Made by a program: the position numbers and the translations under genes. A stretch of DNA of 64,000 bases from Pseudomonas sp. 10S4. Its GTDB lineage: Bacteria > Pseudomonadota > Gammaproteobacteria > Pseudomonadales > Pseudomonadaceae. The notes under the pieces were generated by a model. The model saw only the letters and a program-made list of their open reading frames with translations. It searched no databases and was not told the DNA's origin. Positions 1-64,000 of this stretch are shown piece after piece; within the stretch, counting starts at the first letter, position 1; every line of letters begins with the position of its first letter. The stretch spans positions 3,286,001 through 3,350,000 of the forward strand of contig NZ_CP133774.1 in assembly GCF_034344865.1 (NCBI RefSeq), written 5' to 3'.

Positions 1-293
1 TCACCAGCAAATACGGTCGCCACAAACTGGCTTCCGACGGCACCCGTTTCGGCGCCGGCCAGCCCATCGTCACCCCGAGCACCATTCGCGGTGAACTGAT
101 TGCCCAGTACGCCAAGCTCGAACTGGAAGGCCACGTGGAAAACGCCGAGCTGTTCGCCGAGCACCTGATTGTCGAGCGCGACGTGCAGGACCCGAGCCGG
201 GTCAACGTGCTGTTCCCGCCGGATTACATCAACGGTCTGCGCGTGTTCGCACTGCTCAACCAATTCCGCCTGCAGTACGACGACGCCGCTTAA
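1..293 (+). CDS. Contractile tail sheath protein, C-terminal part (cut by window edge)
   Basis: The reading frame is open from the first base and ends TAA at 291-293, giving about 96 residues. The peptide includes TPSTIRGELIAQYAKLE, AEHLIVERDVQDPSRVNVLF and ends NQFRLQYDD. This is the usual C-terminal domain of Mu/P2-type sheath proteins, the part that packs against the tube. In such modules the sheath is followed at once by the tube gene, as here. The sheath polymerises round the inner tube and contracts to drive it through the target envelope. The start lies outside the window, so domain order and length cannot be judged. Confidence 0.85.
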   Translation, partial: TSKYGRHKLASDGTRFGAGQPIVTPSTIRGELIAQYAKLELEGHVENAELFAEHLIVERDVQDPSRVNVLFPPDYINGLRVFALLNQFRLQYDDAA

Positions 294-318
294 TAACCGC
301 GTTTGAGTATGTGATTTC

Positions 319-345
319 AGCCCACCCCGTGTGGGCTTTTTATTT
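319..345 (+). terminator. Hairpin with T-rich tail between sheath and tube genes
   Basis: AGCCCAC (319-325) pairs with GTGGGCT (331-337) over a 5-base loop and is followed by TTTTATTT. This has the form of an intrinsic terminator, but it lies inside a tail operon 16 bases before the tube start. I infer partial termination or an mRNA-stabilising 3' end for the sheath message. Confidence 0.6.
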
Positions 346-360
346 GAAGGGAGAAACACC

Positions 361-708
361 ATGGGTCAACTGATTGCGGGCACCTGCTACGTCAAAGTGG
401 ACGGCGCTCAACTGACCATCAATGGCGGCTGCGAAGCCCCACTGATGTCCACCAAACGCGAAACCGTCGTACCGGGTTTCTACAAGGAAACCGACGTCGC
501 ACCGTCGTTCAAAGTGACGGCGCTGCACACCGCGGACTTCCCGCTCAAGCAACTGATTGCTGGCACCGACATGACCGTCACCTGCGAATTCAGCAACGGC
601 AAAGTCTACGTACTGGCTGGCGCCTATCTGATCGAAGAGCCGGTTTCCAAAGGCGATGACGCCACCATCGAACTGAAGTTCGAAGGCATCAAGGGGACCT
701 GGCAATGA
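361..708 (+). CDS. Phage tail tube protein (Mu gpM-like)
   Basis: 115 residues beginning MGQLIAGTCYVKVDGAQLTI. An upstream in-frame GTG at 331 exists, but it lies inside the terminator-like hairpin, whereas ATG 361 follows GAAGGGAGAAA, so I chose ATG 361. Size, position between sheath and assembly chaperone, and the sequence (GCEAPLMSTKRETVVPGFYK, DMTVTCEFSNGKVYVLAGAYL) fit the Mu-type tail tube family. It polymerises into the inner tube. The stop overlaps the next gene's start (ATGA), which suggests translational coupling. Confidence 0.85.
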   Translation: MGQLIAGTCYVKVDGAQLTINGGCEAPLMSTKRETVVPGFYKETDVAPSFKVTALHTADFPLKQLIAGTDMTVTCEFSNGKVYVLAGAYLIEEPVSKGDDATIELKFEGIKGTWQ

Positions 709-1001
709 GCGGCGCCGTGAAGCTTCAGGTTGCGATCGAAGCTCACGGCGAGCCGTTGACCGAACTCAACCTGCGCCGTCCGACGGTGCAGGAAGTACGG
801 GCAATCAAGGCGCTGCCGTACAAGATCGACAAGAGCGAAGAGGTCAGCCTCGACATGGACGTCGCGGCCAAATACATCGCGGTCTGCGCCGGTATTCCGC
901 CGTCGTCGGTCAACCAGTTGGACCTGGCTGACCTCAACGCATTGAGCTGGGCTGTCGCGAGTTTTTTCATGAGTGCGGCGTCGGAGCCATCACCGACCTG
1001 A
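705..1001 (+). CDS. Tail assembly chaperone, short (0-frame) product
   Basis: 98 residues starting MSGAVKLQVAIEAHGEPLTELNLRRPT. Tail assembly chaperones of this Mu gp41/P2 gpE kind sit between tube and tape measure and coat the tape measure before tube polymerisation. The gene starts within the tube stop codon. Near its end it carries the heptamer T TTT TTC at 962-968, after which the 0 frame closes at 1001. The -1 frame stays open to 1132 and encodes a plausible second domain; see the next entry. Confidence 0.8.
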   Translation: MSGAVKLQVAIEAHGEPLTELNLRRPTVQEVRAIKALPYKIDKSEEVSLDMDVAAKYIAVCAGIPPSSVNQLDLADLNALSWAVASFFMSAASEPSPT

Positions 1002-1132
1002 TCGCAGTCGCCTATGACCTGGCCTGGTTCTGGAAGGTTGACCCCGAACAGATGATGGCCAGGCCACTGGATGTGCTCCGCGAATCGCTGGAGCACGCGC
1101 AACGGATCAATGCGATGCAGCAGGTGCAGTGA
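705..1132 (+). CDS. Tail assembly chaperone, long product through -1 ribosomal frameshift
   Basis: Slippage by -1 at T TTT TTC (962-968) joins 88 residues of the short protein to 54 residues of the -1 frame: HECGVGAITDLIAVAYDLAW, then FWKVDPEQMMARPLDVLRES and a helical tail, stop TGA 1130-1132. The extension has no good start of its own, resembles the E' domains of P2-like tails, and fills the space exactly up to the tape measure ATG at 1132 (TGATG). Dual products from frameshifting are the rule for this gene in long-tailed phages. The slip itself is inferred, though the heptamer is canonical. Confidence 0.75.
962..968 (+). promoter_or_regulatory. Slippery heptamer for -1 frameshift
   Basis: The 0-frame codons are AGT TTT TTC, and the heptamer reads T TTT TTC, matching X XXY YYZ. 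Both tRNAs can re-pair on TTT TTT after slipping back one base. The -1 frame entered here is open for 54 codons. Confidence 0.75.
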
Positions 1133-2904
1133 TGGCAGACGAAAACACGATAAAGAAATCGGTGCTGTTGACCGGCATCGATGAACTGTCACCCAAGCTC
1201 AAAGCCCTCGTTTCGAAGGTCGACAGCTTCAAAAACAACCTTGAACGGGCCGGCCTCGGCAAACTGGATATCAGCGGTCTGTTCAAGGGCGGTAGTGTGA
1301 TCACGCCGTTCGTGGACGGGATCAAGGCGTCCGACGCGTTCAAGGGCAAGCTGGCCGAGGTCGGTGAGGCTGCAAAAGGCGTCGATATGCCGAATGCTCC
1401 CCAAAGCGCTGCGCAATCGATGAATGTCTTCAGCGATTCGATGAGCAAGGTTTCCGCCTCCATTGACGCGGCATTGGCCCCTGCTGTTGGCGCGTTGGTG
1501 GTGGGGTTGGAGCCATTGTTGACGGGGGTAGGGCGCCTGGTTGCCGACAACCCGAAACTGGTCGAGACGCTGGCGACTGCCGCCATCGCGTTCTCGGCAA
1601 TGCAAACGGCGGTCACCGGGGCGACCCAGGTTTTTGATCTGATGAGCTCGGTGCTCAAGGTCAATCCGATCATGCTGATTGCCATGGGTGTTGCCCTGGC
1701 CGCCGGTTTGATCATTGCCAACTGGACGCCGATTTCTACGTTCTTCGTCAACCTTTGGGGCGGCATCAAAAATGTCGCCGCGAGCACGATGGCGGTGCTC
1801 GGCAAGGTGTTCAGCTGGACGCCGCTGGGCATGATGATCGCCAATTGGGGGCCGATTACCGGGTTCTTTTCCAGTATCTGGGAGGGCATCGAAGCCGTGA
1901 CCTCGACGGTGGTGGACTACCTGAAAACGGCTTTTTCCTGGACACCTTACGGGATGATCATCGACAACTGGGCCGGGTTGACCGGTCTGTTCTCGGCGAT
2001 CTGGGAATTGCTCAAGGCCCTGACGGTGCCGGTGATTGATTTCCTCAAAGGCCTGTTCGACTGGACGCCGTTGGGCATGATCATCAACAACTGGGGCGCC
2101 ATCACTGGTTTCTTCAGTTCGACCTGGACGACCCTTCAGCCGGCGGCCCAGGTCATCAAGGATTTCTTCGGCACGCTGTTCGACTACTCGCCGCTTGGGA
2201 TGATCATCAACAACTGGGGCGCCATCAGTGCGTTCTTCGATCCGCTGTGGGCCGCTCTGCAAGCCTCGGCGCAAGTGGTCAAGGATTTCTTCAGCGGCGT
2301 GTTCGAGTGGTCGCCGATGACGCAAATTGCGGCCAACTGGCAGCCGATCAGTGAAGTGTTTTCGGCGCTGTGGGGCGTGTTGCAAGCGCTGGCCGCACCG
2401 GTGCTGGCGTTTCTGCATGGCATGTTCGAGTGGACACCGCTTGGGCAGATCATCAAGAACTGGGGACCGATCACCGAGTGGTTCGGCGAGCTGTGGCAGA
2501 AGCTGCAAACCGTGATCGCACCGATCAAGGAGCTTTTCGACGGCGGCTTCGCCGGGCTGGTGGCGAAGGTCACCGGCAAAGTCGAAGGCCTGACCGAAGC
2601 ACAGCGTCAGACCAATGCCGAAGGCAAAGGTGAACTGGCGCCGGCGTTCTTTGGTGCGAGCCCGACGCCGGCGGCGAACGGTGCATTGCAGGCCGGCTCC
2701 CTGACGCAAAACTCCAGCGCCCTGATCCAGCAAAGTGCCGCCAACAACCGTACGCAACTCGAGGGCGGCCTGACCGTGCGCTTCGAAAATGCGCCGGCCG
2801 GCCTGCGCACCGATCAACCGCAAACCAATCAACCGGGGCTGGCGCTCTCTTCGCGCATCGGCTATCGCTCGCTCTCTGCAGGAGGTTCCAATGAACTGGC
2901 GTGA
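1132..2904 (+). CDS. Tail tape measure protein with 41-residue repeats
   Basis: 590 residues. ATG 1132 overlaps the chaperone stop; the alternative GTG one codon earlier is less likely. Residues about 1-185 form a helical N-terminal part ending in a hydrophobic stretch (AAIAFSAMQTAVTG, IMLIAMGVALAAGLII). Residues about 188-475 are tandem 41-residue units with W-TPLGMII-NWG-I--FF---W. The tail is polar and low in structure (AQRQTNAEGKGELAPAFFG). Tape measures set tail length and are ejected ahead of the genome or, in tailocins, help form the membrane channel. At about 1.5 angstrom per residue, the length implies a tail near 90 nm (inference). It overlaps the next gene by 14 bases. Confidence 0.85.
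   Translation: MADENTIKKSVLLTGIDELSPKLKALVSKVDSFKNNLERAGLGKLDISGLFKGGSVITPFVDGIKASDAFKGKLAEVGEAAKGVDMPNAPQSAAQSMNVFSDSMSKVSASIDAALAPAVGALVVGLEPLLTGVGRLVADNPKLVETLATAAIAFSAMQTAVTGATQVFDLMSSVLKVNPIMLIAMGVALAAGLIIANWTPISTFFVNLWGGIKNVAASTMAVLGKVFSWTPLGMMIANWGPITGFFSSIWEGIEAVTSTVVDYLKTAFSWTPYGMIIDNWAGLTGLFSAIWELLKALTVPVIDFLKGLFDWTPLGMIINNWGAITGFFSSTWTTLQPAAQVIKDFFGTLFDYSPLGMIINNWGAISAFFDPLWAALQASAQVVKDFFSGVFEWSPMTQIAANWQPISEVFSALWGVLQALAAPVLAFLHGMFEWTPLGQIIKNWGPITEWFGELWQKLQTVIAPIKELFDGGFAGLVAKVTGKVEGLTEAQRQTNAEGKGELAPAFFGASPTPAANGALQAGSLTQNSSALIQQSAANNRTQLEGGLTVRFENAPAGLRTDQPQTNQPGLALSSRIGYRSLSAGGSNELA
1693..2553 (+). repeat. Seven tandem 123-bp units inside the tape measure gene
   Basis: The aromatic residue that opens each unit (W or Y) is encoded at 1816, 1939, 2062, 2185, 2308 and 2431: exactly 123 bases each time. 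A degenerate earlier unit (ANWTPISTFFVNLW) starts near 1693. Consensus W-(T/S)P-LGMII-NWG-I-GFF---W--L------V--F----F. The in-frame array implies internal duplication. Confidence 0.9.
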
Positions 2905-4126
2905 CCGCTTGTTGCCGGCATCCTTTCGCGGTGTCGGTTTCTGGATCGACCAGGCGAAAACCCCGGTGGGTCGTAAAGGTCAGTTGCACGAATATCCGCA
3001 ACGCGACCTGCCGTTTTTCGAGGACCTGGGCCAGCAGGCCAAGACCCATGATCTGACGGCGTTCATTGTCGGCCCCGATTGCCTGGAGCAGCGCGACAAG
3101 CTGCTCAAGGCCCTGGAGCAGGGCAGTGGTGAACTGGTGCATCCGTGGCTGGGGCGGTTGCAGGTCAAGGTCGGCGAGTGCGACATGACCCACACCCGCC
3201 AGGACGGCGGGTTGGTGACCTTCGCCCTGAAGTTCTACCCCGATCAGCCACTGCCGTTCCCGACCGCGACCGTCAGCACACAAAAGGTCCTGTTGGCCAA
3301 AGCCGATACGTTGCTGGGTTCGGCGGTGGCGCGCTTTGAACAGGCGATGACCCTGATCAAGGCGGCGCGGATCGGCATCGCCAATCTGCGCAACAGCCTC
3401 ACCGAGGTGTATGGCGTGATCAAGGAACAGCTCAAACCGCTGATCGAGCAGTACCGGCAGATCACCGATCTGGTCAAAGCGGTCAAGGAGTTGCCCAAGG
3501 AAGTGGCGACGGAATTCAAAGGCTTGCTGGGCGATATCAAGTCGCTCAAGGACTTCGCGAAGGAGGGCTATCGTGGCTTGATTGCCGACGTCTCCCAACA
3601 ACTCGAAGACATCCGCAAGGCCGATGCGCCGAAGCTCACCACCGGCAAGGACACCACCGCCGCCGCGCAAGCCGTGGCCGATCTGGTGCAGGACACGCTG
3701 TTGGTCAAAGTGGCGCAATTTGTCGCGTCGATGCCGGTGGCCACCAAACCGGTGAAGACACCGTCGACACCGTCACTGGAGCAACAGGCGACGCAACCGG
3801 TCGTTCGTAACGAAGTGCCGGTCATCAACGATCTGCAAGTGCTGCAAAAGGCACTGGCCGCAGCGATCAACCCGATGCTGGACAAGGCCGGTCCCGCGCA
3901 TTACCAAGCCATCGACGATGTGAAGCAGGCGTTGATCGCGCACCTCAAAGCCGTGGCTTCGTCCGGTGTGCGCCAGGTCAACAAGTCTTTCCAGGACAGC
4001 CTTCCGGCGCTGGTCGTGGCCTACAAGCAATTTGCCGATGCAACCCGGGTCGATGAAGTGACCCAGAGCAACGGTATTGCCCATCCGGGGTTCTTGCCGA
4101 ACGCAGTGAAAGTCTCCGGGGAGTGA
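2891..4126 (+). CDS. DNA circularisation/tail protein (Mu gpN-like)
   Basis: 411 residues from ATG 2891, which follows GGAGG and overlaps the tape measure end. The N-terminal part (WRDRLLPASFRGVGFWIDQA, GRKGQLHEYPQRDLPFFEDL, PWLGRLQVKVGE, ALKFYPD) is the conserved DNA_circ_N domain of Mu gpN-type proteins. A long helical middle and an unconserved C-terminus follow. In Mu this protein belongs to the baseplate/tail completion complex; the DNA circularisation name is historical. It lies between tape measure and hub, the normal place. Confidence 0.85.
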   Translation: MNWRDRLLPASFRGVGFWIDQAKTPVGRKGQLHEYPQRDLPFFEDLGQQAKTHDLTAFIVGPDCLEQRDKLLKALEQGSGELVHPWLGRLQVKVGECDMTHTRQDGGLVTFALKFYPDQPLPFPTATVSTQKVLLAKADTLLGSAVARFEQAMTLIKAARIGIANLRNSLTEVYGVIKEQLKPLIEQYRQITDLVKAVKELPKEVATEFKGLLGDIKSLKDFAKEGYRGLIADVSQQLEDIRKADAPKLTTGKDTTAAAQAVADLVQDTLLVKVAQFVASMPVATKPVKTPSTPSLEQQATQPVVRNEVPVINDLQVLQKALAAAINPMLDKAGPAHYQAIDDVKQALIAHLKAVASSGVRQVNKSFQDSLPALVVAYKQFADATRVDEVTQSNGIAHPGFLPNAVKVSGE

Positions 4127-4129
4127 GTC

Positions 4130-5173
4130 ATGAACGAGATGGACAACCGCGTCACGCTGACGGTCGGCGGGATGGAATACGGCGGCTGGAAAAGCGTGGA
4201 AATCAGCGCGGATCTTGAGCGTCAGTTCCGTACGTTCAAACTCAACATCACCTGGCAATGGCCGGGGCAGACCGTGGATCAGCGGATCAAACCCGGGGAC
4301 GCCTGCGAAGTGCGGATCGGCAAGGATCTGGTGCTCACCGGTTACGTATTCAAGGCCCCGATCAGCTATGACGGGCGGCAGATCAGCCTGAGCATCGAAG
4401 GCAGTTCGAGCACCCAGGATCTGGTGGATTGCGCCGCGACCAATCGTCCGAATCAGTGGCACGGCCAGTCGTTGTTGAGCATCGTCGAAGCGCTGGCGAT
4501 GAACTACGGCCTGTACGTGGTCAGCGAAATTCCCGAGACCGCCCGGCTCAGCAGTCACACGATTGTGCCGGGGGAAACGGTGTTTCAATCCATCGACCGC
4601 TTGCTGTCGTTGTTCCGGGTGTTTTCCACCGACGACGCCCAGGGGCGGCTGGTGCTGGCCAAGCCAGGCAGCAGTGGCCGGGCCAGCGATGCGCTGGAGC
4701 TGGGCAAGAATATTCTGTCGGCCAACGCGCCGATGGATTACAGCCAGGTGTTCTCTGAATATCGGGTGATCGGTCAGCACAAAGGGACAGACACCAAGAG
4801 CGGGGCAGCGGTCAGCGAAATTGAATCGGTGGCGACGGATCTGAGCTTCAAGCGTCGGCGCACCACGGTGATCAATGAAGGCACGCAGCTGACGTTCGAA
4901 CTGGCGCAGCAACGGGCCAACTGGGAAAGCGCCACCCGGATGGGCCGGGCGCTGAGCACCACTTATCAGGTGCAGGGCTGGCGGCAATCCAACGGTGATT
5001 TGTGGCGTCACAACACATTGGTGCGGGTCAAGGATCCGGTGCTCGGCTTTGATGACGACATGCTGATCTCCAAAGTGACGTATTCGCTGTCGGCACAAGG
5101 CTCGGTCACCACCCTGCACGTCGCCCCGCCGCACACCTTCGACGCCAACCCCGAACCCCCGAAGAAAACCTGA
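4130..5173 (+). CDS. Baseplate hub protein (Mu gpP-like)
   Basis: 347 residues, start 4 bases after the previous stop. Features visible are the N-terminal VTLTVGGMEYGGWKSVEISADLE, a central IVEALAMNYGLYVVSEIPET and PGETVFQSIDRLLSLFRVF, and a C-terminal MLISKVTYSLSAQGSVTTLHVAPP. These match the Mu gpP/late-control-D hub family, whose trimer sits at the tube tip and carries the spike. It is followed by a 183-base gap that holds a REPIN, which is odd inside a tail operon. Confidence 0.85.
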   Translation: MNEMDNRVTLTVGGMEYGGWKSVEISADLERQFRTFKLNITWQWPGQTVDQRIKPGDACEVRIGKDLVLTGYVFKAPISYDGRQISLSIEGSSSTQDLVDCAATNRPNQWHGQSLLSIVEALAMNYGLYVVSEIPETARLSSHTIVPGETVFQSIDRLLSLFRVFSTDDAQGRLVLAKPGSSGRASDALELGKNILSANAPMDYSQVFSEYRVIGQHKGTDTKSGAAVSEIESVATDLSFKRRRTTVINEGTQLTFELAQQRANWESATRMGRALSTTYQVQGWRQSNGDLWRHNTLVRVKDPVLGFDDDMLISKVTYSLSAQGSVTTLHVAPPHTFDANPEPPKKT

Positions 5174-5230
5174 GCCCGACCCCAACCCTCAAGGCATATG
5201 GGATGCCATTGCTGCGAACAGCGCCTAACC

Positions 5231-5322
5231 CTGTGGGAGCGAGCTTGCTCGCGATAGCGGTTGAGCATTCATCACTGCAGTCGCCTGATCCACCGCCATC
5301 GCGAGCAAGCTCGCTCCCACAG
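5231..5322. repeat. REPIN (inverted REP pair, GTGGGAGCGAGC type)
   Basis: CTGTGGGAGCGAGCTTGCTC at the left is mirrored by GAGCAAGCTCGCTCCCACAG at the right, about 40 bases apart. It lies between hub and spike genes of the tail operon. Confidence 0.9.
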
Positions 5323-5356
5323 TGGTCTGCGTCGGTCCTGATTTAAAGGAAACCCA

Positions 5357-5865
5357 ATGAGCCTACTGACACGCCTCCTGGCGCGCGGCACTGTCGTGCT
5401 CGCCAACTCGGCATCCAAGCTGCAATCGCTGCAAATGCGCCTTACCGCCGGCGAAGTGAACGACGACATGGAACACTTCGAACCCTACGGCTTCACCAGT
5501 AATCCACTGGCCGGCGCCGAGGGTATCGCCACTTTTTGGGAGGTGATCGCTCCCACGCCATCGTCCTGGTGGTCGCCGACCGCCGGTATCGCCTCCAGTC
5601 CCTGGCCGCCGGCGAAGTGGCGATTTACACCGACGAAGGCGACAGGATTCACTTCAAGCGCGGGCGGATCATCGACATCCAAACCGCCACGCTAAACATT
5701 CGCGCCAGCACCGCCGTGAACATCGACACACCGACCCTGACCCAGACCGGCAAGATCGTTTCCCAGGGCGACCAGGTCGCGGGCGGCATCAGCCAGATCA
5801 AACACGTGCACGTCGGCGTCCAGGCAGGCAGTGGCCAGACCGGCGTGCCGGCGGGAGGTCAGTAA
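5357..5865 (+). pseudogene. Baseplate spike/assembly protein V (Mu gp45-like), frame broken once
   Basis: Frame one (5357-5695) starts MSLLTRLLARGTVVLANSAS and has AGEVNDDMEHFEPYGFTSNP typical of Mu-type protein V. At the five Ts (5533-5537) the sequence leaves frame. The rest of the protein (GGDRSHAIVLVVADRRYRLQ, AGEVAIYTDEGDRIHFKRGR, HVHVGVQAGSGQTGVPAGGQ) continues in the -1 frame to 5865. One extra T would restore about 169 residues, a normal length. The C-terminal part is the OB-fold/beta-helix spike that punctures the target. Whether the break is real, a sequence error or recoding is discussed in the findings. The stop overlaps the next start (TAATG). Confidence 0.85.
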
Positions 5866-6263
5866 TGTTCATCAGCCAGAACCTCCACGCAGCACTGACC
5901 CGATCGGTGCTGATCAGCCTGTTCACCTGGCGCCGTGCCGCCGATGACGATGCCCTCGATGACGAGGAACGTTTCGGCTGGTGGGGCGACACTTTCCCCT
6001 CCGTGGCCGACGACCGCATCGGCTCGCGACTGTGGCTGCTGCGCCGGGTCAAGTTGACCCGGCAAACCCAGATGGACGCCGAGTTTTATGCCCGCGAGGC
6101 CCTGCAATGGCTGATCGATGACGGCCATTGCAGCGCCATCGACATCATCAGCGAACGCCTCGACGCCCAGCGCCTGAACCTGCGCACGGTCCTGACCCTG
6201 GCCGACGGCGAGCGCCTGGACATCAACCCCGATAACAGTTGGCAGGTGATCTATGCCGTTTGA
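5865..6263 (+). CDS. Phage GP46-family baseplate protein (gp25/gpW-like)
   Basis: 132 residues, MFISQNLHAALTRSVLISLF onward, with DEERFGWWGDTFPSVADDRIGSRLWLLRRVKL, the signature of Mu gp46 proteins. These correspond to the gp25/gpW wedge component that links the sheath to the baseplate. It overlaps the spike gene by one base and the J gene by 11 bases, so it sits within a coupled baseplate gene run. Confidence 0.85.
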   Translation: MFISQNLHAALTRSVLISLFTWRRAADDDALDDEERFGWWGDTFPSVADDRIGSRLWLLRRVKLTRQTQMDAEFYAREALQWLIDDGHCSAIDIISERLDAQRLNLRTVLTLADGERLDINPDNSWQVIYAV

Positions 6264-7296
6264 AACCCCTTCGCTGCCGGTGCTGATCAAACGCACCCAA
6301 AGCGACCTGGCCAGCGATTCGCTGCGCCAGTCCGATGCGCAAGTGCTGGCCCGAACCCTCGGTGGTGCCGCCTATGGCCTGTATGGCTACCTGGACTGGA
6401 TCGCCGAGCAGATCCTCCCGGACAAGGCCGACGAATCGACCCTGGAACGGATCGCCGCACTGCGTCTGAACCAGCCGCGCAAAGTCGCCCAAACGGCCAG
6501 CGGTAGCGTCAGCTTCACCGCCAGCGCTGGCGCGGTGCTGGACGTCGACACGCTGCTGCAATCGAGCGACGGTCGCACCTACAAAGTCACCGCCGCGCGC
6601 ACTACCAGCAACGGCCTCAACAGCACCACCATCGCCGCGCTTGACGCCGGCAGCCTGGGCAATGCCGATGCCGGATTGGCGTTGACGCCGGTGCAACCGA
6701 TTGCCGGCATCGTCGGCAGCAGCTTCATCGTGCTGGCGCCGGGACTCAGCGGCGGCGTGGCGCGCGAAAGTCTCGAGTCGCTGCGCTCGCGGGTGATCCG
6801 TTCCTATCGGGTCATCCCCCACGGCGGTTCGGCGCAGGACTATGAAACCTGGGCGCTGGAATGCCCCGGCGTCACTCGTGCGTGGTGCCGTGGCGGCCTG
6901 TTGGGGCCGGGTACGGTCAGTGTGTTCATCATGCGTGACGACGATCCGCAACCTGTGCCTAACGACGAGCAACTGGCGCAGGTTCAGGCCTACATCGAGC
7001 CGCTGCGCCCGGTCACCGCCGAGGTGCATGTGCAGCGGCCGATTCAGGTGCCGGTGGTCTATAGCCTCAGCGTGAACCCGGACACCACGGCGGTGCGCGC
7101 GGCGGTAGAAGCGCAGCTGCGTGATCTGCATAACCGTGAAGCTGATCTGGGCGTTGCGTTGCTGGTCAGTCATATCCGCGAGGCGATCAGCAGCGCCAGC
7201 GGTGAATACGATCACACGCTCAAGTCACCCCTGGCCGATGTACCGGCCAACAAAAGCGAACTGCTGACCTTCGGAGGTTGCGTATGGGGGGCATAA
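6253..7296 (+). CDS. Baseplate J-like wedge protein (Mu gp47-like)
   Basis: 347 residues. The N-terminus (MPFETPSLPVLIKRTQSDLA), ADESTLERIAALRLNQPRK, SGSVSFTASAGAVLDVDTLL and GVARESLESLRSRVIRSYRV are typical of baseplate J. In P2 and Mu this wedge protein forms the iris round the hub. It overlaps both neighbours, the usual tight packing of baseplate genes. Confidence 0.9.
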   Translation: MPFETPSLPVLIKRTQSDLASDSLRQSDAQVLARTLGGAAYGLYGYLDWIAEQILPDKADESTLERIAALRLNQPRKVAQTASGSVSFTASAGAVLDVDTLLQSSDGRTYKVTAARTTSNGLNSTTIAALDAGSLGNADAGLALTPVQPIAGIVGSSFIVLAPGLSGGVARESLESLRSRVIRSYRVIPHGGSAQDYETWALECPGVTRAWCRGGLLGPGTVSVFIMRDDDPQPVPNDEQLAQVQAYIEPLRPVTAEVHVQRPIQVPVVYSLSVNPDTTAVRAAVEAQLRDLHNREADLGVALLVSHIREAISSASGEYDHTLKSPLADVPANKSELLTFGGCVWGA

Positions 7297-7883
7297 GAAC
7301 CGCCGCGCAATACCACGCGCAACTGCGCAGCCTGCTGCCGAGCGGCCCGGCGTGGGACCCGGAACAGGTGCCGGAACTGGAGGAGGTCCTCGAAGGCATT
7401 GCCCTGGAACTGGCCCGACTCGACGCCCGCGCCGCCGATCTGCTCAACGAGATGGACCCGGCCGGCGTCAGTGAGTTGGTGCCGGATTGGGAGCGGGTAA
7501 TGAACTTGCCTGACCCCTGTCTGGGCGCCACGCCGCTGTTCGATGACCGTCGCCTGGCCGTGCGCCGCCGCTTGCTGGCGGTCGGCAGCCAAGCGGTTGG
7601 CTACTACCTCGAGATCGCCAGAACCCAGGGCTACCCGAACGCCACCATCACCGAACTCGAAGCCCCGCGCATGGGCCGCTCGCGTTTCGGTGCGGCGCAC
7701 TGGGGCACCTGGGAAGCGCAGTTCATGTGGACGCTCAACACCGGCGGCCGCTTGCTGCTGGGTCGGCGTTTCGGCGCGAGTTACTGGGGCGAACGCTTCG
7801 GCGTCAACCCGGGCTCGGCGCTGGAGTGCCTGATCCACCGCAGCGCCCCGGCGCATACCAAGGTGCACATTAATTATGACTAG
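7284..7883 (+). CDS. Tail protein of the YmfQ/DUF2313 family (Mu gp48-like)
   Basis: 199 residues from ATG 7284, placed 7 bases after CGGAGG (7272-7277). A TTG two codons earlier is rejected for that reason. RTAAQYHAQLRSLLPSGPAW and LDARAADLLNEMDPAGVSEL are the family hallmarks. It is the functional counterpart of P2 gpI, joining the baseplate wedge to the fibres, and it directly precedes the first fibre gene. It overlaps J by 13 bases. Confidence 0.85.
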   Translation: MGGIRTAAQYHAQLRSLLPSGPAWDPEQVPELEEVLEGIALELARLDARAADLLNEMDPAGVSELVPDWERVMNLPDPCLGATPLFDDRRLAVRRRLLAVGSQAVGYYLEIARTQGYPNATITELEAPRMGRSRFGAAHWGTWEAQFMWTLNTGGRLLLGRRFGASYWGERFGVNPGSALECLIHRSAPAHTKVHINYD

Positions 7884-7894
7884 GGAGTAGGGGG

Positions 7895-9046
7895 ATGGAT
7901 TATCCGAAAAGTGTGCCCAGTGCCGGGTTGGTGAATGGGACGTTTGTTGATGAAAACCCGTTGATGGGGACGCCGGGGTCGTTGATTCCGGCGAGTTGGG
8001 GCAATGGCGTTACGCAGGAGATTGTGAACGTTATCAAGGCTGGGGATTTGACTCCGGATGAGACGAAGTTCGATCAGTTGTTGCAGGCGATTCAGAGTGT
8101 TTCGGCAAAGGGCTGGAATCTGGATTCAGCATTACCGATTGGTTCGTTGCCACCGGCGACCGTGGCTACGGCGGATGGGCGTTTAGCGGTGACACCGATG
8201 GCGGCGGCTACCAGCGGCGGGAAGGTGTCGATTCCGGCAGGGGTCATACTGAGCCTCGGTCAGGAAGTGGTGGCGGGGCAGTTGGGACGCTCGCGCACGT
8301 TCACCACTCAGGCGTGGAGCAGTGCGGATCTGTTACCGACGTCCAGTTACTTTCTGCGGGCGCAGGTGATCGGTGGTGCGCTGACGTTCTACATGCAACG
8401 CGGAACGATATATGACGCCGCACCCGATGGCTTGAAGGGCTCTGTCAATGGTGCGGCGGGGGGCGGTTTTCAGTCCACGCCGCTGGATATATGCATTGCC
8501 TGGGTGGTGACGGCAGCGCCGGGTTCTGTGCCGATTGTCAGGCCTGTTTACAACCGCAACCGTCTGGCCTGGACACAGACCGTCAACGGCAACGGCGTGG
8601 TTTACCTGCCGCTGGATCCTCATGCGCGGGCGGCGCGTCTGGTGGTGGGTAACCCGATGCCGCATTCGACTGGGATTACCACGGTGGCCTTTGCTCCGGG
8701 GGGATGGATGGGTGGCAACTACTCATATCTGTCACCGGTCAGTACCGGCGCAAGTGGCTGGGATGGTTGGGGCACTGTTGGAGCCGCGGCCTGCATTTTT
8801 ACCAGCAACGTCGTTAATGACACGACGGTTTCAACCCTGACCGCCAGCTTTGATCATTCGGAATTGCGTTCGCTCTGGCAGTGCTATCAGGCCGAGCATA
8901 CCTACAACGCAGGTATTGCTGCGAGCGATGAGCTGCTGCTGTCCATGGGAATTAAAACCTTCTCCCAGCCGGACTATTCCAATGGTATTGCCATTAACTT
9001 CAGCTCGGCGGTGAACGTGCATTTTTCCTGGGAGTTGATCCGATGA
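7895..9046 (+). CDS. Tail fibre protein, cassette 1
   Basis: 383 residues. The first 45 (MDYPKSVPSAGLVNGTFVDE, NP-MGTPGSLIPASWGNGVTQEI) are shared almost exactly with the three fibre genes that follow and should be the baseplate-attachment region. The rest is unique: a beta-rich shaft (AAATSGGKVSIPAGVILSLG) and an unrecognised C-terminal tip ending NFSSAVNVHFSWELIR, expected to bind the target receptor. It overlaps its chaperone gene by 4 bases (ATGA). Confidence 0.85.
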   Translation: MDYPKSVPSAGLVNGTFVDENPLMGTPGSLIPASWGNGVTQEIVNVIKAGDLTPDETKFDQLLQAIQSVSAKGWNLDSALPIGSLPPATVATADGRLAVTPMAAATSGGKVSIPAGVILSLGQEVVAGQLGRSRTFTTQAWSSADLLPTSSYFLRAQVIGGALTFYMQRGTIYDAAPDGLKGSVNGAAGGGFQSTPLDICIAWVVTAAPGSVPIVRPVYNRNRLAWTQTVNGNGVVYLPLDPHARAARLVVGNPMPHSTGITTVAFAPGGWMGGNYSYLSPVSTGASGWDGWGTVGAAACIFTSNVVNDTTVSTLTASFDHSELRSLWQCYQAEHTYNAGIAASDELLLSMGIKTFSQPDYSNGIAINFSSAVNVHFSWELIR

Positions 9047-9557
9047 ACGTCATTCAAGAGCTGCATCAGTTCGAGGACGGCCTGCGCCCTACGCAACCTT
9101 CTGCTGCCCATGGCTGGGACGGCGAAAAATGGGCGCTGGACGCCGAAAAAGTCGCATTGCTGGAACAGCAGGAAGCTGAACGCCTATGCGTCAGCGTCGA
9201 TGCGGCTGCAGACAGCGCTCGCAACATTTTGGCCGGTGATCCGCTCAAAGCAATGGAATACGCCCAAGCTGCCGCAGACGCCCAAGCCTTTATGGAAGAG
9301 GGCTACCCGAAAAAGAAGTGCCGCTATCAGTGGCTGCCGGGGTTGTAAAAGGGCGAACCGCTAAACAGGCGGCGGACCAGATTCTTGGCAAAGCCACGCA
9401 ACTTACCGAGCATTTGCTGACCCTGCGTACTTTGCGTCTAAAGGCCAAAGCGCAAATCAATACACATGTGGCCAAAGGCAGCATGGACTTGGCCAGAGGT
9501 GTCAGCGAAGAAGCCATTGTGGCGATTCGCAATGTGGTGAATGACTCGGAAAGTTAG
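9043..9557 (+). pseudogene. Fibre-associated chaperone, cassette 1; frame broken once
   Basis: Frame one begins MNVIQELHQFEDGLRPTQPS and reads to EEGYPKK, then leaves frame at five As (9310-9314) and stops at 9348. The -1 frame continues naturally as EVPLSVAAGVVKGRTAKQAADQ and ends AIVAIRNVVNDSES at 9557. Adding one A gives a 171-residue protein (EEGYPKKEVPLSVAAGVV). The protein lacks the tryptophan-rich ending of the other three chaperones, so it belongs to a different family. Its role as fibre chaperone is inferred from position and the 4-base overlap with fibre 1. G AAA AAG could also allow some -1 slippage. Confidence 0.7.
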
Positions 9558-9584
9558 CTCAGCGAAATTTGCTCTACACCTTGT

Positions 9585-9610
9585 GCCCACTTAACCGTGG
9601 GCATTTTTTT
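9585..9610 (+). terminator. Intrinsic terminator between fibre cassettes 1 and 2
   Basis: GCCCAC (9585-9590) and GTGGGC (9597-9602) form a stem with loop TTAACC, followed by A and seven Ts. Confidence 0.8.
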
Positions 9611-9682
9611 ATTCAAACGCCGCCTGCTGCGCTGTTGTGCCAATAGCGACGCATGACTTTTTTAATGACAGGAAACACCCAT

Positions 9683-10777
9683 ATGGATTATCCAAAAAGC
9701 GTACCCAGTGTCGGGCTGGTGAATGGAAAATTTGTCGATGAAAACCCGGTCGCGGGCACGCCCGGTTCGTTGATTCCGGCGGTCTGGGGCAATTCGGTTA
9801 CACAAGAGATTTTGAGTGTGGTTGCTGGCGCCGGGATGGCGCCGTCGGAAGCAGACAACGGTCAGTTGCTCAAGGCGATCCAGGCGATCATTGGCGTGAC
9901 CAGCCCCATGCGTTCAGTAATCACTCGAGTAGCAGCATCCAAAGTGCTGGCGGTAGAAGAACTCGGCCTGGTGTTGGTTGATGCCTATGCGGCAGCGACC
10001 ACCATCACTCTGCCGCCCTCCAACGCGGCATTGGGCGTTCGTGACGTCATCGTTCGACGTGTGGAAAACAGTGGTAATCGGCTTGTGGTTCAGGCTTCCG
10101 GCGCTGACCAAATCCGCTTCCATACCCATCTTTCGCCGGTTGGTTATCCGTTTCTGGTGTTAATGGGCGGTGGCGACTGGTGGCATCTGCGCAGTGATGG
10201 TGCAGGCTGCTGGTGGCCGGTGGGACGCTTCGACAACACGCCGTTGGGGCGACCGTTTTTTGAAACGACTTTGCAACTGAGTCCTGGCGGCTATGGTGCG
10301 CTTAACGGCACGGTCATGAAACGTGCCGAGTGGCCATGGCTCTGGGACCACGCGCAACTGTCGGGAATGCTCGGCACTGAGGCCGCTCGGGCGGGCAACG
10401 AAGGCAAGTGGACCAGCGGGGACGGGGCATTGACGTTCCGTGGTCCGGAAGGGCGCGGAGAGTTTTTGAGGGTTCTGGACGAAGGGCGTGGTGTTGATGC
10501 AGGACGAGTCATGGGCGGCTTTCAGTCCGGCACGATTCACTCCTACACCATGGGGGCTCAAGGTGCCGGGGCTGTGGGCTCTCGATGGTCCGACAGCCTG
10601 ACGGCATTTGGTGCAGATACCCGTGAAGAGTTCCAGTACGTCACCGGCCTGGCCAATGGCGGTCCCATTTTTCCCGCCGGAACGATTTATCAGCAGGACA
10701 CGGCCAATACCATGCTGTGCTCCTTCAAATCTCGCCCGCGCAACATCGCCTATCCCGGCCGAATCAAACTGATCTGA
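9683..10777 (+). CDS. Tail fibre protein, cassette 2 (collar-like tip)
   Basis: 364 residues. ATG 9683 begins the shared N-terminus MDYPKSVPSVGLVNGKFVDE; longer in-frame starts add residues absent from the other cassettes. The C-terminal third holds GDGALTFRGPEGRGEFLRVL and DEGRGVDAGRVMGGFQSG, the classical collar-type motif of Mu- and lambda-like fibre tips. The middle (TITLPPSNAALGVRDVIVRR) resembles a small beta module of phage tails. It is the first gene after the internal terminator. Confidence 0.85.
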   Translation: MDYPKSVPSVGLVNGKFVDENPVAGTPGSLIPAVWGNSVTQEILSVVAGAGMAPSEADNGQLLKAIQAIIGVTSPMRSVITRVAASKVLAVEELGLVLVDAYAAATTITLPPSNAALGVRDVIVRRVENSGNRLVVQASGADQIRFHTHLSPVGYPFLVLMGGGDWWHLRSDGAGCWWPVGRFDNTPLGRPFFETTLQLSPGGYGALNGTVMKRAEWPWLWDHAQLSGMLGTEAARAGNEGKWTSGDGALTFRGPEGRGEFLRVLDEGRGVDAGRVMGGFQSGTIHSYTMGAQGAGAVGSRWSDSLTAFGADTREEFQYVTGLANGGPIFPAGTIYQQDTANTMLCSFKSRPRNIAYPGRIKLI

Positions 10778-10784
10778 GGTGCCC

Positions 10785-11350
10785 ATGTTTAATTATCTGA
10801 TTGATAACTCGGGCGCCCTATCGGGGCCGGTCGAGTTTTTTGTGACGCCAGGTATTGGTATTCAACTACCCGGTAATGCGGTTGAACTTTCATTCGAACT
10901 GCCTCAACCGGAAAGCGGCCGTATTTGGGCCTTAGTGAATAATGTGCCGCGAGAGGTCATTGATCGTCGCGGTATGGTTTATCGCAAGGAGGGTGGCGGT
11001 CAGCAAATCTGGAACGAACTCGGAGAGTTGCCAGAAGACTTTACCGCCGAACCATGGCCGGGTGACTACTACATCTGGCGTGATAACACCTGGAAACCTG
11101 ACGATGCGGCTCGGCTGGTTGACTTCAAAATCCAGGCCTTGGCCAAGCGCGACAGGCTGCTGAGCGAAGCGGTTCTACGCATCGCCCCCTTCAATACGCC
11201 GAAGACATCGGCGATGCCTCTCACGATGAGCAGTTGGCATTGCTGGAGTGGAAGCTCTACAGCGTAGAACTCAATCGTCTGGAACAACAAGCGGGTTTTC
11301 CAAGTGAAATCAATTGGCCGGTGGTTCCTGGTTCCAGCGCGAAACAGTAG
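10785..11350 (+). pseudogene. Tail fibre assembly chaperone, cassette 2; frame broken once
   Basis: Starts MFNYLIDNSGALSGPVEFFV and contains RIWALVNNVPREVIDRRGMV and WPGDYYIWRDNTWKPDD. The frame is lost at five Cs (11185-11189): 0 frame gives IAPFNTPKTS and stops at 11267. The other frame continues as LQYAEDIGDASHDEQLALLE and LYSVELNRLEQQAGFPSEI, ending TAG 11348-11350. One added C restores a typical Tfa/gp38-like chaperone of about 188 residues. These proteins help fibres trimerise and may remain on the tip. Confidence 0.8.
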
Positions 11351-11383
11351 CGGATCTATGTCGCCTGGTACGGAGAAGTAAAA

Positions 11384-12309
11384 ATGGATTATCCAAAAAG
11401 CATCCCCAGTGTTGGCTTGGTCAACGGCTGGTTTGTTGATGAAAACCCTGTCGTCGGCACTCCGGGATCGCTGATTCCTGCTGTCTGGGGCAACAGCGTC
11501 ACGCAAGAGATTCTGAACGTGATCAAGGCTGCCGGGCTGACCCCCGATGAGGCCAAGACCGATCAATTGGCAATGGCCATTGGCGCCTTGGTCGACTTCA
11601 CCAAAATGAAAAACACCCCGACCACCTTAAGTGGTTATGGCATCACTGATGCGTCGGGGCGGCTATTGGCGGTAAAGCAGTTCGAGACGGTCGGCATTAC
11701 TGTTTATCGTCCCAATCCCAGGGCCAAACGGATTCGCGTGCGGTTGGTCGGTGGTGGTGGTTCTGGAGGTGGTTGCGGACCTGTCGCGGCGAATTATCAG
11801 GCCTTGGGCGGAGGTGGTGGTTCGGGCGCCTATGCCGAAAGCCTGTATGACGTAACGCCGGAAATGCTGGCAGGCGTGCCTATTTCGCTGGGTGCTGGTG
11901 GCAGTCCGCGCAATACAACCGGTCTGGCGGGCGGCGGTGCGTCTTTTGGGAGCTACATGAGTGCATCGGGAGGGGCTGGCGGGCCAATCCTGACAGTGGC
12001 GTTGACGGGAACCTCATCCGGTTGTGTTCAGGGCGGGGTAGGAGGGCAAGCGGTCACGGGAGGAAATCTATCCAGTGCCCGCGGCAACACGGGTGGTTAT
12101 GCAATGAGCAATGCCGTATGGGGGCTCCTTTCTGGCATGGGGGGCGCCAGCCCGTTCGACGGCGGCGGCCCATTCACAGGCGTAAACCTTAGCGCCAATG
12201 GCGGTGTACGCGGTTCTGGCGGCGGGGGGCTTGTTCCAGCAGTGCCTCTGCTTCCATTCCCGGCGGAGTTGGCGGTAATGCCTTCTGTGAAATATGGGAG
12301 TACGAATAA
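11384..12309 (+). pseudogene. Tail fibre protein, cassette 3 (glycine-rich tip); frame broken near the end
   Basis: N-terminus MDYPKSIPSVGLVNGWFVDE as in the other cassettes, then NTPTTLSGYGITDASGRL and a long glycine-rich region (GGGGSGGGCGPVAAN, ALGGGGGSGAYAESLYDVTP, GGASFGSYMSASGGAGG). Such glycine-rich domains form polyglycine sandwich adhesins in phage tips. The frame is lost at six Gs (12224-12229). With a seventh G the end reads ACSSSASASIPGGVGGNAF and CEIWEYE, with stop TAA 12307-12309 overlapping the next ATG. That ending is typical, so the longer reading in the unshifted frame is rejected. Confidence 0.8.
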
Positions 12310-12791
12310 TGGCTATGTATGCTCGGGTAGAAAACGGCGTCGCTGTTGAGCTGATTGATACCGGTGATTATGCGATCGCCCAACTGTTTGCTCCGTCTTT
12401 CGTGACCTCGATGGTCCGTGTGCCTGACGGTGTCGATCTCGAGGTAGGTTCGGCGATAAGCAGCGTCAATCAGGACCTTGTACCCCCACCTGTACTGGAA
12501 AGTGCGCTGGCTATAGATACGTCATATGCCAGTAGCGAAGAAACTGCAGAGCCGCAGCGCGCCTGGCGCCAAGCCACTCTTTCGAACAGCCAGTGGCTAC
12601 TGAACCGACATCGCGATGAACAGGAACTTGGCCGTGTGACGACGCTTACGGTGCCGCAGTACCTGGCACTGCTTGAGTACCGACAGGCGCTGCGCGACTG
12701 GCCAACCTGCGCAAATTTTCCGACAGCTATATCCCGGCCAAAAATGCCTGACTGGCTGGCACAGGCTACTGGCGCGGACTCCAAGTTTTAA
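12309..12791 (+). CDS. Tail fibre assembly chaperone, cassette 3
   Basis: 160 residues from ATG 12309, which overlaps the repaired stop of fibre 3 (TAATG). It contains RAWRQATLSNSQWLLNRHRD and ALLEYRQALRDWPTCANFPT, the conserved C-terminal helix-turn with tryptophans found in phage tail assembly chaperones (Phage_tail_APC type). The variable N-terminal half presumably matches its own fibre. The start could also be the second ATG (12315). Confidence 0.85.
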   Translation: MAMYARVENGVAVELIDTGDYAIAQLFAPSFVTSMVRVPDGVDLEVGSAISSVNQDLVPPPVLESALAIDTSYASSEETAEPQRAWRQATLSNSQWLLNRHRDEQELGRVTTLTVPQYLALLEYRQALRDWPTCANFPTAISRPKMPDWLAQATGADSKF

Positions 12792-12808
12792 CTGAAAGGA
12801 CATGGACG

Positions 12809-13546
12809 ATGGATTATCCAAAAAGTGTACCCAGTGCGGGTTTGGTCAATGGAAAGTTCGCGGATGAAAACCCACTGACCGGTGTGCCGGGATCTTTGAT
12901 TCCGGCCAGTTGGGGCAACGGCGTTACTCAGGAAATTCTGGGCGTCATCAACAGTGCGGGCTCTGTCGCGGACGAAAGTGATAACAGCCAATTGAACGCG
13001 GCGATCAATACACTGATTACCAAAAAGCAAAATGAAAGTCTGGCGAGTCAAGAAGAAGCCGAGTCAGGTGTCAATGCAACTAAGTTGATGACACCACTGC
13101 GGGTCTTTCAAACGATTGCAAAGAAGGTGCTACAGGCGACAGAGTCCATCGTAGGCATTGCAAAAATTGCCTCTCAGGCCGAAGTCAATGCGGGCGTTAG
13201 TGATGCGTCTATCGTGACACCGAAAAAACTCAGACTTGGGTTTATGGTCAGGCTGGGGATTTCTGGCTATATCGTTTTTCCTTCTTGGATGGGCGGGTTG
13301 ATCCTTCAATGGATCAGCGGCGCCGCGAGTCAGGCCGCCAATAGCGGTTATGGCGATATCAACTTATGGCCGTTGACGTTTCCCAATGCGCTGTTTCTTG
13401 CGGTCGTCACTCATGAAGGCACTGCGTCAGGAACATCTATGACGTGGAACAACGCGTCAGTGAGTCGGCTTATAGGTCTTAATGTGCGCTGCCCGGATTG
13501 GTCCTCCGGCTCCATTGCCGCCCGCGTTATCGGAATAGGATATTGA
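12809..13546 (+). CDS. Tail fibre protein, cassette 4 (gp53-like tip)
   Basis: 245 residues, the shortest fibre of the array. After the common N-terminus (MDYPKSVPSAGLVNGKFADE) it has short fibre repeats (ATESIVGIAKIASQAEVNAG, VSDASIVTPKKL) and a C-terminal domain with GYIVFPSWMGGLILQW, WPLTFPNALFLAVVTHEG and GLNVRCPDWSSGSIAARVIG. The last pattern matches the gp53-like receptor-binding tip of many phage fibres. The chaperone follows after 2 bases. Confidence 0.85.
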   Translation: MDYPKSVPSAGLVNGKFADENPLTGVPGSLIPASWGNGVTQEILGVINSAGSVADESDNSQLNAAINTLITKKQNESLASQEEAESGVNATKLMTPLRVFQTIAKKVLQATESIVGIAKIASQAEVNAGVSDASIVTPKKLRLGFMVRLGISGYIVFPSWMGGLILQWISGAASQAANSGYGDINLWPLTFPNALFLAVVTHEGTASGTSMTWNNASVSRLIGLNVRCPDWSSGSIAARVIGIGY

Positions 13547-13548
13547 AT

Positions 13549-13980
13549 ATGTATTATTTTTCTCCCTCGACGTCTGGCTTTTATCATTCGGACTTACATG
13601 GCGACAGTATTCCTTCCGATGCCTTCAAATTAAGCGAGGGTGAATACTGCGCACTGGTGTCGGATGCTCCTAAAGGAACGGTTCTAACCTTAAACAGCGA
13701 CGGGCGCCCGGAACGAGTTTTACTGGCCGCACAAACCAATGACGCTATTGAGAGAGCTTGGCGAAACAAGGCACTGGAATTGACTCAGTGGCTAGTCGTT
13801 CGTGATGGTGAAGAGCTGGAAATGGGTGAAGGCACCACGTTGAGCGCTGTGGAGTTCAAGGAGTTGCTGGCTTATAGGCAACATCTGCGGGACTGGCCTT
13901 CAGCCCCCGACTTTCCTGAAGCCGGGTATCGCCCTGTTGAGCCGGACTGGCTCGAAAGCGCTCTTTTGAAAAGTCACTAA
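13549..13980 (+). CDS. Tail fibre assembly chaperone, cassette 4
   Basis: 143 residues from ATG 13549 (MYYFSPSTSGFYHSDLHGDS). A longer reading would start inside the fibre gene. RAWRNKALELTQWLVVRDGE and ELLAYRQHLRDWPSAPDFPE align with the cassette 3 chaperone, so the C-terminal domain is shared and the N-terminal part is variable. Confidence 0.85.
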   Translation: MYYFSPSTSGFYHSDLHGDSIPSDAFKLSEGEYCALVSDAPKGTVLTLNSDGRPERVLLAAQTNDAIERAWRNKALELTQWLVVRDGEELEMGEGTTLSAVEFKELLAYRQHLRDWPSAPDFPEAGYRPVEPDWLESALLKSH

Positions 13981-14008
13981 TGCCTCCTCACAACTAAAGA
14001 GTAGATAG

Positions 14009-14578
14009 ATGGAAATGTCCGTCACGAATGACCAACTAATAAGCATCATGCCCAACGCCCGCTCCCAAGCGGGCGTTTTCATTTCCGCCCTCAATACCGC
14101 CATGAACCACCGCAACATCAACACCCCCAAACGCATCGCCGCTTTCCTCGCGCAAGTTGGCCATGAGTCCGGGCAGTTGCAGTACGTGCGAGAACTGGGC
14201 AACAACCAATACCTGAGCAAATACGACACCGGCACGCTGGCTCTACGTTTAGGCAACACGCCAGAAGCCGACGGTGACGGCCAGAAATACCGGGGCCGTG
14301 GGTTAATCCAGATCACCGGGCGTAACAACTACCAGCAATGCAGCCTCGGCCTGTTCGGCGATGAGCGCCTGCTGTCGCTGCCTGAACTGCTGGAACAACC
14401 GCAATGGGCCGCTGAATCGGCAGCGTGGTTCTGGGAACAGAACGGCTTGAACGAGTTGGCCGACCGTGACCAGTTCAACAACATCACTCGCCGGATCAAC
14501 GGCGGCTTGAACGGGCTCGAGGATCGTCTGCAACTCTGGGCACGGGCGAGGGCGTTGCTATGCCAGCCTTCGGTCTGA
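14009..14578 (+). CDS. Endolysin, glycoside hydrolase family 19 (chitinase-like)
   Basis: 189 residues. AAFLAQVGHESGQLQYVREL contains the catalytic glutamate context (GHES). KYRGRGLIQITGRNNYQQCS, NPEWAAESAAWFW-like WAAESAAWFWEQNG and ITRRINGGLNGLEDR are GH19 signatures. It cleaves peptidoglycan to release the particles from the producing cell. There is no signal peptide, so a holin must exist elsewhere in the cluster. Start ATG 14009; ATG 14015 is possible. It overlaps the spanin gene by 19 bases. Confidence 0.9.
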   Translation: MEMSVTNDQLISIMPNARSQAGVFISALNTAMNHRNINTPKRIAAFLAQVGHESGQLQYVRELGNNQYLSKYDTGTLALRLGNTPEADGDGQKYRGRGLIQITGRNNYQQCSLGLFGDERLLSLPELLEQPQWAAESAAWFWEQNGLNELADRDQFNNITRRINGGLNGLEDRLQLWARARALLCQPSV

Positions 14579-15078
14579 TTTCCTGGCGGGTGATTGGCAT
14601 CGTTGTGTTGGCCGGTTTCTCGGCGGCGCTGGCCTGGCACTTTCAGGACTGGCGCTATGGTCGGCAACTGGCGGAACAGGCCAGGTTGCAGGCCGAGACG
14701 CTGAACCAGCTAACCCAGGCGGCCGCCACGCAACAACAAGCGGTTCAGGACAAACGCCAAGCCCTGGAGCAACAGCTGTCGGCCAGTGAACAAACCCATT
14801 ATCGAGCGCTTAGCGATGCCCAACGTGATCAAGGTCGCCTGCGCGATCGTCTTGCCACTTCTGATGTGCGGTTGTCAGTCCTCCTCGATGCCCGTGACGT
14901 TGCCTCAGGCAGTGCAGTGCCAGCCGCCTCCGGCGCCAGCGGCGTGGATCATGGCGCCCCGCGAGCCCGACTTGACCCGGCGCATGCTCAACGAATTGTC
15001 GCCGTCACCGACGCCGGAGATAACGGATTGATTGCGTTGCAGGCTTGTCAGGCCTATATCAGAGCCATCGTTCGCTAA
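14560..15078 (+). CDS. Inner-membrane spanin subunit (Rz-like)
   Basis: 172 residues. An N-terminal membrane segment (WRVIGIVVLAGFSAALAWHF, residues about 9-28) is followed by a long coiled coil rich in Q, A and E (ARLQAETLNQLTQAAATQQQ) and a C-terminal end ALQACQAYIRAIVR. This is the layout of Rz i-spanins, which join the inner membrane to the o-spanin and fuse the two membranes in the last lysis step. The o-spanin gene is embedded in its +1 frame. Confidence 0.85.
   Translation: MPAFGLISWRVIGIVVLAGFSAALAWHFQDWRYGRQLAEQARLQAETLNQLTQAAATQQQAVQDKRQALEQQLSASEQTHYRALSDAQRDQGRLRDRLATSDVRLSVLLDARDVASGSAVPAASGASGVDHGAPRARLDPAHAQRIVAVTDAGDNGLIALQACQAYIRAIVR
14816..15031 (+). CDS. Outer-membrane spanin lipoprotein (Rz1-like), nested in Rz
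   Basis: 71 residues from ATG 14816 (MPNVIKVACAIVLPLLMCGC), entirely within the i-spanin gene in another frame. The lipobox is LMCGC with the modified cysteine near residue 20. The mature part is short and proline-rich (QPPPAPAAWIMAPREPDLTR), as Rz1 proteins are. A GTG at 14786 would lengthen the signal region and is less likely. Confidence 0.85.
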   Translation: MPNVIKVACAIVLPLLMCGCQSSSMPVTLPQAVQCQPPPAPAAWIMAPREPDLTRRMLNELSPSPTPEITD

Positions 15079-15156
15079 CATTTTGATCGGTTCTGCGTCT
15101 TGCAAGCGCGGTTTGCTCGTGTACGGTGGTTCCATTCAGCTGATCAGGAGTGGACC

Positions 15157-15657
15157 GTGAAAGAAATCACCCAGCTCGCCGCGGAACTTGGCAGACGCCT
15201 GCAGGTTCTCAATGCCCACGTCACCACCGCCGAGTCTTGCACCGGCGGCGGCATCGCCGAGGCGATCACTCGCATCCCCGGGAGTTCGGCGTGGTTCGAG
15301 GCCGGTTACGTGACGTACTCCAACCGCCAGAAAACCCTGCAACTGAATGTGCCAGAGGCGTTGTTTACGACGGCGGGGGCGGTCAGTCGCGAGGTGGTCG
15401 AGGCCATGGTGCTGGGCGCGCAGGACAAAAGCCATGCGCGATTTGCCGTGGCAGTCAGCGGTATCGCGGGGCCGGACGGCGGTTCTGCGAGCAAACCCGT
15501 AGGCACGGTCTGGCTGGCCTGGGGCGTCGGCGAACAGGTGTTCAGCGAGGTCCAGCACTTCCCCGGCAACCGCGACGAGGTCCGCCGACAAACGGTGAAG
15601 GCCGCGCTAGAGGGGCTGCTGCGCCATGCCGCTGGAGAAATCTCAAATCAGGGGTAG
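15157..15657 (+). CDS. pncC: Nicotinamide-nucleotide amidohydrolase PncC (CinA C-terminal family)
   Basis: 166 residues from GTG 15157, preceded by [57 protein letters not shown] and [17 protein letters not shown] are the CinA C-terminal (PncC) signatures. The enzyme deamidates nicotinamide mononucleotide to nicotinic acid mononucleotide in NAD salvage. Only the C-terminal domain is present, as usual in Pseudomonas. It sits just before recA, and the tail cluster ends directly in front of it, the known mutS-cinA insertion site. Confidence 0.9.
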
Positions 15658-15684
15658 GCGATCCTGAAACGCTGTGGAATAATA

Positions 15685-15700
15685 CTGGCTACTTATACAG
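15685..15700 (+). promoter_or_regulatory. LexA (SOS) box upstream of recA
   Basis: CTG-N10-CAG (CTGGCTACTTATACAG), 40 bases before the recA start; a match to the gammaproteobacterial SOS consensus. Confidence 0.9.
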
Positions 15701-15740
15701 GTGTTGGCCGTCAGGCCTTATTGATTACGTGAGGACTTTA

Positions 15741-16793
15741 ATGGACGACAACAAGAAGAAAGCCTTGGCTGCGGCCCTGGGTCAGATCGAACGTCAATTC
15801 GGCAAGGGTGCCGTAATGCGTATGGGCGATCAGGACCGTCAGGCGATCCCGGCTATTTCCACTGGCTCTCTGGGTCTGGACATCGCGCTCGGCATTGGCG
15901 GCTTGCCAAAAGGCCGTATCGTTGAAATCTACGGTCCTGAATCCTCCGGTAAAACCACGCTGACATTGTCCGTGATCGCCCAGGCTCAAAAAGCCGGCGC
16001 GACCTGCGCATTCGTCGACGCCGAACACGCCCTCGACCCTGAGTACGCCGGCAAGCTGGGCGTCAACGTCGACGACCTGCTGGTTTCCCAGCCGGACACC
16101 GGCGAGCAGGCACTGGAAATCACCGACATGCTGGTGCGTTCCAACGCGGTTGACGTGATCATCGTCGACTCCGTAGCCGCTCTGGTGCCAAAGGCCGAGA
16201 TCGAAGGCGAAATGGGCGACATGCACGTGGGCCTGCAAGCCCGTCTGATGTCCCAGGCGCTGCGTAAGATCACCGGTAACATCAAGAACGCCAACTGCCT
16301 GGTTATCTTCATCAACCAGATCCGTATGAAAATCGGCGTGATGTTCGGCAGCCCGGAAACCACCACCGGTGGTAACGCGCTGAAGTTCTACGCTTCGGTT
16401 CGTCTGGACATCCGCCGTACTGGTGCGGTGAAAGAAGGTGACGAGGTTGTTGGTAGCGAAACCCGCGTCAAGGTTGTGAAGAACAAGGTGGCTTCGCCGT
16501 TCCGTCAGGCCGAGTTCCAGATTCTTTACGGCAAAGGCATCTACCTCAACGGTGAGATGATCGACCTGGGTGTTCTGCACGGTTTCGTCGAGAAATCCGG
16601 TGCCTGGTATGCCTATGAAGGCACTAAGATCGGTCAAGGCAAAGCCAACTCGGCCAAGTTCCTGGCAGACAATCCGGAAATCGCCGCGAAGCTCGAGAAG
16701 CAATTGCGCGACAAACTGCTGACTCCAGCGCCGGACGTCAAAGCATCGCCAGTCAAAGAGACTGCTGATGACCTGGCTGACGCTGATATCTGA
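15741..16793 (+). CDS. recA: Recombinase RecA
   Basis: 350 residues from ATG 15741. Walker A GPESSGKT is near residue 66, with [17 protein letters not shown], Walker [22 protein letters not shown]2 [20 protein letters not shown] and the [20 protein letters not shown] segment all intact. It forms filaments on single-stranded DNA, catalyses strand exchange and triggers LexA self-cleavage. A LexA box precedes it, and recX starts 8 bases after its stop, so the two are probably co-transcribed. Confidence 0.98.
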
Positions 16794-16801
16794 TTGATCC
16801 G

Positions 16802-17269
16802 ATGACCGCCGTACTCGATACACTCGTCGCGGTGCGGCGAACCGCAATGGACCTGCTCGCACGACGCGAGCACGGTCGAGTCGAGCTGACGCGTAAACTG
16901 CGTCAGCGCGGCGCTCTCCCTGAAATGATCGACACAGCACTCGACCGGCTGACGGAAGAAGGGCTGCTGTCCGAATCCCGTTACCTCGAAAGCTTCGTTT
17001 CCTACCGTGCCCGTTCCGGTTACGGCCCTTTGCGCATTCGTGAAGAGCTGGGCCAGCGCGGCCTGCAACGTACCGATATCGAGCTTGCCTTGCGCGAAAG
17101 CGGTATCAACTGGCACGAACAACTGGAAGACACCTGGCGGCGCAAGTTTGCCGGGCACTTACCGATAGACATGCGCGAGCGTGCCAAGCAAGGGCGCTTC
17201 CTGGCTTATCGGGGTTTTTCCATGGAGATGATCAACCGCTTGTTCAGCGGTCGAGGAATGGACGATTAA
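16802..17269 (+). CDS. recX: RecA regulator RecX
   Basis: 155 residues. The protein is three-helix repeats: [40 protein letters not shown] and [20 protein letters not shown] are RecX motifs. It binds RecA filaments and inhibits their extension. Start ATG 16802, right after recA; an intrinsic terminator follows. Confidence 0.95.
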
Positions 17270-17272
17270 ATA

Positions 17273-17309
17273 AAAACGGCCCGCTATTTCGATAGCGGGC
17301 CGTTTTTTT
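17273..17309 (+). terminator. Intrinsic terminator after recX
   Basis: ACGGCCCGCTAT and ATAGCGGGCCGT pair over TTCG, then seven Ts. With As on the other side it may also serve the opposing LOG gene. Confidence 0.95.
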
Positions 17310-17318
17310 GCCTTTTAT

Positions 17319-18436
17319 TTAGGTCACTTTGGACGGTTCCCGAGTGCGCTGCTGCGCCTGGGGTTTGGGCTGCGCCCAGTTTTCCGGCAGGTTGATAAAG
17401 TCCACCAACTCCCGCAAGCGCCCATGATCACGGGCGTTGAAGGTGAAGGCCAGTCGCACCAGATGGCTGAACTGCGGCTCATCGTGCTCCTCACCGGCGT
17501 AGGTATGCTGATGGAAGTGGTCGCTCAGGCACAGGTCGGCGAATGCCGTCTGCATGTGTTTGAGCGCTCCGTCGCTGAGCTTGTGATTCATGCGAATCAC
17601 AAATTGATGCTTGAGCCAGCGGCTGGAGTGGAAGTTGCTGTAGAACTGGTTGATCTGCTCCACCGCCTCTTCGGCGCTGTAGACCAGGCTCACCAGCTTC
17701 ATGTCGGTGGGCAGGATGTAGCGATTCTCCTCCAGTTGATGGTGGATGAAGTCCAGTGCGCCTTGCCAGAACTTGCCACCCGGCGTATCCAGCAACACCA
17801 CTGGTACTAGTGGGCTTTTGCCGGTCTGGATCAGGGTCAGCACTTCCAGTGCTTCGTCCAGCGTACCGAAACCGCCCGGGCACAGGACCAGCGCGTCGGC
17901 TTCCTTGACGAAGAACAGCTTGCGGGTAAAAAGAAGTGGAAGGACAGCAGGTTGGTGGTGCCCTGGACAGTAGGGTTGGCATGCTGCTCGAAGGGCAGCG
18001 TGATGTTGAACCCCAGGCTGTGTTCCAGGCCGGCGCCTTCATGGGCTGCCGCCATGATGCCGCCGCCGGCACCGGTAATGACCATCAGGTCCGAGCGCGC
18101 CAACGCGGCGCCGAGCTCTCGGGCCATGCCATACAACGGGTGTTCGATCGGTGTGCGGGCAGAGCCGAACACAGTGACTTTGCGCCGCCCTTTGAACTGT
18201 TCCAGCACACGGAAAGCATGCTCCAGTTCGCGCAGGGCTTGCAGGGTGATCTTGGCGTTCCAGCGGTTGTGATCTTCCTGGGCCATGCGCAGCACGGTCA
18301 GGATCATGTCGCGGTAAATCGGGATGTTGGGGCTGTTGGGTGAAACCAGGTTGAGTTGCTCTTCGACCTTGCTGGTGAGGTCGTGGCCGCTTTCTTCGAA
18401 ATGACGGCTGAGGAGGTCATTCGGTTGGTAAGGCAT
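17319..18436 (-). pseudogene. LOG-family (TIGR00730) Rossmann protein, frame broken once
   Basis: The N-terminal frame (18436 down to about 17930) has MPYQPNDLLSRHFEESGHDL, VTVFGSARTPIEHPLYGMAR and VITGAGGGIMAAAHEGAG, the nucleotide-binding part. The frame is lost at five As (17928-17932 on the plus strand). The second frame carries the conserved active-site motif CPGGFGTLDEALEVLTLIQT and a long C-terminal extension, ending at 17319. One added base restores about 372 residues. LOG proteins are phosphoribohydrolases, or related nucleotide-binding enzymes. Here the PGGxGTxxE motif is intact. It corresponds to the protein found in this place beside recX in other pseudomonads. Confidence 0.85.
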
Positions 18437-18900
18437 TCAACTTCTCCTTATGCACAGAACCCTTGGCTCCGACAAAACAGTCGTCGCCGCGACACTCCGT
18501 GTGTCGCTGTCTGCCCAAGCCCTTGCCTGGGCGTTCCACCTGACCCGAGTTGCAATCGAGTCATCCATACAGGCTCTGTTTTTCCCTTGGATGAAAGAAA
18601 CATTCGCACAACAAGACGCGTAATGGGCGGCCCCTTTGCGGCCCTGAAAAGTGAACATGACTATCTGAATCTAGACCTTCGCGGTGATTTGCGCTGACTT
18701 GATCATTGCGCCGCAAAGTCTTTCCTGGCAACCGCTTATTGACGATTCGCAACGTAGTTTCACCGCTCGTCTGAAGGCAAGCCCGGTAGCTGCGGCTCTG
18801 ATTTACTAAGTTACAGGCGTGACACGACAACTTTGCGTCAATGGCAGTACGCAAGGTTCGCGCAGTTCAGGGATTTGAGTGTGCAGGGAGGCGGGAAATC
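18437..18900. other. Intergenic region between LOG gene and small RHH-like gene
   Basis: 464 bases with no convincing gene. GGGCGGCCCC-TTT-GCGGCCC near 18623-18643 forms a short hairpin. No other structure or promoter match was convincing. Confidence 0.5.
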
Positions 18901-19095
18901 ATGGCCAGAGTGACTCTGGAGATCGATGCGCAACTGTATCGATTGTTGAAATCGTCAGCCGAGGCCAATCATTTGAGTCTTGAGGAGGAGTGCTGCCGGC
19001 GTCTGGGCGGCGGCGAGCGCCGTTCGCGGTATTTGCAGGCCTTGCTGGCAGAACTGCGCGCCGAAGATGAACAGCGGCGCGCTAATGCTCGATAG
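18901..19095 (+). CDS. Small ribbon-helix-helix-like protein
   Basis: 64 residues from ATG 18901. The pattern MARVTLEIDAQLYRLLKSSA-EANHLSLEEECCRRL is a beta strand followed by two helices, as in Arc/CopG-type DNA-binding proteins; the tail is basic and acidic (ELRAEDEQRRANAR). A 20-residue longer reading from 18841 lacks a good ribosome site. No partner toxin gene lies next to it, so a role as antitoxin is not supported. It may be a small regulator. Confidence 0.6.
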   Translation: MARVTLEIDAQLYRLLKSSAEANHLSLEEECCRRLGGGERRSRYLQALLAELRAEDEQRRANAR

Positions 19096-19521
19096 TTACT
19101 TCTTCTTCGCAGGTGTGGCTTTCGGGCAATCAGATTCCTGATAGCTGGCGGAGCCGACCGAGCGGTTGGTCTTCACCTCAGTGAAGTCGTAACGCATGAC
19201 CGCGCCCTTGGCCATCAGTTTGCGGAACGATGGGTTATTGCAGACAGAGGCACCCAGCTGGAAATACACAGCTTTTGGATCGGCACGCATCTGGTCGGCA
19301 TGGCTGCTTTGCACGCTCAAGTGGTTGATCAGTACATTGCCTTCGACGGTGTAGCCCTGATCAAGAATGTCTTCGTTGATCGCCCGTGGCGTGCCGGCGC
19401 TGCTTTGTGCGGCGACGTTTCGCAGCTCTCTGTTGAGATTCTGCTCACTTAAGGAAGCAGCCTGAGCGCTGAAGGACGACGCCAGCAAAATGGCAGCGGT
19501 GGGAACGATAAGGCGCAGCAT
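19096..19521 (-). CDS. Secreted QSregVF-family protein (PA3611-like)
   Basis: 141 residues from ATG 19521, preceded by AGGAGAG. A signal peptide (MLRLIVPTAAILLASSFSAQAA) is clear. The mature part has NRELRNVAAQSSAGTPRAIN, two cysteines (VCNNPSFRKLM, ESDCPKATPA) and a lysine tail. Family, size and gene neighbourhood (recA side of dgkA/erdR) match the PA3611 protein of P. aeruginosa, a quorum-sensing-regulated secreted virulence-linked protein of known fold. The molecular function is not established. It converges with the small RHH-like gene and abuts its end. Confidence 0.75.
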   Translation of the reverse strand: MLRLIVPTAAILLASSFSAQAASLSEQNLNRELRNVAAQSSAGTPRAINEDILDQGYTVEGNVLINHLSVQSSHADQMRADPKAVYFQLGASVCNNPSFRKLMAKGAVMRYDFTEVKTNRSVGSASYQESDCPKATPAKKK

Positions 19522-19712
19522 GAAACTCTCCTGGTTCAGTGACTGGTGGTTTCGACCAGCCACATGACTGTGCGTTCAGTGGCGGCGAATTATAGGGGAG
19601 CAGGCCCGGACGGTACAGGCTTGCACCGGCCGCTCTGGTAAACTGCCTGCACTTTTCTGCCTTGCCGAGTGCTTTTTGTGTCGATTTTCCTTACCTGTCG
19701 GCGTTGCCTGCG

Positions 19713-20471
19713 ATGAATTCCGTCCCTGCTGAGTTTGCGGTAAACGCCGTCGCCCGTTTGCGCGATGAGCGTGAAGAGGCCGGCATCAAGCCGATTCAGG
19801 CCCGTGGCTGGCGCGCCACCCGTTGCCGTGCCTGCCGGGTGATCGAGAGCCATTGCCTGTGCGCCTGGCGTCCGCAGGTTGAAACCCGCTCCGGCGTGTG
19901 CCTGATCATGACCAACAAGGAAGTGTTCAAACCGAGCAACACCGGCTGGCTGATCGCTGATGTGGTGCGCGACAACCATGCGTTCATCTGGTCGCGTACC
20001 GAAGTCGATCAGCAACTGTTGGATCTGCTCGCCGACCCGCAATGGCAGCCTTACCTGGTGTTTCCGGGCGAATATGTCGAGCCTGAGCGGGTAACGAATA
20101 CGGTCGACACCGATAGCGCCAAGCGGCCGCTGTTTATTCTGCTGGACGCGACGTGGACTGAAGCGCGGAAGATCTTCCGCAAGAGCCCTTACTTTGACCG
20201 GTTGCCGATCCTCAGCCTGCTGCCCGAAAAACTCTCCCGCTACCGCTTGCGTCGCTCGACCCGCAGCGAGCATCTGTGCACCGCCGAAGTGGCGGCGCTG
20301 TGCCTGGATCTGGCGGGGGATAACGACGCGGCATCGGCACTGGACGCTTACTTCGATGTGTTCAGCCAACATTACCTGGACGCCAAGCGTCAGCTGGATA
20401 TGAACGTTTCAACCCCGGCCCACGCGGAACTGATGCCCTTCGTTCAAGGCGCGGCGCCGGTGATGTGCTGA
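19713..20471 (+). CDS. tapT: tRNA-uridine aminocarboxypropyltransferase TapT (DTW domain)
   Basis: 252 residues from ATG 19713; an in-frame start 51 bases upstream exists but adds an unconserved leader. The N-terminal zinc-like cysteines (TRCRACRVIESHCLCAW) and the DTW-type motif LDATWTEARKIFRKSPYF, then LRRSTRSEHLCTAEVAALCL, identify the DTW family. Its E. coli member transfers the aminocarboxypropyl group of S-adenosylmethionine to U47 of tRNA. Here the motif reads DATW. Confidence 0.85.
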   Translation: MNSVPAEFAVNAVARLRDEREEAGIKPIQARGWRATRCRACRVIESHCLCAWRPQVETRSGVCLIMTNKEVFKPSNTGWLIADVVRDNHAFIWSRTEVDQQLLDLLADPQWQPYLVFPGEYVEPERVTNTVDTDSAKRPLFILLDATWTEARKIFRKSPYFDRLPILSLLPEKLSRYRLRRSTRSEHLCTAEVAALCLDLAGDNDAASALDAYFDVFSQHYLDAKRQLDMNVSTPAHAELMPFVQGAAPVMC

Positions 20472-20711
20472 GAGTCGCCCATACTGCAAACAGCGGGGCG
20501 GGCCACGCAACTTGACCACCCTGGCTTCGCTGGGCATGCTTGGCGCCGATTAGGGCGCGGCCAAGGTTTGATACGCCGTATTCTTTACGTGATAGCCACG
20601 TGATTGGCGTTGAACGTGCCCTGTTGGTGCAGCTCCGTGGCTGTACCTCGAGTTGTTTTGGTGAGGCCTGAATGCATCAGGCGTCCCATAAAAAACAGGA
20701 TCATTTGAAAA
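20472..20711. other. Intergenic region upstream of erdR
   Basis: 240 bases without a gene. It should hold the erdR promoter; TTGGCGTTGAACGTGCCC and the AT-poor sequence give no clear -35/-10 pair. Confidence 0.4.
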
Positions 20712-21362
20712 ATGGCCACATACGAAATCCTGATTGCCGATGACCATCCTCTTTTTCGTAGTGCCCTGCATCAAGCGTTGACCCTGGGCCTGGGCCCGGA
20801 TGTCCGTCTGGTGGAAGTGGCGAGCATTGCCGAGCTGGAAACCCGCCTGGACGAAAAGGCCGACTGGGACCTGGTGCTGCTGGACCTGAACATGCCGGGG
20901 GCCTACGGTTTTTCCGGGCTGGTGCTGTTGCGCGGTCAGTACCCGCAGATTCCGGTGGTGATGGTCTCGGCCCAGGAAGAAGCCTCGATCATGGTCAAGT
21001 CTCGTGAGTTTGGCGCCAGCGGTTTCATTCCCAAGTCGAGCGACCTGAGCGTTATTCAAAAAGCCGTGCGTGCGGTACTGGATGGCGATGTCTTCTGGCC
21101 GCCCCAGGCGTTCGAAGCCGTCATCGTCTCGGCGGAGGCAAAGGCTGCCAGCGAAGGGCTTGCGAGCCTGACGCCCCAACAGTTCCGGGTGTTGACCATG
21201 GTCTGTGAAGGCTTGCTGAACAAACAGATTGCCTACGAGCTGAGCGTTTCCGAAGCGACGATCAAGGCTCACGTGACGGCGATTTTCCGCAAGTTGAATG
21301 TGCGGACCCGGACCCAGGCAGCGTTACTCTTGCAACAACTTGAGTCAATTTCGAGCCATTAA
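20712..21362 (+). CDS. erdR: LuxR-type response regulator ErdR
   Basis: 216 residues. The receiver domain has ADDHPLFRSAL (acidic pair), phospho-acceptor aspartate in LVLLDLNMPG and the lysine in FIPKSS. The C-terminal LuxR helix-turn-helix reads LTPQQFRVLTMVCEGLLNKQ then IAYELSVSEATIKAHVTAIF. Location next to dgkA matches PA3604/ErdR, the regulator that controls acetate and ethanol utilisation genes such as acsA. No sensor kinase gene adjoins it, as in other pseudomonads. Confidence 0.85.
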   Translation: MATYEILIADDHPLFRSALHQALTLGLGPDVRLVEVASIAELETRLDEKADWDLVLLDLNMPGAYGFSGLVLLRGQYPQIPVVMVSAQEEASIMVKSREFGASGFIPKSSDLSVIQKAVRAVLDGDVFWPPQAFEAVIVSAEAKAASEGLASLTPQQFRVLTMVCEGLLNKQIAYELSVSEATIKAHVTAIFRKLNVRTRTQAALLLQQLESISSH

Positions 21363-21438
21363 GGCGTGGCCTATTCACGCTTTTTTGACTTTCGTTACTC
21401 TAGCTTTCCCACTCCTTTTTGGTTCAGTTGCCCACGAT

Positions 21439-21801
21439 ATGTCACCTTTTAAAGGCCAGACCGGCCTAAAACGCATCCTTAACGCCTCCGGTTACTCGCT
21501 GGATGGCCTGCGCGCCGCCTTCACTGGCGAAGCGGCTTTTCGTCAGTTGGTGTTGCTCAACGTCATCCTGATTCCGATTTCGTTCTTCCTGAACGTCAGC
21601 CGCGTCGAACAGGCGTTGTTGATCGCCGTCTGTCTGCTGGCCCTGATCGTCGAGTTGCTCAATTCGGCGGTAGAAGCGGCCATCGACCGCATTTCCCTTG
21701 AATTGCACCCACTGTCCAAGAACGCCAAGGACATGGGCAGCGCCGCGCAATTCGTGGCGTTGAGCATGATTGCGCTGGTGTGGGCGGTGATTCTGCTTTA
21801 A
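21439..21801 (+). CDS. dgkA: Diacylglycerol kinase DgkA
   Basis: 120 residues from ATG 21439. It shows three membrane helices (LVLLNVILIPISFFLNV, ALLIAVCLLALIVELLNSAV, FVALSMIALVWAVILL) and the catalytic ELLNSAVEAAIDRI motif with KDMGSAAQ. An integral inner-membrane enzyme that phosphorylates diacylglycerol released by lipid A/osmoglycan metabolism. Its stop codon overlaps the stop of the convergent LysR gene by two bases. Confidence 0.95.
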   Translation: MSPFKGQTGLKRILNASGYSLDGLRAAFTGEAAFRQLVLLNVILIPISFFLNVSRVEQALLIAVCLLALIVELLNSAVEAAIDRISLELHPLSKNAKDMGSAAQFVALSMIALVWAVILL

Positions 21802-22723
21802 GCGATGGTGGGCAGCACGATCTCGTCGCTGCGCTGAACCCCGGCGGTGAAGGCGCGGCACAGATCGAGGAATTCGCGCATCGCCGATGTCTGATATTTC
21901 TGTTTGTGCCAGATGAAATAGAACTGCCGCGCCAGGTCGAGATCCGGTGTCTCCACCGCGACCAAACTGCCGCGTCGAAAGGCATCCCGCAGCGCCAGCC
22001 GCGAAATACAGCCAATCCCCAAGCCTGACTCCACCGCGCGTTTGATCGCTTCGGTGTGTTCTAGCTCCAGGCGAATGTTCAGCGCGCTGCGATGGTGACG
22101 CATGGCCTGGTCAAAAGTCAGTCGCGTCCCCGAGCCTTGTTCGCGCAGGATCCAGGCCTCATGGGTCAGCTCTTCCATGCTCGCCGTGCCGCGTTTGGCC
22201 AGCGGATGCTGGGGGCGCAGAACACCACCAACTCATCTTCGACCCAGCTTTGCACTTCGATGTCGGGGTGGCTGCAGTCGCCTTCGATTAGACCCAGATC
22301 AATTTCATAGTGGGCGACTTGTTGCACGATGTTGGCAGTGTTCTGCACATGCAGCTTCACTTGGCTTTCCGGATGGCGCTGCATGAAGCTGCCGATCAGC
22401 AACGTCGCCAGGTAATTGCCGATCGTCAGGGTCGCACCGACTGCCAGTGAGCCGAAACCGGACTTGCCGTTAAGCAGGTCTTCGATTTCCTTGGCCTGGT
22501 CGAGCAGGGCCACCGCTTGGGGCAGCAGCTGTTTGCCGAGGGCGTTGAGGCTCAGCCGTTTGCCGGCGCGGTCGAACAACTGACAGCTGCACTGGCGCTC
22601 TAGCTCGGTGATCGAGGTGCTTGCCGCCGACTGCGAGAGGTTGAGCAGGCCCGCAGCACGGGACACGCTTTCCTGCTGAGCGACGGCGACGAAGACTTGA
22701 AGTTGACGCAGAGTAAATCGCAT
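21798..22723 (-). pseudogene. finR: LysR-type regulator FinR, frame broken once
   Basis: The N-terminal frame (MRFTLRQLQVFVAVAQQESV, SRAAGLLNLSQSAASTSITE) is a standard LysR winged helix, followed by the start of the effector domain up to ELVVFCAP. The frame is lost at five Gs (22211-22215, plus strand). The remainder (MEELTHEAWILREQGSGTRL, VESGLGIGCISRLALRDAFR) continues in another frame to 21798. One added base gives HPLAKRG and about 308 residues. It is divergent from fpr, exactly as finR in P. putida, where FinR activates fpr under oxidative stress. The 147-base gap should hold its operator. Confidence 0.85.
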
Positions 22724-22870
22724 ATCGATATAACCGATAACCCTTATCTTAATAATCCAGTTAACAGATATTGTGGCTGCCATTAGAATGCGATGCAATT
22801 GCGCGCGGCCGCTCTTTTTGTGGAGCAGGCGCAGAGCACGCGCAGACCAATCTCCAGGAGTCCGACGTAC

Positions 22871-23650
22871 ATGAGCAACATGAACCACGAGCGTGTCCTC
22901 AGTGTTCATCACTGGAACGACACTCTGTTCAGCTTCAAGTGCACCCGCGACCCGGGCCTGCGCTTCGAGAACGGTCAGTTCGTGATGATCGGCCTGCAAC
23001 AGCCCAACGGCCGCCCGCTTATGCGCGCTTACTCGATTGCCAGCCCGAACTGGGAAGAGCATCTCGAGTTCTTCAGCATCAAGGTGCCTGATGGTCCGCT
23101 GACTTCGCAGTTGCAGCATCTGAAGGAAGGCGACGAGATCATCATCAGCAAGAAGCCTACCGGCACGCTGGTGCTGGATGACTTGAAGCCTGGCAAACAT
23201 TTGTACCTGCTCAGCACCGGTACTGGTCTGGCGCCGTTCATGAGCGTCATTCAGGACCCGGAAACCTACGAGCGTTTCGAAAAAGTGATCCTGTGCCACG
23301 GCGTACGTTACGTCAACGAAGTCGCTTACCGCGAATTCATCACCGAGCACCTGCCGCAGAACGAATTCTTCGGCGAAGCCCTGCGTGACAAGTTGATTTA
23401 CTACCCAACCGTGACCCGCGAGCCGTTTGAGAACGAAGGTCGCCTGACCGACCTGATGCGCAGCGGCAAGCTGTTCAGCGATATCGGTCTGCCACCGATC
23501 AACCCGCAGGACGACCGCGCCATGCTGTGCGGCAGCCCGAGCATGCTCGACGAAACCAGCGAAGTGCTGAACAGCTTCGGCCTGAAAGTTTCGCCGCGGA
23601 TGCGCGAGCCGGGTGACTACCTGATCGAGCGTGCGTTCGTCGAGAAGTAA
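22871..23650 (+). CDS. fpr: Ferredoxin/flavodoxin-NADP+ reductase Fpr
   Basis: 259 residues from ATG 22871. FAD-binding RAYSIASPNWEEHLEFFSIK, NADP-binding LLSTGTGLAPFMSVIQDPET and the C-terminal YLIERAFVEK of the Pseudomonas-type Fpr are visible. It moves electrons between NADPH and ferredoxin or flavodoxin, and is induced in oxidative stress. Divergent from finR. An intrinsic terminator follows. Confidence 0.95.
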   Translation: MSNMNHERVLSVHHWNDTLFSFKCTRDPGLRFENGQFVMIGLQQPNGRPLMRAYSIASPNWEEHLEFFSIKVPDGPLTSQLQHLKEGDEIIISKKPTGTLVLDDLKPGKHLYLLSTGTGLAPFMSVIQDPETYERFEKVILCHGVRYVNEVAYREFITEHLPQNEFFGEALRDKLIYYPTVTREPFENEGRLTDLMRSGKLFSDIGLPPINPQDDRAMLCGSPSMLDETSEVLNSFGLKVSPRMREPGDYLIERAFVEK

Positions 23651-23665
23651 GCACACCGCATCACT

Positions 23666-23707
23666 GAAAAGCCCCCATTGCCTGTGCAGGCGATGGGGGC
23701 TTTTTTA
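23666..23707 (+). terminator. Intrinsic terminator after fpr
   Basis: AAAAGCCCCCATTGCCTG pairs with CAGGCGATGGGGGCTTTTTT over a short loop. Confidence 0.95.
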
Positions 23708-23756
23708 TGCCTGACACAATCCTCCGTAGGAGCTGACGAGTGAAACGAGGCTGCTC

Positions 23757-24458
23757 CTACGTGTTGGGAACCGGGATGACTTCCAGGACTCGGATCACCC
23801 CGGCCTCCGGGTAATGCCAGCGCACATCCAGATCCCAGAACTGTGCGCCATATTCCCTTTCCGGCGTAGGAATCTGGTACGCCGGACGTGGGTCTTGCGC
23901 CAGGCATTGCTCAATCAGCGCCACTAACGGCTCGTCAAGGCGCTGAGCATGTGCGTGAGCCTGTTGCAGCGCCGAATCCGTCCACTGCACGGGAATCAGC
24001 TGCGGCGCGGCGCTGGCGATGCTATTGGACGCCGTGTCGATGATGTCGGCGTAAGGCACGTAGGGTTTGATGTCGAGAATCGGCGTGCCGTCGAGCAAGT
24101 CGATCCCGGAAATCCACAGCCGATTGGCTTCAACCTTGTCCAGTTTGACCACTGACTGGCCGATCCCGTTGGGCCGATGCGTCGCACGAGTGGCGAACAC
24201 GCCCATGGATTTATTACCGCCGAGGCGAGGAGGGCGGACTTTGAGTCGTGGCTTTTCTTCCAGGGCCTGATGGAACAGGAACAGCAGCCAGACATGGCTG
24301 ACCTGCTCCAGCCCTTGCACCGCATCGCCTTGATCGAACGGCGCCACCAGCTCCAACACACCGCGAGCGGCCGGGGCCAGTTGCGGTTGGCGCGGGATGG
24401 CGAATTTCTCCTTGAAGCAGGAGCGCACGAAGCCGATGGGGGAAACGCTGTAGGTCAT
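23757..24458 (-). CDS. trmO: tRNA (t6A37) methyltransferase TrmO
   Basis: 233 residues. MTYSVSPIGFVRSCFKEKFA, ATRATHRPNGIGQSVVKLD and LDGTPILDIKPYVPYAD are the TrmO (UPF0066/YaeB) motifs. The enzyme N6-methylates t6A at position 37 of tRNA-Thr using S-adenosylmethionine through a distinctive beta-barrel fold. It converges with fpr. Confidence 0.92.
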   Translation of the reverse strand: MTYSVSPIGFVRSCFKEKFAIPRQPQLAPAARGVLELVAPFDQGDAVQGLEQVSHVWLLFLFHQALEEKPRLKVRPPRLGGNKSMGVFATRATHRPNGIGQSVVKLDKVEANRLWISGIDLLDGTPILDIKPYVPYADIIDTASNSIASAAPQLIPVQWTDSALQQAHAHAQRLDEPLVALIEQCLAQDPRPAYQIPTPEREYGAQFWDLDVRWHYPEAGVIRVLEVIPVPNT

Positions 24459-24537
24459 GGTCTGGGGTCGAAGCGGGGTAGGAGGCGGGCATGATAACCC
24501 GATCGCCCTCAGGTTCGGTGGCGCCTGTCAGTCCGTC

Positions 24538-24633
24538 ATCGCGAGCAAGCTCGCTCCCACAGGGGACCTGCTGGGTTCACAAAATTTGTGACCACCCCGG
24601 ATCAATTGTGGGAGCGAGCTTGCTCGCGAAGGC
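24538..24633. repeat. REP pair, tail-to-tail orientation
   Basis: CATCGCGAGCAAGCTCGCTC at 24538 and GTGGGAGCGAGCTTGCTCGC near 24609, the two elements pointing outward, opposite to the usual REPIN layout. Confidence 0.85.
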
Positions 24634-24645
24634 CGCGCCGCCGAT

Positions 24646-25416
24646 CTAGAGACTAAACCCACCATCCAGCGGAATAATATTCCCGGTCATATACGCCCCA
24701 GCCGTACTCGCCAAACTGATCGCCAGCGCCGCCATCTCTTCCTCCCGGCCCCAGCGCTTCATCGGAATCAACGCCGTATCCTCCGCCAATGCTTTCTCAT
24801 CACTGCCAATGTGCTGGGTCATCTTGCTCGGGAAACGTCCCGGCGCGATCACGTTGACGTTGATGTGCTGGCTGACCAGTTCCCGCGCCAGAATCCTCGA
24901 CAGTTGATGCAGGGCCGCCTTGCTCGGCCCGTAGGCATAAGCCTGTTCACCGAAGGAAGAAATCCCTGCCACCGACCCAATGTTGATGATCCGCGCCGGA
25001 TTCGCCGCCGATCCGCCCTTGCGCAGCAGCGGCAGAAACTGCTGGATGCAGTTGAACACCGAGGTCACATTCAGTTGCATGACCTTCTCCCAACCCTTGA
25101 TCGGGTAGCTTTCCAGCGGCGCGCCCCACGTGGTGCCGGCGTTGTTGACCAGAATGTCGAGATGGGTGATCTGCTCGCCCAGCCGCGTAGCCAGTTGCAG
25201 CACGCCTTCTTCGGTGGCCAGGTTGGCCGCCAAGCCGTGGCAGCGACCAAACGCGCTCAGCTCCTCGGCCGTTTGCAGGCAGGCCTCGGCATCCCGCGCG
25301 CAGACGTACACCGTGGCGCCGGCCTCGACATAAGCCTTGGCGATCATTTTGCCGATACCACGGGTGCCGCCGGTCACCAGGGCGGTGCGGCCTTGCAGGG
25401 AAAAGTAGGGGTGCAT
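24646..25416 (-). CDS. rhlG: Short-chain dehydrogenase RhlG
   Basis: 256 residues. The Rossmann motif TGGTRGIGKMIAKAYVEAGA, LDILVNNAGTTWGA, catalytic serine and YxxxK (INIGSVAGISSFGEQAYAYG then PSKAAL) are intact. The N-terminus MHPYFSLQGRTALVTGG and the end AGAYMTGNIIPLDGGFSL follow P. aeruginosa RhlG closely. RhlG is an NADPH-dependent beta-ketoacyl reductase once tied to rhamnolipid precursor supply; its true substrate is disputed. No rhl genes adjoin. Confidence 0.85.
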   Translation of the reverse strand: MHPYFSLQGRTALVTGGTRGIGKMIAKAYVEAGATVYVCARDAEACLQTAEELSAFGRCHGLAANLATEEGVLQLATRLGEQITHLDILVNNAGTTWGAPLESYPIKGWEKVMQLNVTSVFNCIQQFLPLLRKGGSAANPARIINIGSVAGISSFGEQAYAYGPSKAALHQLSRILARELVSQHINVNVIAPGRFPSKMTQHIGSDEKALAEDTALIPMKRWGREEEMAALAISLASTAGAYMTGNIIPLDGGFSL

Positions 25417-25533
25417 GGCGAATCCTGAGTGCGGAGGGTCAATACACCCTAGCCGTCAGCCGCCAAAAGCGGAGCCACTATTTTTGCGAGGAATGGGGGG
25501 CCATACGGCTAAGCCCTGAACCGCCACCATCCG

Positions 25534-25618
25534 TGTAGGAGCTGCCGCAGGCTGCGATCTTTTGACTTTGATTTTTAAGGTCCAGATCAAAAGATCGCAG
25601 CCTGCGGCAGCTCCTACA
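25534..25618. repeat. Inverted REP pair (GTAGGAGCTGCCGCAGGCTG class)
   Basis: TGTAGGAGCTGCCGCAGGCT at the left is mirrored by AGCCTGCGGCAGCTCCTACA at the right, with further pairing GATCTTTTGA/TCAAAAGATC inside. A second REP sequence class in this genome. Confidence 0.9.
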
Positions 25619-25631
25619 GGGGCCGCGCCGA

Positions 25632-26102
25632 TTACTGCGGACGAACGCGCAGGGTCAGGCCCTTGAGGAAGTTGCGCAGCAACTGGTCGCCACAGGTGCG
25701 GTAGTTGGTGTGGCCAAATTTGCGGAACAGCGCGCTCAGCTCAGGCTTGGACACCGGGAACTCGGAGGCCTTGAGGATCGCGTGCATGTCGTCTTCTTTC
25801 AGTTCGAAGGCCACGCGCAGTTTCTTCAGGATGATGTTGTTGGTCACCGGCGTTTCGATCGGCTGCGGCGGACGGCTTTCGTCCTTGCCACGCTTGAAGA
25901 TCACCAAACCATCGAGGAAATGCGCCATGACGTCGTCCGGGCAGCGTACGAAGCCTTCCTCGTCTTCCTCTTTTTTATCGAGGTAGGTCAGCAGGTCTTC
26001 CATGGACACGTCCATGCCGCCGGTCTTGATGATCTCGATGACTTTCTTGTCGCTGATGTCGAGCATGTAGCGCACGCTGCGCAGTACGTCGTTGTGAATC
26101 AT
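25632..26102 (-). CDS. DUF1456 (YehS-like) protein
   Basis: 156 residues from ATG 26102 (MIHNDVLRSVRYMLDISDKK); AGGA lies 9 bases upstream, while the in-frame TTG three codons earlier lacks this. Two homologous halves are visible: VLRSVRYMLDISDKKVIEII near the start and ILKKLRVAFELKEDDMHAIL in the second half, each followed by a LLTYLDKKEEDEEGF or ALFRKFGHTNYRTC segment. This duplication defines DUF1456. Function unknown. Confidence 0.85.
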   Translation of the reverse strand: MIHNDVLRSVRYMLDISDKKVIEIIKTGGMDVSMEDLLTYLDKKEEDEEGFVRCPDDVMAHFLDGLVIFKRGKDESRPPQPIETPVTNNIILKKLRVAFELKEDDMHAILKASEFPVSKPELSALFRKFGHTNYRTCGDQLLRNFLKGLTLRVRPQ

Positions 26103-26177
26103 GGTGTGCAATCCTGATATTCGGCAGTGGGCGCCGCATAAACAGCGGCGCCGAGATGTAGGGCGGCGGGAAAAGTC

Positions 26178-26888
26178 TTAGAACTTCTCTTTGCCGGACA
26201 GGTAGCGCCATTGCCCCAGCGGCACTTTGCCGATGGACACGCCGCCGATGCGGATGCGGCGGATGGCGACGACCTTCAGACCAACGGCCTGGCAGAACAG
26301 GGCAATGACGCCCGGTTGTGGGTTCTTCATCGCAAAGCGCAGACGGTTTTCGTTCTGCCAACTGGCCTTGACCGGCGGCAGTTCCTTGCCCTTGTAAGTC
26401 AGGCCATGGTTCAGGCGATTGAGGCCGTGAGCCACCATCTCGCCTTCAACTTCGACCACATACTCTTGTTCGATTTTCGCGGAATCGGCGGTGAGCTTGC
26501 GCAGGATCTTCCAGTCCTGGGTGAACACCAGAAGACCGCTGGCGTTGGCTTGCAGGTCGGTGCTGGCGGTCAGGCGCAGGAAGTGGCCCTTGAGCGGACG
26601 TTTGCTGAAGCGGTGTTCTTCGCTCAGGGTCTCGGCGCTGATGGTTGCCATCGCCGTTTCCGCATCCACGCCCACGGGCACGTTCAGCAGAATCGTCACC
26701 GGCTCCGGCGCAGTGGCCTGGGCCTGCGGATCGAGCTCGACTTTCTGGTTCTCGACCTTGAACTGCGGCTCGTCGATGAGCTTCGCCGTCCACGGTGACC
26801 CAGCCCCCTCGATGAACAGCTCAGCCTCCCGACGGGAACAGCCGACGAGTTCGATGAGGCGTTTGGAGAGACGAATCGGGTCAGTCAT
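26178..26888 (-). CDS. RsuA/RluF-like rRNA pseudouridine synthase homologue, locally out of frame
   Basis: 236 residues from ATG 26888. The S4 RNA-binding domain opens as MTDPIRLSKRLIELVGCSRR EAELFIEG. The next stretch AGSPWTAKL looks like frameshifted GWVTVDGE, with loss of one base at five Cs (26804-26808) and a gain near 26779, after which IDEPQFKVENQKVEL is back in frame. In the catalytic domain the usual GRLDxxTTGL motif is replaced by TASTDLQANASGLLVFTQDW, so the catalytic aspartate is displaced or absent. It may be a non-catalytic RNA-binding homologue. Role uncertain. Confidence 0.65.
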   Translation of the reverse strand: MTDPIRLSKRLIELVGCSRREAELFIEGAGSPWTAKLIDEPQFKVENQKVELDPQAQATAPEPVTILLNVPVGVDAETAMATISAETLSEEHRFSKRPLKGHFLRLTASTDLQANASGLLVFTQDWKILRKLTADSAKIEQEYVVEVEGEMVAHGLNRLNHGLTYKGKELPPVKASWQNENRLRFAMKNPQPGVIALFCQAVGLKVVAIRRIRIGGVSIGKVPLGQWRYLSGKEKF

Positions 26889-26973
26889 GACAGGGCCGTA
26901 ACAAAAAGGGGGTGGGCATTGTACCTGCTGGGCGCCGGTTAATCCCGGCTCCATTTGCGTCATGTGGCTTTTT

Positions 26974-27076
26974 GTGGGAGCGGGCTTGCTCGCGAAAGCG
27001 GTAGATCAGTCAAAACATCTGTTGAATGACACACCGCATTCGTCGGAACGCCGCCCGGAGCAAGCCCGCTCCCACA
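26974..27076. repeat. REPIN (GTGGGAGCGGGCTTGCTCGC)
   Basis: Left GTGGGAGCGGGCTTGCTCGC, right GAGCAAGCCCGCTCCCAC. Located between the pseudouridine synthase-like and GNAT genes; the right copy has diverged in its inner half. Confidence 0.85.
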
Positions 27077-27087
27077 CTGTTTTGTGT

Positions 27088-27561
27088 TCAGCCATTGCGC
27101 GCCAGTTGTTGGTTTTGGCGCATACGCATGTGCAACAGCGGATAAGGCTGGCCCATACCATCGACTTCCGAGCGGCCAATCACCTCGAAACCCTGCTTGA
27201 AGTAAAACCCCAGGGCTTGCGGGTTCTGTTCGTTGACGTCCAGTTCATCGGCGTTCAGGTGTTCCAGGGCATAGCGCAGCAGTTGCTTGCCTAGCCCTTG
27301 GCCGCGATGGGCCGGATCAATGAAGAGCATTTCGACCTTGCCCGCTGCGACACCCGCGAACCCGGTGATGCGCTGGCGCGAATCTTTGGTGCAGACCAGC
27401 ATCACCGCGTCGAGGTAGCGTGTCAGCACCATGTTCTTCAACAGTTCGATGTAGCTGTCCGGCAAAAAGTCATGGGTGGCGCGCACCGAGGCCTCCCAGA
27501 CCCGGGTGAGTTCTTCGTAGTCGCTCTGTTTCGGTGTGTGGATGACCGAATGTCGGCGCAT
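27088..27561 (-). CDS. GNAT-family N-acetyltransferase
   Basis: 157 residues from ATG 27561 (MRRHSVIHTPKQSDYEELTR). The acetyl-CoA motif A reads MLFIDPAHRGQGLGKQLLRY (consensus RxxGxG/A) and GFYFKQGFEVIGRSEVD is the motif B region. The sequence resembles YjaB-type acetyltransferases. The substrate cannot be predicted. A longer reading to 27636 would run into the terminator region. Confidence 0.8.
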   Translation of the reverse strand: MRRHSVIHTPKQSDYEELTRVWEASVRATHDFLPDSYIELLKNMVLTRYLDAVMLVCTKDSRQRITGFAGVAAGKVEMLFIDPAHRGQGLGKQLLRYALEHLNADELDVNEQNPQALGFYFKQGFEVIGRSEVDGMGQPYPLLHMRMRQNQQLARNG

Positions 27562-27621
27562 GGCCCGATGCCCCTCGTTTTGTGAATGATGCGAGTCCTT
27601 TCTCCACAAAACGATAGACGT

Positions 27622-27659
27622 AAAAAAGCCCCGCATCTCGTCAAGAGAGCGGGGCTTTT
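27622..27659 (-). terminator. Intrinsic terminator after rimO
   Basis: AAAAAAGCCCCGC and GCGGGGCTTTT pair around a loop at 27622-27659. It works in the rimO direction. Confidence 0.9.
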
Positions 27660-27673
27660 CGTATTTTTTGCGT

Positions 27674-29011
<1,338 letters not shown>

Positions 29012-29072
29012 GTCTAACCTCGGTATTTGTGACGCCTCCAGCCGTGATCGGCAAGGCGACGAACGGGCGCTT

Positions 29073-29142
29073 ACGTCCTGTCTCGTGAATACGCTGTTTT
29101 TGACGTCGTCAAAAAGCAGCAGTGAGTCGCGAGACAGGACGT
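29073..29142. repeat. Long interrupted palindrome upstream of rimO
   Basis: Outer arms ACGTCCTGTCTCG (29073-29085) and CGAGACAGGACGT (29130-29142) are perfect complements. The interior holds a second hairpin, TTTTTGACG-T-CGTCAAAAA. It is in the rimO-kup divergent gap (29012-29370), 62 bases from the rimO start. It may be a leader structure or a binding site for a dimeric regulator; function unknown. Confidence 0.8.
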
Positions 29143-29370
29143 TTTGTGCGCCTCTGATCAAAAAGTGCGCAATTCTAGCGATGAGACGCGCACTTGACCA
29201 GCATTATGAGGGAAATGCGACGAGTGCTGCGCTATGCTTCGCGCCGTTACGCTTTACCGAATTTTTACAGTCAACAAATCGTCTGTAACCTTACGTAAAA
29301 CAGCGCATGCTGCACGGCAAAGCATAGTGCTTCTTATAAGAAGTCCGGGTCTGAGTAGTAGGAGTTTTGG

Positions 29371-31272
29371 ATGGGGCAGGCAAGTAGTCAGGCAGCGGGC
29401 GGCGAGCATTCGACAGCAAAACCGATCGGCATGCTGGTTGCGGCGGTCGGGGTGGTTTACGGCGATATCGGCACAAGCCCGCTGTACACCCTTAAAGAGG
29501 TTTTCTCTGGGCATTACGGTGTGCCGGTCAACCATGACGGGGTCTTCGGCATTCTGGCGCTGATCTTCTGGTCGTTGATCTGGGTCGTTTCGATCAAGTA
29601 CGTGCTGTTTATTCTGCGCGCCGACAACCAGGGGGAAGGCGGGATTATGGCGCTGACCGCTCTGGCTCGTCGTGCGGCTTCGCCTTATCCGAGACTGCGT
29701 GCGGTGTTGGTGATTCTGGGGCTGATCGGCGCAGCGCTGTTTTATGGCGACAGCATGATCACCCCGGCGATCTCCGTGTTGTCGGCGGTGGAAGGTCTCG
29801 AATTGGCGTTCGATGGACTGGAACGCTGGGTCGTGCCGTTATCGCTGGTGGTGCTGGTGGCACTGTTCCTGATCCAGAAGCACGGTACAGATCGCATCGG
29901 CAAGTTGTTCGGCCCGGTCATGGTGTTGTGGTTTGTGGTGCTGGGCGGGCTCGGTGTCAGTGGCATCCTGAAGCATCCAGAAGTCCTCAATGCACTGAAT
30001 CCAGTCTGGGGCGTGCGGTTCTTCACGGTGCATCCAGGCATGGGTTTGGCGATTCTCGGCGCCGTGGTGCTGGCGCTGACCGGTGCCGAGGCCTTGTACG
30101 CAGACATGGGCCACTTCGGTCGTAAACCGATCGCCCGTGCCTGGTTCGCCTTGGTGCTGCCGGCGCTGGTGCTGAACTACTTCGGTCAGGGCGCCTTGCT
30201 GCTGGGTGATCCGGAAGCGGCGCGTAACCCGTTCTACCTGTTGGCGCCGAACTGGGCGTTGATTCCGCTGGTGGTGTTGTCGACGCTGGCCACGGTGATC
30301 GCTTCGCAAGCGGTGATTTCCGGCGCGTTCTCGCTGACCCGCCAGGCGATCCAGTTGGGTTACATCCCGCGCATGCACATTCAGCACACTTCCAGTGCCG
30401 AGCAGGGGCAGATTTACATTGGCGCGGTGAACTGGGCGCTGATGGTCGGGGTGATCCTGCTGGTCATTGGCTTTGAATCTTCAAGCGCCCTGGCTTCGGC
30501 CTACGGTGTAGCAGTGACCGGGACCATGTTGATCACCAGTATTCTGGTGTCGGCGGTGATGTTGCTGCTATGGAAATGGCCACCGATACTGGCGGTGCCG
30601 ATTCTGATTGGCTTCGTGCTGGTGGACGGGCTGTACTTCGCCGCCAACGTGCCGAAAATCATTCAGGGCGGTGCCTTTCCGGTGCTGGCGGGGATCGTGC
30701 TGTTTATCCTCATGACCACCTGGAAGCGCGGTAAAGAGCTGCTGGTGGATCGACTGGACGAGGGCGGCCTGCCGCTGCCGATCTTCATCAGCAGTATCCG
30801 TGTGCAGCCGCCGCATCGGGTCCAGGGCACTGCCGTGTTCCTGACCGCGCGCCCGGACGCTGTGCCCCACGCCTTGTTGCACAACCTGCTGCATAACCAG
30901 GTGTTGCATGAGCAAGTGGTGCTGCTGACCGTGGTGTACGAAGACATCCCGCGGGTACCGGCGCAACGACGCTTTGAAGTCGATTCCTACGGCGAAGGGT
31001 TCTTCCGGGTGATCCTGCACTTCGGTTTCACCGACGAGCCGGACGTGCCGCAAGCCCTGAAACTGTGCCACCTCGACGAGCTGGATTTCAGCCCGATGCG
31101 CACCACCTACTTCCTCAGCCGCGAGACGGTCATCGCCTCCAAGCTCGAAGGCATGGCGCGCTGGCGTGAGGCGCTGTTCGCCTTCATGCTGAAGAACGCC
31201 AACGGCAACCTGCGCTTCTTCAAGCTGCCGGTGAACCGGGTGATTGAGCTGGGTACTCAGGTAGAGATGTAA
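29371..31272 (+). CDS. kup: Low-affinity potassium transporter Kup
   Basis: 633 residues from ATG 29371, preceded by [25 protein letters not shown] is the Kup/HAK signature, followed by about twelve membrane helices ([40 protein letters not shown]) and a C-terminal cytoplasmic domain. It takes up potassium, probably with protons, and matters at acid pH. A terminator follows. Confidence 0.95.
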
Positions 31273-31280
31273 GCCCCATC

Positions 31281-31322
31281 AAAAAAGCCCCCGTTGCCGT
31301 TGAGGTAGCGGGGGCTTTTTTG
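31281..31322 (+). terminator. Intrinsic terminator after kup
   Basis: AAAAAAGCCCCCG and CGGGGGCTTTTTT pair round GTTGCCGTTGAGGTAG. Confidence 0.95.
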
Positions 31323-31359
31323 TGTCTGGCGTCTCGTCCCGGAGGCAATGAAGATCCCC

Positions 31360-31450
31360 TGTGGGAGCGAGCTTGCTCGAGATGGCGGCCTATCAGTCAA
31401 CATCAATGGTGAAGGTTAGTCCCTCATCGCGAGCAAGCTCGCTCCCACAG
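31360..31450. repeat. REPIN (GTGGGAGCGAGCTTGCTCGA)
   Basis: Left TGTGGGAGCGAGCTTGCTCG, right CGAGCAAGCTCGCTCCCACA. Between kup and the convergent DUF3077 gene. Confidence 0.9.
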
Positions 31451-31477
31451 GAGGGCGGTGTATTCGTCTCGGTGCGT

Positions 31478-31804
31478 CTAGTTGCTTTCAGGCCGCTCTG
31501 CTTCGGATTCGGTCTTTGTCCGGGCAGGTCGCGGTGTCAGCACTTTCACCACATCATCGATCACAGCCTTGCTCATGGCCGTCAGGTAATGCGCAGCCCA
31601 GGCGTGACGGTCGGTGTCTTTGGCGTAGGCGGCATCTTCGGTAAATGATTTGGCGAGGGACAGCAGGTCGGAGGCTTGTGCCAATGCGTCGCCAATCGGG
31701 ACGCCGGCGCTGACGTGGAACAGAGGTTTGTCTGGGCAGTAGATCAATGGCGTGAAGCCAATGGTTTTCAGGTCCGAAGGCGTGGACGGATTTGTTTTGG
31801 TCAT
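31478..31804 (-). CDS. DUF3077 protein
   Basis: 108 residues, MTKTNPSTPSDLKTIGFTPL onward. PLFHVSAGVPIGDALAQASD and AHYLTAMSKAVIDDVVK are the DUF3077 pattern, a small family widespread in Pseudomonas with paralogues in each genome. The family resembles DUF6124-like small proteins; function unknown. The 5' flank is a long gene-free stretch. Confidence 0.75.
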   Translation of the reverse strand: MTKTNPSTPSDLKTIGFTPLIYCPDKPLFHVSAGVPIGDALAQASDLLSLAKSFTEDAAYAKDTDRHAWAAHYLTAMSKAVIDDVVKVLTPRPARTKTESEAERPESN

Positions 31805-32508
31805 GGTTTAACTCCTGGGTTCAAGGCTAGGAGCTGCCGCTTTCGTTACCACACGAAAGGGTGGCAGCTGTACGCAGGGTGGTAAACCGGGAACCAAGGA
31901 AACCGGCACGTCCGAAGACGTCCCACGCACAGCCGCCATATCGCGATGACAAGCACAAGAAACTGCCTGTATTCGTAATGACTGCACTGTTGCGCTGGTT
32001 TCGCCGGGTTACCACACCCGATCACTGCATTTGCAGCGACGTCCGGAGAGTATCCCGTCGAAGAGAAAGCCAACAAGGCAGCAAAGTGCCCAAACGCACC
32101 CACTACGCAATTCTCGGAGTTTGCCTACAACCTCGGCTGGCGTCATCTGATATTGCGACAGCTTTTAGCGAACGAAACTGAGTGGCGAGAGATTTTATAG
32201 GTTGGCGGAGTTCCTAAACAGTTGAGCTTGCCTGTTCCAGGCAGATCAGTTTGAACAGCAAAAGTACCGCTTGATTCTTCATTGGGCCTCGGTTCGCAAC
32301 TGTCCTTTGTCCTGGGACTGAGGACAGTTGCAGCTTTTTGTATGGCGCGTGTCAATTGGCTGACTCGTAAGGTTGTGTTGCTATTTTTTCGCATAAGTAC
32401 GCTGTTCAGTAGATTCGCGTTTTTGTAGCTTGCTGTACGTCAAATTCGACGCAATACTCTGCGTAGAACTGTGTGTTCGAATTTGCATGATCGTGTAGAG
32501 AGGTAAGT
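31805..32508. other. Gene-poor region with a terminator-like hairpin
   Basis: About 700 bases without a convincing gene. GCAACTGTCCT (32296-32306) and AGGACAGTTGC (32321-32331) form a hairpin followed by AGCTTTTTG, like an intrinsic terminator with no obvious gene. GGTGGCAGCTG and GCTGCCGCTTTCG near 31834-31870 are imperfect inverted copies. Composition is more AT-rich towards the toxin-antitoxin pair, which suggests acquired DNA. An unannotated small RNA ending at 32340 is possible. Confidence 0.45.
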
Positions 32509-32799
32509 ATGACGGCATTATTAGAGCGTGCTGACCAGGCGATATCGGTGACCGCTATGGTCAGGGGATTCAGTGCGAGGCTTAAAGAAATCTCTAGCCG
32601 CGCTACCGAGAGGCTGGTCATCTTTAAGGACAATCAACCGGCAGCGGTCATTATCAACGTCGATGCGTACCAGGAAATGCTCGACGAGCTTGATAACTTA
32701 CGAATTGAAGCTGCTGCCCGAGAGCGACTGAGCGGTTTTAATCAGTCGAAGGCAGTCAGTCACGACGATATGCGGGCTCGGTACGCGAAGAAAGACTAA
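32509..32799 (+). CDS. Antitoxin of the Phd/YefM family
   Basis: 96 residues. MTALLERADQAISVTAMVRG then FSARLKEISSRATERLVIFK and DNQPAAVIINVDAYQEMLDE is the Phd/YefM DNA-binding fold; the C-terminus (RERLSGFNQSKAVSHDDMRA) would neutralise the toxin. It binds its own promoter. The toxin gene starts 11 bases downstream. AGAGAGG provides the ribosome site. Confidence 0.88.
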   Translation: MTALLERADQAISVTAMVRGFSARLKEISSRATERLVIFKDNQPAAVIINVDAYQEMLDELDNLRIEAAARERLSGFNQSKAVSHDDMRARYAKKD

Positions 32800-32810
32800 A
32801 GGAGCTGTGG

Positions 32811-33098
32811 ATGGTTTGGGGCGTTATCTATCATCCAGAGGTCCAGAAGGATCTGGACCTACTGGGGGCTGTAGCAGCAAACCGTATTCTTGATGTCATC
32901 GAAGAGCGGATTATCAACGGCGAGCCGGACAAGAGCGGTAAGCCGCTAAGAGTCAGCCTTGCAGGATGTAGAAGGATTCGGACAGGCGACACGCGTATCG
33001 TTTATCGGGTCGATGGCAAAGCTATCCAGGTGTTAATCGTCGCAGTCGGTGCCCGGCGTGACGAAGAGGTATACGACGCTGCAGAGCGCCGGCTCTAA
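32811..33098 (+). CDS. Toxin of the RelE/ParE family
   Basis: 95 residues. VIYHPEVQKDLDLLGAVAAN, PLRVSLAGCRRIRTGDTRIV and YRVDGKAIQVLIVAVGARRD EEVY follow the RelE/ParE fold, with the basic residues of the RelE active site (RRIRTGDTR). RelE-type members cut mRNA in the ribosome and ParE members poison gyrase; the spacing here favours RelE. Paired with the antitoxin just upstream. Confidence 0.88.
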   Translation: MVWGVIYHPEVQKDLDLLGAVAANRILDVIEERIINGEPDKSGKPLRVSLAGCRRIRTGDTRIVYRVDGKAIQVLIVAVGARRDEEVYDAAERRL

Positions 33099-33101
33099 AT
33101 A

Positions 33102-33140
33102 AAGAGCCCTCGTTGCCTTATGGTGGCGGGGGCTTTTTTT
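33102..33140 (+). terminator. Intrinsic terminator after the toxin gene
   Basis: GAGCCCTCG/CGGGGGC stem (imperfect) and seven Ts. Confidence 0.85.
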
Positions 33141-33191
33141 CGGTCACATCACCGGAATGCACAGGGGATTGGTGGTGTCTCTGCCGGAATG

Positions 33192-33230
33192 AAAAAAGCC
33201 CCCGCAACCATAAGGCTGCGGGGGCTTTTT
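33192..33230 (-). terminator. Intrinsic terminator after the hydrolase gene, bidirectional
   Basis: AAAAAGCCCCCGCA/TGCGGGGGCTTTTT stem, in tandem with the previous one but serving the minus-strand operon. Confidence 0.9.
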
Positions 33231-33247
33231 GTTACGCGTCGCTCAGA

Positions 33248-34561
33248 TCACTCTTGAGCGGCGGTATCAGGCGTCGCCGCGTCCTTGGCCTGACGCTTGA
33301 CGATGATGTCCACCAAGCGCTGTGCCAGCGCCGGGTAGTTCTCGTCGAAGTGGTGGCCGCCAGGCAGCTTCACTGCTTCGCCCACGGCGGTCTTGTCGGT
33401 GCAGCCGCTCTCGTCGACTTCTTCTGCGCCGTAGATGCACACCACTTTTTCCGGTGGCAGCTTGGCCATTTCCGGGCCGGTGGCGGCTTCTTTGCCGGCG
33501 TTGCCGAGCCAGCCTTCGACTTCAATTTCGAAGCTGCCGGTGCGGGCGAAGGCCAGCAGGATGATCGCATCAACCCGCTGCTGTTCCGACTCTGCCAGAC
33601 GGTTGTAGATCGCCGGCAGTACGTCAGCGCCGAACGAGTAACCGGTCAGGATGAAGCGTTTGGTGCCCCACTTCTGGCGGTAGTGCTGCATCAGTTCGGC
33701 CAGGTCCAGAGCGCTTTGCTCCGGGCTCTTGTGCTGCCAGTAGTAGCGCAGGGTGTCGATGCCGACCACCGGGTAGCCGATTTTGGCCATCTCGCCCGCA
33801 ACGTCGCGGTCCAGGTCGCGCCAGCCGCCGTCACCGGACAGGAACAGGGTGACGGTGTCCTTGGCCTGACCGGCCGGGACTTCAACCACTGGAATTTGCA
33901 GGCCGCCGTTGCCCTTGTCGGTGCCGACGAGGATTTTGCGCAGTTCGTTGTTCAGCACTTGCGGCAGGTTGATGTCGTAGTCGCTGATGCTGGTTTCGGC
34001 ATTCGGTTGGTCGCGCACGAAACCGGCGCTGGTGTCGTCCGGGTTGTCGTTCCAGGCTACCAGCCAGTGGCCGTGAGCCGCTTTCTTCGGCATCAGCTTA
34101 TTGGTGCAGGTGGCCTTTTCCAGCGCCAGGTCCACCGAGATGGCCTGGGCCTTGTCGTCCTTCTGCTCGGCCAGCCAGCGCCAGGCCAGCACGGCGCCAG
34201 GGCCGATGCCGCTGACCAGGGTCGCCGGAGCTTTGAGCTCGCGCTCGGCCGCTTGCAGGGCGCGGTCTTGCAGCAGGCAGTCCTTGGGCAGAATCACCTG
34301 GACGATGTGTGCCGAAGCACTGCGGCTCAATGCCTTGAGTTGCTGGTCACTGAGCTTTTGTTCGTCGGCGACAGCCACGATCACCTGGGCCTTTGCCTTG
34401 GTGCCGGGTGTCACTCGGGTCAGCGTGATGCCGTCAGCCGGCGTCAGCAGTTCGAGGGTCGGTTCTGGTAACGGGCGTTTCATGTACCAGTAACCGCCAC
34501 CGACAATCAGGGCCAGCACTACCAGTGTGGCCAGTACGTACCGCAAGGAGCGTTGAATCAT
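33248..34561 (-). CDS. AcvB/VirJ-family periplasmic aminoacyl-phosphatidylglycerol hydrolase
   Basis: 437 residues. A signal-anchor (YVLATLVVLALIVGGGYWYM) opens the protein. The C-terminal half is a VirJ domain with LFLSGDGGWRDLDRDVAGEM (nucleophile GDGGW region) and GYSFGADVLPAIYNRL (GxSxG-like), plus PGGHHFDENY with the terminal histidine. In P. aeruginosa the PA0919 homologue hydrolyses alanyl-phosphatidylglycerol made by its operon partner PA0920. It overlaps the mprF stop (TGATG), so the two are translationally coupled. Confidence 0.85.
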   Translation of the reverse strand: MIQRSLRYVLATLVVLALIVGGGYWYMKRPLPEPTLELLTPADGITLTRVTPGTKAKAQVIVAVADEQKLSDQQLKALSRSASAHIVQVILPKDCLLQDRALQAAERELKAPATLVSGIGPGAVLAWRWLAEQKDDKAQAISVDLALEKATCTNKLMPKKAAHGHWLVAWNDNPDDTSAGFVRDQPNAETSISDYDINLPQVLNNELRKILVGTDKGNGGLQIPVVEVPAGQAKDTVTLFLSGDGGWRDLDRDVAGEMAKIGYPVVGIDTLRYYWQHKSPEQSALDLAELMQHYRQKWGTKRFILTGYSFGADVLPAIYNRLAESEQQRVDAIILLAFARTGSFEIEVEGWLGNAGKEAATGPEMAKLPPEKVVCIYGAEEVDESGCTDKTAVGEAVKLPGGHHFDENYPALAQRLVDIIVKRQAKDAATPDTAAQE

Positions 34562-37203
34562 CAGCGTTTCACCAATCCAGTCAAGCCGCCCGCAATCAGG
34601 GCAGCAGTATCGGCCAGGGCAACCAGCGGATCGAGTCCGGCGGGCACGGCCATATAACGGGGTTCCCAGTCAGGCTGGAACTTGTCTTTAAAGCGGCGTA
34701 AGCCTTGGAAGTTGTAGAGCTGCTCACCACGGCGGAAAACCATCGAGCCCAGACGCTGGGTCAGCGGTGCGCCACGACGGGGTTGTAGACCCGACAGCGG
34801 CACCATGCCCAGGCTGAAGCGCGCGTATCCATGATTTTTATAATGTTGAATCAGGCCGACCATCATGTATTCCATGGTCAGTTTGGGGGCATCAGGGTGC
34901 GCGCGCATCAGGTCGAGGCTGGCCAAATCATGGCTGTAGGTCTCGAGCAGGTTGGCGAACGCCACTGGGCGCCCTTCGAAACGAATCACCGCGACGCGGA
35001 AATGCTTGATGTAATCATCACTGAAGCGGCCGAGGGAGAAGCCTTTCTCGCGGACATTCTTGCCGGTCAGCCAGGCATCGGAAATCACCCGCAGCTCGTC
35101 CATCGGTGCCTGCCCCGGCTCATGGATCTCCAGCGACAGGCCATCGCGGGTGCCACGGTTCCAGGTGTAGCGCAGGTCTTTCATCTCTTTGCCTTTGGCT
35201 TCGAGATCAAAGCGATGCAGATCCACCCGGGCTTCTTCACCGAGTTTGATCGCCGTCAGGCCGATGTCCATATAGTACGGCAGGTTCTCGGCGCGCACTT
35301 GATAGAACACGGGGCGGGCGTGGTGGAGGTCGCAGAGGTCGCGGAACTGCCAGATCATTTCCGCCCGTTGCTGGGTCGGGCCGATCGGGTCGTACAGCGC
35401 CACCAGGCTGCGGCCACGGCGGGCGTACATCAGAAACGCCTCATCGTTGGGGTGGAACAGCAACGCCTTGTCACCGGTCAGCGCGAGGCCGCCATCGGGT
35501 TGCGACGAGGCCATCAGGATCTTTACCGCGCGATCCAGTTCGTCCGGTGTCGGCAGATGGATGATCGGGCGCGCAGTACGCAGCAACCAGGTCAGCGATA
35601 CCACCACCAACAGCACGGCGGCACCCAGCAGCGAACGCAAGCCGCGGGGCGCGTCAGCGTCGAGGGTGAACTGCCACCAGAGTTGATGGCTGTACGGAAC
35701 GTCCTGATAAGCAAACAGCAGCAGCCACATCGAAGCGCCGAGTACGCACAGGCTTGAGACCAGATACAGCGGCGAGAACGGCAGTTCGGTCAGGCGACTG
35801 GCGCGATAGAACGAGCGCCGGAACACCCCGAGCAGGCTCGCGGTCAGGGTCATGAGGCAGGCTTCTTCCCAATCGAAACCCTTGAGCAGCGAAAGCACGG
35901 CGCCGACCAGCAACAGAATGGTGGTCAGCATCCACGCTGCCGACAATCGACGACGCAGGCCCTGGGCCAGCAACAGGCACAGCACGCCGACCAGACTGGC
36001 GCCGAAGTGGGAGGCATCAACCAGTCGATGTGGAATCAGAAAGCCGATGTGTTCCAGGCGAGTGTCGATTTCCGGGGTTGCGCCGGAGAACAGCAGCACC
36101 ACGCCGGACATGAACACCAGCAACGCCAGGATCGGCGCCGCCAGACCCGAGGCCGCCCGAAGTGATTGGCGGGACTGGAACAGGCGCTGGCCTTCGTTGA
36201 TCAACAAGAGCAGGCAGGCGACCAGCAATGGCAGCACCACATAAATCAGTCGATACAGCAGCAGGGCAGCGGCCAAGGGTGCAGCGCCGAGCTTGTCGGC
36301 GAACGCGGCCAGCAGAATCGCTTCGAATACCCCGACACCGCCGGGTACATGACTGAGTACGCCGGCGGCCAGGGCCAGCAAATAGATCAGCATGAAGGCG
36401 CCAAACGGTGGGGCTTCCGGCAGCAACAGGTAGAGCACGGTCGCGGCAGCGGCCACGTCCAGAGCGGTGATCACTAGTTGCAGGAACGTCAGGCGACGAC
36501 CTGGCAGGCGCAGCGTGCGACGTCCGGCCTTGACCAGCAGGTTGTCCGGGTAAGGTTGCTCCGGCAGGCGCCGGCGATAAATGCCGATCGCCAGCACGGT
36601 CGCCAGCAGCAGGACGCCAGCGGCGATCACACCCAGCAAGGTCTCTGAGAGGCCAAGGGCGGCAGACGCGGCGGGCAGGTTGCTCAGGGTTGCCAATGCC
36701 GCCAGCGGGGGCAGGGCGCAACCGAGGGAGAGGCTGGCGAACAGCGTCATGTGGGCGACATCGGAAGCCCCCAGACCGTGACGTGCATATAAACGGTAGC
36801 GAACCGAGCCGCCCGACAGCATCGACAGACCGATGGCGTTGCCAATGGCGAATGCGGTGAAGCCGCCCAGGGCCAGCGTGCGTGGCGCCAATGTGACGCC
36901 GGCATAGCGGCTGGCGGACCATTCGTAGCCGAGCAAAATGATGAAGCCGACGACGGTCGCGCCCAATGCGCCGATCAATGCCGGTTTAGGGACTTCCAGA
37001 ATAGAGTCGTGGAGCGCATACAGATCGAGTTCGCTTAATAGATGGCGACAGGCAATCAGCGCGATAGCGAACAATAGCAAAGTGACCGCAAGCCCGATGG
37101 GCTGACGGTATTTGCTGACCAGATCAAGCAGGCGCAAACGCTCGGCCTTGATAGGTTGTGTCGCTGTGACGGTGTCTTGTGGATCAGACGAGTTGGCGCG
37201 CAT
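34561..37203 (-). CDS. mprF: Aminoacyl-phosphatidylglycerol synthase/flippase MprF
   Basis: 880 residues from ATG 37203. The N-terminal 540 residues hold about 14 membrane helices (YRQPIGLAVTLLLFAIALIA, LIYLLALAAGVLSHVPGGVG is the flippase motif). The C-terminal GNAT-like domain has DLRYTWNRGTRDGLSLEIHE and LDLMRAHPDAPKLTMEYMMV. It moves an amino acid from aminoacyl-tRNA to phosphatidylglycerol and flips the product, lowering surface charge and giving resistance to cationic peptides. The Pseudomonas enzyme uses alanine; specificity here is inferred. Operon with the hydrolase. Confidence 0.93.
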   Translation of the reverse strand: MRANSSDPQDTVTATQPIKAERLRLLDLVSKYRQPIGLAVTLLLFAIALIACRHLLSELDLYALHDSILEVPKPALIGALGATVVGFIILLGYEWSASRYAGVTLAPRTLALGGFTAFAIGNAIGLSMLSGGSVRYRLYARHGLGASDVAHMTLFASLSLGCALPPLAALATLSNLPAASAALGLSETLLGVIAAGVLLLATVLAIGIYRRRLPEQPYPDNLLVKAGRRTLRLPGRRLTFLQLVITALDVAAAATVLYLLLPEAPPFGAFMLIYLLALAAGVLSHVPGGVGVFEAILLAAFADKLGAAPLAAALLLYRLIYVVLPLLVACLLLLINEGQRLFQSRQSLRAASGLAAPILALLVFMSGVVLLFSGATPEIDTRLEHIGFLIPHRLVDASHFGASLVGVLCLLLAQGLRRRLSAAWMLTTILLLVGAVLSLLKGFDWEEACLMTLTASLLGVFRRSFYRASRLTELPFSPLYLVSSLCVLGASMWLLLFAYQDVPYSHQLWWQFTLDADAPRGLRSLLGAAVLLVVVSLTWLLRTARPIIHLPTPDELDRAVKILMASSQPDGGLALTGDKALLFHPNDEAFLMYARRGRSLVALYDPIGPTQQRAEMIWQFRDLCDLHHARPVFYQVRAENLPYYMDIGLTAIKLGEEARVDLHRFDLEAKGKEMKDLRYTWNRGTRDGLSLEIHEPGQAPMDELRVISDAWLTGKNVREKGFSLGRFSDDYIKHFRVAVIRFEGRPVAFANLLETYSHDLASLDLMRAHPDAPKLTMEYMMVGLIQHYKNHGYARFSLGMVPLSGLQPRRGAPLTQRLGSMVFRRGEQLYNFQGLRRFKDKFQPDWEPRYMAVPAGLDPLVALADTAALIAGGLTGLVKR

Positions 37204-37440
37204 CAATCACCTCTTGGATTGTGCGCGACAGGATGGAGGTATCGAGCCAAGTTACCAATCCCTGTAGAAAAAAATAATCACAAATATTAACGCCTCTCAC
37301 CGGTTTAGGGTGATGGCACGTCATCGGTCGTAGAGGGCCTGTCTGGCACAGAGCATAGTCTGAACTCAGACTGTAGGTGATCCCAAACGGTTCACTGCAC
37401 AGTGACAGATCATTGTTGCGAAAGGACTTTTTCAACAGAT
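37204..37440. other. mprF upstream region
   Basis: About 240 bases between mprF and the first tRNA terminator. It holds the mprF promoter area (AT-rich AAAAAAATAATCACAAATAT, 37265-37290). No gene was seen. Confidence 0.5.
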
Positions 37441-37442
37441 AC

Positions 37443-37474
37443 AAAAAAGGCCACTCTTTCGAGCAGCCTTTTTT
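37443..37474 (-). terminator. Intrinsic terminator of the first tRNA-fMet gene
   Basis: AAAAAAGGC and GCCTTTTTT arms at 37443-37474 around a GAAA-type loop. Confidence 0.9.
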
Positions 37475-37480
37475 GATGTT

Positions 37481-37557
<77 letters not shown>

Positions 37558-37570
37558 TCTGTGTGGCGGC

Positions 37571-37598
37571 ATTCTACAGCGGAACGCCGGGGTGTCAA
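37571..37598 (-). promoter_or_regulatory. sigma-70 promoter of tRNA-fMet copy 1
   Basis: TTGACA, 16 bases, TAGAAT read on the minus strand; -10 lies 13 bases before the tRNA. Confidence 0.85.
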
Positions 37599-37752
37599 CG
37601 GTTAATCTTGAATCAGGTCAAATAAGCGTGAATTAGTGTCGAACGGTGGTGGGGGAGCGATAAGTTTCGGAATCTGAACGATTTCTTGTTTTTGCCTGGC
37701 GCGTGGATGAACGGTCTGTTTCTGCGTTCGATCGTACAAAACGAGCACGCAC

Positions 37753-37784
37753 AAAAAAGGCCACTCTTTCGAGTAGCCTTTTTT
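37753..37784 (-). terminator. Intrinsic terminator of the second tRNA-fMet gene
   Basis: Same structure as the first copy (37443-37474), one loop-side base different. Confidence 0.9.
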
Positions 37785-37790
37785 GATGTT

Positions 37791-37867
<77 letters not shown>

Positions 37868-37880
37868 TCTGTGTGTCGGC

Positions 37881-37908
37881 ATTCTACAGCGCAGCGCTGG
37901 TGTGTCAA
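37881..37908 (-). promoter_or_regulatory. sigma-70 promoter of tRNA-fMet copy 2
   Basis: TTGACA, 16 bases, TAGAAT on the minus strand, as in copy 1. A GC-rich discriminator (GCCGACACACAGA) follows, which suits stringent control of a stable RNA. Confidence 0.85.
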
Positions 37909-38083
37909 CCTTCAATTTAGATAAAACCTCTTCCTGTTCAATCGCTTAGCTGCAAAAAGGGAGGGGTGACTGCGCTGTAAGGCACGCGTGGCAAGGCTTG
38001 CAGCTCTATCGGCGAGTGCTTTTCGATTGAGAAAATAAATTCATGTGGCCTTTTCTTACGGGAGGATAAGAAGATTCAGAGTA

Positions 38084-38099
38084 CTGGTGCTATATACAG
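38084..38099 (+). promoter_or_regulatory. LexA (SOS) box upstream of dinB
   Basis: CTG-N10-CAG (CTGGTGCTATATACAG), 68 bases before the dinB start. Confidence 0.88.
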
Positions 38100-38167
38100 G
38101 TGTCAGTGAGATACTGCCGGTCCGGCTCGTCATTACGTCTTTTCCTTGCCATGAACACTGCCTTTAT

Positions 38168-39229
38168 ATGACTCAGCGCAAAATCATCCACGTCGATTGT
38201 GACTGCTTCTACGCCGCCATCGAGATGCGTGATGACCCGCGCCTGGCGGGTAAGCCATTGGCGGTGGGCGGGTCGGCAGATCGGCGCGGGGTGATTGCCA
38301 CCTGCAATTACGAAGCACGGGCCTATGGTGTGCGTTCGGCAATGTCTTCCGGGCATGCCTTGAAGCTGTGTCCGGACCTGACCATCGTCAAGCCGCGGAT
38401 GGATGCCTATAGAGAAGCGTCGAAGGAAATTCATACGATCTTCAGCGATTACACCGACTTGATCGAACCGCTTTCCCTCGATGAGGCTTACCTGGACGTG
38501 TCGGACTGCGCACACTTTGGCGGCAGCGCCACGCGAATTGCCCAGGACATCCGGCGCCGGGTCTCCAATCAATTGCACATCACCGTCTCGGCAGGGGTGG
38601 CACCGAACAAATTTCTCGCCAAGATCGCCAGTGACTGGAAGAAGCCCAACGGTTTGTTCGTGATCACACCGGATCAGGTGGACGACTTCGTCAGCGGTTT
38701 ACCCGTGAGCAAGCTGCATGGTGTGGGCAAGGTGACGGCCGACAAGCTCAGTAAGCTCGGCATCAATGACTGCGCGCAGTTGCGTGAGTGGAACAAGTTG
38801 GCGCTGGTGCGCGAATTCGGCAGTTTCGGTGAGCGACTCTGGAGCCTGGCCCGTGGGATCGATGAGCGGCTGGTGCATAACGACAACCGTCGGCAGTCCA
38901 TCAGCGTCGAAAATACCTATGACGTGGATCTGCCGGATCTGGTGAGCTGCCTGGATAAGCTGCCCGAGTTGCTGGAAACCCTAAAAGGACGGATGGCGCG
39001 TATCGACAACAGCTACCGGCCGGGCAAGCCGTTCGTCAAAGTGAAATTCCATGACTTTACCCAAACCACACTGGAGCAGGCCGGGGCAGGGCGGGATTTG
39101 GGGAGCTATCAGTTGTTGCTGACCCAGGCGTTCAATCGCGGCGGTAAACCGGTGCGGTTGTTGGGGGTCGGGGTGCGGCTGGAGGATTTGCGGGGCGGGT
39201 TTGAGCAGATGGAGTTGTTTGAGCGTTAG
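38168..39229 (+). CDS. dinB: DNA polymerase IV (DinB)
   Basis: 353 residues from ATG 38168. Catalytic acidic residues sit in HVDCDCFYAAIEMRDDP and EPLSLDEAYLDVSDCAHFGG; the HhH region is LHGVGKVTADKLSKLGINDC; the C-terminal clamp-binding end is QMELFE. It is an error-prone Y-family polymerase for translesion synthesis, SOS-induced through the LexA box. An upstream in-frame reading to 38045 contains that box and is rejected. Confidence 0.95.
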   Translation: MTQRKIIHVDCDCFYAAIEMRDDPRLAGKPLAVGGSADRRGVIATCNYEARAYGVRSAMSSGHALKLCPDLTIVKPRMDAYREASKEIHTIFSDYTDLIEPLSLDEAYLDVSDCAHFGGSATRIAQDIRRRVSNQLHITVSAGVAPNKFLAKIASDWKKPNGLFVITPDQVDDFVSGLPVSKLHGVGKVTADKLSKLGINDCAQLREWNKLALVREFGSFGERLWSLARGIDERLVHNDNRRQSISVENTYDVDLPDLVSCLDKLPELLETLKGRMARIDNSYRPGKPFVKVKFHDFTQTTLEQAGAGRDLGSYQLLLTQAFNRGGKPVRLLGVGVRLEDLRGGFEQMELFER

Positions 39230-39251
39230 CTTTGCAGTGGTTTTAGGGCCT

Positions 39252-39325
39252 CTTCGCGGGCAAGCCTCGCGCCTACAGGTACAGATCGTGCGCGATACCT
39301 GTAGGCGCGAGGCTTGCCCGCGAAG
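39252..39325. repeat. Inverted REP pair (CTTCGCGGGCAAGCCTCGCG class)
   Basis: CTTCGCGGGCAAGCCTCGCG at the left, CGCGAGGCTTGCCCGCGAAG at the right, with GCCTACAGGT pairing inside. A third sequence class. Confidence 0.9.
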
Positions 39326-39334
39326 TTTTTGACT

Positions 39335-40288
39335 TTAATTCGGCCCTGGATCCGCCACCAATCGCCCCGCATCCCTGGTCAAGGACTTGAGGAATTCGGT
39401 CTGCAATTCAGGATCGTTGCGCGTCAGTTCGATCAGGCTCTGTTCCAGCTCGCTGGCTTCTTCTTCCAACCCGAGTTCCGACAAGCGTTTGACCCGGTGT
39501 ACCCACTGGCTCACTTCGTCGTCTTCGAGATCGTCGTAAATCAGCCCGTGCGCTTCGAGCAGCTTGCTGCGCAAGGTACTGCTGATCGCCAGGGACGAAT
39601 CGGTGTGCACATCGTCCTGGCCATCTTCGACCGTGATCAACAGCCGGGTCAGATGATTGATGTCATGTTCGGCGAACGGGCTGTCCAACAGGTTCAGGCG
39701 CAATACGCCGTTCTTGTCGGTGGTCAGTTCGAAGGTGTCCTTGCCGGCCTTGACCTGCACCGGGCGCTCGCTCCAAGGCAGGCTCGAGTATTCCGTGCGT
39801 TTATCACGCTGGACTTCGTCGATGCCAGCCAGGTTTTGCTGCGCGCGACCGTGGGACTGCACGTTCATGAACGGGTTGATCCCGGCGAAACCGTAGCTGA
39901 GCCAGTCCTTCGTCACACTGTCCGGCAAGGTGCCGAAGGCAAACACGTTGACCACGTTCGCGCCGACGCCTGCCACTATCGCCACCATGCCCAGCGGGAT
40001 CTCGTAGATCTCCCGCCAGGGTTGGTACGGCGTGTAGCGGTCATAGCGACGGGTCACTTCGTATTCAGTGACTTCGAAGGTTTTTTGCTCGTGGATTTTC
40101 ACCCGTCGTTGCGGCAGCTCAAGTGTCTTGGGCTCGCCGACATCGATCAGCAGGCTGTGATCGAGCAATTTGCGCTCGACCCGTTCCTCGTGCTCGCTGC
40201 GTTGTGACATCTGATTGGCACAGCCGCTGACCAACAGGGTGCCGCAAAGTGCGGCACCACCGAGGCCTAAGGTGTTTCGCTTGAACAT
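39335..40288 (-). CDS. Conserved lipoprotein of unknown function
   Basis: 317 residues. Lipobox LLVSGCANQ (cysteine about residue 23). The mature part has a basic-acidic start (SEHEERVERKLLDHSLLID), a short hydrophobic stretch MVAIVAGVGANVVNVFAFG, and an acidic helical C-terminus (LIYDDLEDDEVSQWVHRVKR). No catalytic motif was recognised. It lies just after proS in the same orientation, 18 bases away. Outer-membrane location is inferred from the lipid anchor. Confidence 0.7.
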   Translation of the reverse strand: MFKRNTLGLGGAALCGTLLVSGCANQMSQRSEHEERVERKLLDHSLLIDVGEPKTLELPQRRVKIHEQKTFEVTEYEVTRRYDRYTPYQPWREIYEIPLGMVAIVAGVGANVVNVFAFGTLPDSVTKDWLSYGFAGINPFMNVQSHGRAQQNLAGIDEVQRDKRTEYSSLPWSERPVQVKAGKDTFELTTDKNGVLRLNLLDSPFAEHDINHLTRLLITVEDGQDDVHTDSSLAISSTLRSKLLEAHGLIYDDLEDDEVSQWVHRVKRLSELGLEEEASELEQSLIELTRNDPELQTEFLKSLTRDAGRLVADPGPN

Positions 40289-40305
40289 GACTTCTCTATC
40301 TGGTG

Positions 40306-42022
40306 TCAGCGGCGGATACGGGCCTGGAGGAAGGACAGCACGTCAGCGACCGGCAGCGCTTGCGCCTCGGCCTCGGTGCGGCTCTTGTATTCCAGATTGC
40401 CATCGGCGAGGCCGCGGTCACTGACCACGATCCGGTGAGGAATGCCGATCAGCTCCATGTCCGCGAACTTGATGCCTGGGCTGGTTTTCTTGTCGCGGTC
40501 GTCCAGCAGCACTTCGAAACCGGCCGCAGTCAGTTCTGCGTACAGCTTGTCGGTGGCTTCGCGAACCTGTTCGTTGTCGTAGCGCAGTGGCACCAAAGCG
40601 ATCTGGAATGGTGCGAGGGTGTCGCTCCAGATGATCCCTTTGTCGTCGTTGTTCTGCTCGATGGCCGCAGCCACCACGCGGGACACGCCGATACCGTAGC
40701 AACCCATTTCCAGGGTGACCGGCTTGCCGTTCTCGCCCAGTACTTCGCACTTCATCGCTTTGCTGTACTTGTTGCCCAGCTGGAAGATGTGCCCGACTTC
40801 GATGCCGCGCTTGATTTCCAGGGTGCCCTTGCCGTCCGGGCTTGGGTCGCCGGCGACAACGTTACGCAGGTCAGCGACGGTTGGAACCGGCAGATCACGC
40901 TCCCAGTTCACGCCGAAGTAGTGCTTGTCGTCGATGTTGGCGCCAATCCCGAAGTCGCTCATCAGCTCGACCGAACGGTCGATGATGATTGGCAGCGGCA
41001 GGTTCAACGGGCCGAGCGAGCCGGCACCGGCGCCAATGGCGTCGCGCAGTTCGGATTCGGAAGCCATGACCAGTGGGCTGGCAACGCCTGGCTGTTGGGC
41101 GGCCTTGATTTCGTTCAACTCGTGGTCGCCACGGATGATCAGGGCAATCAGCTTGCCTGCTTCTTCGGCGTGAACCACGAGGGTCTTGATGGTTTTTTCG
41201 ATCGGCAGGCCAAAGCCTTCGACCAGTTGCGCAATGGTCTTGGCGTTCGGGGTGTCGACCAGGCGCAGCTCATTCGGCAGGCGCAGCGCGGGAAGTTTCG
41301 CGCGGTACGGCTTCGGCTTTCTCGATGTTCGCGGCGTAGTCGGAGCCATTGCTGAACACGATATCGTCTTCGCCGGACTCGGCCAGTACGTGGAACTCGT
41401 GGGAGCCGGCACCGCCGATGGAGCCGTTGTCGGCTTCAACAGGGCGGAACTTCAGGCCCAAGCGAGTGAATACGTTGCAATAAGCCTGGTGCATGCGGTC
41501 ATAGGTGACCTGCAGCGATGGCTGATCGGCGTGGAAGGAGTAGGCGTCCTTCATGATGAATTCGCGACCGCGCATCAAGCCGAAGCGTGGACGGATTTCG
41601 TCACGGAACTTGGTCTGGATCTGATACAGATTGATCGGCAGCTGTTTGTAGCTGCTCAACTCGTTGCGCATCAGGTCGGTGATCACTTCTTCATGGGTCG
41701 GGCCGGCGCAGAAATCGCGACCGTGACGATCCTTGAAGCGCAGCAATTCCGGGCCGTATTCTTCCCAGCGACCGGATTCCTGCCACAGCTCAGCCGGTTG
41801 AGTGCTCGGCATCAACACTTCAAGCGAGCCGGCGGCGTTCATTTCTTCACGAACGACGGCTTCGACCTTGCGCATTACTCGCAAGCCCATCGGCAGCCAG
41901 GTGTACAGGCCCGAGGCGAGTTTGCGGATCATGCCGGCGCGCAGCATCAGCTGGTGGCTGATCACGACCGCGTCGGAAGGCGTTTCTTTCTGTGTGGCGA
42001 GCAAAAATTGACTGGTGCGCAT
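40306..42022 (-). pseudogene. proS: Prolyl-tRNA synthetase ProS, frame broken by a one-base insertion
   Basis: The N-terminal frame (42022 to 41270) has [20 protein letters not shown], class II motif 2 [20 protein letters not shown] and ends [18 protein letters not shown]. The C-terminal frame continues as [35 protein letters not shown] (editing domain) and ends in the anticodon-binding domain at 40306. Removing one base near 41272 joins them as [12 protein letters not shown] and gives about 571 residues, the normal length. Every tRNA-Pro needs this enzyme and no second copy is in view, so the break is most likely a sequence error. Confidence 0.93.
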
Positions 42023-42152
42023 GGTTGGCCGTTGTCGGTTGCTGATGACGAGAAATGACGGAGCATTGTACGGGCGAGATCTGCTGACGTACAGAAGTGC
42101 GGCCGGCGGTGAGGCCGCAAGGGCGGATTTCTCCAGCCCTTCGGGACGTTTC

Positions 42153-43711
42153 CTACGACTCTTCCGCGATCGGGGTTTGTACCCGTTCGGGTGTTGGCGT
42201 GGGGCCGGCGCGGCGGTTTTCCTGATACCAGTGCAGCGCGATCAGCAGCAGTGTCGGCACGCGGAGCAGCGCGGTGATGATGAAGAAGTTGTGGTAGCCG
42301 AACTTCTCCACCATGACTCCGGAGTAACCACCGATCAGGCGCGGCAGCAAGAGCATGATCGAGCTGAGCAGGGCGTATTGGGTGGCCGAGAACTTGAGGT
42401 TGGTCAGGCTCGACAGGTAGGCAACGAACGCCGAGGTCGCCATGCCCGAACTGAAGTTGTCCAGGGAAATGGTGACAATCAGCATCTGCAGGTTGGCGCC
42501 CATGTCGGCGAGCATCACGAACAACAGGTTGGTAGCGGCCGAGGCCACACCACCGATGAACAGGATCGGCAGGATGCCGAAACGTACGATCAGCAGGCCG
42601 CCCATGCCGGCGCCGAGCAGCGTCATGATCAGGCCGAAAATTTTGCTGACGCCGGCGATCTGATCCTTGGTGAAGCCCTGGTCGATATAGAACACGTTAG
42701 CCATTACGCCCATGACCGTGTCGGACATTCGATAGGTAGCAATCAGCCCCAGCAGCAGGAAGGCCTGCCAGCGGTAGCGCAGGATAAAGTCGTTGACCGG
42801 CGTCAGCACCGGCGCCAGGCCGCGGCGACCCATGGTCGAAAGGCACAGGGCGGTGAGCAGGGTGTAAAGGATCGCGCGCAGGAAGGCGCGGTCTTCGAGC
42901 AGCAGGTCGAGCAGGCTTACGCCGCCGAACAGCACACTCGCAAAGTCGGTGTTATAGAGCTGGGTGAACATGGCGGGCACGGATACCAGCAACACGATCA
43001 GCACGAACACCGACATCAGTTGATGCGCAAAGCTGTAGCGCCCGGCCTGAAGCTGCGTGCGCAGTGGCACCGGCGGTTCGCGCATAAAAAAGGTGGTGAG
43101 CAGCGCCGGGATCATCAAGGCGCCAAACAGCACATAGGTGCCGGTCCAGGCCGAGTGCTGGTAGTTGAAGCCGGTAGAGCCGAAGCCTTCCGCGAAGAAC
43201 AGCGCACCGGCGGTAGCCAGCAACGCCGCGATCCGATAGCCGGACATATAACTGGCGGCCAGCGCAGCCTGGCGACTGTCTTCCGCGATTTCCAGGCGAT
43301 AGGCGTCCACCGCGATGTCTTGTGTCGCGGAGGCGAAAGCGACGACCACGGCAATGGCGATCAGCCAGGACAGGTGCTTCTGCGGGTCGCAGAAGCCCAT
43401 GCCGATCAGGCCTAGGATTACCAGCGATTGGGCCAGCACCAGCCAGGAACGTCGGCGGCCCAGTTTTCCGAGTAATGGCAGGCGCCATTGATCGAGCAGG
43501 GGGACCACACCCATTTAAAGGCGTAGGCCAAACCGATCAGGCTTGCATAGCCGATGGTTTCGCGGGCCACACCGGCCTCACGCAACCAGACCGACAGCGT
43601 CGAAAACACCAACATATAGGGCAGGCCGGCGGCGAAACCAAGCAGCAACAGCACGAGTGTTGAAGGGCTGGCATAGGCGGCGAGCGCGGCGCGCCAGGTT
43701 TTACGGGGCAT
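42153..43711 (-). pseudogene. ampG: AmpG-like muropeptide MFS transporter, frame broken once
   Basis: Frame one (43711 onward) reads MPRKTWRAALAAYASPSTLV, LLLLGFAAGLPYMLVFSTLS and AYAFKWVWSP. At five Gs (43499-43503 plus strand) the frame changes, and LLDQWRLPLLGKLGRRRSWL continues to 42153 with about ten more helices (FASATQDIAVDAYRLEIAED is the conserved AmpG loop). One added base gives about 519 residues, in the normal AmpG range. It imports anhydro-muropeptides from the periplasm for recycling. The AmpG call rests on the loop motif and topology. Confidence 0.8.
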
Positions 43712-43754
43712 GGGCTGAAGTCTGCCTCAAGATTACGGAAACAAAGCGCGCACT

Positions 43755-44108
43755 CTAACCGCTGTGCTCTACCGGGCGCCAGCCATGACGCTGAATATCA
43801 ACACGATTGTTCAGGATACTGATGCCCTCGGTGCGTAAACGCGCGCGTTGCTCGTCCCCGGAAGGGCTGCCGACAGGCAGGCTGATCCGACCGCCGGCAC
43901 CCAGCACGCGGTGCCAGGGCAGCTTGGTGTCGCCGGGCAATTGGCTCAATGTACGTCCGACCCAGCGAGCGGCGCGGCCCAGGCCGGCCAGTTCGGCCAG
44001 TTGTCCGTAACTCACGACTTTACCCTCAGGCACTTGGGCCAGCGTCAGGTAGAGCGCCGTGCGTCGGATTTGGGCTGGGCTTTCGGTTTCGGTGGTCGTG
44101 TCTGTCAC
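43755..44108 (-). CDS. Alkyltransferase-like protein (ATL; MGMT-type without catalytic cysteine)
   Basis: 117 residues from GTG 44108, with AGGAA eight bases before. The MGMT C-terminal fold is present (VPEGKVVSYGQLAELAGLGR, AARWVGRTLSQLPGDTKLPW HRVLGAGG), but the PCHRV motif reads PWHRV. ATL proteins bind O6-alkylguanine and flag it to nucleotide excision repair instead of removing the alkyl group. The N-terminal tail is acidic and short. Confidence 0.88.
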   Translation of the reverse strand: MTDTTTETESPAQIRRTALYLTLAQVPEGKVVSYGQLAELAGLGRAARWVGRTLSQLPGDTKLPWHRVLGAGGRISLPVGSPSGDEQRARLRTEGISILNNRVDIQRHGWRPVEHSG

Positions 44109-44271
44109 GTCCGCGGTTCCTGAAGAAATTTACTTTGCTGTCAGTAGATTAAGTCCTGGAGTGTCAATTGAGAAATGAACTCAATAGAAATAGTCGGGTC
44201 AGTCCTTGCTAGCGCTTTATTCCTACGGATAATGCCGACTTTTTTCGCAAACCAGAGCCTTTGATTCGCTT

Positions 44272-45279
44272 ATGTTGTCCAGAACCTTGCTGTGCCTCGC
44301 TGTTTTCAGTGCTTCCACGCCTTTGCTCGCCGACACCGTGTGGTTGAAAAACGGTGACAAGTTGAGTGGCAAGATCACCCTGTTCGATGGCGGCAAACTG
44401 TTGATCCAGACGGCCTATGCCGGTGCTGTTCCGATTGACTGGAAACAGGTCAAAACCCTGGAAAGCGATCAGGAATTGCTGGTCAAGCAGGATGCCTATA
44501 ACGGCGAGAAAGCCAAATCATTAAAAGCGGCCGAAGACGGCAAGGTCACCTTGGCCAATGGCGAAGCGCCGAAAACGGTCGAGCTGGCGAGTATCCAGCA
44601 GATCCTCAAGCCCAAGCCTGTGGTCGAAGACCTGGTGTGGAAGGGCAATGTCGACATGGCGCTGGATTACCAGCGCGCAGAGAAAGACACTGACGACTAC
44701 GACATCGGCTTCAAAACCTCGGCCCGGCATGGTCGCTGGCGCCATACGGCGGAGGGCGAGTACAACCGGGAATTCCAGGATGGCGAGGTCACTACCGACA
44801 ACTGGCGTGCCGAATACTCCCTTGACCGATTCCTGACGGATAACTGGTTCTGGCAAGGTCGAATCAATTACAAAAGCGACCACGTTGAAGAGTTGGCCCG
44901 TCAGCGCGTAGTGGGTACAGGTCCGGGGTATCAATTCTGGGACAACGAACTCGGCGCATTCTCGCTCGGCTCGCTGCTCAACCGCACCGATTACGAATAC
45001 CGGGATGGCAGCAAGGACAACTTCTATTCCGTGGCCATGAAATGGGACTATAACCGCTACCTGATTGGCAAAAAGGTCGAGTTCTTCACCAATGGCGAGC
45101 TGGGCAAGCCGCTGTCCGGCGTGGCCGACTACGCGCTCGATGCCGAGATGGGGTTGCGCTACAAGGTGACGGATTGGGCTTCGCTTAACCTGAAGGCCGA
45201 GCGGGACATCATCAGCGGGACCAATGATGCTGATTTGAACAAGACGCGCTATACCGCAGGGTTTGGCGTGGCTTGGTAA
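44272..45279 (+). CDS. DUF481 outer-membrane beta-barrel protein
   Basis: 335 residues. Signal peptide MLSRTLLCLAVFSASTPLLA, then a short N-terminal domain (TVWLKNGDKLSGKITLFDGG) and a DUF481 barrel with alternating strands, ending in the aromatic C-terminal strand TRYTAGFGVAW. The terminal tryptophan suits Bam-dependent insertion. Similar proteins are induced by salt or alkali; function unknown. Confidence 0.8.
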   Translation: MLSRTLLCLAVFSASTPLLADTVWLKNGDKLSGKITLFDGGKLLIQTAYAGAVPIDWKQVKTLESDQELLVKQDAYNGEKAKSLKAAEDGKVTLANGEAPKTVELASIQQILKPKPVVEDLVWKGNVDMALDYQRAEKDTDDYDIGFKTSARHGRWRHTAEGEYNREFQDGEVTTDNWRAEYSLDRFLTDNWFWQGRINYKSDHVEELARQRVVGTGPGYQFWDNELGAFSLGSLLNRTDYEYRDGSKDNFYSVAMKWDYNRYLIGKKVEFFTNGELGKPLSGVADYALDAEMGLRYKVTDWASLNLKAERDIISGTNDADLNKTRYTAGFGVAW

Positions 45280-45293
45280 GTGTCGTAATTGCA

Positions 45294-45333
45294 CAAAAAA
45301 AGCCCCGCAACCGTAAGGTTGCGGGGCTTTTTC
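45294..45333 (+). terminator. Bidirectional intrinsic terminator
   Basis: AAAAAAAGCCCCGCAACC and GGTTGCGGGGCTTTTT pair round GTAA, between convergent genes. Confidence 0.93.
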
Positions 45334-45345
45334 TTGGAAGGGCGA

Positions 45346-46827
45346 TTAGCTGGCTGTAGGCGCCGGTGATTCGGGTCGGGTGCATTCACCCAGGCGGACC
45401 CCTGCCTCGTATCGGCATTCGCCGTTCGGGCTACCATCCTGTTTCCACATGCGCATGACGCCTTGCTCGCGTCCTTCGACGTAATGGACAGACGTATTCA
45501 TCTGGCCGTTTTGCCACCAGGTGATGGACGGGCCTTCAAGTTTTCCGTCCTTGTAAGTTTTTTGTTCCTTGATCTGGCCGTTGGCGTACCACTCTTTGAC
45601 CTTGCGGGCCGGTGACCACCAGTCGCCTTGTTCGCGGTGCTGTTCATCCCACTGCCATTGCACTGTTTGTACGCCCTGGTCGTTCCAGCTGGCATGACTG
45701 CGCTGCACAGAGTGCTCGTCGACAAAGACTTTCTGTTTCACCGTTGCGTTGGGGTGATACTCGATTTGCCAGCCCTTCGGTGCGTTGTCGACGTAGTCCG
45801 TGCTGCTTTGCAGCGAACCGTCCGGAAAGTAGGAAAGGTTGGGGCCGACCATTTTGCCGTTGACGTACTGAGCGCGTGACTTGACCTTGCCGTCGGGGTA
45901 ATAGCCGAGAATAGGGCCGTCCAGAACATCATTGTGATAAGTGAGGCGGCCGATCACGGCGCCGTCTTCGTCGTACTCCAGATACTCGCCATCCACGTGT
46001 TTGCCAGCGTGCCAGTTGTAGGACTCTGCTTTTTTTCCGTTATCGTGGTAGGTGGTCTCCCAGCCTTCCCGCTCGTCATTTAGGTAATGGGCGCGCTTGG
46101 TGACAATCCCGCTTTCTGAATAAGTGATTACCTCGCCCTGGATTTGGCCTTTGGCATCGTTCTGATAGCTTTGTCCGAGTTTTCCACTTGAATAGTAGGT
46201 CTTTGATGCAAGGACGGGCTTACCTGACACGAAGTCCTTGGCGTCGACGTAATAGTCGCGGCGCACGGTGCCTGATTCGACGTAAAAGACTTTGGCGTGC
46301 CAGGCTTTGCGTTTGCTGTCGTGCGCCAGAGGCATCGGCAGGAAAAAAGTGGCCTGACCCTTTGTGGTAGGTGCGTACTCTTCATCCAGATACAGCTTGC
46401 CGTCCACGAGTGATGCCGTCAGTTCACCGCATTCTTCGGGCGTGCAGGCGCGTACCTTTTCGAAAAAAGCCCGTTTGCCGTCGCACGCCGAGAGCGTTAG
46501 CAAGAGCGGTGTTTCGTCGTCGATCAGTTGCTGGACTTCTTCGAGCAGGCGGCCAAACGATTCGTTGGGTACGCCCACCGATTCCGGTGTGAGGTAGACC
46601 TCGTTGCTACCACAGGCGTGTGCCGTGGAAAGTTCCAGTAATGCTGCCGCCCGCAGTTCTGCCTGAGGGACGCCTTGAATGGCTGGGCCCTTGGCGACAT
46701 AGGTGGCGTGGGTATCCATGCCGACAATGATGGTCGGATGGTCGGGGCGGGGATTGGCGTGAGTGGAGAAGGGGAGTGCGAGTGTGATCAGCGCTGCGCC
46801 CAGGGCTTTCCTTTGGTTGAACGGCAT
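45346..46827 (-). CDS. MORN-2/YwqK-type repeat protein, exported
   Basis: 493 residues with a signal peptide (ALGAALITLALPFSTHA). After an N-terminal domain with several cysteines (CGSNEVYLTPESVGVP, SACDGKRAFFEKVRACTPEE), the C-terminal two-thirds is a run of about ten MORN-2-like repeats: YYSSGKLGQSY, YHDNGKKAESY, YYPDGKVKSRAQYVNGKMVG, WYANGQIKEQKTYKDGKLEG, WWQNGQMNTSVHYVEGREQG. The fold is a long beta solenoid. YwqK-like proteins are sometimes called antitoxins, but no partner toxin is here. Role unknown. Confidence 0.75.
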   Translation of the reverse strand: MPFNQRKALGAALITLALPFSTHANPRPDHPTIIVGMDTHATYVAKGPAIQGVPQAELRAAALLELSTAHACGSNEVYLTPESVGVPNESFGRLLEEVQQLIDDETPLLLTLSACDGKRAFFEKVRACTPEECGELTASLVDGKLYLDEEYAPTTKGQATFFLPMPLAHDSKRKAWHAKVFYVESGTVRRDYYVDAKDFVSGKPVLASKTYYSSGKLGQSYQNDAKGQIQGEVITYSESGIVTKRAHYLNDEREGWETTYHDNGKKAESYNWHAGKHVDGEYLEYDEDGAVIGRLTYHNDVLDGPILGYYPDGKVKSRAQYVNGKMVGPNLSYFPDGSLQSSTDYVDNAPKGWQIEYHPNATVKQKVFVDEHSVQRSHASWNDQGVQTVQWQWDEQHREQGDWWSPARKVKEWYANGQIKEQKTYKDGKLEGPSITWWQNGQMNTSVHYVEGREQGVMRMWKQDGSPNGECRYEAGVRLGECTRPESPAPTAS

Positions 46828-46910
46828 CCTGCTGTTTCCATGTGATTTTCCAGGTGGCGAATCATATAGAAGGACGGGTGGCTGGCGTAAGGCAAAAACA
46901 AGCGCTCACA

Positions 46911-46943
46911 AAAAAGCCCCGCTTTTAAGGGCGGGGCTTTTTA
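46911..46943 (-). terminator. Intrinsic terminator after the cold-shock gene
   Basis: AAAAAAGCCCCGC and GCGGGGCTTTTT pair round TTTTAAGG. Confidence 0.92.
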
Positions 46944-46959
46944 CTAAAGCAAGTACAAG

Positions 46960-47169
46960 TTAGATAACTTGAACTTCTTCAGCTTGCATGCCTTTCTGAC
47001 CGCGGGTAGCGATGAAAGAAACCTGTTGGCCTTCTTTCAGGCTTTTGAAGCCGTCGGATTGGATAGCTTTGAAGTGAACGAACAGGTCGTCACCGGATTG
47101 TGGAGTGATGAAGCCGAAGCCTTTTTCATCGTTGAACCACTTAACGGTACCAGTTTGGCGATTAGACAT
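46960..47169 (-). CDS. Cold-shock protein (CspA family)
   Basis: 69 residues. RNP-1 KGFGFI and RNP-2 DLFVHF are intact ([38 protein letters not shown]). A single OB-fold that binds single-stranded nucleic acids and melts RNA structure in the cold. About 160 bases upstream (47170-47330) hold a leader of the length seen in cold-shock mRNAs. Confidence 0.93.
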
Positions 47170-47523
47170 GGTGTAACTCCTTGAACAAAGATAACTGCGA
47201 CGCAGGAAGAACCCTGGCCGAGACTGAGTGCAAAGAGCAGGAAAAATTCTTGTAGATGGTTGGATCGAAATTCAACATATCGTGTAGAGATTCTCAGTGA
47301 CACAAGCAGCACAGTGGCGCCACCTTAACCCTTTTTCCGGGACGTGCCAATGCTTCCTGCGAAGGTTTCTCTGTTTTCGTGACTGACGGTGCATCGGATC
47401 GGCCCAAAGGCCCGGGAATCAGGGGGATTGCCGAGAATTATGCCTCGCACTTTGAACCCGAGGCGCGCGCCTAGTAAGATGCCGGACAGAATTTTTCCAC
47501 CTCGCTATTCAGGACACCCCGCC
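47170..47523. other. Divergent gap between the cold-shock gene and dcd
   Basis: 354 bases. It should hold both promoters and the cold-shock 5' leader. AAAATTCTTGTAGATGG near 47239 and CATATCGTGTAGAGATT near 47276 are AT-rich. No gene was seen. Confidence 0.5.
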
Positions 47524-48090
47524 ATGAGCATCAAATCGGACAAGTGGATTCGCCGCATGGCGCAAGAGCACGGCATGATCGAACCGTTCGTCGAGCGCCA
47601 GATGCGCGGTGAAGGTGCCGAGCGGCTGATTTCCTATGGTGTGTCGAGCTACGGCTACGACGTGCGCTGCGCCGGTGAATTCAAGGTGTTCACCAACATC
47701 AACTCGGCGATCGTCGACCCGAAGAACTTCGATGAAAAGAGCTTCGTCGACGTGACCAGCGATGTCTGCATCATCCCGCCGAACTCCTTCGCCCTGGCCC
47801 GCACCGTGGAATTCTTCCGCATTCCGCGCAACGTGCTGACCATCTGCCTGGGTAAAAGCACCTACGCGCGCTGCGGCATTATCGTCAACGTGACGCCGCT
47901 CGAGCCTGAGTGGGAAGGCCACGTGACCCTGGAATTCTCCAACACCACCACCTTGCCGGCGAAAATTTACGCCAACGAGGGCGTGGCTCAGATGCTGTTC
48001 TTCGAATCCGACGAAGAGTGCGAAGTCTCCTACAAGGACCGTGGCGGCAAGTACCAAGGCCAACGCGGCGTCACCTTGCCGCGCACCTGA
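47524..48090 (+). CDS. dcd: dCTP deaminase
   Basis: 188 residues from ATG 47524. [54 protein letters not shown] and [13 protein letters not shown] are the Dcd signatures. It deaminates dCTP to dUTP for thymidylate synthesis. Confidence 0.97.
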
Positions 48091-48196
48091 TCCATTCATC
48101 TGGCAGTTCGCGGGAATTCTTGGGCGGGTAGACACTCTACTGGGTGTACTGCCCGGTTCGCGTACAGCGGACGGGGCCATCGCTCAGGAGTGCTCT

Positions 48197-48406
48197 ATGA
48201 AGATCGATCCCCGAATAAGTGCCGAACTGGCAAGGCTTGAGCCCAATCAGATTGGCGTTTTGGCCTGGTCCTTGTTGGCACATCCGTCCGTCAGCATGGC
48301 CGGGGGCATCCCCGGCCAGCCTGATCCCGATACCCCCAACGAACAACCCACCGAGCCCGGCGAACCCACCCTGCCGGACGAGCCGCCTCCGGCGCCGGTT
48401 GCTTGA
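48197..48406 (+). CDS. Small proline-rich protein
   Basis: 69 residues from ATG 48197, preceded by CAGGAG. The N-terminal half is a short helix (MKIDPRISAELARLEPNQIG VLAWSLLAHPS) and the C-terminal half is acidic and proline-rich (PDTPNEQPTEPGEPTLPDEP). The good ribosome site supports a real gene. Function unknown. Confidence 0.55.
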   Translation: MKIDPRISAELARLEPNQIGVLAWSLLAHPSVSMAGGIPGQPDPDTPNEQPTEPGEPTLPDEPPPAPVA

Positions 48407-48424
48407 TACCTGTTTCTGCCCTTT

Positions 48425-48512
48425 TAGGAGCGAAGCTTGCTCGCGAAGACGGCGGTACATTCACCTCAGATGTGAAGTGAAAACCGCTTTCGCGAGCAAG
48501 CTTCGCTCCTAC
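48425..48512. repeat. REPIN (TAGGAGCGAAGCTTGCTCGC)
   Basis: TAGGAGCGAAGCTTGCTCGC at the left, GCGAGCAAGCTTCGCTCCTA at the right. Confidence 0.9.
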
Positions 48513-48654
48513 ACTGGTCATATTTCTTTGTCGCCAATGACAAAGATCCGACAGCTTTCATCACGGTCGACCTGATACCCGCCGGTAAAGCCGCCGAAAG
48601 CAGACAACAGCCAGAGTTTCTAACCCGCCAGGCGAACCGGATAAGGCGTGCCCA

Positions 48655-48857
48655 TCAGGTTTTTCCGGTTTCAGCGGTTTTTTCAGATCACCGACCATTC
48701 GCTTGATTCGGTCCGCCAGTTTCTCGGAACTCATGCTCTCGCGCATCCACTCCACCAACAGCGGAAAGACCAGCGGAGTAGGGCGTTTGATCTGATGCAG
48801 GTCGAATCCCAAGCGGTTGATGCGGGCCAAGGTCTGCTCCAGTCGCCGAATATCCAA
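48655..48857 (-). pseudogene. C-terminal remnant of a ligase-associated DEXH helicase (Lhr-like)
   Basis: DIRRLEQTLARINRLGFDLH, PTPLVFPLLVEWMRESMSSE and KLADRIKRMVGDLKKPLK match the C-terminus of the Lhr-like helicase that pairs with the ATP-dependent ligase and MBL exonuclease in many pseudomonads. The helicase and winged-helix domains are missing. An upstream piece in another frame (VARFKPGDGFL, about 48865-48905) could be a second fragment. One more T in the run at 48660-48664 would give a natural end LKPEKT-stop at 48655. Unspoiled, the helicase would be over 800 residues. Confidence 0.6.
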
Positions 48858-48932
48858 TTAGAAACCCGTCGCCGGGCTTGAACCGGGCAACTAAGTCCTT
48901 CTCGATACTTCCCCGTTGCTTGCCGCGGTCCT

Positions 48933-49022
48933 GTAGGAGCTGCCGAAGGCTGCGATTTTTTGAACTTCAGCACTCTGGAAAAAGATCAAGATCAAAAGAT
49001 CGCAGCCTTCGGCGGCTCCTAC
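48933..49022. repeat. Inverted REP pair (GTAGGAGCTGCCGAAGGCTG class)
   Basis: GTAGGAGCTGCCGAAGGCTG at the left, CAGCCTTCGGCGGCTCCTAC at the right, one mismatch. It borders the helicase remnant. Confidence 0.9.
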
Positions 49023-49230
49023 TGGGGATGGCGGGTTATTTCAGGTTGCCGCTGAGCAGCGGCACTATTGACTCAATCGAATTTGGTTATTTATTCCTGA
49101 AATTTTAACTTGTCAACTGTCAGTGCTGACAGTTGTTGGATAGGTGCGTACATGATTTCCTTGTTTGGTCGGCGGTCGGTCTGAGAGCAATTCGCCGATC
49201 GTTATTCATTAATCAATTGGAGATGTTGAA

Positions 49231-49641
49231 ATGACGGATGCTAAAGCAGCAACTCTGGTGGAAGTTCCCGGGAGCCTGAGGGCCACGGCCACTCATGGCG
49301 GGCAACAGGAGGAGTTTAAGGAAGAAGGTACCGTTTCCTACCGCTATGTCAGTGACGCAGGCCTGCGGTTCCTGGATTCCCGTCCTGTGAACGGTTTTCG
49401 GATGAATATTGGGGTGAGTGTGGATACAGGCACTGGCGTACACGTCATCAACAATGTGACCACTGATGCACTGGTTATTTTCAGGGGAAGTCGAACTAAT
49501 ACAGTGGCGGGCGTTATGCGAGTGGATCAGAACGATGCAGATGGCTTGTCAGGTGCTTTTAATGGGACAACGACGCTTAATGGTATTGAATTTGAGATTA
49601 GCTGTACTGAGTTCAAGATTGATACAACAGGCAATAAGTAA
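49231..49641 (+). CDS. Orphan hypothetical protein
   Basis: 136 residues, MTDAKAATLVEVPGSLRATA onward. The middle has beta-type stretches (FRMNIGVSVDTGTGVHVINN) and VMRVDQNDADGLSGAFNGTT; the end is IEFEISCTEFKIDTTGNK. No known motif. GGAGATG precedes the start by a few bases. Its AT-richer composition differs from the neighbours. It sits between the helicase remnant and aotP, so it may be acquired DNA. Confidence 0.55.
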   Translation: MTDAKAATLVEVPGSLRATATHGGQQEEFKEEGTVSYRYVSDAGLRFLDSRPVNGFRMNIGVSVDTGTGVHVINNVTTDALVIFRGSRTNTVAGVMRVDQNDADGLSGAFNGTTTLNGIEFEISCTEFKIDTTGNK

Positions 49642-49702
49642 CCGCGGTGAACAATAGCGGGTCGAGATTACGACCCGCCAAGTTATTAGTACGAGATGAA
49701 TA

Positions 49703-50467
49703 TTATTTGAGGTTGCCGCTGAGGAACTGCTTCAACCGCTCACTCTTCGGACTCCCCAACACATCCTCCGGCGCCCCTTCTTCCTCCACCAACCCTTGGT
49801 GCAGAAACAACACCTGGCTCGACACTTTGCGGGCGAAGCTCATTTCGTGGGTCACCATGATCATGGTCCGGCCTTCTTCAGCCAAACCCTGAATCACGCG
49901 CAGTACTTCACCCACCAGCTCCGGGTCGAGTGCCGAGGTCGGTTCGTCGAACAGCATGACTTCCGGTTCCATCGCCAAGGCGCGAGCAATCGCAACCCGT
50001 TGTTGCTGGCCACCCGAGAGAAACGCCGGGTATTGGTCGGCGACGCGTGCTGCCAGGCCAACTTTGTCGAGATAACGCCGAGCACGGTCTTCGGCTTCTT
50101 CCTTGCTGCAACCCAGCACCCGGCGCGGGGCCATGGTGATGTTTTCCAGGACCGTCATGTGGCTCCACAGGTTGAAGTGCTGGAACACCATCGCCAGGCG
50201 AGTGCGGATCCGTTGCAGTTCATCGGGATCGGCCACGTGCATGCCGTGGCGATCGCTGATCATGCGGATGTTCTGGCCGTCCAGGCTCATGGCGCCGTCG
50301 TTCGGCTGTTCGAGGAAGTTGATGCAGCGCAGGAAGGTGCTTTTGCCCGAGCCGCTGGCGCCGATCAGGCTGATGACGTCGCCGGTCTTGGCCTTGAGCG
50401 AAACGCCTTTGAGCACCTGGTGATCGCCGTAGCTTTTATGCAGGCCTTCGATGGTCAGTTTGTACAT
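49703..50467 (-). CDS. aotP: Arginine/ornithine ABC transporter ATPase AotP
   Basis: 254 residues from ATG 50467 ([20 protein letters not shown]). Walker [10 protein letters not shown], the Q-loop VFQHFNLW, signature [20 protein letters not shown], Walker [12 protein letters not shown] and the H-loop VTHE are intact. It is the ATPase of the histidine/arginine type of polar amino acid importer. It closes the aotJ-Q-M-hydrolase-aotP run. Confidence 0.93.
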
Positions 50468-50480
50468 GGGGCATGCATCC

Positions 50481-51599
50481 TCAAGGCGAAAGTAGGTAGC
50501 CGCTGCGATAGGCTTCGGTGCCCGCGACATGGGCGATCACCATGCCGGCAGTGGCCATGCGTCGCAGCGAACGGGCGTACATCAGCCCGGCGGCGGTGCA
50601 ATGGATAGGGGTGACACGATCATGGATCGGGTCGATGACTTCGGCGATCAGTTGCCCGGCTTCCAGGTATTGCCCTGGCACCGCAGTGAACACCAGCAAC
50701 CCGCCCACCGGCGTGGCCACCGGCTCCACTCCGGCCAGCGGCGTGGCCGGGTAGGGCAGTTCGGGCAATGACGTGGGTTCGCCGGCAATGGCGCCGAAGT
50801 GAATCAGGTAATCGATCAACGCCTGGCAATCGGCGCTGGCCAGCGGGTGATAGACGTCGCCCTGGCCACGCAACTCGACGGTGACCGATAAGCTGCCCAG
50901 CGGAATATCGAAGTGCTCGCCGAAGCGTTCCTTCAACTGCCACCAGAGCAGGGTGAAGCATTCATCAAACGACTGACCGCCAGAGTCGGTGGCCAGCAAA
51001 CTCGCCTCGGCACCGATGTAGCGCGCCAGCGGCTCAACCTGCGGCCAGGCCTCGGGCGTGGTGTAAAGGTGCGTGACGGCTTCGAAATCGCAATGCAGGT
51101 CGAGCACCATGTCCGCGTCACAGGCCAGCCGTTGCAGGGTCAGGCGCTGGGATTGCAGTTGAGTGCCAGCCGTTTGGCGGGCGAGAGCATTGCGCAGGCT
51201 GGTACGAATCAGTGTGAGGTTGTGCTGCGGATCGTCGCCGAGTTGGCCTTCGATCTCATTGCCGACTTCTTCGCTCAAATCGACGAACCAGCGGTTGAAG
51301 TTCTGGCCGCTTTCCAGTTCGTAGCGGCCCAGAGGCACATCCATCAACACCTGTTCCAGGCCGACCGGGTTGGCCACGGGCACCAACACGATTTCGCTGC
51401 GCAGGCGGCCGGCGGCTTCCAGCTCCGCCAGACGCTGCTTGAGGTGCCAGGCCACCAGCATGCCGGGCATTTCATCGGCGTGCAGGGACGACTGGATGTA
51501 GATCTTGCCCGCGACGTTGGCCGGGCCGAAATGAAAGCTGTGGATCTGTCGTGCGGTCCCAGGCAGTGGGGCCAGCAAGTCATGTTTCTGGTGGCGCAT
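50481..51599 (-). CDS. Succinylglutamate desuccinylase/aspartoacylase-family protein (PA0891-like)
   Basis: 372 residues from ATG 51599. The zinc site is [20 protein letters not shown] (HxxE) with later histidine in [16 protein letters not shown], plus [10 protein letters not shown]. This matches the M14-like AstE/AspA family that lies between aotM and aotP in P. aeruginosa. The substrate is unknown but should relate to arginine derivatives. Confidence 0.85.
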
Positions 51600-51610
51600 C
51601 TGAAAAAATC

Positions 51611-52321
51611 CTAGTGAGTCGGCCCGAGGAAGGCCAGCCATCGGCGTTCAGCGAGGCGGAACAGGCCGACCAGCGCAAAGGTCACGCATAGGTAGATCAG
51701 CGCGGCGATACCGAACGACTGGAAGGTCAGGAAGGTCGCCGAGTTGGCGTCCCTTGCGACTTTCAGGATGTCCGGGATGGTCGCAGTGAAGGCGACAGTG
51801 GTCGAGTGCAGCATCAGAATCACTTCGTTGCTGTAGTACGGCAACGAACGACGCAGGGCTGAGGGCATGATCACGTAGGCATAGAGCTTCCAGCCAGTCA
51901 GACCGTAAGCCTTGGCCGCTTCGACTTCACCGTGGTTCATGCTGCGGATCGCCCCGGCGAAAATCTCCGTGGTGTAAGCGCAGGTGTTCAGGGCGAAGGC
52001 CAGGATGGTGCAGTTCATCGCATCACGGAAAAACGCGTCCAGCACCGGTTGCGCACGGATCGCGGCCAGGCTGTAGATCCCGGTGTAACAAATCAGCAGC
52101 TGGATATACAGCGGCGTACCACGGAACAGGTAGGTGTAGAACTGCACCGGCAAGCGGATGTAGAAGTGCGGCGACACCCGGGCGATGGACAGCGGGATCG
52201 ACACCAGGAACCCGATGAAGATCGAGGCGCTGAGTAGCCACATGGTCATGGCCAGGCCGGTGATGTGGTAACCGTCGGTATAAAGGAAGGGTTTCCAGTA
52301 TTCCTGCAAGAGTTCGATCAT
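51611..52321 (-). CDS. aotM: Arginine/ornithine ABC transporter permease AotM
   Basis: 236 residues. A HisM-type permease with helices AMTMWLLSASIFIGFLVSIP and LYIQLLICYTGIYSL, and the coupling motif (EVEAAKAYGLTGWKLYAYVI). Start overlaps the aotQ stop by 4 bases. Works with AotQ as the membrane pair. Confidence 0.92.
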   Translation of the reverse strand: MIELLQEYWKPFLYTDGYHITGLAMTMWLLSASIFIGFLVSIPLSIARVSPHFYIRLPVQFYTYLFRGTPLYIQLLICYTGIYSLAAIRAQPVLDAFFRDAMNCTILAFALNTCAYTTEIFAGAIRSMNHGEVEAAKAYGLTGWKLYAYVIMPSALRRSLPYYSNEVILMLHSTTVAFTATIPDILKVARDANSATFLTFQSFGIAALIYLCVTFALVGLFRLAERRWLAFLGPTH

Positions 52322-53046
52322 CGTACGGCCTCCCGGGAGCCGGCGGCGTAGCGGCGTTCAAGCCAGCGCAGAACGAAGTTGGAAGCACTGGTGATCAGCA
52401 GGTAAATCAGCGCTGCCAGCACCAGGAAATAGAACAGTTGATAGGTGCTTTTACCGGCGTCCTGCGCAGCCTTGACCAGATCGGCAAGGCCGATGATCGA
52501 GACCAGGGCAGTGGCTTTGAGTATCACCATCCAGTTGTTGCCGATGCCCGGTAGGGCAAAACGCATCATTTGCGGGAACACCACAAGACGAAAACGTTGG
52601 CCGCGTTTCAGGCCATAGGCGGTGGCGGCTTCAACCTGGCCCCGTGGCACGGCGAGAATCGCCCCGCGGAAGGTTTCAGTGAAGTACGCGCCGTAAATGA
52701 AGCCCAGGGTGATGACGCCGGCGCTGAACGGGTTGATCTCGATGTATTCCCAATCCATGTACTCGGTGAACGTCGTCAGCCAGGTTTGCAGGCTGTAGAA
52801 AATCAGCAGCATCAACACCAGATCCGGCACGCCGCGAATCAGCGTGGTGTAGACCTGCGCGGGTACGCGCAGCAGTTTGACTTTGGACAGTTTGGCACTG
52901 GCGCCCAGCAGTCCGAGCAAAACGGACACTAAAAGCGACAAGACCGATAATTTGATGGTCATCCAGGTGCCTTCCAACAGCAAAGGACCGAAGCCCTTGA
53001 GGCTGAAGGCTGAGAGCCCCAGGTTTTGTAAGAGGTTTTCGAACAT
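52318..53046 (-). CDS. aotQ: Arginine/ornithine ABC transporter permease AotQ
   Basis: 242 residues. HisQ-type permease with LEGTWMTIKLSVLSLLVSVL and the coupling motif QVEAATAYGLKRGQRFRLVV. It follows aotJ after a terminator-like hairpin. Confidence 0.92.
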   Translation of the reverse strand: MFENLLQNLGLSAFSLKGFGPLLLEGTWMTIKLSVLSLLVSVLLGLLGASAKLSKVKLLRVPAQVYTTLIRGVPDLVLMLLIFYSLQTWLTTFTEYMDWEYIEINPFSAGVITLGFIYGAYFTETFRGAILAVPRGQVEAATAYGLKRGQRFRLVVFPQMMRFALPGIGNNWMVILKATALVSIIGLADLVKAAQDAGKSTYQLFYFLVLAALIYLLITSASNFVLRWLERRYAAGSREAVR

Positions 53047-53067
53047 AAATCAGCAACCTGATCGAGT

Positions 53068-53096
53068 AAAAAAAGCGCCCATCGCGAGATGGGCGC
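53068..53096 (-). terminator. Intrinsic terminator/attenuator between aotJ and aotQ
   Basis: GCGCCCATC pairs with GATGGGCGC over GCGA, with seven As (Ts in the transcript) at 53068-53074. Periplasmic binding-protein genes are often followed by such a partial terminator. Confidence 0.85.
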
Positions 53097-53102
53097 CGGG
53101 CA

Positions 53103-53885
53103 TTATTTGCCGCTGTACAGATTCAGATCGCCAAAGTGTTTTTTCTGAATGGTGGCGTAGGTGCCATCGTCGTGTAACGCTTTGATACCTTTATCCAGAA
53201 GTGCCTTCAGGTCTTTGTTACCTTTCGAGATACCGACAGCTGTTTTGGCTGGCAGCAGTGGGTCATTAAATGGCTTGCTGACTTCGTAATCGGCGCCTTG
53301 TGGCGACTTCAAAAAGCCCAGTTCGGCTTGCAGCATGTCCTGAATCGAAGCATCCAGACGACCGGAAGTCAGGTCCGCATAGACCTGGTCCTGGTTGGCG
53401 TAGGCCTGAGTGGTCACGCCAGCCTTGTCCAGCACGGCTTTGGCGTAGGCTTCCTGGATGGTGCCCTGCTCGTAACCGACCTTTTTACCCTTCAGCGAAG
53501 CGATGTCGGTGGTGACGCCGGAACCTTTCTTGTAGACAAGGGAAGTCGGGCCGGAGAACAGCTCGCTGGAGAAGTCGATGACTTTTTCGCGGGCTTCGGT
53601 GACGGTCATCGAAGAGATCACACCGTCGAATTTATTGGCCTTGAGGCCCGGAATCATGCCGTCGAAATCGCTTTCGACCCATTTGCACTTGACCTTCAGC
53701 TCGGCGCAGATCGCGTTACCCAGATCGATATCGAAGCCAACCAGGCTGCCATCCGCCGCTTTGGACTCGAACGGTGCGTAGGAAGGGTCAACGCCAAAAC
53801 GCAGCTCTTTGTATTCCTTGGCCAGCGCGGAGCCAGCAGCCATGCACAACGCCAGTGCAGAAAGGGTCAGCAATGCTTTTTTCAT
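53103..53885 (-). CDS. aotJ: Arginine/ornithine-binding periplasmic protein AotJ
   Basis: 260 residues, signal peptide MKKALLTLSALALCMAAGSA. Typical polar amino acid-binding motif GVDPSYAPFESKAADGSLVG FDIDLGNAICAEL, with GMIPGLKANKFDGVISSMTV. It captures arginine and ornithine for the AotQMP complex. Confidence 0.93.
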   Translation of the reverse strand: MKKALLTLSALALCMAAGSALAKEYKELRFGVDPSYAPFESKAADGSLVGFDIDLGNAICAELKVKCKWVESDFDGMIPGLKANKFDGVISSMTVTEAREKVIDFSSELFSGPTSLVYKKGSGVTTDIASLKGKKVGYEQGTIQEAYAKAVLDKAGVTTQAYANQDQVYADLTSGRLDASIQDMLQAELGFLKSPQGADYEVSKPFNDPLLPAKTAVGISKGNKDLKALLDKGIKALHDDGTYATIQKKHFGDLNLYSGK

Positions 53886-54096
53886 TATTCAATCCCTAAG
53901 AACCAATATGAGCGCTTGTGGCGCAGAATTATTGTTACTGGAAAGCGTAAGACCTAATGAAAGTAGCAATTTCCGAACCAGAGTCCCGAACAAGCGTTTT
54001 AAAAGGTGATTAAAGAAAAGGTTATGACGCATTTGTGCACGAAAGTGGGCGTCGGGAAATTGGTGCACTAGAATGGTGCGATCAGGCGCAAAAACC

Positions 54097-54187
54097 ATGT
54101 GCGAGCGGGCTTGCTCGCGAAAGCGGTGTGTCAGTCAAATAATCGTTGCCTGACACACCGCTTTCGCGAGCAAGCCCGCTCCCACAT
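54097..54187. repeat. REPIN (GTGCGAGCGGGCTTGCTCGC)
   Basis: ATGTGCGAGCGGGCTTGCTC at the left, GAGCAAGCCCGCTCCCACAT at the right, with CTTTCGCG inside. It fills most of the 313-base gap (53886-54198) between aotJ and the ligase gene. The rest is the aotJ promoter region. Confidence 0.9.
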
Positions 54188-54198
54188 TTTTGATTCAT

Positions 54199-55887
54199 TC
54201 AGGTCAGTAAGTCTTGCAGCGTTGCCAGGTTATCGGCCTCTTCGACCGTCTTATCCTGGCGCCACCGCAACATCCTTGGAAACCGCACCGCAATCCCACT
54301 CTTGTGCCGCCGCGACCGGGCGATCCCCTCAAACCCCAGCTCAAACACCAGGCTTGGCGTCACGCTGCTCACCGGTCCGAACTTCTCCAGCGTGGTTTGG
54401 CGGACGATGCCGTCGACCTTGCGCATTTCTTCATCGGTCAGTCCTGAATACGCCTTGGCGAACGGCACCAGCGTCCGCTCGCTCGCCTCGGGCGGCCCGT
54501 CCCACACGGCGAACGTGTAGTCGCTGTAGAGACTCGCTCGACGACCATGACCCTGTTGCGCATAGATCAACACCGCATCGACGCTGAACGGCTCGACTTT
54601 CCATTTCCACCAGACGCCCATGTCCTTGGTCCGACCCACGCCATACAGCGAATCCCGGGCCTTGAGCATCATGCCTTCGACACCGAGCCGGCGAGAGGCT
54701 TCCCGTTGCCCGGCGAGGTCGAACCAGTCTTCGCCGGTCAGTACTGGCGACGCCAGCAGCACCGGGCTGTTGCAGGTGGCGATGACTTGCTCCAATTGGG
54801 TGCGACGCTTTGCCTGAGTCTGGTTGCGCCAGTCTTCGCCTTGCCATTCCAGCAGGTCGTAGGCGAGTAACACCACCGGCACTTCATCGAGGATTTTCCT
54901 GCCCAGGGTTTTACGGCCGATGCGTTGTTGCAGCAAGGCGAAGGGTTGCACCGCCGGGGGCTTTGAGGATTGCGGGTCGAAGGCATCCTCGGTGGTGGGG
55001 TGTGCAGACTTCCAGGCGACGATTTCGCCATCGATCACCGTGCCGTCCGGTAAACCATGGGTCAGCGCTTCCAGTTCGGGAAATCGCTCGCTGACCAGTT
55101 CTTCGCCCCGGGACCAGATCCACAGTCGCCCCTCGCGCTTGACCACTTGGGCACGGATGCCGTCCCACTTCCATTCCACCTGCCATTGGCTGGCGGGACC
55201 GAGCAGGGCTTCGAACTGCTCGACCGGTTGCGACAAGGCATGGGCGAGGAAAAACGGATAAGGCTGGCCACCGCGTTGGGCATATTCATCGTCGGAGGGC
55301 GGCGCGATGAGTTTCAGGTAATGGGCGGCCGTCGGGCGTTTGGACAGATCGGTATACCCCACGAGGCGCTGCGCCACGCGTTTGCTGTCGAGCCCGGCCA
55401 TGGCTGCCAGCGCTCGCGTAACCAGTAATTTGGAGACGCCGACGCGAAAACTGCCGGTGATCAGTTTGATGCACAGCATCAGGCTGGCGCGGTCCAGTTG
55501 CGCCCACAGGGCGGGCAATCGCCTGGCCAGGAACTCCGGGTTTTCACCTCGCAGCGGCAGAAGCTTGTCTTCGATCCAAGCGGCCAGCCCGTCGGTAGAA
55601 CTGTGGGTGGCTTCGGGTAGCACCAGCGAGATGGTTTCCGCCAGATCGCCAACCGCTTGATAACTCTCTTCGAACAACCATGTCGATAACCCGGAAATCT
55701 CCACCGCCAATTCCCGCAGCGCACGCACCGGCACTAACTGCCGAGGGCGGCCGCCAGACAAAAAGTACACGGCCCACGCCGCATCTTCTGGTGCGGCTTG
55801 GGCAAAGTAAGCCTGCATCGCCGCCAGTTTGTCGTTGCTCGAGGTGGTGGCGTCGAGTTCGGCATACAACCGGGCGAAGGCTTTCAT
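54199..55887 (-). CDS. ATP-dependent DNA ligase (DNA-damage-associated type)
   Basis: 562 residues. The nucleotidyltransferase lysine lies in WQVEWKWDGIRAQVVKREGR (KxDG), followed by DGEIVAWKSAHPTTEDAFDP, VEGMMLKARDSLYGVGRTKD and a C-terminal OB domain (PFSVDAVLIYAQQGHGRRAS). An N-terminal DNA-binding domain is present (about residues 1-190). These ligases occur beside an MBL exonuclease and an Lhr-like helicase. It overlaps the exonuclease gene by 4 bases; the helicase is not in its place. Confidence 0.92.
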   Translation of the reverse strand: MKAFARLYAELDATTSSNDKLAAMQAYFAQAAPEDAAWAVYFLSGGRPRQLVPVRALRELAVEISGLSTWLFEESYQAVGDLAETISLVLPEATHSSTDGLAAWIEDKLLPLRGENPEFLARRLPALWAQLDRASLMLCIKLITGSFRVGVSKLLVTRALAAMAGLDSKRVAQRLVGYTDLSKRPTAAHYLKLIAPPSDDEYAQRGGQPYPFFLAHALSQPVEQFEALLGPASQWQVEWKWDGIRAQVVKREGRLWIWSRGEELVSERFPELEALTHGLPDGTVIDGEIVAWKSAHPTTEDAFDPQSSKPPAVQPFALLQQRIGRKTLGRKILDEVPVVLLAYDLLEWQGEDWRNQTQAKRRTQLEQVIATCNSPVLLASPVLTGEDWFDLAGQREASRRLGVEGMMLKARDSLYGVGRTKDMGVWWKWKVEPFSVDAVLIYAQQGHGRRASLYSDYTFAVWDGPPEASERTLVPFAKAYSGLTDEEMRKVDGIVRQTTLEKFGPVSSVTPSLVFELGFEGIARSRRHKSGIAVRFPRMLRWRQDKTVEEADNLATLQDLLT

Positions 55888-56906
55888 GGCAGCACCTCGG
55901 CAGCGTCCACGTGTTCTACCTCATCGTCACCGTATTCGGTGCTGAACGCCTGGGCATCGAGGCCTTGTTCACTCAGATGACGAACCAGCACGCCCACCGA
56001 ACCGTGAGTGACCATCACCCGCTCGGCCCCGGTCTGTTCGATGGCCCAGAGCAGTCCCGGCCAGTCGGCGTGGTCCGAGAGCACGAAACCGCGATCTACA
56101 CCGCGCCGCCGCCGGGTGCCGCGCAAACGCATCCAGCCACTGGCAAAACCATCGCTGTAATCGCCGAACCGACGCATCCAACTGCTGCCACCTGCGGATG
56201 GCGGGGCAAGCACCAAGGCCCTGCGCATGATCGGGTCGTTCTTTTGTACCTCACCGGCATAAATCGTTGGCGGCAAGTAAATCCCACCGTCGCGATAAAC
56301 CCGGTTGAGCGGCTCAACGGCGCCATGCACCAGAATGGGGCCGATGCTGGCCTCGATGCCGTGGAGAATCCGTTGCGCCTTGCCGAAGGAATAGCAGAAC
56401 AGCACGCTGGCTTTCCCGGCCACGACGTTGGCCTGCCACCACTGATTGATTTCGGCAAAGACCTGCGCCTGAGGTTGCCAGCGATAGATCGGCAAACCGA
56501 AGGTCGATTCAGTGATGGAAGTGTGGCAACGCACCGGTTCGAAGGGCGCGCAGGTGCCGTCGGGCTCGATCTTGTAATCCCCCGAGGCAACCCAGACTTC
56601 ACCACCGTATTCCAGGCGCACCTGGGCCGAGCCGAGCACATGGCCGGCCGGATGAAAACTCAGGGTGACGCCGTGATGCAGCAAGCGCTCGCCGTAGGGC
56701 AGGGTTTGCAGGTTGAGGTCTTGGCCAAGCCGTGCGCGCAGGATGCCTTCACCGGGGGCGGCCGCCAGGTAGTGTTGATTGCCGGCGCGGGCATGATCAC
56801 CGTGCGCGTGGGTGATCACCGCACGCTCCACCGGGCGCCACGGGTCGATATAGAAATCCCCGGCGGGGCAGTACAAACCTTCGGGACGAGCGATAACAAG
56901 ATCCAT
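55884..56906 (-). CDS. Ligase-associated MBL-fold exonuclease
   Basis: 340 residues. The metallo-beta-lactamase signature is VITHAHGDHARAGNQHYLAA; later motifs include VLGSAQVRLEYGGEVWVASG, CHTSITESTFGLPIYRW and a C-terminal VLSDHADWPGLLWAIEQTGA. This is the exonuclease of the exonuclease-ligase-helicase set implicated in DNA damage repair. Coupled to the ligase by ATGA. Confidence 0.9.
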   Translation of the reverse strand: MDLVIARPEGLYCPAGDFYIDPWRPVERAVITHAHGDHARAGNQHYLAAAPGEGILRARLGQDLNLQTLPYGERLLHHGVTLSFHPAGHVLGSAQVRLEYGGEVWVASGDYKIEPDGTCAPFEPVRCHTSITESTFGLPIYRWQPQAQVFAEINQWWQANVVAGKASVLFCYSFGKAQRILHGIEASIGPILVHGAVEPLNRVYRDGGIYLPPTIYAGEVQKNDPIMRRALVLAPPSAGGSSWMRRFGDYSDGFASGWMRLRGTRRRRGVDRGFVLSDHADWPGLLWAIEQTGAERVMVTHGSVGVLVRHLSEQGLDAQAFSTEYGDDEVEHVDAAEVLP

Positions 56907-56994
56907 GTTGTTACCAAAATGGAGGGACTTGTTAGCTATGAGGTTTGCGCGGGGCGAGAAGTTCTATCGGGCTTTCGGGTCTAGCGACATTCCC

Positions 56995-57086
56995 ATGTGG
57001 GAGCGGGCTTGCTCGCGAAGGCGTCGTGTCAGTCAACATCATCGTTGCCTGACACACCGCTTTCGCGAGCAAGCCCGCTCCCACAT
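56995..57086. repeat. REPIN (GTGGGAGCGGGCTTGCTCGC)
   Basis: ATGTGGGAGCGGGCTTGCTC at the left, GAGCAAGCCCGCTCCCACAT at the right. Confidence 0.9.
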
Positions 57087-57103
57087 GGGGTTGGTGGTGA
57101 TGC

Positions 57104-59554
57104 TTACTTACCGGGGATTAGCGTCAACCGCGCCTTGCCATACACCTTGTCAAAGTTCTGTGGCTGCATCGGCAGGCTCATGTACTGGCCCTTGAGCCAC
57201 GGATCGATGCTGTCGAGGTAGTTCGGACTCGCCGGGTTGCCGGACTGGCCCGTACCGTTCTGGCCCATCAGCGGTTCGACCTGGCCGAAGTCGACGATAA
57301 AGCGCATGGACGGCACCAGCGTGGTGTTGAAGTCCTGACCCCAAGCGAACGCCGCAGTGTTCAGCGTGGTGTGATCGCCACCGGCCGCCAACGGACCGCG
57401 CACGGTCTGGCCACTGGCATTTTTCCACTCGTAGCGGTGCAGTTTGCCCCACTGCCAGGCTTTGTGATCGCCGCCCAACTGACTGTCCCCCGCAGTGATC
57501 GCTGCCGCCAGGCTACGGGCGAGGATCGCCGGTTTATCTTCTTTCTGCGGCGTGCGGACGTCATCCCAGAACGGGCTGTCCTCGCGACCGAGCAGGTGAT
57601 CGGCCTGAGCGGCGTAGGACAACTTACCGTTGGCGACAAAGGCTTTCCACGCCGGGCTGGTTTCCGGGCCCAGTTCGTCAAGGAAGATTTGCTTCATGCT
57701 TTCTTGCAGGAACAGCTCATAAATCGCTGCATCGGCGGAGGTCGGGCTGAGCTTGCCGTCGAACGCCATCAAACGCGTCAACGCCTCGCGCGCCTTGCCA
57801 CGATCGGCCACCGGCAGCGCTTCGATCGCCTGTTTCAGCGGCTGGGACATGCCCGGCGCCTCAAACATTTTCTTCAATTTGGCGGCGAAAGTGGTGGTCT
57901 GGTCGTATTGCATGGCGATCAGGCTGCGGGTGTCGTGCTTGCCGACGCCGGCCAGTTCCGCCAGACGTTCGCCACGTTCCGGGGCTGCCCAGGAGTTGGA
58001 CAACTGCATGCCGTAACCATGGGGAATGACACGCTGGTTGGCGGTGCCGAGCCAGCCTTGGGCCGGGTCCTGATCGTACGGGTGCAGCATCGGGTCGGCG
58101 TAACCGTCCCAATCGTAGCGACCGTCCCAGCCCGGCGATGGCAGCAAGCCTTCGCCTTCACGGCGGTTCGGGTAACGACCGGTGACCTGCCAGCCAATGC
58201 TGCTGGCGTCGGCAAACACCAGGTTCAGGGCGATGGCGCGTATTTCACGGCTTGCATCCGAGGCTTTCTCGACGGTCTGCGCACGGGACAGGTCGAAAAA
58301 TGCATCCAGGGTTTTGTCGTCGGTGAAGCTCGGGGTCTGCAAGGCCAGGCCGAAACCATTGGCCATCGTCAGGCCTTGGGCACTGTTGAGCAGCGGCCCG
58401 TGGCGGGTTTCGTACACCGCTTCGCGAATCGGCCGCTGGCCTTTGACGAAGTAGGTTTCGTTACGCACGCCCACCGGCTGCCATTTGCCGTTCACTTCGT
58501 ATGAAAGGCCATTGCCCTGGCGTTTGATTTTTTCCAGGAACAGGTCCTGGTTGTCGCCCATGACCGTGGTCATGCTCCATGCCACTTTGCCGTTGAAACC
58601 ACCCAGTACCATAGGCAGGCCGGCGATGCTGACGCCAGCGGCCTGATATTTCGGCGCGCGGATCTGCACGTAGCTGTACAGCGACGGCACGCCCATCGGC
58701 CCGTGACTGTCGCTGGCCAGCAGGCTTTTGCCGCTGCGGCTGCGTTGCGGGCCGATCGCCCAGTTGTTCGACGAGGTGGCGCCCAGCAGGTTCAGGTCGG
58801 ACAGTTGCCCGGTGGCTTTGGTGATTTCGGCCAGACCCGGGATCGCGCCGTTGAGCTTGATGCCCTGGAGTTTTTCCGCTTCAGCCAACGGCAGTTTTTC
58901 GTCGGGAGCGGAGGGCGTCAGCCACGGGAGCTTATCGGTGCTGACGGTTTGGGCGATGACCAGCGAAGAGATTTCTTCCGGCAGGTTGGCCGACTGGCTG
59001 AAATTCAACAGGCAGAAAATCAGCGCCGAATCTTCCGGCTGCCAGTATTCAGGTTTGTAGCCGGTGGCAGCGAGGTCCGCCGGGAGCTTGTCGCGATAGC
59101 GGAACAGATAGGCGTTGACGCCCCGGGCATAGACTTCAAAGAAGCGCTTGAGCCGTGGCGAAGACGCCTTGTACAGCTCGCCGGCGCTTTTCTTTAGATT
59201 GACGGCGCGCATGTAGCGGTCGGCGTCGAGCAGGTCCGGACCGGACATTTCTGCCAGACGGCCTTCAGCCAACAGGCGCATGGTCACCATTTGGGTGATG
59301 CGGTCGCTGGCGTGCACGTAACCGAGGGTGAACAGCGCGTCGTGGAAGCTGTTGCTTTCGATCAACGGCATGCCCATGGCATTGCGCCGAACCGAAACGT
59401 TCTGCGCCAGGCCTTTGAGCGGCTGCACGCCGGAGGTCGGCGGGAGGGTGTCCTGGGTGTTCCAGGTCTGACAACCGGTCAGGCTCAAAACACCGGCCAC
59501 TGCTGCGGCAACGCCGAACCGGGGAAGAAAATGTGTAAGGGCTGGCGAGGCCAT
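57104..59554 (-). CDS. quiP: Acyl-homoserine lactone acylase QuiP (Ntn-hydrolase)
   Basis: 816 residues from ATG 59554, preceded by GGAG. The lipobox-like SLTGC gives a possible lipid anchor at residue 28. The N-terminal processing site is [20 protein letters not shown] (nucleophile serine about residue 262), which would leave an alpha chain near 26 kDa and a beta chain near 60 kDa. The overall match to P. aeruginosa QuiP, a periplasmic penicillin-acylase-type enzyme that degrades long-chain AHLs, is strong. It stands as a single gene between REPINs. Confidence 0.88.
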
Positions 59555-59688
59555 GGCAAAGCTCCTGCGGGGGTAGTAACGCAATAAAGGCGCTACGTTA
59601 GTGAGCAGGAGGTGGCCGCGCAAGCGGGGCGCAGGGTTATTTCAGGATTTGTCGGATAAACCACAATCCCGGAGGCGCGCAAGTCCCT

Positions 59689-59819
59689 TGTGGCGAGGGG
59701 CTTGCCCCCGTTCGGCTGCGAAGCAGTCGCCAATCCGTCACCGCGCGCGCTCTGCAAGAACACCGTTGCCGGTTTTGGGACCGCTGCGCGCTCCAACGGG
59801 GGCAAGCCCCCTCACCACA
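59689..59819. repeat. Long inverted REP-like repeat (GTGGCGAGGGGCTTGCCCCC class)
   Basis: TGTGGCGAGGGGCTTGCCCC at the left, GGGGCAAGCCCCCTCACCAC at the right, about 90 bases apart. A partial third copy CCCCTCACCACAGGGG follows at about 59823. Confidence 0.85.
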
Positions 59820-59850
59820 GAAGCCCCTCACCACAGGGGTTGTGCAGGTC

Positions 59851-60494
59851 TCAGGACTTGGGCGGGTTGACCTTTGCCGCAATCGCATACGCCTTCACCG
59901 TCGCCGGGCGGTTCTGGATGTGGGTGAACCAGCGCAGCACGTTGGGGAAGTCTTCCAGGTTCTGGCTCTGCCACTTGTGGGAAACGATCCACGGGTAAAT
60001 CGCCATGTCAGCAATGCTGTACTCGCTGCCGGCGACGAATTCATTGCTCGCCAGTTGCTTGTCGAGCACGCCATAGAGGCGGGCGGTTTCGTCGATGTAG
60101 CGTTTGATCGCGTAAGGGATTTTTCCGGCGCGAACTGACTGAAGTGGTGATTCTGCCCGGCCATCGGCCCCAGACCGCCCATCTGCCAGAACAGCCATTG
60201 CAGCGCTTGCTGACGCCCGCGCAGGTCCTTGGGCAGGAACTTCCCGGTTTTCTCCGCCAGGTACAACAGAATCGCCCCGGATTCGAACAGCGATAAAGGC
60301 GCGCCGCCATCAGCCGGCTCATGATCGACGATGGCCGGAATTTTGTTGTTCGGCGAGATCTTCAGGAACTCAGGTTTGAATTGATCGTTCTGGCTGATGT
60401 TGATCGGGTACACGTCGTACTTGAGGCCAGCCTCTTCGAGGAAAATCGAGATTTTGTGACCGTTGGGGGTGGTCCAGTAATACAGGTCGATCAT
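59851..60494 (-). pseudogene. Glutathione S-transferase (YfcG-like), frame broken once
   Basis: Starts MIDLYYWTTPNGHKISIFLE with thioredoxin-like motif LYYWTTPNGHK and ISPNNKIPAIVDHEPADGG. The frame is lost at five Ts (60120-60124 plus strand): QFAPEK then IPYAIKRYIDETARLYGVLD in another frame, ending KAYAIAAKVNPPKS at 59851. One added base gives about 214 residues. The Asn/Thr active-site pattern suits nu-class (YfcG/YghU) glutathione transferases with disulphide reductase activity. Confidence 0.85.
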
Positions 60495-60639
60495 GGAATG
60501 CTCCAAAAAATAGACGTCGTTAGATACGGACAGCAACCGCTCGCATTAGGTCGTCCTGTTTGCACTGGAGAGCTTGCCTGTAGGAAGAGGTGATGCTGAA
60601 GTGCGTGAAATTCAATGACCCGACACGAGAAAAGTCAGC

Positions 60640-61197
60640 ATGGAGCTCAAGACCAACGCGGCACTGGTCATCATCGACCAGCAAAAAGGCATCCTGCATC
60701 CAAAACTGGGGCGTCGAAATAATCCTCAGGCCGAGCAGCGAATCCTCGATTTGCTGACGTTTTGGCGTCGAACCGGGCGGCCAGTGATTCACGTGCAGCA
60801 CCTGTCTCGCTCACCGGAGTCGGTGTTCTGGCCGCAACAATCCGGCGTGGAGTTTCAGGAACGATTTCAGCCAAAGGCCGGTGAGCAACTGATTCAGAAG
60901 CAGGTGCCGGATGCGTTTTGTGCGACGGGGCTGGAGGCGGGTTTGCGCGAGGCGGGGATTGATCAACTGATCATCGTTGGCGTGGCGACCAACAACTCGG
61001 TGGAGTCCACGGCGCGAACGGCCGGCAATCTGGGGTTTGATGCGTGGGTGGCGGAGGATGCGTGCTTTACCTTCGACAAGGCTGACTTTTTCGGCACGGC
61101 CCGTTCAGCCGAGGAGGTGCATGCCATGTCGTTGGGGAATTTGCATGGCGAGTACGCCACCGTCGTCAGCACCGCAGAGATCCTGAAGGCTGACTGA
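60640..61197 (+). CDS. Isochorismatase-like hydrolase, catalytic cysteine replaced by serine
   Basis: 185 residues. The family triad has D13 (ALVIIDQQKG), K87 (IQKQVPDAF) and normally a cysteine in GVxTNxC; here the motif is VGVATNNSVESTARTAGNLG, with serine at 120. The fold is otherwise intact. The change may mean altered chemistry or loss of catalysis. The substrate is unknown; single gene between a promoter gap and a REPIN. Confidence 0.82.
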   Translation: MELKTNAALVIIDQQKGILHPKLGRRNNPQAEQRILDLLTFWRRTGRPVIHVQHLSRSPESVFWPQQSGVEFQERFQPKAGEQLIQKQVPDAFCATGLEAGLREAGIDQLIIVGVATNNSVESTARTAGNLGFDAWVAEDACFTFDKADFFGTARSAEEVHAMSLGNLHGEYATVVSTAEILKAD

Positions 61198-61209
61198 AAT
61201 CTGAAATCC

Positions 61210-61301
61210 CTGTGGGAGCGAGCTTGCTCGCGATAGCGGTGTATCAGTCGACATAAATGTTGAATGTCAGTCCGTCATCGCGAGCAAGCTCGCTCCCACA
61301 G
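61210..61301. repeat. REPIN (CTGTGGGAGCGAGCTTGCTC)
   Basis: Left CTGTGGGAGCGAGCTTGCTC, right GAGCAAGCTCGCTCCCACAG. Intact, about 50 bases from the IS left end. Confidence 0.9.
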
Positions 61302-61365
61302 CGGATGTGTGGTGACCGCAGAATCGGGTCTCACGCAGATCAAATAATGAAATGGCTCCCCCGCC

Positions 61366-61402
61366 GCCCCCTGTGATCACCCACTAAGCTTTCACAGGGG
61401 GC
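61366..61402 (+). promoter_or_regulatory. Hairpin in the IS leader, before the transposase ribosome site
   Basis: GCCCCCTGTGA (61366-61376) and TCACAGGGGGC (61392-61402) are perfect complements with a 15-base loop. The transposase ribosome site GGAG follows at 61408. It could stop read-through translation from outside transcripts, or be part of the recombination site. Confidence 0.75.
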
Positions 61403-61420
61403 TCATCGGAGACCGTTGCC

Positions 61421-62446
61421 ATGAACAAAGTAGCTATTGTCGCCATCGATCTGGGAAAACACACCTTTCATCTGCATGCACAAGATGATCGTGGTCATGA
61501 GCTTTACCGCAAAAAGTTTAATCGGGCGGCGCTCATCCAGCATCTGGCCAATCTCGAACCCTGCACCGTTGCGATGGAAGCTTGCGGCGGAGCCCACTTC
61601 ATGGCGCAGGAAGTCTCAAGACTGGGGCATATACCCAAACTCATTGCTCCGCATCTCGTGCGTCCGTATGTGAAAAGCAACAAGAACGACTTCGCTGATG
61701 CCGAAGCGATCTGCGAGGCTGCAACTCGTCCAACAATGCGCTTTGTGCCGCCCAAGAATCAGGCTCAGCAGGCGCTGGCCATGCTCAACTCGACACGTGA
61801 TTCGTTCATCAAAGAACGTACTGCTACCGTCAATCGGATTCACGCAGCCCTCCTGGAAGTCGGAATCAGCTTGGCCCCAGGCTTCAAGTCCATCAAAGAT
61901 CTTCCAGCGCTGCTTGAAGCACATCCACTTCCCGATTCCATCAAAAAACTACTGACCAGGCTGCGTGAGCACTTCAATTACTTGCACGAGCAGGTCAAGG
62001 CTTTGGATAAGGAAGTGGAGTGCCAAGCCGCTGAAGATGATCTGGCTGTTCGCTTGATGACGATGCCGTGTGTCGGCCCGATCACCTCCAGCGTCCTGGC
62101 TGCCGAGTTGGGCGATGGCAAACAGTTCAAGTGCGGCCGAGGCTATTCGGCCTCGATCGGGCTAGTGCCCAAACAACACTCCACGGGCGGAAAAACCGTA
62201 CTTTTAGGCATCAGCAAGCGGGGTGACCGAAACCAGAGACGTCTGCTGATCCAGTGTGCCCGCGTCTATCTGATGCAGTTGGATCGACAGAAAGGAGCGC
62301 TGGCGGACTGGGTCCGACGGCTATGGGACAACCATCACTCCAATCATGTGGTCTGCGCACTGGCCAACAAACTGGCGAGAATCGCCTGGGCGATTGCAGC
62401 ACACCACACCGAATTCGATGCGGGGCCAGGCGCGATGAACGCCTGA
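61421..62446 (+). CDS. IS110-family (IS1111 group) transposase
   Basis: 341 residues. The DEDD-type N-terminal domain has VAIDLGKHTFHLHAQD, MEACGGAHFMAQEVSRLGHI and KSNKNDFADAEAICEA. The C-terminal Transposase_20 domain has MPCVGPITSSVLAAELGDGK and SASIGLVPKQHSTGGKTVLL with the catalytic serine. These transposases recombine DNA guided by a structured RNA encoded in the non-coding part of the element. All motifs look intact, so the enzyme may be active. Confidence 0.93.
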   Translation: MNKVAIVAIDLGKHTFHLHAQDDRGHELYRKKFNRAALIQHLANLEPCTVAMEACGGAHFMAQEVSRLGHIPKLIAPHLVRPYVKSNKNDFADAEAICEAATRPTMRFVPPKNQAQQALAMLNSTRDSFIKERTATVNRIHAALLEVGISLAPGFKSIKDLPALLEAHPLPDSIKKLLTRLREHFNYLHEQVKALDKEVECQAAEDDLAVRLMTMPCVGPITSSVLAAELGDGKQFKCGRGYSASIGLVPKQHSTGGKTVLLGISKRGDRNQRRLLIQCARVYLMQLDRQKGALADWVRRLWDNHHSNHVVCALANKLARIAWAIAAHHTEFDAGPGAMNA

Positions 62447-62680
62447 CCCCGCTGTCACCCGAGCACCACCCACCTGGTTTGCGATGCTGGATAACAGATG
62501 ACGTGAACGGCCAACCGGCCTGACGAAAACCCTGAGCTCCCACACGGCTGAAAGGCCGTCCAAGTAATTAGGATCGCCGGGCATCGATTCTCATCAAGGC
62601 GCGAATGGACCAACCTCCACTCAGACGCCGGATAGATGAAAGCAAGCCAAACACATCATCAAAAACAGTATTGCAGAAAA
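62447..62680 (+). ncRNA. Candidate bridge RNA region, 3' non-coding part of the IS1111-type element
   Basis: 234 bases without an ORF after the transposase. It folds into local hairpins: ACGGC-TGAAAG-GCCGT (62544-62559) and GGCC-AACC-GGCC (62509-62520). IS1111-group elements carry their guide RNA in this place, in contrast to IS110-group ones that carry it upstream. I could not define RNA ends, nor find the target-binding loop by eye. The call rests on element type, position and length. Confidence 0.5.
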
Positions 62681-62694
62681 GGGGGAACCATAGA

Positions 62695-62722
62695 TGTGGG
62701 AGCGAGCCTGCTCGCGATGGCG
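62695..62722. repeat. Single REP element at the IS right end
   Basis: TGTGGGAGCGAGCCTGCTCG CGATGGCG with no inverted partner nearby, unlike the REPINs elsewhere in the window. Confidence 0.85.
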
Positions 62723-62728
62723 ATTCAG

Positions 62729-62751
62729 CGGGCGAAGACGATCTTCGCCCG
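62729..62751. repeat. Short palindrome CGGGCGAAGA-TCTTCGCCCG
   Basis: Arms 62729-62738 and 62742-62751, 3-base loop. It lies just downstream of the SEC-C gene's stop (minus strand) and may act as its transcription end, though no T-run follows. Confidence 0.6.
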
Positions 62752-62756
62752 ACGCA

Positions 62757-62972
62757 TCAAGCGCCGTGGCACTTCTTGAATTTCTTGCCGTTGCCGCATG
62801 GGCAAGGGTCGTTGCGGCCGACGTCTTTCAAGGCGTTGCGCACCGGTTCCTGGTGAGCGTGGCCGCAGTTTGGGCCGTGGACATGGCCATGGTCGTGATC
62901 ATGCTGGTCGTGGGCGTGATCGTCATGATCGTGGTTGCAGTCTGGGCCATGGACATGGGGTTGTTGGGTCAT
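62757..62972 (-). CDS. Histidine-rich SEC-C protein
   Basis: 71 residues. The N-terminal half is a histidine/aspartate-rich metal sink ([33 protein letters not shown]). The C-terminal SEC-C zinc motif is [20 protein letters not shown]. In SecA the same motif binds zinc and SecB/ribosomes. Suggests a small zinc/nickel-binding protein. A second SEC-C protein lies 0.7 kb away. Confidence 0.8.
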
Positions 62973-62977
62973 CGGGG

Positions 62978-63463
62978 TTACTCCGGAATTAAATCGGCGG
63001 GGATTATCACGCCATTGCGCGCCAGGTGCACGTAGTGCGCGATGAATAAACCGGTTTCCAATTCACCTTCCAGACGATAGGGCACGGGTTGCCTGGGGTT
63101 TTTCAGCATTTTCACCACGTCCCGGACCTTGGGCCACAGGTTGGTGCGGATCGGCACTTTGAAATAGGCGCTGTGCTTGGGGCCGACTGTGAACCAGTGC
63201 TCGTGTTCGCCTTCGGTCAGCAGCATGTCGCCCAGATGAATGCGGTATTCGATGCTGCGAACGGTCAAGTCACTGTCGTTCGGGTTGTCGACACGAAAGT
63301 GCAGCAGGAATTTCTGCTCCAGCAGTTTGGCCCGCACCACCTCTACCTTGACCAGATGCACCTGAGGATCCGGTTCGTCGTCGCTAAACCAGGACGCGCA
63401 GCCGCTGAGGCTCAGGAAAGTGAGCAAGGTGACAAGGTATAAGGCGCGACGTTGACTGAGCAT
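62978..63463 (-). CDS. LEA-2 (WHy-domain) lipoprotein
   Basis: 161 residues. Lipobox LSLSGCASW (cysteine about residue 22). The mature part ([51 protein letters not shown]) follows the LEA-14/WHy fold known from desiccation proteins and bacterial lipoproteins. Function unknown; probably periplasmic face of the outer membrane. Confidence 0.8.
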
Positions 63464-63514
63464 GATGGTGTTTCTCCCTTGAGGCCCAGTCTAGTCCTAA
63501 AAGATCTCAATCTT

Positions 63515-63633
63515 TGTAGGCGCGAGCGGTGCGGCGATCCGACTTGCCCGCGAAAAACGATAACGCGGACTTTCAGAAAGACCGCATCAGCTTCTTCGCG
63601 GGCAAGTCGGATCGCCGCACCGCTCGCTCCTAC
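63515..63633. repeat. Inverted REP-like pair (GTAGGCGCGAGCGGTGCGGC class)
   Basis: TGTAGGCGCGAGCGGTGCGG CGATCCGACTTGCCCGCGAA at the left and its complement at 63592-63633 (TCGCGGGCAAGTCGGATCGC and CGCACCGCTCGCTCCTAC) at the right. Confidence 0.88.
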
Positions 63634-63660
63634 GAAAAACTGCGATCTTTTGCCTTTATC

Positions 63661-64000
63661 TCAAACCCCGAAATACCCCGCACAACACTTCTTGAATTTC
63701 TGCCCGCTCGCGCATGGGCACGCATCATTTCGTCCGGCCTTGAGCTGCACGGTCGGGTCGATGAAGTACCAGCGCCCGGTGTTCTGCACAAACGAAGAAC
63801 GCTCGCGATGGCTATGTTCACCGGTGCTGTCGTGCCAGCGCGCCGTGAAGGTGACGAAGGCGTGTTCCGGTTGGCCGCCGAGCACCTCGGAGCTTTCCAC
63901 CTCAAGGCCCAGCCAGGTGCTTTGTGCGCTCCAGTCACCGATGGACTGACGATCCAGCCCTGTCTGTTGGGCGGGCAGGGTGGTCGCCACCAGATAGTCA
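63661..64000 (-). CDS. YchJ-family SEC-C protein (5' end outside the window)
   Basis: 113 residues visible. [21 protein letters not shown], the NTF2-like middle ([34 protein letters not shown]) and the C-terminal SEC-C motif [20 protein letters not shown] are those of YchJ (UPF0225) proteins. The usual N-terminal CPCxSG SEC-C motif should lie just beyond 64000. The ATG at 63990 inside the window is not the real start. Confidence 0.85.

Follow-up and report, generated by a model that had tools for sequence, protein, structure and literature searches.

Why does one contractile tail locus carry genes for four fibres, when a typical tailocin cluster contains one fibre gene, as stated in the available part of a review (PMC12090994)? 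In Pseudomonas sp. 10S4, an array of four fibre-chaperone cassettes (positions 7895–13980 of the 64,000-nucleotide stretch analyzed, hereafter the window) lies between the gp48 gene and an endolysin gene, upstream of cinA-recA. We describe the anatomy of this locus, the order of its cassettes, their inheritance as units, purifying selection on seven tip families, a single pair of breakpoints left by exchange, and the conservation of a terminator-like element in sequence and structure. We think it likely that the locus encodes a multi-specificity R-type tailocin with ordered fibre slots, common docking to gp48, and allelic replacement, in which the fibre of family T1 is the major one.

Anatomy of the locus and its four cassettes

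The host tail cluster is an SfV/Mu-like R-type tailocin. A tblastn search with EU982300 proteins placed the genes for the tube, gpE, tape measure, gpN, gpP, gp45, gp46, and gp47 at 331–7296 on the + strand, and the sheath gene begins 5' of the window, its match ending at 290. Identity to the EU982300 proteins is 92% for the sheath, 96% for the tube and gp46, 83% for gp47, 91% for gp48, and 48% for the tape measure. The contractile gene set of sheath, tube, tape measure, spike, and wedges is present, with the spike gene gp45 frameshifted in the assembly. The PrtR-type regulator, lysis genes, and cinA-recA insertion by which R-type tailocins are recognized are also found: EU982300 matches include PrtR (92%) and holin (88%) upstream and lys (84%) and cinA (84%) downstream, and recA and recX adjoin the cinA side. 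The array is flanked on the left by a gene for a gp48-like baseplate wedge protein (7284–7883, +; PF10076 Phage_Mu_Gp48, 1.1e-25; phrog_203 baseplate wedge, 1.5e-60) and on the right by lys, which encodes a GH19-like endolysin (14009–14578, +; PF00182, 1.7e-7). From its position, 14560–15078 may be a spanin gene. Ten selected upstream ORFs scanned against PHROG matched tail families, an O-acetyltransferase, and, in one case, a phrog_55 'head closure' connector, with no capsid or terminase match among them; secondary PHROG matches of two fibre pieces belong to head-decoration or virion-protein families. A Phage_cap_E gene lies ~42 kb upstream of the window start, beyond the prtR match, and an Rfam search of 5000–15200 gave no match up to E 0.5.

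The fibre ORFs begin with the motif MDYPK at 7895, 9683, 11384, and 12809, and a six-frame scan of the window shows the motif nowhere else. A search of the 7.27-Mb genome for the attachment domain gave four matches (E up to 0.001), every one of them in the array. A multi-fibre R-tailocin of the P. chlororaphis type has at least two fibre genes per tail cluster, and this one holds four fibre/chaperone pairs. A sequence-only reading of this DNA had described four fibres with a nearly common 45-residue start and divergent tips, which our alignments confirm: the first 45 residues are 78–91% identical in protein and 73–81% in DNA, and the tips are unrelated in sequence beyond ~residue 66. The same reading called the N-terminal modules identical; they are only similar, and the longest exact DNA word common to two of them measures 11–18 bp.

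All cassettes lie on the + strand. F1 (7895–9046; family T1; 383 aa) consists of an attachment domain at ~residues 1–66 and a tip without a recognized fold; its best match, phrog_17588 (2.5e-167), carries no functional label, and Pfam gave no match at E up to 0.1. The cognate chaperone C1 (9043–9557) is read in two frames, 9043–9348 and then about 9300–9557, with an A5 run at 9310. Each piece matches one half of phrog_8983, and homologues in one relative and in other T1 cassettes are in a single frame. F2 (9683–10777; family T0) has a collar-like tip with matches to PHROG tail-fibre and tail-collar families and none in Pfam. Its chaperone C2 (10785–11351) matches phrog_105 tail fibre assembly (2.2e-20) and, under the Pfam cut-off, is Caudo_TAP-like; it is split when compared with a relative, running in one frame at 10785–11267 and in another to about 11341–11351, with the break near 11185 at a C5 run. 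F3 (11384–12309; family T2c), with a glycine-rich tip (PF21722 Gly_rich_2, 9.7e-9), also occupies two frames, its C-terminus shifting near 12224 at a G6 run. F4 (12809–13546; family T5) has a gp53-like tip (PF21882 Gp53-like_C, 2e-7). The chaperones of F3 and F4, C3 (12309–12791) and C4 (13549–13980), are both Phage_tail_APC proteins (PF16778, 2.9e-9 and 1.4e-8). The four tip types of the earlier reading (unrecognized, collar, glycine-rich, and gp53-like) hold. Its 2-base gaps or 4-base overlaps between fibre and chaperone apply to F1/C1 (4-base overlap) and F4/C4 (2-base gap) but not to F2/C2, where a 7-base gap precedes the ATG, or F3/C3, which overlap by 1 base when the F3 C-terminus is read in the second frame. 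For the eight fibre and chaperone frames, a search of NCBIfam gave no match (E up to 0.01). Among the 285 cassettes of the comparison, 46 bear the T1 label and 69 the T0 label.

The frameshifts in C1, C2, and F3 are what decaying duplicates might show, and we weighed whether the extra cassettes are such remnants. This explanation is very improbable, and as a general account it was rejected on the frameshift sites, on intact gp45 and fibre ORFs elsewhere, and on a dN/dS of about 0.1. All eight counted window frameshifts, half of which affect non-tailocin genes (four), coincide with homopolymer runs of 5–6 bases and therefore look like assembly indels. This comparison kept seven split genes and set aside six further split matches that overlapped or lay opposite other frames; two of the six re-read kept sites, and of the others (15078–15435, 20467–20893, 21298–21698, and 24177–24564) two have a run of at least 5 at the junction and two do not. 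Of the 81 arrays with a gp45 gene, 80 have it intact, and the sole broken copy is that of the window. Fibre ORFs look whole in 267 of 274 judgeable cases and broken or shortened in 7; 11 of the 285 cassettes fall in families too small to judge. Seven tested tip families, including the four of the window, are under purifying selection, with median dN/dS of 0.10–0.14 over pairs with dS of 0.05–1.5 (10 to 426 of 45 to 2278 tip pairs per family), the first-slot families T1a, T3a, T5a, and T6 being left out and the window's F3 entered with its out-of-frame end; single pairs reach 0.74. Because the tips are unrelated, the cassettes are not recent duplicates. If these frameshifts and that in gp45 are real, the tailocin of Pseudomonas sp. 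10S4 itself may be dead.

Order, inheritance, and probable docking of the cassettes

Docking of all four fibres through their N-terminus, as first proposed from the sequence, is plausible and backed by homology to phage Mu. In a profile search, the F2-family N-terminus matched the corresponding region of Mu fibre S (gp49) with an E of 3e-4; with the F1-family profile, no PDB entry matched (E up to 0.01). The Mu structure, in the part of the report available (PMC11915804), shows the N-terminal region of fibre S anchored to a loop of gp48. Here the gp48 gene lies immediately upstream, and in 81 of 82 loci 13–18 bp separate the gp48 match from the start of the first cassette match (53 bp in L015). 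By analogy with Mu, all four fibres probably dock on gp48. AlphaFold models were poor (mean pLDDT 46 for F1 and 59 for F2), too weak for the tip structures to be interpreted. With the F2 model, Foldseek found tailspikes and baseplate parts at low coverage (TM-score ≤0.24 to the query for the four matches with E up to 0.001) and, weakly, chain 9ki1_j of the Mu baseplate entry; the likeness to Mu S is taken from the sequence match instead.

We compared the array with those of relatives. The 95 sequences examined form a biased set, made up of the window, 74 loci retrieved with the F2 protein, and 20 chosen from a genus search. Of these, 85 could be delimited and 3 were duplicates, leaving 82 loci with arrays of 1–6 cassettes. 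Of 136 genomes with the module, 85 have one or two copies, in line with the expectation of one or two fibres, and 51 have three or more, against it; these counts are matches anywhere in the genome and not per locus (G180 has one match elsewhere). One slot order fits 62 of the 63 arrays of at least three cassettes (shuffles: mean 4.3, maximum 11), an order defined post hoc, with T3 and T5 a/d labels that use position and four shortened cassettes labelled by hand. The order test was repeated with labels from sequence alone: subfamilies at 60% identity gave 403 ordered pairs versus 2 over 44 subfamily pairs co-occurring at least 2 times, and those at 50–55%, where two T5 lineages merge, gave 399 versus 13. 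The array appears to be a series of slots in nearly fixed order. Their content varies, and parsimony on a quick two-gene tree (cinA+recA, 81 loci) counts 17 changes for T1, 9 for T0, 15 for T2c, 19 for T3d, 20 for T4, and at least 38 for the type of the first cassette.

Such an order is what fixed roles would give if the fibres were parts of one adsorption apparatus, with slightly different docking domains at different baseplate places. Attachment domains are indeed family-specific, with a mean identity of 68% between cassettes of one genome versus 83% within a label across genomes, but old paralogy would give such divergence too. Slots are freely absent, T0, T1, and T2c each being missing from some loci, and the six wedges of the Mu baseplate carry six trimeric fibres that are all alike, according to the available part of PMC11915804. 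We consider a single composite apparatus unlikely.

Attachment domain, tip, and chaperone are inherited as one unit. The N-terminal DNA tree has 11 tip-family changes, with a minimum of 10 and 162–179 in 20 shuffles; it took 258 of 261 cassettes from arrays of at least three, three being left out for cut-short fibre ORFs, while L046_2, likewise cut short, entered with a label set by hand. In 254 of 255 cases, a chaperone's nearest counterpart in another genome follows a tip of the same family. Since attachment domains track tip family almost perfectly, swapping of tips between cassettes through the common N-terminus, as the sequence-only reading had envisaged, was rejected over the sampled time scale.

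The exchange that we do see is allelic, slot 1 with slot 1 and then the whole block. In a genome of the same species (G213), cinA, recA, and recX are 100% identical to the window, the tips of slots 1–3 are ~70% identical, and slot 4 holds another type. Near 7984, identity drops from 100% to 82%, and from about 14050 it is back at 100%, so that the left breakpoint lies inside the cassette 1 attachment domain and the right one in the 5' part of lys. G213 also diverges at gpN (90%) and gpP (84%), so that the mosaic stretches are several and the fibre block is one among them. Inversion switching was rejected for want of suitable repeats and a nearby resolvase-family gene: 7200–14600 contains two pairs of inverted repeats at a minimum length of 18, one of 23 nt (78%) and one of 18 nt (83%), and the search for resolvase-family genes found none within 0.6 Mb, the genome's two PF00239 matches being 0.6 and 2.1 Mb away.

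A terminator-like element and the use of later cassettes

A conserved intrinsic-terminator-like element follows cassette 1 at 9583–9611 (+), with a stem at 9583–9604 plus a T run and a predicted −13.8 kcal/mol. Such an element is found after 38 of 46 T1, 5 of 6 T1a, and 3 of 5 T6 cassettes, and after 3 of 209 T0, T2, T3, T4, and T5 cassettes, a control that leaves out T7 (2 of 5 gaps with the element) and labels with under four cassettes. The 35-sequence terminator alignment (A3) has one stem pair with compensatory changes, and its pairs with two-sided change are not above shuffles (332 of 500 reach the count); its 100% pairing is partly due to selection, because the sequences were picked among gaps with the element. 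The window alone has 10 terminator-like sites against a shuffle mean of 7.5 (sd 2.9), no clear excess. As neither count clearly exceeds shuffles, the case for a terminator rests on conservation and place. The element is absent from 8 of 9 arrays starting with T5a, from five T1 loci with short gaps (27–57 bp), and from L076, and is therefore not essential. A promoter after the terminator was considered and rejected, none of sigma-70 type being found downstream on the + strand of the window. Conservation of the element after T1 cassettes suggests higher expression of the first fibre.

Such an element, conserved after T1, T1a, and T6 cassettes, could also end the tail operon, so that only the first cassette is used and the others form a silent reservoir renewing slot 1 by recombination, which the frequent changes of first-cassette type would fit. 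We find this improbable. The lys gene, expected to be necessary for release, sits downstream of the terminator, the later tip families of the window are under purifying selection like the first, and few judgeable fibre ORFs are broken. The N-termini and tips of first cassettes form lineages of their own, not derived from downstream cassettes, and the review reports assembly of all three fibres in P. chlororaphis (PMC12090994).

Most likely the cell produces every fibre, and the fibres compete for six docking sites on gp48. The SfV/Mu-like tail would offer these sites on its gp48 wedges, and each of the four fibre types, presumably folding into homotrimers with the help of its cognate chaperone, would dock through the common domain; one producing cell could then release particles with different, possibly mixed, fibres. 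We infer docking from homology to Mu and co-assembly of fibre types from the P. chlororaphis precedent. The terminator would probably make the T1 fibre the major one through its effect on dosage, with later fibres and lys as read-through products. Diversity would arise as slots or the whole block are replaced allelically by homologous recombination, entering on the left through gp48 or the cassette 1 attachment domain and on the right through lys or neighbouring cassettes. Because relatives carry 1–6 fibres in nearly fixed order, the particles of a single strain can probably target several kinds of rival at once. More tentatively, the array may be an ordered, dosage-graded receptor library, its slots being allele-exchanging loci, each serving one or a few fibre families and kept in position by homologous exchange between matching anchors, and its terminator fixing the ratio of major to minor fibres, for a defined particle mixture per burst.

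Pseudomonas multi-fibre arrays are natural exceptions in which relatives differ by defined slots, and they permit a direct test of the cost or gain of extra specificity. The terminator is a simple, testable route by which fibre dosage could be set, and ordered slots suggest how a locus changes targets often without scrambling its architecture.

Comparison with known systems

Our comparison draws on the available parts of PMC7815802, PMC10598620, PMC12961389, PMC8319346, PMC2647930, PMC12090994, PMC12208367, PMC13195805, PMC7530242, and PMC11915804. Multi-fibre tailocins are already known in P. chlororaphis, a rhizosphere Pseudomonas with several fibre genes in one R-tailocin (PMC12090994, PMC10598620, PMC13195805). 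Its three fibre genes are reported to be assembled into three distinct tailocin complexes with a wider target range (PMC12090994), which lends the idea of particles with several specificities a precedent. The likeness is one of description, and the P. chlororaphis locus has three fibres, whereas the window has four and its relatives have as many as six. The portions available of these accounts (PMC12090994, PMC10598620, PMC13195805) do not mention a conserved order, tip-locked anchors, or a terminator, nor did we find these features in the tailocin literature searched; Ghequire 2015 and Dorosky 2018 could contain them.

Locus and gene order are the same in the ssh6 element of P. fluorescens Q8r1-96 (EU982300), with prtR, holin, an SfV/Mu-like tail, fibre/chaperone pairs, lys, cinA, and recA. 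It has three cassettes, the first two fibres being 72% and 79% identical to F1 and F2. Its annotation, in the part available (Mavrodi 2009, PMC2647930), names tail fibre, tail collar, and fibre assembly proteins without mention of a common attachment domain, and likens the element to F-type pyocins.

The G segment of phage Mu (S, gp49; U, gp50) has a fibre N-terminus matched by that of the F2 family and shares the gp48 neighbour and alternative fibre/chaperone sets for different hosts, in the available part of PMC11915804. Mu switches two sets by inversion, whereas the window cassettes are tandem and co-directional, with inverted repeats of at most 23 nt (7200–14600). Carotovoricin of Pectobacterium and the R-type syringacins of P. 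syringae likewise diversify fibre genes by recombination at one place in the locus, as described in the parts available (PMC13195805, PMC12208367). Carotovoricin uses an invertase as well, whereas the window array keeps several fibre genes side by side.

Organization of the fibre region

The 7.27-Mb genome of Pseudomonas sp. 10S4, whose named relatives are Pseudomonas, encodes an SfV/Mu-like R-type tailocin that spans from before position 1 to ~15078 of the window, which covers G000:C1:3286001-3350000. Its tail genes are followed by gp45–gp48, the fibre region, an endolysin gene, a gene of unknown family, cinA, recA, and recX. Four fibre/chaperone cassettes (F1/C1, F2/C2, F3/C3, and F4/C4, + strand, 7895–13980) occupy the space between the baseplate wedge gene gp48, which ends at 7883, and the endolysin gene lys, which starts at 14009. 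The F1 tip belongs to a family of unknown function (phrog_17588), the F2 tip is collar-like by PHROGs, and F3 and F4 have glycine-rich and gp53-like tips, respectively. A whole-genome search confirmed that the four tandem cassettes have a common N-terminal attachment domain, as the sequence-only reading had proposed: it is encoded at four places, all in this array, with 78–91% identity across 45 residues, and the longest exact word common to the four DNA modules is at most 18 bp.

The attachment domain is encoded in 136 of 398 genomes of the genus, with one match in 68 of them, two in 17, three in 15, four in 17, five in 16, and six in three. A biased set of 82 distinct loci, delimited by gp48 and lys or cinA, comprises 14 with one cassette, five with two, 20 with three, 16 with four, 25 with five, and two with six. 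By both counts, four cassettes are therefore ordinary in part of the genus.

In the window assembly, C1, C2, and F3 each lie in two frames, and frameshifts also split the spike gene gp45 (5357–5862) and genes outside the tailocin at 17322–18436, 21801–23659, 50601–51783, and 59854–60494. Seven of these eight frameshifts were detected by comparison with three relatives, and that of F3 by frame reading of the window itself. Each of the eight coincides with a 5- or 6-base homopolymer, a kind of run with a background frequency of ~2.9 per kb. Six further split matches were set aside for overlapping or opposite frames; four of these are not repeats of kept sites, two of which have no 5–6-base run. 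Among the 81 arrays in which gp45 was found, 80 have it full-length in a single frame, and only the window array does not. Fibre ORFs that look broken or shortened number 7 of the 274 judged by family (285 in total), namely six listed and the second cassette of locus L046. The window frameshifts are probably assembly indels and do not count as evidence of decay, real mutations being possible short of accurate reads.

Upstream, the stretch L102 (G000:C1:3266001-3286000) holds another R-tailocin-like tail cluster at its positions 5173–17877, which we read as P2-like and which lies between prtR/holin matches and the SfV/Mu-like tail cluster. It contains a baseplate wedge, fibre pieces at 6801–8755, a sheath, and a tape measure, and two tailocin types thus seem to be encoded here. 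An O-antigen acetyltransferase-like gene (L102 9293–10447, - strand; phrog_3333, phrog_6705) sits between its fibre pieces and sheath gene and might change the producer's own surface, protecting it from its own particles. A Phage_cap_E capsid gene at G000:C1:3243538-3244479, some 42 kb before the window begins, is perhaps part of a separate prophage.

Cassette order and joint inheritance

Classified into tip families defined by sequence (T labels), the window array reads T1-T0-T2c-T5d. In every co-occurrence, T1 lies ahead of T0 (49 of 49), T0 ahead of T2 (45 of 45), and T1 ahead of T2 (41 of 41). When subfamilies were drawn by 60% full-length identity alone (44 subfamily pairs, each co-occurring at least twice), the majority order was kept in 403 ordered pairs and broken in two, both with T4 ahead of T0, in two loci; at 50–55% identity, where two T5 lineages merge, the figures are 399 versus 13. 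A slot order set post hoc (T3a/T5a/T6/T1a; T1; T0; T2c; T3d or T5d; T4 or T2e, with the rare families T8 and T9 put between T1 and T0) fits 62 of 63 arrays of at least three cassettes, the exception being L019, whereas, with cassettes shuffled within arrays, 4.3 fit on average and at most 11. Array composition meanwhile turns over: when 81 loci are placed on a tree of cinA and recA, whole composition requires at least 59 changes, with minima of 17 for T1, 9 for T0, 15 for T2c, 19 for T3d, and 20 for T4. The longest ORF after the last-slot families T2e and T4 is only ~84–92 amino acids (e.g., L011_5, L005_3), whereas chaperones of T0, T1, T3, and T5 have medians of 148–190.

Anchor, tip, and chaperone are inherited together. 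For 254 of 258 cassettes, the closest N-terminus from another genome shares the tip family, and the closest chaperone does so for 254 of 255. N-termini within one genome average 68% identity, no closer than the 69% between unlike cassettes of different genomes, and those with the same label in different genomes reach 83%. Swapping of tips between cassettes through the shared modules, suggested earlier, would make the N-terminal tree ignore the tip. A tree built from the N-terminal DNA of 258 cassettes instead requires 11 tip-family changes (minimum 10), compared with 162–179 in 20 label shuffles; it tracks the tip, contrary to swapping, which is thus unsupported.

Terminator-like element, selection, and probable docking

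Behind the first cassette, a hairpin at 9583–9611 (8-bp stem followed by a T run; −13.8 kcal/mol, z −4.9) resembles a terminator. A strict scan of the gap following each cassette detected an element of this kind for T1 in 38 of 46 cases, T1a in 5/6, T6 in 3/5, and T7 in 2/5, compared with T0 in 1/69, T3d in 1/37, and T5a in 1/11, and none behind T2c (0/28), T4 (0/25), T2e (0/21), T5d (0/10), or T3a (0/8). Five T1 loci have a gap of merely 27–57 bp, L076 is a T1 locus without the element, and L090 and L091 carry variant forms, judged by eye. Among 34 distinct sequences, five of the eight stem pairs are invariant and a pair near the base is AU, GU, CG, or UA; covarying pairs are no more numerous than in shuffles. 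Terminator-like sites across the window by itself do not clearly outnumber those in shuffles, and no sigma-70-type promoter was found downstream of the hairpin on the + strand. With lys situated beyond the hairpin, transcription has to continue through it or start anew; partial read-through is the simplest interpretation, by which the first fibre would be abundant and the later ones less so.

In seven families, including the window's four, median dN/dS in unsaturated pairs is 0.10–0.14 for tips and 0.06–0.11 for N-termini. Selection thus maintains function in the cassettes after the first as well. The F2-family profile matches the N-terminal region of Mu fibre S (residues 42–151, E 3e-4), and the F1-family profile has no match in the PDB; AlphaFold models were of too low quality for use. 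In the Mu baseplate structure, which has six trimeric fibres, a gp48 docking loop anchors the N-terminal end of the fibre (PMC11915804). From the common domain, we infer that all four fibres would dock on gp48.

Exchange of the fibre block and known multi-fibre tailocins

Genome G213, listed as the same species, is 100% identical to the window in cinA, recA, and recX, and its tips in slots 1–3 are ~70% identical; slot 4 is of a different type and shortened in its assembly. Identity is 100% over ~7434–7983, falls to 82% within the F1 attachment domain, and returns to 100% in lys from ~14050 to 14400, with 86–96% just beyond. One lineage or the other has thus had its entire fibre block exchanged, an outcome that homologous recombination at matching ends would produce. 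Differences in gpN (90% identity) and gpP (84%) show that mosaicism of the tailocin extends beyond this block. L046 has a gp48 of 96% identity and a first cassette from another family, and its identity drops at the same place as in G213. Cassette order could survive through block or slot exchange between matching ends.

Several fibre genes per tailocin are already known, so the main idea is not new. A review describes a P. chlororaphis tailocin with three fibre genes, assembled into three distinct complexes, and multi-fibre tailocins as an apparent trait of Gram-negative rhizosphere bacteria (PMC12090994); multiple fibre genes could broaden target range (PMC10598620). The proposal of shared docking and multiple specificity is supported as far as homology of the F2 family to Mu S and the P. 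chlororaphis precedent go. The fixed order, tip-locked anchors, and terminator were not found in the literature searched, whose coverage did not extend to Dorosky 2018 and Ghequire 2015. The P. fluorescens Q8r1-96 ssh6 element (EU982300; Mavrodi 2009) occupies the same locus but has three cassettes rather than four; notes in its record list P. fluorescens Pf0-1 homologues for each of its six fibre and chaperone genes. The window array is a variant of known multi-fibre tailocins, with an architecture that is new and testable.
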